DNA from: a virus
Length of the DNA stretch: 26,359 bases
Reading direction: 5' to 3' (one strand)
IMG/VR virus record: IMGVR_UViG_3300024520_000428
Location: 1 to 26,359 of that record
Shown: positions 1 through 26,359 of the stretch, piece by piece
How the letters are laid out: each line of letters starts with the position of its first letter
How positions within the stretch are numbered: position 1 is the first letter of the stretch
The notes under the pieces: model-generated
The model's input: only the letters and a program-made list of their open reading frames with translations
The model's database searches: none
What the model was told of the DNA's origin: nothing
Made by a program: the position numbers and the translations under genes

Positions 1-254
1 GTTGGTAGATTCCTAACAACATCAAGTATGTGTTTTGCCTCTGGTGATAATTCGTAACTATCAAAGCTGAAATACACAGTTACATTCACCGGGGCTGGTT
101 CACAATCAACAAACTCTTTTTCAATTGCTACCACAGTGTCATACATAATCATAGTTTTTATAACGGGCTTTTCTACTACTTGTATTTTTGTTATCTCTTT
201 GGTGCAGGACATAGCCAAAAATAGGAATAGAATAATACTACTTTTTAGATTCAT
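1..254 (-). CDS. OmpA-like lipoprotein, C-terminus beyond window
   Basis: Translation from the ATG at 254 gives an N-terminal hydrophobic signal (residues 4-15) ending in AMSC, a lipobox-like site with Cys17, so the product is probably an outer-membrane lipoprotein. After a linker rich in V, I and K comes VYFSFDSYELSPEAKHILDV (about residues 62-81), which matches the start of an OmpA/Pal peptidoglycan-binding domain (F-D-S-x-x-L-x-P-x-A). The rest of the domain lies outside the window. The SD sequence AGGAG is about 9 nt upstream, inside the preceding gene, and the two genes overlap by 17 nt. Placement directly after a holin-like gene at the end of the late operon suggests a role in envelope disruption or in tying the outer membrane to peptidoglycan; that role is inferred. 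The lipobox has Ala at -3 instead of the usual Leu. Confidence 0.75.
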   Translation of the reverse strand, partial: MNLKSSIILFLFLAMSCTKEITKIQVVEKPVIKTMIMYDTVVAIEKEFVDCEPAPVNVTVYFSFDSYELSPEAKHILDVVRNLP

Positions 255-468
255 TTTTCAAAACTCCTGGCAATTTGTTATTGATAAAGGATTTTACAAA
301 CTTCTTTAAGGGGTTGTAAATTGGTGCCGCGATCATGTCAAAAAGTATATCATCTTCTTTTTTAGGAGACAATTTTATTTTTACTTCCCACAGTCTAAAA
401 ACGACCATTACTACTATGATAATAATTAAATAGTTTGCTTTTAAAAATTCTATAAATTGAGCGTCCAT
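238..468 (-). CDS. Small single-span membrane protein, holin-like
   Basis: The 76-residue product has a short N-terminus, one strongly hydrophobic segment (about residues 14-27, LIIIIVVMVVF) and a Lys-rich remainder. The positive charge after the membrane segment predicts N-terminus out and C-terminus in the cytoplasm. The size, the single span and the position at the end of the virion gene block fit a small holin or another lysis membrane protein. An inner-membrane spanin would normally have the opposite topology. No endolysin gene is visible in the window, so the lysis role rests on position and topology only. Confidence 0.5.
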   Translation of the reverse strand: MDAQFIEFLKANYLIIIIVVMVVFRLWEVKIKLSPKKEDDILFDMIAAPIYNPLKKFVKSFINNKLPGVLKNESKK

Positions 469-478
469 TATAAAGCTC

Positions 479-2185
479 CTATAATGATTTTAATGTTCCA
501 AGGTTCTTCTTTTGCGACTTTAGAATTCCCTCATTAAACTTATCAACATGCCCATAGGCTTGTTTAAACATCTTGGCAATTGCCCTATCAGGATCATTAA
601 GAGCCTTAAAGACTTCTTTTATGCCTTTTCCAGCAACTCCCTTAGTTAACAACGCAGGGTTTGCGGTTAGTAGTCCTGCCGCTATATCTCCACCTGTAAA
701 TAAGTCGGTCATATCAATAAGACCAACCTTTGCGCGCCTTGCATTTACAACGGCCCGTTTATTAACGTCTTTTTCTATGGTTTTTAAAGCTGCGTACTTT
801 GCTTTTATAGGAGAATACTGTGTCCCAGTAGCATTTGTAATAATATCGTCAAGGTCTTGACGCATAACGCTTGCGATAGATGCGTCAATCTGTGCCTTGG
901 CTTTTGTTGCTCTACCATCATAAAACCCAGCTAAAGAACTGTTTAAATCTGAAATCCTTCTCTCTATAATTTGTGGCGATTGCCCATGCAATTCGACCAA
1001 ATCGCCTTTTATTTTTTTTGCGTATTCTCTAACCTCTGGTGAGTTACCAAGATCCTTAGACCATTTCTCTAACTGCTCGTTTACGTTTGATATATTAAAC
1101 TTTGCACCACCTTGTCCTGCTTCTTTTGTTAGGCTGTAGTATTGATCAAATACAATTTTTTTAGCCTGTTGTATAGCACTTGCCATATCACCTGCTGATT
1201 TTGGATAAGGTATGGCCTCACCAACATCATTAGTTATTTTTATCAAATCTTTGTTTTCTGCGATTACCTTTACCGCATCATTGGATTTTTTATTAAATCC
1301 AACTCTTTTTGTAAAATCCTTTTTTCCTGGAAAATCTGGCTTGACACCTTTACTGATGCCTTTATCAATAATTTTATCAAGTTTTCCAACACCGTCAACA
1401 CTCTTATCGAATGCTCCTTTTTGTACTTTTTCAAATGCTTCCTTGGCAAGTTTCTCTGCTACTTCTTCTGTAACCTCTTTACCAAATTTCTTAATTATAG
1501 CGCTCTTGATTCCTGGCACAGCTTTTGCGATACCGAGAGTTGCAAGGTCTATTGCAGTATTTAGCGCAACGTCTCGTATTAGTCCCTCTGTGCCACCTTC
1601 TTCAAGTGCAGAGGCTGCAAATGGAATGTTAGCCGCTGCGCCTTTTGCAAGATTTATACCGATTTTCCCAAGTGTGCCTAATTCTTTTCCACCAGGAATA
1701 AGAGTGGTTGCCGCAATCCCTAATCCGGTCTTAGCTGCAAATTCCCCTACAGGCCGCTTCCTTTGAAATGCAGCCTCAGCTTCTGGTGTGAATGGTTTTC
1801 GCTCTGTTTTCTTTGGTGGCCTAAATGCCCCACCGCGAACATCAAGAGAAGTCAGAGATCCGATATTTGTAGTTGGTCTTATTTTTGGTTTTGTAGGCTC
1901 ACCGGTAATCAAAGATTGTAAGTTTAAATTCTCCTTTGGCTTTGGGATGAGTCCTGCACCTGTTTTCCCTATACCCTCACCAATTCCAGTTAATAAGCCA
2001 CCTGTAGAGGCAAGCGGCTCCTCCTTAAAGTCCTTAAAAAATTGACCCGTGTTTTTAGCACCACTGACTATAAGGTCGCCCGTTTTTTGAAGAAGGCTTT
2101 TCTTTTCTGGTTCAGATTGTAACGCTAAAGATTTTCTTTTTCTGAGCCTGAGAAGTTCTAACTCTTCTTGTTCTGTTAGTGGCAT
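479..2185 (-). CDS. Putative internal virion / DNA ejection protein
   Basis: The 568-residue product begins with a charged Leu-rich helix (LTEQEELELLRLRKRK) of a kind common at the start of podoviral internal virion proteins. A Gly/Ala-rich region with weak hydrophobic helices follows (about residues 55-80 and 148-230), then a long charged helical part with many Lys, Asp and Glu, and another Ala/Leu-rich stretch near residues 490-520. No enzyme motif was seen. It is the last of four consecutive genes of similar character (479-7073) downstream of the tail genes, where podoviruses keep ejection proteins. Its ATG overlaps the stop of the upstream gene by one base (TAATG), so translation is probably coupled. 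Confidence 0.55.
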   Translation of the reverse strand: MPLTEQEELELLRLRKRKSLALQSEPEKKSLLQKTGDLIVSGAKNTGQFFKDFKEEPLASTGGLLTGIGEGIGKTGAGLIPKPKENLNLQSLITGEPTKPKIRPTTNIGSLTSLDVRGGAFRPPKKTERKPFTPEAEAAFQRKRPVGEFAAKTGLGIAATTLIPGGKELGTLGKIGINLAKGAAANIPFAASALEEGGTEGLIRDVALNTAIDLATLGIAKAVPGIKSAIIKKFGKEVTEEVAEKLAKEAFEKVQKGAFDKSVDGVGKLDKIIDKGISKGVKPDFPGKKDFTKRVGFNKKSNDAVKVIAENKDLIKITNDVGEAIPYPKSAGDMASAIQQAKKIVFDQYYSLTKEAGQGGAKFNISNVNEQLEKWSKDLGNSPEVREYAKKIKGDLVELHGQSPQIIERRISDLNSSLAGFYDGRATKAKAQIDASIASVMRQDLDDIITNATGTQYSPIKAKYAALKTIEKDVNKRAVVNARRAKVGLIDMTDLFTGGDIAAGLLTANPALLTKGVAGKGIKEVFKALNDPDRAIAKMFKQAYGHVDKFNEGILKSQKKNLGTLKSL

Positions 2186-3708
2186 TATTGAATAGTCCCT
2201 TCTAAGGCTTTTCTTTCAAGTTCTTCAAGTCTGGTTTCATCTTCTTTAGAAAAACTTGTTTCGGTTTCCACTGTTTCTTTTTTAATATCGTCATCACCGA
2301 CTATATTCTTTCGCGCGTTGCTTGCTGTCTTTTGATACTTCTCAAACCAATCCTCATCACCCTTAGATAGCTCTGTGCCAAATATACCAAAGTCTTCTAT
2401 ATGCTGATCTATTTTTGCAAGAGCAACAATGCGCCCTTTTTCAGAAGTTAAATTTTTAGTATCTAATATTAACTTTTCAAATACTTTCCATTCTCCTGCG
2501 CTAATTGCTGCCCCTGAATCTTTACGGCCTAATCTATTTTTTAGATAAGACATTGCACTTTCAACTTCTGGATTGGTAAAACCACCAATAAGAGGCAGCC
2601 CTCTTTCAAATACCCCAACCTTATTTTCTTTCAAAAGTTTTCTTAGTTGCTTAAATCTAACTAAAGCCGCCCCTGTTTCTGTTATGCCTGTTACAATTGG
2701 GACAGAGACTTTCTTCTGACTTGGGTCTTTTGCTTTTGCCTCTGCTAAATCTTTTAAATACTGGTTTTTTATTGCAGTATCTTCTCTATCAAATTCTCTT
2801 TTTAATCGAGACTCTTCTACTTTTGCATCAGCAAGAAGCTTGGCAGCTTCAGTCTTGTCACCTTTCTCTTCCAGCCGTATACGCTCTTTCTCTTCCCCGG
2901 CTGCAATGGATGCTTTGCCGGATTCAAAATCGTCAATTATTTTTTGGTTGTTAGCCGCTTGATTTTTAAATGCTGGATTGTCCGCAGCTTGATCAAAAAT
3001 AACCTTTAATTTTCTGGCTGTTTGTACTTCTTCAGGTTCTTGTTCTGGCTCTACCTTTGAAAGTTCTCCAGCCGTATTAGGCCTAAATACCGATGTTGTT
3101 GGCGCTTCTGCCGCTTGTTGTCCTGGCTTCAATACTCCATCTGCCGCGATTTCGTCAGGTGTTGGAATTTCAGGAACTTCAACCTCTTTTGATGCGCCGG
3201 CCATTATTTCAGCGATGATTGCTTTCGCGTCTTCCGGCATTGAGTTTCTTATTTGCTCACCACGAGACGAATCTTCGAGCGCTCCAATCTCTTCCAAAAC
3301 AGCTCTGGAACCTTCAGGAGTTTTGGTTTTTTCTATCAAGTCCTCATCGTCAATAGCATCAATAATCATGGTATTTTTTGCGTCTGACTTATCAGCAAAA
3401 TCAGCCTCAAACTCTGCGTCTTCATCACTAAAACCAAACTTTGTTTTGTATATTTCTGCAATCTGTCGTTTAGTTTCTGCGGTAGCTTCTGACTGTGCTT
3501 GATCAGCAGCAAGTGTTGACTCTGCGCCTTTTGTTCTTGCGGTCTGTTCTCTGAGTCGCAGATCTTCGAAAGGCTTTCGTCTTTCTCGCTCCTCTTTCTT
3601 TTCAAAGAAAGAACCCAAACCCGTTGCAGCCTGACTAACACCACCCAAAACACCAGATGCAATAGATAACCCAGCGGTTGAACGCCCTCCTAAATTCCTA
3701 ACTGTCAT
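2185..3708 (-). CDS. Putative internal virion protein, coiled-coil rich
   Basis: The product has 507 residues. The N-terminus is Gly/Ala/Ser-rich and mildly hydrophobic (GLSIASGVLGGVSQAATGLG, about residues 13-32). A long highly charged helical region follows (EKKEERERRK onward) and Ala/Glu/Lys coiled coil runs through about residues 230-330. The C-terminus is acidic. No catalytic motif was seen. The composition, with a possible membrane-active N-terminus and a helical body, is like podoviral ejection proteins, and the gene sits between two others of that kind. The stop and the next start overlap by one base at 2185. Confidence 0.5.
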   Translation of the reverse strand: MTVRNLGGRSTAGLSIASGVLGGVSQAATGLGSFFEKKEERERRKPFEDLRLREQTARTKGAESTLAADQAQSEATAETKRQIAEIYKTKFGFSDEDAEFEADFADKSDAKNTMIIDAIDDEDLIEKTKTPEGSRAVLEEIGALEDSSRGEQIRNSMPEDAKAIIAEIMAGASKEVEVPEIPTPDEIAADGVLKPGQQAAEAPTTSVFRPNTAGELSKVEPEQEPEEVQTARKLKVIFDQAADNPAFKNQAANNQKIIDDFESGKASIAAGEEKERIRLEEKGDKTEAAKLLADAKVEESRLKREFDREDTAIKNQYLKDLAEAKAKDPSQKKVSVPIVTGITETGAALVRFKQLRKLLKENKVGVFERGLPLIGGFTNPEVESAMSYLKNRLGRKDSGAAISAGEWKVFEKLILDTKNLTSEKGRIVALAKIDQHIEDFGIFGTELSKGDEDWFEKYQKTASNARKNIVGDDDIKKETVETETSFSKEDETRLEELERKALEGTIQ

Positions 3709-4400
3709 TATGCAGCCCTTCTTGTTGGTTGGAATTGACTTGAACCCAAATTTCTTAGAATTGAAGCAAAGTCTTGAGTTGAACTATTATTTTCTCGTGC
3801 TGTTCTTGATGGTAGAGCTAAAGATTGTTGCTGAAAATCTAAGCCCTGGATATTTGCATCTCTTGTTATCTGAGCCTTTGCTTTTCTAAACTCTTCATCT
3901 CTCAATGCTGCGATTTCTTCGGCTCTTGAGTTTTGCAATTGGTCAGCTTTTGCCTGTCCAAGTCCAGATACGACACCGCCTGCCACATCAGCGACGGCCG
4001 AGATTCCTTGTATAGCTGTTGGGCCTGCGTTGCTTGATTGTGATCCACCGACAGTCGCACCGGCAAGTCCTGCTGCATCCCCTGCCGATATCGTCGGCGC
4101 TTGTGGTGCTGCCTGTGGTGCTCCGAGTGTTGGTGTTTTTGCGCGTCCTTTTCCTATCCCCTCTCTTGAGGCTTGGGTTGCGCCGATTCTCTTTTGTGCT
4201 TGGCTTCCAAGAGTTCCTAAATTAGTACTTCTGGATCTTTGTTGGTCAATTTCCCTTTTCTGTTCTGCCGTTTTTTCTGCCTCTTGCTGATCTATAATTA
4301 ATTGACGCCTTGCTCTTGATGCAGACACGCCTGCCTGTGTCCCTTTTGCCGCTAAAGAGGCAATCAAACCTATTACTGTTAATACTGTTCCTACTGGCAT
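3708..4400 (-). CDS. Putative small internal virion protein
   Basis: The 230-residue product opens with a hydrophobic helix (VGTVLTVIGLIASLAAKG, about residues 2-19). A basic/Gln helix follows (about 25-75), then a Pro/Ala/Gly-rich linker, a second Gly/Ala-rich hydrophobic patch (about 128-150), a charged helix and a polar tail. This hydrophobic start followed by a helix of Arg, Gln and Ala is typical of small internal virion proteins of short-tailed phages. It is not a good Sec signal because no lysine-rich n-region or cleavage site is present. The start lies 3 nt past the stop of the 889-residue gene. Function is inferred from position and composition. Confidence 0.45.
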   Translation of the reverse strand: MPVGTVLTVIGLIASLAAKGTQAGVSASRARRQLIIDQQEAEKTAEQKREIDQQRSRSTNLGTLGSQAQKRIGATQASREGIGKGRAKTPTLGAPQAAPQAPTISAGDAAGLAGATVGGSQSSNAGPTAIQGISAVADVAGGVVSGLGQAKADQLQNSRAEEIAALRDEEFRKAKAQITRDANIQGLDFQQQSLALPSRTARENNSSTQDFASILRNLGSSQFQPTRRAA

Positions 4401-4403
4401 AAT

Positions 4404-7073
4404 TTATTCCGTTGGGTTTGGTATATGGAAAAAATCAAAAACACTTCCACTTATCTCTGCTTCTTCAGGTGTTAATACGCGACTTAGATCTTGTCTTCTA
4501 TTATCGTTTCTGTCTGATGCTGTGATAGTTACTGTTTCATTTGTTCTTGGGTTTGTCAAAACATAGTTTGTGTCATCGTCACCCGCTTGGCTTGATCTGC
4601 TTATAGAATCAACATACAAAAGAGTTCCATCAATGTTTACAAACCCGCCTTTTTCAAACATGCTATATGTAGATCGTGCCTTGCCACCGTCACCCTTAAA
4701 TCTTTCTACAAATCCCCATTCTCTATTATTTACATGGTGGTTCCTTGGATCGTTTCCGACTCTTGGAACTGTAATGTCTTGTAAAAAGCTTTGATACAAT
4801 TCATCATTTGTTGCAAGCTCGTTATAGTCTCCAGTGGCTTTAATATCTGTTCTCTTGTTAGCTAAAACGCTCCCACCCTCTACATTATAAATAGTTTCTG
4901 CCAAGTGGTTTCCAAAGGCTGTTTGGTTCTCATTGTTTAAACCGACAAAACGCTCGTTCCCATCTTCGTCAATTTCGTATGTTCCTGCGTCAAGCTTACC
5001 ATCTCCATCAGCGTCTCCAATAGTTAGCGCCCATTGGAATTGCTGGTTCACATAGTCGGCTGCTAATGCATCGTGTAATGCACCTTGATCCGGCTCTGTA
5101 AACTCAAACCCATCCGGCAGGCTGCTAGCCATAACAGTCTGTTGATAATTGGTCAATACGCTTGGATCGAGTCTACCACTCAAAACGGCGTCTTTTAGTT
5201 CTGCTATATTTGATTCAAATTGTGCAATATCTAATCCTTGCTGTTGCATTTCAATTTTTGCCTGATCAACCGCAGATATACTTTGATGCAATTTCATTTC
5301 CTGGTCAAACTGCATATTTGTTAATACTTTTGTTCTGTAAAAATCCTCTTCTTCTCTGGCAACAAGTAACTTGTCATTAAGATAGGTTAGTGACTTTTGA
5401 AAGCCTTGTTCATTTGCAATTTTGGCCATTTCCTGACCATGAGAAAACTTCATAAGCTCTTGCTGCCTGCCAACATCGTCATCAGCCTTTGCCGTTGCAA
5501 TCTCTGCATCCATAAGAGTTATTTTCTCGTCATGACTCATATCATTAGTTTGCAATTTCAGCTGCAGTTGTGCCCGGTCGGATTCAATCTGCTTAGTTAA
5601 ATCTCTATCTTTTGTTGCTTCTGCTGTTTGTTGTCTGCGATCAAGTAAATTTTCCATCCTGGCAAATTCATTTTGCCCTATACGTTCATTTGTACTGTGG
5701 ATTCTACTTAATACGCCCTCTGTCCTCCTGTAACTAAGGTCAGCTTTTTGCATCTCTTTAGCTAAATCAGCCTGCATATTTTCAATGGTTAATCTTGTTG
5801 CATTATCATTATTGCTTATTGCGGTTTGCAAGTCCCTGTCAAGTGCGCTTTGTGCTCCTTCAAAGTCCTGGCTCTGGATTAATAAACCTGAATCGATACG
5901 ACCTTTTAACTCTGTAAGCTCGTTTTGTGCATCAATTCCTACCTGCTGCATGTTTTCATCACTGGCTATTCTTGCAAATGCCACTTTTTCAGAACTTGCA
6001 AAACCTTCACGAGCTAAATTACCGCGCAATGTTTCAATATCTCTTGCAAGCCTATCATCACCATCAGCTAAAGCCTGTTGTAATGCTCTGTTTAGTGCTG
6101 TTTCTGTCCGTTGAAAGTCTTGGTCGGATAATTGCGCCCCTGAATCTATAAGCCCTTTAAGCTCTACTAATGCCTCTTGAGCGTCAATACCAACACCCTG
6201 CATTATCTCATCACTTGCAATTCTGGCAAATGCGACTTTCTCACTTGATGCAAAACCTTCTCTTTGTAGATCCCCTCTCATTTTCTCTATATCTCTTGCA
6301 AGTTCATTGTTCCCATCTGCTAAAGCCTGTTCATGCGCCCTGTTTAATGCTTCCTCAACTCTTGCAAAATCTTGATCTGCTAATTGCTGGCCAGCCTGTA
6401 TTTTCCCACCTAATTCAGTAAGTATTACTTTTGTTTCATTGTCTAACGCTGCTAATTTTTCACCGCTGGCAATCTGTGCGAATCCGAGCCTTTCAGAGCT
6501 GGCAATTTGCTCTGTTCCTTGTTCCGCCGCTCTGGTTCCTAACAGTCTATTTATTGCCTCTGTTCTTAATCCTGATTTTGTACGGGCCACGTCTTGACCT
6601 AAGTTTAAATTCTCAATCTGTGCCTGTCTATTTGTAATAGTCTGATTCTGTTTTAGTTGTTGCTCTAAATCGGTCTGTTCTTGTGCGCCTCTCAATGCAA
6701 GATTAAAAGCGGCCTCTCTGGTTCCTCTTGTGCCTGAAGTGTCAGCGGCTCCCTGTCTAAACTGTTTAAAACCTTCACCCCTTAAGCGCGCTCCTTTGTC
6801 TAATTGAGATTGTACATTTTGATCTGTAATAATTGGCTGCGGCTGCTGAATTAATTGTTGCGCCTGACGTTCTACTATGCCAAGTGTCTTATCAGGTTGC
6901 GCGGCTTGTCCTGCCAATGTTTGAGCTTGTCCTAGTGTATTGGCTGGCTGTGGTGGCGCTTGTTGTACTTCCTGTGGTGGTACGGGTTGCAATAATTGGT
7001 CATTCTGCAAAAATGGTAAATTCTGTGGTCTATTTAAACCCGTCTTTTGTTTTAAAGTTGATACTGGTGGCAT
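4404..7073 (-). CDS. Large repeat-containing virion protein with EF-hand-like loop
   Basis: The product has 889 residues and is the largest protein of the window. Residues 1-190 are Gln/Pro-rich and probably flexible. Residues 192-443 are three tandem copies of an 84-residue helical unit, each starting with SSE-x-x-x-F-A-x-I-A. More coiled coil follows to about residue 640. The C-terminal part is a distinct globular region and carries D-A-D-G-D-G-K-L-D-A-G-T at residues 687-698, which fits the calcium loop D-x-D-x-D-G-x-x-D apart from Thr at position 12, with Glu700 two residues later. It lies between particle and ejection-protein genes, so it is probably an internal virion or tail-tip protein. 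No lysozyme or peptidase motif was recognised. Confidence 0.55.
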   Translation of the reverse strand: MPPVSTLKQKTGLNRPQNLPFLQNDQLLQPVPPQEVQQAPPQPANTLGQAQTLAGQAAQPDKTLGIVERQAQQLIQQPQPIITDQNVQSQLDKGARLRGEGFKQFRQGAADTSGTRGTREAAFNLALRGAQEQTDLEQQLKQNQTITNRQAQIENLNLGQDVARTKSGLRTEAINRLLGTRAAEQGTEQIASSERLGFAQIASGEKLAALDNETKVILTELGGKIQAGQQLADQDFARVEEALNRAHEQALADGNNELARDIEKMRGDLQREGFASSEKVAFARIASDEIMQGVGIDAQEALVELKGLIDSGAQLSDQDFQRTETALNRALQQALADGDDRLARDIETLRGNLAREGFASSEKVAFARIASDENMQQVGIDAQNELTELKGRIDSGLLIQSQDFEGAQSALDRDLQTAISNNDNATRLTIENMQADLAKEMQKADLSYRRTEGVLSRIHSTNERIGQNEFARMENLLDRRQQTAEATKDRDLTKQIESDRAQLQLKLQTNDMSHDEKITLMDAEIATAKADDDVGRQQELMKFSHGQEMAKIANEQGFQKSLTYLNDKLLVAREEEDFYRTKVLTNMQFDQEMKLHQSISAVDQAKIEMQQQGLDIAQFESNIAELKDAVLSGRLDPSVLTNYQQTVMASSLPDGFEFTEPDQGALHDALAADYVNQQFQWALTIGDADGDGKLDAGTYEIDEDGNERFVGLNNENQTAFGNHLAETIYNVEGGSVLANKRTDIKATGDYNELATNDELYQSFLQDITVPRVGNDPRNHHVNNREWGFVERFKGDGGKARSTYSMFEKGGFVNIDGTLLYVDSISRSSQAGDDDTNYVLTNPRTNETVTITASDRNDNRRQDLSRVLTPEEAEISGSVFDFFHIPNPTE
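5745..6500 (-). repeat. Three tandem 84-codon repeats
   Basis: Within the 889-residue protein, units begin at residues 192, 276 and 360, a regular spacing of 84 codons (252 bp). Units 1 and 2 share SSE(R/K), FA(Q/R)IAS, QDF, ALNRA, QALADG, LARDIE and REGFA at equivalent places. Unit 3 keeps the first half and diverges in the second. The regular length points to duplication of one helical module. Confidence 0.85.
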
Positions 7074-7075
7074 TT

Positions 7076-8056
7076 TTAATTATCCTCTAATATAAGATCA
7101 AAACCCGCTGAAACATCCATATCATTCTGACTTGAAATCACTTGCAATTTTAATATTCCCGGCCCTGTAAATTTATTGTAAGGATTGAAAGGGTGCGGTG
7201 ATCCATCACTTGTTCCGGTTGATAGTTTTGCAGTTGTATGTTTTATTAAAAAAGTTGTAATCTCTGTTTGTGGCTCTGGATTGTATAGCATGTCACAGTC
7301 TACTGCTATAGTTCCACCGCCTGACTTAAGAATACTATAATAAAACTGTGTCATGTATGCAGTTTGTGTTGATGGTATCCCATAGATTGCCATTTTGGTT
7401 TGACCTTCTAACGGGTTAAATTGTGCCGTCACTGTTGCGTCTGTTGCTGCCGTTGCCTTGACATATCCGACATTTGGCCCCGCTGTGCCTTTTGTTAAAA
7501 CTTTCATTCTATGTACAATAACATAACTATTTACAGTATTTGGCCCCGTTATACCATCCATATTTACAACTTCAGAAGTTTCCTTAGTGTCCCAATCGAC
7601 CAGCCCATAAACTTGTATTGTTCTGGCTCCTGTACCTGTCACGCTATCATTTGTTGACGTTGATGTGATTGCATGTATTCGGGCTTGAGTTGGTGCAATC
7701 CAAATATCTATATTATCGGTACTATTCGCACCGTCCCATACATCGGTTTTTGTGTTTAAATCTGCGTTTGTTGTTCTGCCAAATTTCTTATCACAATAAG
7801 TATTTGGTATTCTTCCCGCTGCAATTTCTAACTTATAATCTATAGCATAAGTTCTTACAGTATCCATCACTATGACTTGTGCAGTGTCAGCGATTTTAAC
7901 AAAAGACGTGTCACCGTTGGAAGTAACATACAAAGCGCTGTCACTCGTAACCTTTGCAGGGGTTCCGGTTATCTGATCAACTATTGTAACCTCTGCAAAA
8001 TCAGAGGCTATAATTATTATAGGCAATAGTAATATTAAAATTAAACGGTGTACCAA
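7076..8056 (-). CDS. Particle-surface protein with Sec signal peptide
   Basis: The 326-residue product begins with a hydrophobic segment (about residues 3-17, LILILLLPIIIIAS) and possible signal peptidase sites after AS or DFA. From about residue 88 it has a beta-rich region with FGRTTNADLNTKTDVWDG, then TSTNDSVTGTGARTIQVYGL and a T-S-E-V-V strand. This resembles a beta module I associate with phage structural proteins in which D-V-W-D-G is followed by an A-R-T-x-x-V-x-G-L strand. The gene lies next to the tail fibre, so a decoration or tail appendage role fits. The signal peptide is odd for a virion protein. Its start overlaps the upstream gene by 16 nt. Confidence 0.55.
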   Translation of the reverse strand: MVHRLILILLLPIIIIASDFAEVTIVDQITGTPAKVTSDSALYVTSNGDTSFVKIADTAQVIVMDTVRTYAIDYKLEIAAGRIPNTYCDKKFGRTTNADLNTKTDVWDGANSTDNIDIWIAPTQARIHAITSTSTNDSVTGTGARTIQVYGLVDWDTKETSEVVNMDGITGPNTVNSYVIVHRMKVLTKGTAGPNVGYVKATAATDATVTAQFNPLEGQTKMAIYGIPSTQTAYMTQFYYSILKSGGGTIAVDCDMLYNPEPQTEITTFLIKHTTAKLSTGTSDGSPHPFNPYNKFTGPGILKLQVISSQNDMDVSAGFDLILEDN

Positions 8057-8358
8057 TTTAATCCATCCGTTCTAATTGTTGGCGAACTTCCTACAGATAC
8101 TTTTTGTGTATCTTCATTTTTAATCTGTTGGCCTAATTTAGCTGTTAATGTTACTCTATTTGCAACACCATCAAAACTTCTTACCTCGTCAGTTCTTGGA
8201 AAGCTGAATTGTGTATTTTCCGAACCTTCACAGCTTGGTAAGTCTACATTAAAAGGGCCGTTTGTGGCGTCAAGCTCTACTAATATATGATAACCGCTTT
8301 TGTAGGTTCCTATAAGAGTGTTTCTGTAAGTGTTTAGTTTTATTGTTTGTGTTTTCAT
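8041..8358 (-). CDS. Small beta-rich particle-associated protein
   Basis: The product has 105 residues with no signal peptide and no membrane segment. It is rich in short beta strands (for example GYHILVELDAT, GPFNVDLPS and VANRVTLTAKLG). The strand-turn pattern with N-x-V-D-L-P resembles small phage domains that cap fibres, but no family could be named with certainty. It sits between the tail fibre and the 326-residue secreted protein, overlapping the latter by 16 nt, so coordinated translation is likely. Confidence 0.5.
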   Translation of the reverse strand: MKTQTIKLNTYRNTLIGTYKSGYHILVELDATNGPFNVDLPSCEGSENTQFSFPRTDEVRSFDGVANRVTLTAKLGQQIKNEDTQKVSVGSSPTIRTDGLNWYTV

Positions 8359-8360
8359 AT

Positions 8361-9785
8361 TTATCTTATTCTGTATGTTACTTGCAAGCTGTGACCTGTG
8401 CCTTTGCTGCCTGATGCTGTAAAAGTTCCGACTGTTCCTGTTGGGCCAGAATATAAATACATCGTTCCAGTTGCTTCTATTTGTATTTGTCCAAATACAG
8501 CTACTGTATTGTCAAAAACTACAATGTTAAATCTGTCTGTCGGTGCAGTGGTTTTTTGCAATTTCGCAGGAAGTCCAGTCAAAGAACATGATGTTGTATT
8601 ACTTGTACCTGATACAATTGGGATTTGCAATGTTACAACATTGCCAATCTTTGTATAAAAACATGTTCCCGTGGGAGAAGTCGTGCATCCTGTTAAAGTT
8701 GCAGTAAAACTTCCCGTATCATTAATAATAATAGAATCACATTCAATAGTCGCTGAAAAGGTAGAATCAAAAGTAACATCAGAAGTTGTCAAAACGTTTT
8801 GATCCATATCGTATAATTCATTAACACCTTGACCTGTGTTAATTGTAGCAAATACCACGGCATCAGTTGTCTCTATGTCCTGATTCATCGCGTATACTTC
8901 ATTGTTTCCTTGTCCTGTGTTTATTGTGTTAGTGTGTGATTGGCTTGAAAAAACAGTATCCCTTGCCCTTATTGATCCTGCAACTACCAGTTTTTTATCT
9001 GGGGTTGTGGTGTCTACGCCCATAAAACCAGAGCTTAATATTTTTAAATTATTCGCAGCTCCATTGTATATGTTAAAATTAGAACCACCAGCCATTGAGA
9101 AAGAATTTTCAAAAGGTTTCGATGAATGGGTATTTATGAAAGAACTTATTGTTAAACCGTTATTTGTAGAGGATAAAGTCAATGCAGCCTCTCCACTTGT
9201 CCCGGTGCTCATGTTTGTAATTTGCGCCCTCTCTTGACCGTCCGTTGACTTGGATAGTACCATAAGGCTTGCGGGTGTTCGTGTTCCAATCCCAACCCGC
9301 CCGACACTATCAATAAATACCACACTATCATGAGCAGATAAAAAAGTCAAACCGCTTACACTATTCGCTTTTGTAGTGTCTGAATTATGTCTTTGTGATT
9401 TTAAATATTTGCTGTAAGTTGTATCAGCGTTTAGTATTGAATCTATACTGGCCTTTTGAGATTCCAATAATGTATAATATGCCGTGTCTCCTGTTAAAGT
9501 GTCAATTTCTGACTTGCTTGAAAACATTGTATCGGTTGTTAAAGTGTCAATATCTCCACGCTGTATCTTTGCTGTATCACTTGTTATTGTATCAATGCTT
9601 TGGGCCGCTCTCATTTTGTTCACAGTATCAACGACATCATTTACCCTTGCATATACCGTATCGTAATTAGCGTTAACCTCTGAAGACCTCGCAGGGGTTG
9701 AAGGTGAAAATATAAATGGTTTTGTGATATCATCTAAAGAGTAAATTGATATTGCGAAAAGTAGTATAAAAAGTATGTTTTTCAT
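8361..9785 (-). CDS. Tail fibre protein with Sec signal peptide
   Basis: The product has 474 residues. Residues 1-16 form a classical signal (MKNILFILLFAISIYS). Four repeats of the type I-D-T-(L/I)-T-x-D-T follow (Ile at 64, 79, 94 and 114). Next comes VGRVGIGTRTP (161-171), the V-G-I-G-T-x-x-P motif common in fibre shafts, with a second form near 255-261. Two copies of a 29-residue unit, T-I-N-T-G-Q-G through M-x-Q-x-(I/V)-x-T-T-D-V, cover about 287-344. The C-terminal part (about 355-474) has the FTATLTGCTTSPTGTCFYTK and GNVVTLQIP pattern seen in receptor-binding knobs. It overlaps the nozzle gene by 4 nt. Fibre identity is well supported; the signal peptide is the unexpected part. Confidence 0.8.
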   Translation of the reverse strand: MKNILFILLFAISIYSLDDITKPFIFSPSTPARSSEVNANYDTVYARVNDVVDTVNKMRAAQSIDTITSDTAKIQRGDIDTLTTDTMFSSKSEIDTLTGDTAYYTLLESQKASIDSILNADTTYSKYLKSQRHNSDTTKANSVSGLTFLSAHDSVVFIDSVGRVGIGTRTPASLMVLSKSTDGQERAQITNMSTGTSGEAALTLSSTNNGLTISSFINTHSSKPFENSFSMAGGSNFNIYNGAANNLKILSSGFMGVDTTTPDKKLVVAGSIRARDTVFSSQSHTNTINTGQGNNEVYAMNQDIETTDAVVFATINTGQGVNELYDMDQNVLTTSDVTFDSTFSATIECDSIIINDTGSFTATLTGCTTSPTGTCFYTKIGNVVTLQIPIVSGTSNTTSCSLTGLPAKLQKTTAPTDRFNIVVFDNTVAVFGQIQIEATGTMYLYSGPTGTVGTFTASGSKGTGHSLQVTYRIR

Positions 9786-11725
9786 ATTCCGTTCCCTGTC
9801 TGTAATTTAACTAATACATTTAATTCTGACATATCAAAATTTATATCGTTAGCCGTCTGAGATAATTTTATATTCCAAGAGTAACCGTGAACGCCTTGAT
9901 CGCCTTTAAACTCGTATTGTTGTAAACTTTCGGCGCTCCACGAATCCACATCCCATGTAAAATCCCAGTTTGTTTGTCCTGTGCTTGCAGCGTCTGTTTC
10001 CTGTGATATTGTGTTCCCTGGATTATCAACTATTGTAACTAAAATAGTCATACCTGATTTGGCCTGAAATAATACCCGCATATTTTCAATAGTTGAATCA
10101 GTAAACATGTTTTCTCTTATTGTCTTACTTAATACATACATTAGCATATTAGTTGCAGTTGTCAAATATGTTCCAGCGTCCTTATATAATCCAATCTCTG
10201 TTGTAGCTGTTGAAAGCTCTTTATATATCGTGCTTGACGCTGTGAAAGATTGCCCCATGAATAACGTATTTGAAGAATCTTTTACTATATAATTGCACCC
10301 TCTCCCTAATATTTCCCAGGGTGTTTTATTGTTGTCTACATCATAAAAAAGAGTTCTGCTTAAATTTAATGCGAAAGTCCTATTATTATTTGTGCTGTTT
10401 ACGTTCGTGTCCATAACGGATATCAAATATTCTATCCGGTTATTTCTCCTATAGACTATTCCACACGGTCTATGGTCGCTGTCATCGTCAGCCCATACCC
10501 TATCTAAAACAGGCCGTATATTGTAACCATAGTCAAATGGTTCAAAGGCCATAGTATCGGCTCTAAACACGCCGATTCTGTCCTCTGTCATACCAATACG
10601 GTTGCTGCTCCACTTTCCAACTGTGCGCATGTATTCAAAAGAAGTCTGCCTCTCGTAATGTTCCACTTTTGCGTTTATATCAGCGAAAGGCTGAAACATT
10701 ACCCCATCTGATTTAGTGTTAATACAAAGGTGTCCACCGCAATCAAACAAGCCAGTAATTTTATGGTGATATCTAATAAAATTATTTAAAGGCCATACCT
10801 CTAAATCATATTTATTAAAACCCTTTTCAGAAAAATAGAGAATATTGTTTTTGTATCCAAATAGTCTACGATCAAAGAAAAATAGAAACTCTAAATTAGC
10901 CGGTATTAGGTCGTTGAATGCTGCTTTATTGCCATAAGTAAGCGTTAAGCTGTTAGGAGTCGCACTGGTTATTGTGAAAGATGTTGTTGTATTGTCTCCA
11001 GTTTCATCCCATAAATAATAAGTTGAAAGCCCCGCGTAGGTCATCCATATTACCTTATTACCAACTTGGGCATCTGCACTATTCGCAAAGCTTGCAATAT
11101 CTATACTTCCACTGCCACCACCGCCTGAAATAGTAACATTTGCAATTAAAGACACTCCGTTTGCATCTTTACCGCCCGTTGAGTATAAAACATCCGCCCC
11201 GCTGACCTGTCTTGCATAACTTGCATATAATTTATAAACACCATCCGGAAGACTTCCCCCTGTGGTTTGTGGTGTGGCTGTTACACCTGTGGGTGCTGCA
11301 ATTCCAATCCTGTACGCTGTGGTTCCTTCAATTTTACAACCTCCAGCACCATTAATACAGTAGAAACTACCAAATGCAGAGTCGGCCCACGCTTCCCCTT
11401 GTCCGGTCATATCGTATTTTTCAGTTAAACCGCCCGTAGACTTGTTAACTTCATACAACTTACCGCCATGTACTTCATATAAGTGCTGTGAACCGTCTAT
11501 CTCTGCATGGTGAAACTCTCCCCTTAACAAATCGTCAATGGCATTCTGAGCCGTTAAATTTATGGCTCCGGGCCACCTCTTAAAACCATTCTTTGGAAAA
11601 ATAGCGTTCAGACAATCACTTGATTGATTTCCACGTATAGAGATAGCAGGATCATTTAAATTAACCCCTCCTGTGTAATCAATAAAGTCTATAACTTTTT
11701 CTTTATCTGATGCTTTTAAAGACAT
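9782..11725 (-). CDS. Tail nozzle / tail tubular protein B-like
   Basis: The 647-residue product begins with the pattern I-D-F-x-x-Y-T-G-G-V-N-x-x-D-P, then N-Q-S-x-D-C-L-N-A and K-R-W-P-G. This is the typical opening of podoviral nozzle or tail-stabilisation proteins with a beta-propeller body (T7 gp12 and P22 gp10 type). Many short beta strands with aromatic residues follow, for example HLYEVHGGKLYEVN and FYCINGAGGC. It lies between the adaptor and the tail fibre, as in T7-like and P22-like phages. It has no signal peptide. Start and stop overlap neighbours by 1-4 nt. Confidence 0.7.
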   Translation of the reverse strand: MSLKASDKEKVIDFIDYTGGVNLNDPAISIRGNQSSDCLNAIFPKNGFKRWPGAINLTAQNAIDDLLRGEFHHAEIDGSQHLYEVHGGKLYEVNKSTGGLTEKYDMTGQGEAWADSAFGSFYCINGAGGCKIEGTTAYRIGIAAPTGVTATPQTTGGSLPDGVYKLYASYARQVSGADVLYSTGGKDANGVSLIANVTISGGGGSGSIDIASFANSADAQVGNKVIWMTYAGLSTYYLWDETGDNTTTSFTITSATPNSLTLTYGNKAAFNDLIPANLEFLFFFDRRLFGYKNNILYFSEKGFNKYDLEVWPLNNFIRYHHKITGLFDCGGHLCINTKSDGVMFQPFADINAKVEHYERQTSFEYMRTVGKWSSNRIGMTEDRIGVFRADTMAFEPFDYGYNIRPVLDRVWADDDSDHRPCGIVYRRNNRIEYLISVMDTNVNSTNNNRTFALNLSRTLFYDVDNNKTPWEILGRGCNYIVKDSSNTLFMGQSFTASSTIYKELSTATTEIGLYKDAGTYLTTATNMLMYVLSKTIRENMFTDSTIENMRVLFQAKSGMTILVTIVDNPGNTISQETDAASTGQTNWDFTWDVDSWSAESLQQYEFKGDQGVHGYSWNIKLSQTANDINFDMSELNVLVKLQTGNGI

Positions 11726-12444
11726 TATCTATTAAACCTCAAAGTTTTGTTTGAATCTGTGTTATTTCTTCTGCCAGGGTTGCCACCAGCTAAAGAAAAT
11801 GTCTGCGGTGTTACTTTACTACCATAATGATCTCTCATAACTGGCCTTGTATTAGCGTTAACCCATTGAGTAGTGTTTTTATAGTCGTTATACGCATCAT
11901 TGTACTCTTGTACGAATAATTGGTGTTGTTTTGGGTTTCCTTTACTGGATGTATTGATCTTTTGAGCCTCAAGTATAACCAGATTGGCAGGAAAATAACT
12001 GTATTCTGTGCCCGATCCTGTAAACTTTTCCAGCGTTTGAACATATCTCATTTTTAAACTAATTACACTTGGATTATTAAACGTCATTACGCGGCTTTGT
12101 CCGGCTGCTTTGGTAAACGCATTCGTCATCTTATAACCAAACGTTTCATCGTTGCCCTCTTCATACCATTGAGTTGGTACATTATCGCTATAATCTGCAA
12201 TATCAACAATACGCCCAAAGTCTGATAAGTTTGTATCAATTGCATAAGCTCCATTAGAATCAAGAGACAATGAGACAAGCAACACGAGATTAGACCACGC
12301 CTTTTTATTCCAAAGGTTCTGTGTTGCCCGATTAGCTAACGACAATTGCAAATCCGATACCGATTTACCCGACCGGCTGTTTATAGTCCAATCGGATAAA
12401 ATCGGCTGTATATCGTCTGCATATGTACTTTTAAAATATGACAC
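11725..12444 (-). CDS. Head-to-tail adaptor (gatekeeper-like)
   Basis: The product has 239 residues, with an N-terminal helical part (ILSDWTINSRSGKSVSDLQL, about residues 14-33) that resembles the start of podoviral adaptor proteins. A mixed alpha/beta middle and a helix at about 160-190 follow. The last 30 residues are Gly, Asn and Arg-rich and probably disordered. It lies directly before the nozzle gene with a 1-nt overlap, the normal place of the T7 gp11-type tail tubular protein A. No diagnostic motif was seen, so the call rests on size, order and fold impression. Confidence 0.55.
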   Translation of the reverse strand: MSYFKSTYADDIQPILSDWTINSRSGKSVSDLQLSLANRATQNLWNKKAWSNLVLLVSLSLDSNGAYAIDTNLSDFGRIVDIADYSDNVPTQWYEEGNDETFGYKMTNAFTKAAGQSRVMTFNNPSVISLKMRYVQTLEKFTGSGTEYSYFPANLVILEAQKINTSSKGNPKQHQLFVQEYNDAYNDYKNTTQWVNANTRPVMRDHYGSKVTPQTFSLAGGNPGRRNNTDSNKTLRFNR

Positions 12445-12986
12445 TATTTACCCTCTATAGCTGCGAGTTGTGCTTTAAGATCCGCAACTTCATCAATAAG
12501 GCCTTTTTTCTCTTGCTTCTCTTTGTAGGCTGCAAAGTTGCTTGTTTTCTCGTGTGTTTCTTCATTCCACAGGTTGACATCTTCGCGCTCATTGGCAAGA
12601 TATCGCAATCTTTTGATCAGTTCCTGCTCCTGAAGATCTTCTGTATTAGGATCAACTTCAATAAAGCACAAATAACCCTTCGACATCTTATCATTAAGAG
12701 TGGTAAACGGTTTTGATTTTTGAATAATTATAGGATCACCGGCCGCGTTGTACCGTTCAATATTCTTGTTGTCTCTTTTTATAAGAGGCTCTCCGGTTGT
12801 CCTATTAACTGCGTTAAAAAAAACTTTATCAGTTTTATTGTAAGAATAGTACCGTTCTTTAGGAAGTTTATTTTTCTTTACTTCCTTAGTTTCTTTTACT
12901 TCCTTAGACATAGTATTTTCCCTTTTCTGAGCACGTTTTGCACGTTCTCTTTTATTTCGTTTATCTTTTTTTTCTCGATCTGTCAT
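12444..12986 (-). CDS. Basic/acidic virion-block protein of unknown function
   Basis: The product has 180 residues. Residues 1-45 are extremely Lys/Arg/Glu-rich (REKKDKRNKRERAKRAQKRE) and the central part (46-115) has short strands with many aromatic residues. A C-terminal coiled coil follows (about 120-180, ending in VADLKAQLAAIEGK). The start at 12986 is favoured because AAGGA lies 6 nt upstream; an internal ATG at 12911 has a weaker site. The gene lies between the decoration-like protein and the adaptor. The charged N-terminus could contact DNA or capsid, but I do not recognise a family. Confidence 0.5.
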   Translation of the reverse strand: MTDREKKDKRNKRERAKRAQKRENTMSKEVKETKEVKKNKLPKERYYSYNKTDKVFFNAVNRTTGEPLIKRDNKNIERYNAAGDPIIIQKSKPFTTLNDKMSKGYLCFIEVDPNTEDLQEQELIKRLRYLANEREDVNLWNEETHEKTSNFAAYKEKQEKKGLIDEVADLKAQLAAIEGK

Positions 12987-12995
12987 AATTTCCTT

Positions 12996-13022
12996 AAAAG
13001 TAGGGGCTTTTTACACCCCTAC
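12996..13022 (-). terminator. Hairpin with short U-run before the 12986 gene
   Basis: A perfect 7-bp stem, GTAGGGG (13000-13006) with CCCCTAC (13016-13022), has a 9-nt loop and is followed on the minus strand by TTTT. It lies between the decoration-like gene and the SD of the 12986 gene. The U-run is short, so it is probably a partial terminator or an mRNA-stability hairpin that lowers expression of the tail genes relative to the capsid genes. Confidence 0.5.
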
Positions 13023-13030
13023 CAAGTTAT

Positions 13031-13564
13031 CTATTTCTTTGTATAGTCCTGGTTCTTTCTAAAATACAACCACTGATAATCTGGAACAATTACAGCCGAT
13101 GCAGTAAAGTTATTAAACCTTAACCATATATAATGAGCTGCAACAGTAGACACATCTAAAGTGGTTTGTAATGGCCCTAATAATGGCATAATTGTATCAC
13201 CAAGGGCTTTCCACCGGGAAGACGTATCAAGAATACTATTAGTAGCTGCAAGTTGGTAAAACACGGCTAAGCTATCACCTGCGGCCAAATTTGTTCCAAC
13301 AAGATTCAATGATTTGTGATTTGGTTGATTCGTTCCACCAAAATTTAGAGGAAAAGGCCCAACAATCAAAAAGTCATCAACTGCAATAGTATCTCCTGTA
13401 TCCTCTGTATTATCAAAAACTGTGTGCCTGATAATATCAGAGCCTGGAGTAGACTGCTTATCTATATTTGCATTTTCAACAGTTGCTGCTATTACTGCGG
13501 TTGAATCTGCTGCATACAGAAAAGAAACGAACAACACAATAAATAATATTAGAAACTTTTTCAT
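13031..13564 (-). CDS. Secreted decoration-like protein next to capsid gene
   Basis: The 177-residue product has a classical Sec signal (MKKFLILFIVLFVSFLYA, cleavage likely after A18). The mature part is polar, Thr/Asp/Ala-rich and beta-predicted (for example KSLNLVGTNLAAGDSLAVFY and WLRFNNFTASAVIV). No Cys is present in the mature chain. It is immediately downstream of the major capsid gene, where head decoration or fibre genes usually lie. Its strand pattern loosely resembles the 191-residue secreted protein at 18209-18784, so the two could be related. The signal peptide does not fit cytoplasmic capsid assembly. Confidence 0.55.
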   Translation of the reverse strand: MKKFLILFIVLFVSFLYAADSTAVIAATVENANIDKQSTPGSDIIRHTVFDNTEDTGDTIAVDDFLIVGPFPLNFGGTNQPNHKSLNLVGTNLAAGDSLAVFYQLAATNSILDTSSRWKALGDTIMPLLGPLQTTLDVSTVAAHYIWLRFNNFTASAVIVPDYQWLYFRKNQDYTKK

Positions 13565-13578
13565 GATATGCCCCTTTC

Positions 13579-14808
13579 TTAGAATAGGTCAGTTACCCAA
13601 GTTAAAGTATTACCAGCGTCTTTAGTCTCAATACCGTGGAATGCATAGATTTCATCCTGAGTGAAGAAAGCTTTATTATCCTGAATACCGTTATTTGGCT
13701 GTAAATCATGGTCTTGCTGATATACATATCCAAGGTTCCTTGGAGCCATAACAAGCATTTTGTCCTTCAATGCTTCCTGATTAAAAGCTTTGTGCTTAAC
13801 TAAAGAAATTTTTGGCCCAGCTGTTACAATATCATAAGCTGTAATACCAAATTTATCAAGCTCTCCGGATTTATCAAGAGAAAGTTTCGCGTCCATCTCA
13901 TCAACCAATCTACCATGATACTCGTTTGAACAAAGAGCAATATAAGTATCGTCATCATTCATCTGATCACCCATTGAAAGTGGTAAATTCTGACGTATCC
14001 AAGAAAGATCACCAGCGTTATTAGCATTTACGCTATTTGCAGCAAGTGATACAAGCCCATCATTAGTCATAAACTCACCAGTAAAACCAGTTTGAATACC
14101 TGTAGTAGTATTCTTTGTGGCTTTATCTGCGGTCATTTCAGAAAAAATCCAGTTACGTTCCATAGCTTCCATTGATTCCCAAAGTAGATGTTGCTTCTCT
14201 CTGGAAAGTCTTGGGCCACCTGCATGCTGTTTGATTTTCTCTTTTAACCAAGAAATTGAAACAGACCAGCGGGAAATCTGAAGAGTGTTGTAATTCTGAT
14301 CGTCAGTACCATTAATTACGTGAGAAGTATCACTCACTTCATCAGTCGCAGTTGCAAGAATCATCAACACATCACCAGCCTGACAACTAAAAGTAGTTGC
14401 ACCAACTGAAGACCCTTTAATAGTCAGAGTCGTAATAGTTTCAATACGTGCCCTTGTGTTATTGCGTGGATTGTATAAAAGTGCTTCGATAGGCACTCCA
14501 GCCACAGAAGAAACAGCAAAACCACTTGATGTAATCTCTGTTCCACTTGTTACCGTTACAGTATCGGCACGTGGTGAGCGTGTATACATCTCAAAACGGG
14601 GATTGCCTGTTTTAAGTGAACGTTTGCCAATTAATGCAGGCGATTTTTCTCGCTTGCCGTCTTTATATAGTGCATTTTCAATGAGCACAGAAATCTTTGC
14701 AGATCCATACCCTAAATACCGGATCTCATCCGATACTTCCCGCATATCCAGTTGACTTATACTTAAATCATCCTGTACAATTGGGGTTGCTACTGGTGTG
14801 TTAGCCAT
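13579..14808 (-). CDS. Major capsid protein (HK97-like, probable)
   Basis: The product has 409 residues. It has an N-terminal arm, a beta-rich region at about 70-170 and an E-x-x-x-L-L-W-E-S-M-E-A-M-E-R-N helix near residues 205-222 that is like the spine helix of HK97-fold proteins. Downstream are T-G-I-Q-T-G-F-T-G-E-F and a C-terminal A-domain-like region with AYDIVTAGPKISLVKHKAF. The pattern is similar to capsid proteins grouped in DUF5309. It directly follows the scaffold-like gene with a 14-nt gap, and AAAGGA lies 6 nt before the ATG, a strong site that suits the most abundant virion protein. Confidence 0.7.
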   Translation of the reverse strand: MANTPVATPIVQDDLSISQLDMREVSDEIRYLGYGSAKISVLIENALYKDGKREKSPALIGKRSLKTGNPRFEMYTRSPRADTVTVTSGTEITSSGFAVSSVAGVPIEALLYNPRNNTRARIETITTLTIKGSSVGATTFSCQAGDVLMILATATDEVSDTSHVINGTDDQNYNTLQISRWSVSISWLKEKIKQHAGGPRLSREKQHLLWESMEAMERNWIFSEMTADKATKNTTTGIQTGFTGEFMTNDGLVSLAANSVNANNAGDLSWIRQNLPLSMGDQMNDDDTYIALCSNEYHGRLVDEMDAKLSLDKSGELDKFGITAYDIVTAGPKISLVKHKAFNQEALKDKMLVMAPRNLGYVYQQDHDLQPNNGIQDNKAFFTQDEIYAFHGIETKDAGNTLTWVTDLF

Positions 14809-14822
14809 AATTTATCCTTTAT

Positions 14823-15848
14823 TTATCGGCTCATGAATGTAGACATAGCCTGAGACATTTCATTATTATTTGTTCGTACGTTATTTGGTTGCGGTTTCCC
14901 GCCTGTTGCGTTTCTTTGAGACAGTCCAGCGGCATAACCTTTATCGTAAGCACCCTTCATCATCCCGGGTACTTGTGGGACAATCCAAGCATTTTCTCCA
15001 GCTTCGGCAATTGCTCTCATACCTTCACCGTTCGCCTGAAAATTACGTGTCCAATTATTTAATGCTGCTTTCTGATCTTCCTTGCTCAAAGAACTATCAG
15101 CGTTATTACCAAGATTGTAAATAGTTTTTAACAACTTACCGCCAAGGGCAGGATCTAGCGCAAATTTATTCAACACATCATCTGCACTTACTCCAGGCAT
15201 CAAGTCCTTATATCGTGACGTTAATTTATTATTAACAGACACAATATTATTATCAATCTTCTCATTGCTGATATTTTTATACTCGCTTCTTATATCATTT
15301 TCAAACTTCTTTCGCTCATTATATTTCTCGGTGGAACTGTCGCGATTAGAGGAAAGCTCTGATAATGAATTTTGAAGACGTTCAAGCGTTTGTTCTGCGG
15401 TATAGCCTTGATCGATATCTTGTTTTAATAGCTCTGGTAAGTCCTTTACCAAATCATTAATTGAATCCTGGTATACAACATCTGGCGTTTTTTCGAGTTC
15501 TTTTTCGGTTGATGCTTCTACAGGTTCAAACTTGATATTGTCATAAAAATTCTCTTCACCGGCCATGAATCCAAGAATCTTTTCTGAGTCAAAACTACCA
15601 TCCTCTGTATTAAATGCAGTTTTTGAAGCCTCGTTAAATGCTTCAGGAGTTATTGCTTCCTTTGGCTCCTCTTTCGGCTCCTCCTTTGCTGCTGGTTTAT
15701 CTTCTATTTTTTCCTCTGGAGTGATCGGCTCCGTTGGTTTATCTGCAAAAATACTTTCTATTGTAGGCTCGTTTGTTGGCTCTGCGACCGCTGTGTCGTT
15801 CTCTGCCACTTCTGGTATCTCTGTTGCTGATGCTTCGTTAAATTCCAT
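14823..15848 (-). CDS. Scaffold-like protein
   Basis: The 341-residue product is very acidic in its first 130 residues (repeats of P-E-E-K, K-E-E-P-K-E-E-P and T-E-P). A helical region with possible coiled coil follows at about 135-250, and the C-terminus is Asn, Gln and Met-rich. Acidic, helical and Pro/Glu-rich proteins directly before the capsid gene are typical scaffolds. No protease motif was seen, so it is probably the scaffold and not a fused maturation protease. Its start overlaps the stop of the upstream gene by one base (TAATG). Confidence 0.65.
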   Translation of the reverse strand: MEFNEASATEIPEVAENDTAVAEPTNEPTIESIFADKPTEPITPEEKIEDKPAAKEEPKEEPKEAITPEAFNEASKTAFNTEDGSFDSEKILGFMAGEENFYDNIKFEPVEASTEKELEKTPDVVYQDSINDLVKDLPELLKQDIDQGYTAEQTLERLQNSLSELSSNRDSSTEKYNERKKFENDIRSEYKNISNEKIDNNIVSVNNKLTSRYKDLMPGVSADDVLNKFALDPALGGKLLKTIYNLGNNADSSLSKEDQKAALNNWTRNFQANGEGMRAIAEAGENAWIVPQVPGMMKGAYDKGYAAGLSQRNATGGKPQPNNVRTNNNEMSQAMSTFMSR

Positions 15849-16057
15849 TATTTACCCACCTTTCCACCCATAAATGTATTTAAATCGTTGTCTCTGCCCT
15901 TCATCTTGCTTAATATTTCCTTACCTTTTTTTATAGTTGCTGATAAGTCATCAAGATTCTTTGCAGACAGTTTCACGCTCTCCATTATGGTAGGCTTATT
16001 CATTGAAACCTGTATTGTATTATCATCGTTAAACTCTAAACATGCGTGTAAACTCAT
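15848..16057 (-). CDS. Small protein between portal and scaffold
   Basis: The product has 69 residues. A short beta start (ACLEFNDDNTIQVSM) is followed by a Lys-rich amphipathic helix (SVKLSAKNLDDLSATIKKGKEILSKM, split here as about residues 28-53) and a Gly/Lys tail. I do not recognise a family. It overlaps both neighbours by 1-4 nt, so it is clearly part of the coupled morphogenesis operon. A role in capsid assembly is only suggested by position. Confidence 0.55.
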   Translation of the reverse strand: MSLHACLEFNDDNTIQVSMNKPTIMESVKLSAKNLDDLSATIKKGKEILSKMKGRDNDLNTFMGGKVGK

Positions 16058-16437
16058 TTTTTATCCTTCTTTGAATCAATCATTAACTTATAAGCTTGGT
16101 CAAACTTTTCTAAATCACTTAATAGTATTTCAACCATTGCAAGTTGTGCCGATCCGGTTAATACTTTCTTATCGTATCCACCAAGCATAGAGGTTGTTAT
16201 CCCTTTTATGTGGCTATCTTTGTATCCTTGCAACCAAGACAAAACGCTTTCACTTTTAATAAATGGCTGCATACCATGTATAAAGGCCTCTGAATTGATA
16301 GGAATAGGGTTGAATCTCACATACTCTTTTTTTGTGGCTCGCTCTGTATCTTCAAGCAATTTTTTAGACTTTGCTATATACTGTTGCTTCTCTATTTCAA
16401 ATTCTCCTTTAAATAGCCATTTAATAAACGTTCTCAT
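16054..16437 (-). CDS. Helical protein downstream of portal
   Basis: The 127-residue product is mainly helical, with a Lys/Glu-rich N-terminus (about residues 10-38) and a Leu-rich C-terminal helix (about 98-125). It carries no cysteines, no signal peptide and no motif I recognise. The ATG overlaps the portal stop (ATGA) and its own stop overlaps the next start, so it is translated together with portal. It could be a small head assembly protein. Function unknown. Confidence 0.55.
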   Translation of the reverse strand: MRTFIKWLFKGEFEIEKQQYIAKSKKLLEDTERATKKEYVRFNPIPINSEAFIHGMQPFIKSESVLSWLQGYKDSHIKGITTSMLGGYDKKVLTGSAQLAMVEILLSDLEKFDQAYKLMIDSKKDKK

Positions 16438-18209
16438 AATATCGACCCTCCGGGTTGAGGCGGTGCGCCTGGAATACCTGAAGGTAATTGTGGTTGTCCT
16501 GGTTGCTGTGGTTCTTCTGCTAAAAATACCTGTTCAGAGTCTAATACTTTGCTCAATTTAGTTGCTTTCTCAGTTAAATACTTCCAATTAGGATTTACAG
16601 GAACACCGCTATTAACAAGATTGTTTAACCATGTAATATGGTTCTTTATGCTAACGTCATCACCTAAGTAACTTCTTTGTAGTGCAGTGTCAACCTTTGC
16701 TGCGTAGTCACCAAGTAATTGATTTTTATGTATCTCTATTACTTCCTGCTTGTTCTCCTGTGGAATGATTAACGGGTGAGTATTCGCCACAAACTGACCA
16801 ATTCCATTCATTATTTTCTCACCAACTCTTGTAAGATCCATTGAATATTGTTCTAAAATGTCTGCGTCCTGATTGGCTCCGAGATCATCAATTATCTTTG
16901 CTGCTGTCGCTGTTTTATTAGACGGGCCACCCTGTGACGGGTTACGATTAAGATCCGGCTCTGTCGTTGTTCTTTGATGATTTTCCAATACGATAGCGTG
17001 AGCCTGTGCAACTTCACTGCCTGCGGTGTCTTGTGGTTGCGATTGGTATAATACATTGTTTAAATTGACATCTTTTGCAACATTTACCGGGATTCTACCA
17101 TTAAAAGGAGTCCTATCAAACGAATCAGGATCAATAGCATTTGAATTATAAAAGATTCTCCTATCCATAGACTGTATAGCATTTTCAACAGACATTCCAT
17201 GCAATAGGTTGAGCGTGTTTTCATTCTGTATGCTGTAACTTGCAGGAGTATCACCCCAGAAGTATTCTATTCTATGCTCGCATGCCAAGACTGTGTGTTG
17301 TTTCATCCCCATATCATACGGATTATCCTGAAATGAAACTATGATATCTCCGACCATTTCAAAATTATAATATGTCGCATCGTCAGTATTATCTGTAATA
17401 AAAATCTGTGCCTGCCCTCTTGTAACATCCATAGGGATATAACGACCATAATCTTTCATCGACTCCCGGCCCTGTGCGTCTACATATTGTTTATCCTGGA
17501 AGAAATGTTTTTGCTTAATACTCTTAATTACCTTTTCAACATTTTCTTTTATATATTTCTCTGGATTGGCTTTATATCTGGCTTCAAGCTCTGACATTTT
17601 CCAGCGCTCAATATGCCAGTTTATATCTGATTCCTCAGCGCTTATAATATCCGGATTCTGGCCGTAGTTTCTCACATCTATATCATAGGTTCTGATCAGA
17701 TCGTCACGTTTTACTATACCGTATTCTCTTTTAACATTGCCAAGAGCGTCAATTGTGGTTTTATATCCCTCTTCGCTCACATTGTCATATTCAGTATAGG
17801 CAACACCAGTGCCCCACCGAATCATTTTATTAATGTTAGGGATTAAAAAGCTGTGTCTAAACTTGGTTAATTGGTTGTTTCTCTCTACCGCCTGTTGCAT
17901 AGCCTCTGCACTTGCTGCGGGAGTCATGCCGATAGGTGACATTGTAAAGACAGGATCTTGTCTGTAATTGGAGGTAAACAGAGCCCTTTTACTTAACATA
18001 ATTTGTTTAACTAAAGCGTAGCACAGTTGCCCCTGATACGAATTGCCCGAATCACCAGGAACTTCCATATTCCAAGATGAATCAAGACGCTCAATGTGTT
18101 GTAATAGAAACTTCTTACACTTTGAGCGTTCATAAGCAACTTTTCTGTCAGTAATATACTGAGAGATTAGCTTTTCATGTTTTTTAAAGCCTTTAATTAA
18201 ATCAATCAT
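16434..18209 (-). CDS. Portal protein
   Basis: The 591-residue length fits podoviral portals. The N-terminal helical part has E-R-S-K-C-K-K-F and W-N-M-E-V-P-G-D. Then follow L-V-K-Q-I-M-L-S-K-R-A-L-F (about 66-78), G-T-G-V-A-Y-T-E-Y near 133-141 (a common portal pattern of G-x-G-x-x-x-x-x-Y), and an H-R-I-E-Y-F-W-G strand near 308-315. A long helix follows with S-V-E-N-A-I-Q-S-M-D-R-R, as in portal stem regions. The C-terminal 35 residues are Pro/Gln/Gly-rich. It is in the expected place after the terminase and before the scaffold and capsid genes. The start overlaps the stop of the secreted protein upstream by one base. Confidence 0.75.
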   Translation of the reverse strand: MIDLIKGFKKHEKLISQYITDRKVAYERSKCKKFLLQHIERLDSSWNMEVPGDSGNSYQGQLCYALVKQIMLSKRALFTSNYRQDPVFTMSPIGMTPAASAEAMQQAVERNNQLTKFRHSFLIPNINKMIRWGTGVAYTEYDNVSEEGYKTTIDALGNVKREYGIVKRDDLIRTYDIDVRNYGQNPDIISAEESDINWHIERWKMSELEARYKANPEKYIKENVEKVIKSIKQKHFFQDKQYVDAQGRESMKDYGRYIPMDVTRGQAQIFITDNTDDATYYNFEMVGDIIVSFQDNPYDMGMKQHTVLACEHRIEYFWGDTPASYSIQNENTLNLLHGMSVENAIQSMDRRIFYNSNAIDPDSFDRTPFNGRIPVNVAKDVNLNNVLYQSQPQDTAGSEVAQAHAIVLENHQRTTTEPDLNRNPSQGGPSNKTATAAKIIDDLGANQDADILEQYSMDLTRVGEKIMNGIGQFVANTHPLIIPQENKQEVIEIHKNQLLGDYAAKVDTALQRSYLGDDVSIKNHITWLNNLVNSGVPVNPNWKYLTEKATKLSKVLDSEQVFLAEEPQQPGQPQLPSGIPGAPPQPGGSIL

Positions 18210-18784
18210 TATCTTTTAGGCCGTCTCCGTTGTACAAATAGCATCCTGATATCTAAAAAGCTGCTCTTATCATTGTTTGCAATTCCTTTGACCCATCCAC
18301 GATACAATACATCATAGTTAGGTGCAAAATTACAAGTTTGGTAAGCGTATCCGGTTACGTTCAATGTATCGGTTAATTTCTTCACATTGGTATACGAGTC
18401 ATCTCCATCTATTTCAACAAAATTACTATCGGCTTTAGTATATGAACTATCCAAACGGCTGAGAGTATCACACAGATACTTAATAGGGTTCCAAGCTGTA
18501 TCATTGCTTCCTGCTGAATCCTTGGTAAAATGGCCTGTCTGTATTCCCCATATAAATTCTGTACTATCTGCACTAAAACCAGCGCTTGAAGTATCATTTA
18601 CATAAACGTCAATTCTTAAATTCTCATAGCCTGACAGGTTAAACACTTCAGTATATTTCATTGAATCGGCTTTAAATCCTGTTATAGTATCCAGAAACTC
18701 AGTACCAGTAGACCAAGTTGTCTTCATTGGATTTCTGCCAAAACAAAAAGATACTAACAATAATACAAACATTAACTTTTTCAT
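18209..18784 (-). CDS. Secreted protein between terminase and portal
   Basis: The product has 191 residues with a signal peptide (MKKLMFVLLLVSFCFG, cleavage likely after G16; the Cys is not in a good lipobox). The mature chain is beta-rich with many Asp, Ser, Thr and Tyr (YENLRIDVYVND, about 53-64; FIWGIQTGHF) and ends in RRRPKR. The fold impression, a strand sandwich with an N-L-R-I-D-V segment, fits a decoration-type protein. It lies inside the packaging operon and overlaps both neighbours by 1-4 nt. What a secreted protein does here is unknown. Confidence 0.5.
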   Translation of the reverse strand: MKKLMFVLLLVSFCFGRNPMKTTWSTGTEFLDTITGFKADSMKYTEVFNLSGYENLRIDVYVNDTSSAGFSADSTEFIWGIQTGHFTKDSAGSNDTAWNPIKYLCDTLSRLDSSYTKADSNFVEIDGDDSYTNVKKLTDTLNVTGYAYQTCNFAPNYDVLYRGWVKGIANNDKSSFLDIRMLFVQRRRPKR

Positions 18785-19026
18785 TTCTTTACCCTCTTTT
18801 TGAAAATAAAAGCGTAAGCTGTTACAGCGCTTACAAACTCTATATTGTATTGAACCTCAGCCGCTAATATGTAATCAAGCGTTGTTTGTGCGTCCTTTGT
18901 TCCTTTTTCCTCTATTAATACAGTTATGTATCGTGCATTCTCTGCTATTATTTCGTATTTAATATCTTTAAACTCTTCAGCAAAAGACATTGATATAATT
19001 ATTAATAGTGCTAACAAAACTTTCAT
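18781..19026 (-). CDS. Small secreted protein after large terminase
   Basis: The 81-residue product has a clear Sec signal (MKVLLALLIIISMSFA, cleavage likely after A16). The mature part of about 65 residues has a short acidic start, strands ARYITVLIEEK and AAEVQYNIEFVSAVTAYAFIF, and ends in KKRVKK. Another reading of the C-terminal hydrophobic stretch is a second membrane segment. It starts 3 nt after the TerL stop and overlaps the next gene by 4 nt. No family recognised. Confidence 0.5.
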   Translation of the reverse strand: MKVLLALLIIISMSFAEEFKDIKYEIIAENARYITVLIEEKGTKDAQTTLDYILAAEVQYNIEFVSAVTAYAFIFKKRVKK

Positions 19027-19028
19027 AA

Positions 19029-20495
19029 CTACCTCATACTTATTGTTGATTTTTTCCCCATGAAAGCGGCTCTCATATCTGTTACCGCGTCACTCTGAGG
19101 CTTTTTATATTTAGATTCTTTTTTCTTATATTTATGTGCGTGTTGTTGCTCTGTTGCCATTGCAATCCTAACCGCATCCATTGGGTCTTTGCGCTTTTCA
19201 TCTTCACGCTCTTTGCCGTCTCTATCAAAGCGGTGGAATTTAAAAGCGTCTATAACATTGTGACAGTGTGGAGACACATATAGTCTTGGCTCGTTAAATG
19301 CTGTGATAGGCAATGATGTATCATAAGTGAGTAATTCTTTTATTCTTTCCCGCTGTGAATCAATCATGTATTCAGGTGGACACTCAAAACTTAACCCACC
19401 ATTGGCAGGATCAGCCATTTCTATTATTATTCCTCTTGTGTTGCTGGTTGTTGAACCTGTGCCAGCTCCTTTTGCAAACCTCGTGTCAATACCCCTCGCT
19501 GTGAGTCTAATAGCAGGAATCGTCTTGCTGATTGTATTGTCCAAGAGTTTATATAACGTGGCTCTTTGTTTGAGGGTGAGCGCACACTTTTTTTCTTTTC
19601 GCAATTCCCAGTAGTATTTTCCGTTAAAGTCATTACTGTCAGTCCTTGGATATTCATTGTAGAAATAATAATTAAATGTACCGTCTCCCCTTGGTTCTCT
19701 GCCAAGCCATACACAAAATGGATAGTAAACAGTGTGAGGATCTTGTCCCATGAAGAAATTGGCAACAGGTTCTATTCTGTTAAGATCAACGTCACGAATA
19801 TGGACATCAGGATCAAACATCGGATATACTATACCGCCTGTTTTCCTTGGTTGGCCTAACCATATATGGTTGTATTCGTCTTCATCTTCTCGTCTGCACT
19901 TCTCTGCTTTTCTTTTTATATCTTCAGGGCACCAAGGATTGTCTAAGTAAGTCAAATAAATATGCGCAACATCGGGATCATTACTCTCTACAAACTTTTT
20001 ATATACAAAATCGTCAGCGTATTCAGGATTAAACTCTATCCAAAACTCAGGCTCTCTATCCATCTCAGGGGTTTTTCTTATTGTTGGATCTAAATATTTC
20101 CAAGATTCTGCCGACAAGTTATGCCCTTCAAATATCCAGCATATCATTGTTCCCTGTAAACCCTTCACTTCCGTTTCGTTGTCATGAAGATGTTTATATA
20201 TTAATCTACTACCATTAGGCGTATAGTCTATTGAGTTATTTGTTACATGGAATAAATGTTCTATGCCGTGAAACTTAATACGCTCTTTCAACAAGGCGTG
20301 TACCGAATCAGCTATAGTAGTTTTAAATTCTCTACACACAGCGACTTTTATACAAGCTTGAATCATTCTACATAAACACATATCAGCATAAGCATATGAC
20401 TTCTGGCCAGCACGCCCACCCTCAGCAATTAAATACATTTTTATCTGTTCAAATAACCACATCATTTTATCTGATATTTGAGGCTTCAGAATCAT
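19029..20495 (-). CDS. terL: Terminase large subunit (TerL)
   Basis: The product has 488 residues. It has a Walker A-like GGRAGQKS at residues 26-33 (usual form GGRGSGKS) and a Walker B-like MICWIFEGHN at 117-126, where Phe122 precedes Glu123 in place of the normal acidic residue. The coupling region FWIEFNPEYADDFVYKKF is at 151-168, followed by TYLDNPWCPEDI. Nuclease motifs are G-Q-D-P-H-T (250-255), R-G-I-D-T-R-F (334-340) and D-P-M-D-A-V (437-442), which fit the Terminase_3 and Terminase_3C families. The ATPase motifs are slightly unusual, but Lys32, Ser33 and Glu123 remain. It overlaps TerS by 4 nt (ATGA). Confidence 0.9.
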   Translation of the reverse strand: MILKPQISDKMMWLFEQIKMYLIAEGGRAGQKSYAYADMCLCRMIQACIKVAVCREFKTTIADSVHALLKERIKFHGIEHLFHVTNNSIDYTPNGSRLIYKHLHDNETEVKGLQGTMICWIFEGHNLSAESWKYLDPTIRKTPEMDREPEFWIEFNPEYADDFVYKKFVESNDPDVAHIYLTYLDNPWCPEDIKRKAEKCRREDEDEYNHIWLGQPRKTGGIVYPMFDPDVHIRDVDLNRIEPVANFFMGQDPHTVYYPFCVWLGREPRGDGTFNYYFYNEYPRTDSNDFNGKYYWELRKEKKCALTLKQRATLYKLLDNTISKTIPAIRLTARGIDTRFAKGAGTGSTTSNTRGIIIEMADPANGGLSFECPPEYMIDSQRERIKELLTYDTSLPITAFNEPRLYVSPHCHNVIDAFKFHRFDRDGKEREDEKRKDPMDAVRIAMATEQQHAHKYKKKESKYKKPQSDAVTDMRAAFMGKKSTISMR

Positions 20496-20941
20496 TTTTT
20501 AACGTCTCCTTTTCCTACAACCTCAATTTCTATTTTGGTTACAACATCCAAACTGCCAGTGTGTTCAATCTTGTCGCCATACTTCTTAGGCTTCAGCTTT
20601 GAAGCAATCCATTTACGTGTTTCTATTCTCAACCTTGATCTATTTATATGTTCAGCGTTTAGCTTCTCGTAGTCATCCTCTCCAACCTTATCAAGCATAA
20701 AATCATTTGTCGAATCATCAGCAATACTCAGCATTTCGTCTGCTAAATAATCAGCCTGTTCGTCTTTCGCGCGTGTGTATTGCTGCAACAACTCTTCATC
20801 TGTATTTAATCTAGAGTATATAGTTCTGAAAGGAATATCTAAACCTACACAAATCTTTTGTAGTGATTTACTACTTGTGGCTATCTCGCTAAAGATAGAA
20901 TCATATGTTTCTTGGGGAATTTCTTTTAATGGTCTTGCCAT
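20492..20941 (-). CDS. terS: Terminase small subunit (TerS)
   Basis: The product has 149 residues from the ATG at 20941; a GTG two codons upstream is possible but not needed. The N-terminal helix-turn-helix (about residues 20-45, LQKICVGLDIPFRTIYSRL) would bind the packaging site. The C-terminal part has the conserved R-x-R-I-E-T-R-K-W-I-A-S-K-L-K-P-K-K-Y-G segment of small terminases. It overlaps TerL by 4 nt. No SD sequence precedes the start. The promoter at 20948-20976 predicts transcription to begin at the ATG itself, so the mRNA may be leaderless. Confidence 0.85.
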   Translation of the reverse strand: MARPLKEIPQETYDSIFSEIATSSKSLQKICVGLDIPFRTIYSRLNTDEELLQQYTRAKDEQADYLADEMLSIADDSTNDFMLDKVGEDDYEKLNAEHINRSRLRIETRKWIASKLKPKKYGDKIEHTGSLDVVTKIEIEVVGKGDVKK

Positions 20942-20947
20942 ACCCAC

Positions 20948-20976
20948 AATATAATCAATGTAAAATCAGAATGTGG
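20948..20976 (-). promoter_or_regulatory. Promoter of terS and the late block
   Basis: On the minus strand there is a -10 TATATT (20948-20953), a 17-bp spacer and a weak -35 CCACAT (20971-20976). The 18-bp sequence AATATAATCAATGTAAAA (plus strand, 20948-20965) also occurs at 25308-25325 before the other leftward operon. Six bases separate the -10 from the predicted start at 20941, which is the A of the terS ATG. The -35 overlaps a DnaA box. Confidence 0.55.
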
Positions 20977-21024
20977 ATAAAATGTTAATTAGTTGTTAAT
21001 AAAATGTGGATAACTTGTGGATAC
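20972..21024. other. DnaA-box cluster, possible replication origin
   Basis: Three DnaA-box sequences in the same direction lie within 53 bp: TGTGGATAA at 20972-20980, TGTGGATAA at 21005-21013 (both fit the consensus TTATCCACA on the minus strand) and TGTGGATAC at 21016-21024. Between them is AT-rich DNA with a 9-bp direct repeat ATAAAATGT (20977-20985 and 20999-21007) and two GTTAAT copies. This would suit DnaA-assisted initiation. Two boxes overlap the 3' end of the 53-codon ORF, so coding constraint may explain part of the sequence. Confidence 0.45.
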
Positions 21025-21157
21025 TATCCATAAACGTGTTTAATTCTGTAGCCTTTAATACTTTTCCTGTTGGTTTTGGCTCTGGTCTTGTGACATCTAC
21101 AACTATAAATAGTGTTATAGATATTATGTAAATTGATAGTAAGTATATTTTAATCAT
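20996..21157 (-). CDS. Small membrane protein, 53 residues
   Basis: Translation gives one N-terminal hydrophobic segment (about residues 3-20, KIYLLSIYIISITLFIVV) and a polar tail with PEPKP and a C-terminal MDSIHKLSTFY. The ATG at 21157 has a good SD (AAAGGAAAGA just before it). The SD directly follows a terminator hairpin, so expression would need read-through. I do not recognise the protein; it could be a signal-anchored phage peptide. Its 3' end coincides with two DnaA-box sequences. Confidence 0.5.
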   Translation of the reverse strand: MIKIYLLSIYIISITLFIVVDVTRPEPKPTGKVLKATELNTFMDSIHKLSTFY

Positions 21158-21165
21158 TCTTTCCT

Positions 21166-21266
21166 TTAAAAAGGCTCTCCCCGAATAAAGGAGAACCTCT
21201 CTCTATTATCTATACTTCTTTAGTTAATTAGTGCATGTTTTTTTATAGTAGGAACATGCAAACCTG
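21166..21266 (-). ncRNA. Predicted short leader RNA or sRNA (about 100 nt)
   Basis: A promoter (21273-21301) and an intrinsic terminator (21168-21198) on the same strand bracket about 100 nt with no ORF. The RNA would start near 21266. Its 5' part forms an 8-bp hairpin, TGCATGTT pairing with AACATGCA (arms 21232-21239 and 21253-21260, 13-nt loop). The arrangement ahead of the late genes could be a terminated leader under antitermination control, or a stand-alone sRNA. This is prediction only. Confidence 0.35.
21168..21198 (-). terminator. Intrinsic terminator ahead of late block
   Basis: On the minus strand, AGGTTCTCC (21190-21198) pairs with GGAGAGCCT (21172-21180) over 9 bp including one G-U pair, with a 9-nt loop. 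The stem is followed by TTTTT. It would stop leftward transcription from the early block or from the promoter at 21273-21301 before the late genes. Confidence 0.65.
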
Positions 21267-21272
21267 TGCATT

Positions 21273-21301
21273 ATAATAGTTTTAATTGATGGATCTATCA
21301 A
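21273..21301 (-). promoter_or_regulatory. Leftward sigma70-like promoter with palindrome
   Basis: On the minus strand there is TTGATA (21296-21301), a 17-bp spacer and TATTAT (21273-21278), each 5 of 6 to consensus. The 16-bp near-palindrome TTGATGGATCTATCAA (21286-21301) overlaps the -35 and could be an operator. It lies just after the stop of the P-loop gene. Confidence 0.5.
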
Positions 21302-21310
21302 CCAGTGAAA

Positions 21311-21751
21311 TTAATCTACAATTGGGATTTGAAAAAACTTTGAATACTGATTCATTGCTTCTGTGACCATACGAAACGAGTCAATAGGATGCTGGTAATT
21401 TTCACACATATCAGAATTACAATACAAATCTCTTAACCAACTTTTACCACCTCTACGACCGCCACCACAAAATATAACTTGGTTGGTTTGCTTCTCCGGG
21501 TTATCCTTCCCCCATTGATCGAGGTCAGCAGATTCAAGCTTTTTAAGTTCTTCCACATCTACAGCGTGACTCTTTTTAGCATAATCAAGAATTTTCTCTC
21601 TGTGCTCCACCAATTTTTTGCTGCGCTCAACCGCATTCATTCGTTGTTTAACGTCAGCCTTAAACCTCTCCTCCAGCTTCACCCTTTCCTCATTGTGTAC
21701 TTCTTTTACAAGTCTTTGACAGTCTGATTCTGTTAGTTTCTTCTTAGCCAT
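21311..21751 (-). CDS. P-loop protein, truncated-looking
   Basis: The product has 146 residues from the ATG at 21751, which has AAAGG 8 nt upstream; longer in-frame readings run through the tRNA-like pieces and are not credible. Residues 1-80 form a Lys/Glu-rich helix, probably coiled coil. Residues 96-104, GGGRRGGKS, are a good Walker A with Lys103 and Ser104, after a hydrophobic strand (QVIFC). Only 42 residues follow and no Walker B is present. It could be a fragment of a terminase-like or other ATPase, or a stand-alone nucleotide-binding adaptor. The real TerL is encoded separately at 19029-20495. Confidence 0.55.
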   Translation of the reverse strand: MAKKKLTESDCQRLVKEVHNEERVKLEERFKADVKQRMNAVERSKKLVEHREKILDYAKKSHAVDVEELKKLESADLDQWGKDNPEKQTNQVIFCGGGRRGGKSWLRDLYCNSDMCENYQHPIDSFRMVTEAMNQYSKFFQIPIVD

Positions 21752-21792
21752 AAACAGCCTTTCGTTTATATTTAAAATTATTATTTTCGACA

Positions 21793-21841
21793 GGATGCCG
21801 ACCAGCGACACCCCCGGCTCTACCAACTGGCCTACAAGCAT
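21793..21841 (-). other. tRNA 5'-half-like sequence (D arm plus hairpin)
   Basis: Minus strand: ATGCTTG (acceptor-like), then TAGGCCAGTTGGTAGAGCC (21816-21834), a D arm with the normal A-box pattern, then an 8-bp hairpin (21793-21813, GGGTGTCG and CGGCATCC, 5-nt loop). No T arm follows. The acceptor-like ATGCTTG pairs at 6 of 7 positions with CAAGTAA after the T arm located upstream at 21874-21890. Confidence 0.4.
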
Positions 21842-21865
21842 AGTAGCACCTTTTATACATTGCTC

Positions 21866-21942
21866 CTTACTTGGAGGGACTCGAACCCCCGACATTTTTA
21901 TGATACTTGGGAAGTGCACTGCCTGTTGTGCTATACAAATTG
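21866..21942 (-). tRNA. Degenerate tRNA-like sequence (D arm and T arm)
   Basis: Minus strand: D arm TAGCACAACAGGCAGTGCA (21915-21933) with a perfect 4-bp stem GCAC/GTGC, and T arm GGGGG-TTCGAGT-CCCTC (21874-21890). The distance between them is near normal (25 nt). However, no stable anticodon stem forms, the acceptor pairs at only 5 of 7 positions, and four bases instead of two separate acceptor and D arm. No CCA is encoded. It is a decayed tRNA, or part of a permuted one. Confidence 0.35.
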
Positions 21943-21951
21943 TTTTACCAA

Positions 21952-21975
21952 TTCTTAAACCGGACTCGAACCGAT
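21952..21975 (-). other. Isolated tRNA T arm
   Basis: Minus strand: ATCGG-TTCGAGT-CCGGT (21959-21975) is a fully paired T arm with the standard B-box GGTTCGAGTCC, followed by TTAAGAA. No matching acceptor strand, D arm or anticodon arm was found upstream, where the zinc-ribbon gene ends at 21996. Confidence 0.4.
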
Positions 21976-21995
21976 ATCGCTTCCCCTTTTTTGTT

Positions 21996-22523
21996 TTATA
22001 CTGTTTCCTCTACTAAACACTCGCAACCATGATCAAACAGGCTATACATTGCTCGATTGCACGTTTGCATTTTTCTTTTTTTTATTTGTAATGCACACAA
22101 TCCAGCATAACAACACTTTCTTATTACTTCTTTCTTTTCTGTCTCAACCGGAGCTTTTCCATTCTCTGTCATCTGCTTAATAGCTTTTATGTCATCCAGG
22201 CTAAGCTTATACACCCTGCTCTCAAGGGTAGCGCCTTTTTGATTTAAAGCCTCTTGTTCCTTCTCTAACTTCTCAACCCTAAAAGCCATTTCCTTTAATG
22301 CTGATAGTGTTTCATTGTCAGCCACAATCATTTCTTTGATATCCTCATGTATCTTATTACCCTTCTCCAACTTCTCAATGCGTTCTAATAATGGAGTTTT
22401 TAGTTTGTCTATAATGCTTCTATTTATGCCGCAAGCATTGCAAAGTACTGCTGTCCCTGGCTTTGTTGCACACGCTGGGCACTCCACAAATTCCATTCTA
22501 TCAACTCTTTCATGTATATTCAT
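21996..22523 (-). CDS. Zinc-ribbon coiled-coil protein
   Basis: The product has 175 residues. An N-terminal zinc ribbon is formed by C15-P-A-C18 and C28-N-A-C31. A long coiled coil runs from about 40 to 110 (LLERIEKLEKG, FRVEKLEKEQEALNQKG). The C-terminal 40 residues hold a second cysteine group (K-C-C, G-L-C, T-C, G-C-E-C). The role is unknown; such proteins often bind nucleic acid or other proteins. Its ATG overlaps the stop of the 57-residue gene (ATGA). Confidence 0.6.
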   Translation of the reverse strand: MNIHERVDRMEFVECPACATKPGTAVLCNACGINRSIIDKLKTPLLERIEKLEKGNKIHEDIKEMIVADNETLSALKEMAFRVEKLEKEQEALNQKGATLESRVYKLSLDDIKAIKQMTENGKAPVETEKKEVIRKCCYAGLCALQIKKRKMQTCNRAMYSLFDHGCECLVEETV

Positions 22524-22693
22524 TTTATCACCTTCCCCTTTGAATCCACTTTCTTACCGTTTATCCGAACATTTTTACTATATAATGGGTTGTGACCGCT
22601 TAAAGACTCATCCCATTTTCTAAAGATCTTCTTTGCGTCTTCCTTACACTGGCCGCTTTTTATCTTCCTTGTATTCTCTCCGTGAAAATGCAT
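22520..22693 (-). CDS. Small basic protein, 57 residues
   Basis: From the ATG at 22693 the product is Lys-rich (MHFHGENTRKIKSGQCKEDA at the start, VRINGKKVDSKGKVIK at the end) with a central IFRKWDESLSGHNPLY. An AGAGGG site precedes the start, and the stop overlaps the next ATG (ATGA), which supports it as a real gene. No family recognised; the basic charge would allow nucleic-acid binding. Confidence 0.6.
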   Translation of the reverse strand: MHFHGENTRKIKSGQCKEDAKKIFRKWDESLSGHNPLYSKNVRINGKKVDSKGKVIK

Positions 22694-22702
22694 AAAGCCC
22701 TC

Positions 22703-22945
22703 TTATGATTGAGTGTCTACTATTTTACTAATTTCTTTCAATGTCGCTTGCTTCCGGTCTTCTAACATCTGATTCCACTGCTCATGTAATACCTTGCTGC
22801 ACTGTCCTATCAATTTATGCTTGATTTGGTCAGCTTTAACCGTTCCCATACACTCAGGGCAGATTATAAATAATATATGGCCGGATGGTGATTCGCTGTG
22901 TATTAAAGCTGGTACTACATGAGGACAACAGTTTTTAATTTTCAT
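22703..22945 (-). CDS. Small Cys-rich protein, 80 residues
   Basis: The ATG at 22945 is preferred because AAGGAAGAAA precedes it; an upstream TTG is in frame but has no site. Cysteines are at 6, 7, 29, 32 and 49, with C29-P-E-C32 as a knuckle, followed by a C-terminal helix (LHEQWNQMLEDRKQATLKEI). It probably binds zinc. It overlaps the upstream gene by 11 nt. Function unknown. Confidence 0.6.
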   Translation of the reverse strand: MKIKNCCPHVVPALIHSESPSGHILFIICPECMGTVKADQIKHKLIGQCSKVLHEQWNQMLEDRKQATLKEISKIVDTQS

Positions 22946-23138
22946 TTTCTTCCTTTGATTTTGCAAGGTGAGTTATCCCCGGCCCCGCCTTTGGTAAATA
23001 CTTTGATAATCTATATAACAAGTACCATGTATTAAAACAATCTGAGTCGTGATAGTGACAAAAATATTGGTTATCAGATTCTATATGGATACACATCTTC
23101 CCTTCTAAATCCTTACCACATACTTTACATTGTTTCAT
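22935..23138 (-). CDS. Small zinc-finger-like protein, 67 residues
   Basis: From the ATG at 23138 the product has C4-K-V-C7, C16, then C27-H-Y-H-D-S-D-C34, a pattern fit to bind one or two zinc ions. The helix NTWYLLYRLSKYL follows. The stop of the upstream lipoprotein and this ATG share one base (TAATG), which decides the start over an in-frame GTG three codons upstream. Function unknown. Confidence 0.6.
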   Translation of the reverse strand: MKQCKVCGKDLEGKMCIHIESDNQYFCHYHDSDCFNTWYLLYRLSKYLPKAGPGITHLAKSKEENEN

Positions 23139-23491
23139 TAATACCACACCTTCAAATTAGTAAACAATATAGTATCCGGTATACACTCAGATATTTTGTT
23201 ATAGTTCTTATCTGGATAGCTTGCCTCTGTTTGATAACCGTCTTTTAAAGTATATCGAATCTTTACACGGTCATCTGTCTTGTATACCCTTACTCCTAAA
23301 TGGTCGATTTTGTATGAATTATCTTTCTTTGCCCACTCAAACCATCCAGACCAATCAGCGACAATTTTGTCGTTGCATTCAAAGTTAATATCCATCTGGT
23401 CAGATTCTAAATGAATAAGCTTTGTATCTCCAAAATTTAACGGGTTACAACTTGCTATAGCTAATAGTGTGATGATAATTAAGTATTTCAT
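23138..23491 (-). CDS. Small lipoprotein
   Basis: The 117-residue product has a signal of MKYLIIITLLAIASC: the lipobox I-A-S-C with Cys15 is good. The mature domain of about 100 residues is beta-rich with several Asp and Lys and a W-S-G-W-F-E-W-A motif near residues 47-54. Phage lipoproteins of this size often act at the envelope, for example in superinfection exclusion; that is a possibility only. It is coupled to both neighbours through ATGA and TAATG. Confidence 0.6.
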   Translation of the reverse strand: MKYLIIITLLAIASCNPLNFGDTKLIHLESDQMDINFECNDKIVADWSGWFEWAKKDNSYKIDHLGVRVYKTDDRVKIRYTLKDGYQTEASYPDKNYNKISECIPDTILFTNLKVWY

Positions 23492-23640
23492 TTTGTACGC
23501 CTCATATGGAAAAGGTTAACATGCACCGCGAGACAGATAACAGATGCTACATATTCCCACGCTTGTTTTTCAGCACCAATCATTAAATATATAAATAATA
23601 GACACGAGAGCTCAACAATTACAAGAAACCATTTTTTCAT
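23488..23640 (-). CDS. Small two-span membrane protein, 50 residues
   Basis: From the ATG at 23640 there are two hydrophobic segments (about residues 4-21 and 29-44) separated by GAEKQAWEY, with a basic C-terminus (MRRTK). An excellent GGAGG site lies 6-7 nt upstream and the stop overlaps the lipoprotein ATG. A hairpin membrane protein of this size could be holin-like or an envelope modulator. Not identified. Confidence 0.6.
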   Translation of the reverse strand: MKKWFLVIVELSCLLFIYLMIGAEKQAWEYVASVICLAVHVNLFHMRRTK

Positions 23641-23758
23641 TTTGCTGCCTCCATTTTATAATAATCTCCTAAGTCTTCACCTATAAAATCAAGAACCAAG
23701 GGCCTAATTGTACCCCATCACCTTTAAGATCTTTTATGAGCTGTTCAGGTGCGTTCAT
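23637..23758 (-). pseudogene. Small gene with apparent frame break
   Basis: The ATG at 23758 overlaps the stop of the upstream gene (ATGA) and gives MNAPEQLIKDLKGDGVQLGP, then runs to a stop at 23681-23683. Moving to the -1 frame near GGCCCTTGG continues as LVLDFIGEDLGDYYKMEAAK and ends at 23637, overlapping the next start (ATGA) as its neighbours do. Both ends keep the operon's coupling style, so the gene was probably about 40 codons. The break is either a mutation, a sequence error or a frameshift site; no classical slippery heptamer is present. Confidence 0.4.
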
Positions 23759-24144
23759 TTCATATTCTCCCTTACTTCAACAGGTTCAGAATCGTAATTG
23801 TCACAATATGGCCTTGAACAATGCCTGCATTCATCATCTTCACCCGGGCCGTTTGTTCTGCTGGATAATTTACAACCTTTACAAGGAAATTCTATTATAG
23901 ATTCTTCTATCTCTTCCCTGGTAATGTCCTGAAAACGCTTTTCTGAATCAATCAATCTTTGGTAAGTGTCATATAAAAGCTTATCAACAACAATATTCTC
24001 TTTCAAATCTGACATGAGATCAAACAGGCCATTTATAGTTGAGTAAGTTCTATCAGTGTTTCCTTTGCCGTCCGTTTCTTTTTCGGTAACTATTGCAATT
24101 ACTCTTCCGTCCCTTACAAGACACTCGTTATTTACTTTCATCAT
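23755..24144 (-). CDS. Zinc-binding protein, 129 residues
   Basis: The N-terminal part has strands (ECLVRDGRVIAIVTEKE) and a helix (about 50-80). The C-terminal part has C88-K-G-C91, C106-R-H-C109 and C114, a zinc-ribbon-like set. The start is one of two adjacent ATGs at 24144 and 24141, with GCGGGA just upstream. It overlaps the upstream gene by up to 17 nt. No family recognised. Confidence 0.6.
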   Translation of the reverse strand: MMKVNNECLVRDGRVIAIVTEKETDGKGNTDRTYSTINGLFDLMSDLKENIVVDKLLYDTYQRLIDSEKRFQDITREEIEESIIEFPCKGCKLSSRTNGPGEDDECRHCSRPYCDNYDSEPVEVRENMK

Positions 24145-24319
24145 TCCCGCATTTCTGGCAGATGCCTCTTATAGAGTGATCATGATTACATTTCTTTTCA
24201 TCTTTTATTATTTCAAAAGTTCCGTCTTTTCTCAACGCTACTTCGCAATAATACTTTTTCCCACCTTGTTCCATTGCAAGGAATTGTATATTTGTTATAG
24301 GATTCTTATTTACTTTCAT
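24128..24319 (-). CDS. Small zinc-finger-like protein, 63 residues
   Basis: Residues 20-40 form two strands (KKYYCEVALRKDGTFEII), followed by C44-N-H-D-H48 and C54-Q-K-C57, a CCHH-like zinc set. The start is coupled to the upstream stop (TAATG). Its first 14 nt are identical to the start of the next gene, so the gene is bracketed by a short direct repeat and may be a mobile or duplicated module. Function unknown. Confidence 0.55.
   Translation of the reverse strand: MKVNKNPITNIQFLAMEQGGKKYYCEVALRKDGTFEIIKDEKKCNHDHSIRGICQKCGNDESK
24128..24319. repeat. 14-bp direct repeats bracketing the 63-codon gene
   Basis: TTATTTACTTTCAT (plus strand) occurs at 24128-24141 and 24306-24319. On the minus strand it is ATGAAAGTAAATAA, the start of two consecutive genes. 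Recombination between the copies would remove the 63-codon gene exactly and keep the next start. Confidence 0.7.
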
Positions 24320-24789
24320 TATCTCCCCTCAACTCTTAAAGTACAAACGCTATCTAATTGCAGATTACTTTTATTATATGGGCTAAACAGTCTAAATATT
24401 AGAGAGTCTTCAGGAATTATCTTAGGTATATACTCAATCTCTTTTATAGTGTCTCTTATTGTAATAGAAACAGTGTCAACATGATATCTATGAGCCAAAA
24501 CCTTTACAGTATCAGGAACTGACTTTTGCTCTACATAGTGAACTTCTTTATAGTGGGTTGTCATAATGTAGACTAAGCCTGCTATAAGTAGAAACTGTAG
24601 GATTAATATAAGATAGAATTTTTTCATACCGCCACCCTGCTTTGATTGGTTACCGATTTCTATTTTTTTTAGGAGTCTGCACAACTGGAAATCTCCACGT
24701 TCTTTAGAATCTTCAAGAGCATCTCTCAATTGGTTATCAAGCTTTTCCTGCTCTTTTTCCCACTCGCTTTGTGTTTTATCATCACTCAT
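24319..24789 (-). CDS. Membrane-anchored protein with cytoplasmic helix
   Basis: The 156-residue product has an acidic, Gln-rich helix (residues 5-45), one membrane segment (about 57-77, FYLILILQFLLIAGLVYIM) and an external domain with V-P-D-T-V, V-D-T-V and R-D-T-I repeats that read as beta strands or coiled coil. An internal ATG at residue 55 after GGGTGG could give a shorter form with only the membrane and external parts. It resembles inner-membrane spanins in layout but lies in the early block, so this is uncertain. Overlaps both neighbours. Confidence 0.55.
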   Translation of the reverse strand: MSDDKTQSEWEKEQEKLDNQLRDALEDSKERGDFQLCRLLKKIEIGNQSKQGGGMKKFYLILILQFLLIAGLVYIMTTHYKEVHYVEQKSVPDTVKVLAHRYHVDTVSITIRDTIKEIEYIPKIIPEDSLIFRLFSPYNKSNLQLDSVCTLRVEGR

Positions 24790-24929
24790 TCTTCATTACC
24801 TTCCCAAACCTGTTCAACAACACCTTTTAACCCGTTTGTATGTAGATAATTGTAAGTCCCTCTAAACGCCAAGAAAGCAAGGTAGAACATTAATAGCATA
24901 GCGACAAACCAACATGATAATATTTTCAT
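24786..24929 (-). CDS. Small membrane protein, 47 residues
   Basis: The ATG at 24929 is chosen because it overlaps the stop of the upstream gene (ATGA) and has AAGGAAGG at about 8 nt. A longer in-frame reading from 24986 lacks these signs. There is one hydrophobic segment (about residues 4-21, LSCWFVAMLLMFYLAFLA), then a short polar tail ending in VWEGNEE. Not identified. Confidence 0.5.
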   Translation of the reverse strand: MKILSCWFVAMLLMFYLAFLAFRGTYNYLHTNGLKGVVEQVWEGNEE

Positions 24930-25195
24930 CCCCCCAAACCTTCCTTTGGTGCTTCTGTGTTTAAATGCCTTGGCGTTGTTCTCCACAATCTAATACCTTC
25001 AAGCGCCCTCTCATCTTCAGCACTCAAAAGCACGTTGCGCGGTAAACATTTCCACTCATAATGAAGACACGCCAACATAGCCATTTCTCGAACCTCTGAA
25101 GGTGTTGACTTTGCTTGACCTATTAAATTCTCCAACATATCAACACATTGCCTATAAAAACCATCATTATTATATTTCTCTTCAGGTGTTTTCAT
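24926..25195 (-). CDS. First gene of leftward early operon, unknown
   Basis: The product has 89 residues from the ATG at 25195, with a perfect GGAGG about 5 nt upstream; readings that begin at a TTG at 25318 would run through the structured leader. The protein is helical (FYRQCVDMLENLIGQAKS, EVREMAMLACLHYEWKC) and ends in a Pro/Glu/Gly tail. No cysteine pairs or known motif. Its leader can fold into a complex structure, so its translation may be regulated. Confidence 0.6.
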   Translation of the reverse strand: MKTPEEKYNNDGFYRQCVDMLENLIGQAKSTPSEVREMAMLACLHYEWKCLPRNVLLSAEDERALEGIRLWRTTPRHLNTEAPKEGLGG

Positions 25196-25199
25196 TGAA

Positions 25200-25301
25200 C
25201 CTCCAAAATAAACGCCCACCGCATCACAGCACAGTGTCGGAAAGGAAGGTGCGTTTTTAATATGAATTAGTGGGCTTGGATTTCTGAGCTTCCGACACTC
25301 T
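25200..25301 (-). promoter_or_regulatory. Structured 5' leader with possible pseudoknot
   Basis: On the predicted transcript starting at 25301, AGTGTCGGAA pairs with TTCCGACACT (25290-25299 with 25233-25242, 10 perfect pairs). Inside the 47-nt loop, GCCCAC (25270-25275) can pair with GTGGGC (25214-25219), and AAACGC (25251-25256) with GCGTTT (25210-25215). Both partners lie downstream of the stem and next to the SD GGAGG (25200-25204). The two pairings exclude each other, as in an RNA switch. Confidence 0.45.
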
Positions 25302-25307
25302 ACAAAT

Positions 25308-25336
25308 AATATAATCAATGTAAAACGAAAGTGTAG
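25308..25336 (-). promoter_or_regulatory. Promoter of leftward early operon
   Basis: Minus strand: -10 TATATT (25308-25313), 17-bp spacer, -35 CTACAC (25331-25336). It shares 18 identical bases with the terS promoter, plus scattered matches further upstream. The predicted start is A at 25301, just before the long leader stem. Confidence 0.55.
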
Positions 25337-25353
25337 GAAAAAGATTTTTTAAT

Positions 25354-25374
25354 TTGAGTACAATATTGAGTACA
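25354..25374. repeat. Direct repeat TTGAGTACA in divergent control region
   Basis: TTGAGTACA occurs at 25354-25362 and 25366-25374, 12 bp apart, close to one helical turn. It lies between the leftward and rightward promoters, where a regulator could act on both. Confidence 0.5.
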
Positions 25375-25397
25375 GTAAAACAAACTATTTTAACGAA

Positions 25398-25443
25398 ACT
25401 ATAGACAAAAGAAGTTTTTTGTGTTATATTATTACTATAGACA
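25398..25443 (+). promoter_or_regulatory. Rightward promoter flanked by 10-bp direct repeats
   Basis: TAGACA (25402-25407), 17-bp spacer and TATATT (25425-25430) form a good sigma70-like promoter; start predicted near 25437. ACTATAGACA occurs twice, at 25398-25407 (over the -35) and 25434-25443 (over the start), 36 bp apart. This is a likely operator pair. Confidence 0.6.
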
Positions 25444-25473
25444 TGACACAACACTCAAACAAAGGAATCGAAA

Positions 25474-25665
25474 ATGACACAGGTTAAAAAATTAAAAGTT
25501 GGTAACTTAGTAAAAATAAACAACTGCGTTGTGCATGTTAATAAAATTGAAGAGTCAAAGGCTATTGTTTCAAAACAACCATTTTCTCCATATTGCTTCT
25601 CAATAGATTTCTACACACACCTGAATAACGATTTGATTAACAGAGTTGAGGTTGTTAATGCTTAG
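25474..25665 (+). CDS. Small KOW/SH3-like protein
   Basis: The 63-residue product begins KLKVGNLVKINNCVVHVNKI, the strand-turn-strand pattern of small phage proteins that start L-R-I-G-N-x-V. It is the first rightward gene, 37 nt after the predicted start, with AAAGGA upstream. Such proteins are common in phage early regions and have no known function. Overlaps the next start by 8 nt. Confidence 0.6.
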   Translation: MTQVKKLKVGNLVKINNCVVHVNKIEESKAIVSKQPFSPYCFSIDFYTHLNNDLINRVEVVNA

Positions 25666-25891
25666 AAGCGACCAAAACAATTCGTATTCTAAAGACAGTA
25701 TAGAACATGTAAAAAATCTAAAAGATGAAGATTTAAGAAACATGCTCTTACACACTATTCGGCAACTTGAAAATATTACAAATGACAGAGACAGCTTTGA
25801 AAAAGAAAATAACAGATTGGTTGTAGTAATAAAACGATTAAGAAAATATGGGAATATAGAATTTAACAATAAGGCAGAAAATGAGAACTAA
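25658..25891 (+). CDS. Coiled-coil protein, 77 residues
   Basis: The ATG at 25658 is used because it overlaps the stop of the preceding gene and has GAGG upstream; an in-frame TTG four codons earlier is less likely. The product is helical and charged (EHVKNLKDEDLRNMLLHTIR, RDSFEKENNRLVVVIKRLRK) with leucine spacing of a coiled coil. It could be an early regulator. No family recognised. Confidence 0.55.
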   Translation: MLRSDQNNSYSKDSIEHVKNLKDEDLRNMLLHTIRQLENITNDRDSFEKENNRLVVVIKRLRKYGNIEFNNKAENEN

Positions 25892-26060
25892 TTTTAGATG
25901 GCACTTTTACAAGCCAAAATTAGAAAGGCAGAAATTTATATCTTCATGCTTTTTTCCTTTGCCTTATATTTCGATTGGCACCAACTATCAAGGTGAAGTG
26001 GGAATAACGTTTGGGTGGTTGTTTTTTGTATTTGAAATAGATTGGATAAAACGGACATAA
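25881..26060 (+). CDS. Small aromatic-rich protein, 59 residues
   Basis: Starts at the ATG at 25881, overlapping the previous gene by 11 nt. The product has basic N-terminus MRTNFRWHFYKPKLERQKF, then PLPYISIGTNYQGEVGITFG and a hydrophobic WLFFVFEIDWI near the C-terminus. The last part could associate with a membrane, but it contains acidic residues. Not identified. Confidence 0.5.
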   Translation: MRTNFRWHFYKPKLERQKFISSCFFPLPYISIGTNYQGEVGITFGWLFFVFEIDWIKRT

Positions 26061-26085
26061 ATTTTAATTTTTCAGAAAGGGCACA

Positions 26086-26289
26086 ATGCAGACAGAAGAA
26101 AAAAGCGGCGGCAGATCAAAATTAAGCGAGGACTCTCCCACAGTAAGTATAACATTTAAAGTCCCTGCTAATGTAAAATTCACTCTTGCACAAGAGGCGT
26201 GTAAAAAGGGCCTACTTACTAAAAAGGGACTTCCAAAGATTCAAGAACAGATACGCAATATTATAGAAGAGTATTTTAATGGACGATAA
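26086..26289 (+). CDS. Possible ribbon-helix-helix DNA-binding protein
   Basis: The 67-residue product has a polar N-terminus, then a strand TVSITFKVP followed by two helices (FTLAQEACKKGLL, LPKIQEQIRNIIEEYF). This strand-helix-helix order and size fit MetJ/Arc-type repressors, although the usual conserved turn is not obvious. It lies close to operator-like repeats at 25398-25443, so autoregulation is conceivable. AGAAAGGG precedes the ATG. Confidence 0.45.
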   Translation: MQTEEKSGGRSKLSEDSPTVSITFKVPANVKFTLAQEACKKGLLTKKGLPKIQEQIRNIIEEYFNGR

Positions 26290-26353
26290 AGCGGTCACTG
26301 TATTTGTAATAATCGGCAGTTTTATTTATTTGTATTTTGTATTCATTCACTAA
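26279..26353 (+). CDS. Membrane micropeptide, 24 residues
   Basis: The ATG at 26279 overlaps the end of the previous gene. The product is a charged start (MDDK) and one hydrophobic segment (VTVFVIIGSFIYLYFVFIH). Its stop shares a base with a following ATG (TAATG), which supports translation as part of the operon. Confidence 0.4.
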   Translation: MDDKAVTVFVIIGSFIYLYFVFIH

Positions 26354-26359
26354 TGGAGG
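26353..26359 (+). CDS. Start of a further rightward gene, cut by window end
   Basis: An ATG at 26353 overlaps the stop of the micropeptide (TAATG). Only ATG GAG G is visible, so nothing can be said about the product, and it could equally be an SD sequence (GGAGG) for a later start. Confidence 0.2.

Follow-up and report, generated by a model that had tools for sequence, protein, structure and literature searches.

Virion proteins that are made as pre-proteins are familiar from the filamentous phages, whose coat proteins pIII and pVIII are inserted into the membrane before assembly. These phages assemble at the membrane and are extruded without lysis. The virion proteins of tailed phages, on the other hand, are expected to remain in the cytoplasm. 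The phage described here resembles the filamentous phages in that several of its putative virion proteins appear to be made as pre-proteins, but it is a tailed phage with double-stranded DNA and with a terminase and a capsid of the tailed-phage type. Another point of comparison is Lom of phage lambda, a signal-bearing outer-membrane protein encoded between tail genes (PMC12309495). Lom, however, is expressed in the lysogen as a protein of the host outer membrane and has no sequence relation to a virion domain (PMC12309495). In the case of phage DGR target proteins the absence of signal peptides has been used to support a phage origin (PMC6199706). For rumen Bacteroides phages the genomes have been described as encoding one or two signal peptides each, with no assignment to virion genes in the accessible part of that report (PMC5723332). 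A search of the open papers, with most subscription papers outside its scope, yielded no report of Sec signals on fibre or decoration proteins of tailed phages.

The phage and its virion gene block

The window, i.e. the whole stretch of 26,359 nucleotides that was analysed (IMGVR_UViG_3300024520_000428), is a linear virus contig of 26.4 kb and is probably incomplete. Its virion genes form a block on the minus strand, and the five open reading frames named in the original prediction were all found there. The block begins with an Sf6-type small terminase subunit (20492-20947; Sf6_terminase, E = 2e-31), the large subunit (19029-20495; Terminase_3, E = 6.1e-34), two small genes, a gene of portal size (16434-18209) and two further small genes. 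These are followed by a scaffold-like gene (14823-15848; assigned from its position and a weak match to the head-morphogenesis family phrog_2468, E = 0.0016), the SU10-type major capsid gene (13579-14808; SU10_MCP, E = 7.5e-9), a small gene (13031-13564), the gene at 12444-12986 and a putative adaptor gene (11725-12444). The block ends with the tail hub or head closure gene (9782-11725; phrog_8040, head closure Hc3, E = 7.8e-8), a fibre-like gene (8361-9785), a small gene (8041-8358), the gene at 7076-8056 and four long ejection-like genes. The portal, adaptor and ejection roles were assigned by position. No signal was present on the two terminase subunits or on the portal-size, scaffold-like, capsid, adaptor and hub proteins.

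The Sf6-type small terminase and the head-closure/hub gene are traits of Sf6/P22-type phages, and the subset of window genes that was scanned contained no tail-tube, sheath or tape-measure family, on a contig that is probably incomplete. The phage is probably a short-tailed phage of this type with a diderm host. Searches of IMG/VR with the large terminase subunit, the hub, the capsid and the products of 18209-18784 and 13031-13564 gave at most one distant match and no close relatives. Against GTDB contigs the portal-size protein likewise gave at most one distant match, and the phrog_8198 domain discussed below gave none.

Five genes with export signals

The products of 7076-8056, 8361-9785, 13031-13564, 18209-18784 and 18781-19026 each start with a basic n-region and a hydrophobic core of 11-15 residues, and in all of them a small residue lies close to where cleavage would be expected. 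The signal segments (a hyphen marks the putative cleavage point) comprise residues 1-16 of the 18781-19026 product (18979-19026; MKVLLALLIIISMSFA-EE), residues 1-16 of the 18209-18784 product (18737-18784; MKKLMFVLLLVSFCFG-RN), residues 1-18 of the 13031-13564 product (13511-13564; MKKFLILFIVLFVSFLYA-AD), residues 1-16 of the 8361-9785 product (9738-9785; MKNILFILLFAISIYS-LD) and residues 1-18 of the 7076-8056 product (8003-8056; MVHRLILILLLPIIIIAS-DF), all on the minus strand. A rule-based scorer, which does produce false positives (e.g. on genes of loci L062/L063 and of the Microcystis phage Mwe-Yong1), flagged all five and, outside the block, two lipoprotein-type genes (3-254 and 23138-23491). 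Related phage loci supplied 2,090 genes for comparison, and only nine of them (0.43%) reached the weakest of the five on an n-region/h-region criterion whose threshold was that weakest member. On this basis the chance of five of 19 window genes passing is P ~2e-8; no comparison locus had more than two passing genes. The prediction that five genes of the virion block carry Sec-type N-termini thus held for the n- and h-regions of every one of them. Sec-type export signals on these products are well supported, and as judged from their sequence it is very probable that all five function.

The cleavage sites are less uniform. Alanine at position -1 occurs only in 18781-19026 (SFA-EE) and 13031-13564 (LYA-AD), so that the sites look canonical in two of the five and weaker in the other three. 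A cleavage matrix derived from 26 E. coli-type signal peptides gave a high score to 18781-19026 only and placed the other four in the top 4-19% of locus genes. The matrix performs poorly on signals rich in Ile and Phe and gives false positives; the implausible window gene 2185-3708 also scored highly.

Four of the five starts can be regarded as fixed because each combines an ATG codon with a Shine-Dalgarno-like sequence and close spacing of the genes. The starts of 18209-18784 and 8361-9785 overlap the stop codon of the upstream gene by 4 nt, 18781-19026 starts 2 nt past the terminase gene and 13031-13564 starts 14 nt past the capsid gene. The upstream stretches are of the GAGG/AAGGGG type, weaker in the case of 8361-9785. 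The TTG start of 7076-8056 is less certain than the others, but the alternative in-frame ATG at codon 64 lacks a Shine-Dalgarno sequence and would open a gap of 173 nt.

The five proteins are not detectably homologous to one another: the best E value was 0.35, or matches were limited to the signal segments. An argument from disulfide bonds was dropped. The mature proteins have even numbers of cysteines (2, 4, 0, 2 and 0), but the counts in signal-bearing relatives are mixed, and no conserved disulfide pattern was found.

The phrog_8198 protein

The original prediction had taken the fibre as the clearest case. No family could be detected for the fibre, however, and the clearest case is instead the 326-residue product of 7076-8056, in which the signal segment is followed by a linker of about 48 residues and a C-terminal phrog_8198 domain (residues 67-326, covering positions 32-262 of the 262 of the profile; E = 8.5e-21). 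The predicted structure (pLDDT 82) has a confident beta-rich domain, while residues 1-67 are of low confidence or disordered. Its closest predicted folds belong to proteins of uncultured Caudovirales (TM 0.6-0.7); matches in the PDB (TM ~0.2) are little informative. The gene sits between the fibre-like and hub genes on one side and the ejection-type genes on the other, and locus L012 repeats the order of hub-like gene, domain gene and long genes. Immediately upstream lies a small partner gene without a signal (8041-8358, minus strand). Such a gene is often found in phrog_8198 relatives, and small genes occupy the same position in the cyanophages S-SKS1 and S-SCSM1, where the alignment is weak (17-27%).

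In S-SCSM1 the phrog_8198 homologue QFG06287.1 is a virion protein according to its GenBank annotation. For this phage 45 virion proteins have been identified by mass spectrometry in CsCl-purified particles (PMC9602691); the status of QFG06287.1 is taken here from the annotation. Other cyanophage homologues are annotated as tail fibres. By homology to the S-SCSM1 protein, the product of 7076-8056 is likely to be a component of the particle.

The window protein and the phrog_8198 proteins of cyanophages and IMG/VR phages agree in the C-terminal domain and in the location of their genes in runs of head and tail genes. They differ in what precedes the domain. Most homologues have no convincing signal, and in those of cyanophages and of spring and lake phages the stretch that precedes the domain is mostly 8-25 residues long, reaching ~54 in a few. 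The relatives thus have a few tens of residues at most, or non-hydrophobic modules, where the window protein has a signal and a linker. The same conserved residues are retained in signal-bearing and signal-free copies. Modules of the non-signal kind precede the domain in L012, L099 and L118 (TREWFRFLEALY, WRDWLFYLYKQV and WIKWLNNLYEWV) and look like a shared virion-attachment motif.

Recurrence of signals among relatives

The L-numbered loci are from uncultivated phages used for comparison. The phrog_8198 subfamily was gathered with the window protein and that of L012 as queries and then extended. A Sec-type signal precedes the domain in L096 (the same protein as in L097), L108, L125, L143, L161, L162, L168 and L176, so that nine of the 69 distinct members, the window counted, bear a signal. 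The L161 protein is equal in length to the window protein, 48% identical over the full length and built of the same signal, linker and domain. In general these relatives share only 40-50% identity with the window protein and have different signals and neighbours, and none of their loci has five such genes. The signals also differ from one relative to the next. The tree requires eight changes in the signal trait, at least four of them forced by the starred branches, with gains and losses not separable; a smaller and more careful tree required five changes, four of them forced. The signal-bearing copies remain within runs of head and tail genes and have starts that overlap or lie close to the preceding gene, as in L161, where the start overlaps the stop codon of the upstream virion gene.

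In L143 and L176 two neighbouring genes, located downstream of a capsid-like gene, both carry signals. Synonymous sites between these loci are at or near saturation, while the site LYA-GQ of the domain gene is identical; the signal has been retained under selection in this pair. Mwe-Yong1 has a homologue of the first of the two genes immediately behind its capsid gene, without a convincing signal, which makes this a second accessory family with signal-bearing and signal-free forms. Further signal-bearing genes tended to occur in loci with a signal-bearing domain gene, but the tendency is no more than suggestive (P = 0.10 by locus and 0.056 by gene). The phrog_8198 domain family is a known one; its signal-bearing form appears to be new as far as the open literature shows.

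The fibre-like protein, small orphans and signals on other virion-type genes

Classical fibre modules had been proposed for the C-terminal part of the 474-residue product of 8361-9785 (minus strand), but Pfam and PHROGs gave no match to a fibre family or a chaperone domain. A tblastn search gave a weak match to the Thermus phage YS40_Isch (E = 0.04). We call the protein fibre-like on account of its VGIGT and N-Q repeats and its position. The other three signal-bearing products are orphans encoded on the minus strand: 177 residues from 13031-13564 next to the capsid gene, 191 residues from 18209-18784 between the terminase and portal-size genes, and 81 residues from 18781-19026 next to the terminase gene. 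No relatives of the first two were found in IMG/VR. It is by their position that all three are placed in the virion. A single-sequence structure model of the 13031-13564 product was discarded (pLDDT 38).

Comparable genes occur in other loci. In L150 a gene at 7083-8165, between adaptor-like and hub-like genes, encodes a protein of fibre-type sequence that bears a signal and a Gp53-like_C domain (E = 4.5e-11); the window fibre similarly lies beside its hub. Against phage records the L150 fibre gave only a match to a repeat of 30 residues. L125 has a small signal-bearing protein between terminase-like and portal-size genes, as in the window, and L096 encodes a fibre of 756 residues with a match to phrog_9942 and a hydrophobic N-terminus of ~24 residues. 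Four consecutive signal-bearing genes were found in L124 (10796-15856). One encodes a fibre that contains VGIGT repeats and, near its end, six cysteines; another encodes a protein of the LamG lectin type. The remaining two products are rich in repeats, look beta-helical and share a C-terminal segment ending in SNGAK(L/F)KGLRTK. Elsewhere in L124 (5706-9237) two alternating gene pairs are inserted after the gene in the capsid position. The first gene of each pair starts with (M)K(K)xLI(S/I)RYGAYGD, and these are possibly genes for sugar or surface modification.

Proposed export and assembly at lysis, and alternative explanations

Within the virion block of the window signals were restricted to accessory genes: five of nine accessory genes had one and none of the 11 core genes (terminase, portal, scaffold, capsid, adaptor, hub and ejection genes). 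The Fisher test (P = 0.008) is indicative only, since the division was drawn after the signals were known and partly by position. Sec N-termini on genes of a virion block are, as had been pointed out, in conflict with ordinary cytoplasmic assembly. The explanation that we favour is that outer accessory proteins of the virion are routed through the Sec system of the host. The packaging motor, the head shell and the tail hub would be built in the cytoplasm as usual, whereas the fibre-like protein, the protein with the phrog_8198 domain and the small proteins on the capsid and portal sides would be synthesised as pre-proteins, pass through the inner membrane and fold in the periplasm. When lysis opens that membrane, they would bind to the particles. 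All the steps, from export and cleavage to folding in the periplasm and attachment, are inferred from sequence, and we give the mechanism as a whole a probability of roughly 45%. It would account for the restriction of signals to accessory genes, for the virion domain and for the retention of the signals.

A serious rival, although we consider it less probable, is that the exported proteins have their function outside the particle. They would be fibres, secreted or bound to the surface, or glycan-binding or depolymerising proteins that coat the infected cell, block receptors against superinfection, or clear the surroundings before release. Their genes would lie in the virion operon merely for the sake of late expression. 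Lom of lambda provides a precedent, the four-gene run of L124 with its LamG-type and repeat-rich proteins would suit extracellular action, and the three small proteins of the window lack relatives. What speaks for the particle is the virion annotation of the phrog_8198 protein in S-SCSM1, the identity of the conserved residues in copies with and without a signal, and the tight embedding of the signal-bearing copies among head and tail genes. Improbable, in our estimation, is a third explanation by which the signals are evolutionary baggage, N-terminal modules captured from secreted fibre-like proteins of the host and tolerated, with the proteins assembled in the cytoplasm or translated from a downstream start. 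Within the phrog_8198 family N-terminal modules are indeed highly exchangeable, and 7076-8056 combines a TTG start with an ATG just before its domain. That ATG, however, has the defects described above, there is little latitude in the other four starts, and the background rate comes nowhere near five signals in one block. In addition, signals appear repeatedly and were kept in L143 and L176 despite near-saturated synonymous divergence.

Uncleaved hydrophobic ends could serve as anchors that hold the proteins at the inner membrane while particles are assembled, or that insert into a membrane on infection. The cleavage motifs are weak in three of the five by the E. coli-based matrix, and the hydrophobic stretch of the L096 fibre would be long enough to span a membrane. 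The cores in the window are followed by charged or polar sequence and, with 11-15 residues, fall short of the usual length of a membrane helix, which makes anchors less likely; two of the five have good AxA sites, and phrog_8198 homologues that start 8-20 residues before the domain need no anchor. We rate this the least probable of the explanations, slightly below evolutionary baggage. Of three options offered originally, attachment at lysis is favoured, secreted forms remain a serious contender and uncleaved anchors have lost ground. Export of genuine virion parts is preferred because the domain occurs with and without a signal, the signal has been gained or lost repeatedly, signals are confined to accessory genes and, in a cyanophage whose virion proteome was established by mass spectrometry, the protein with this domain carries a virion annotation.

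With somewhat greater reserve, export with attachment at lysis might be extended to an assembly of tailed dsDNA phages in two compartments, in which cytoplasmic heads and hubs meet periplasmic receptor-binding or decoration proteins at lysis, and which would have arisen repeatedly by the grafting of Sec signals onto virion genes. If so, part of the assembly of a tailed phage would take place outside the cytoplasm and particles would be complete only at lysis. Exported fibres could be oxidised or modified outside the cytoplasm, and free ones could act on neighbouring cells too. A practical consequence would be that filtering of phage genes by signal peptides can throw out real virion proteins.

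Other genes with membrane-related features

Of the lipoprotein-type genes that lie outside the block, the one at 3-254 is incomplete at the contig edge. Its signal ends in AMS-C, and the sequence YFSFDSYELSPEAKHIL is similar to a peptidoglycan-binding motif of the OmpA type, with no significant family match. The other (23138-23491) encodes 117 residues and has the site IAS-C. In L165 two nearby genes (17373-18815) encode signal-bearing proteins of ~185 residues with similar mature N-termini (TTPIIAGV and VTPIVSSI), which are possibly duplicates. Finally, an in-frame internal ATG in 24319-24789 of the window would give a protein starting with MKKFYLILILQFLLIAGLVYIMTTHYKEV, possibly a membrane protein of the spanin type.
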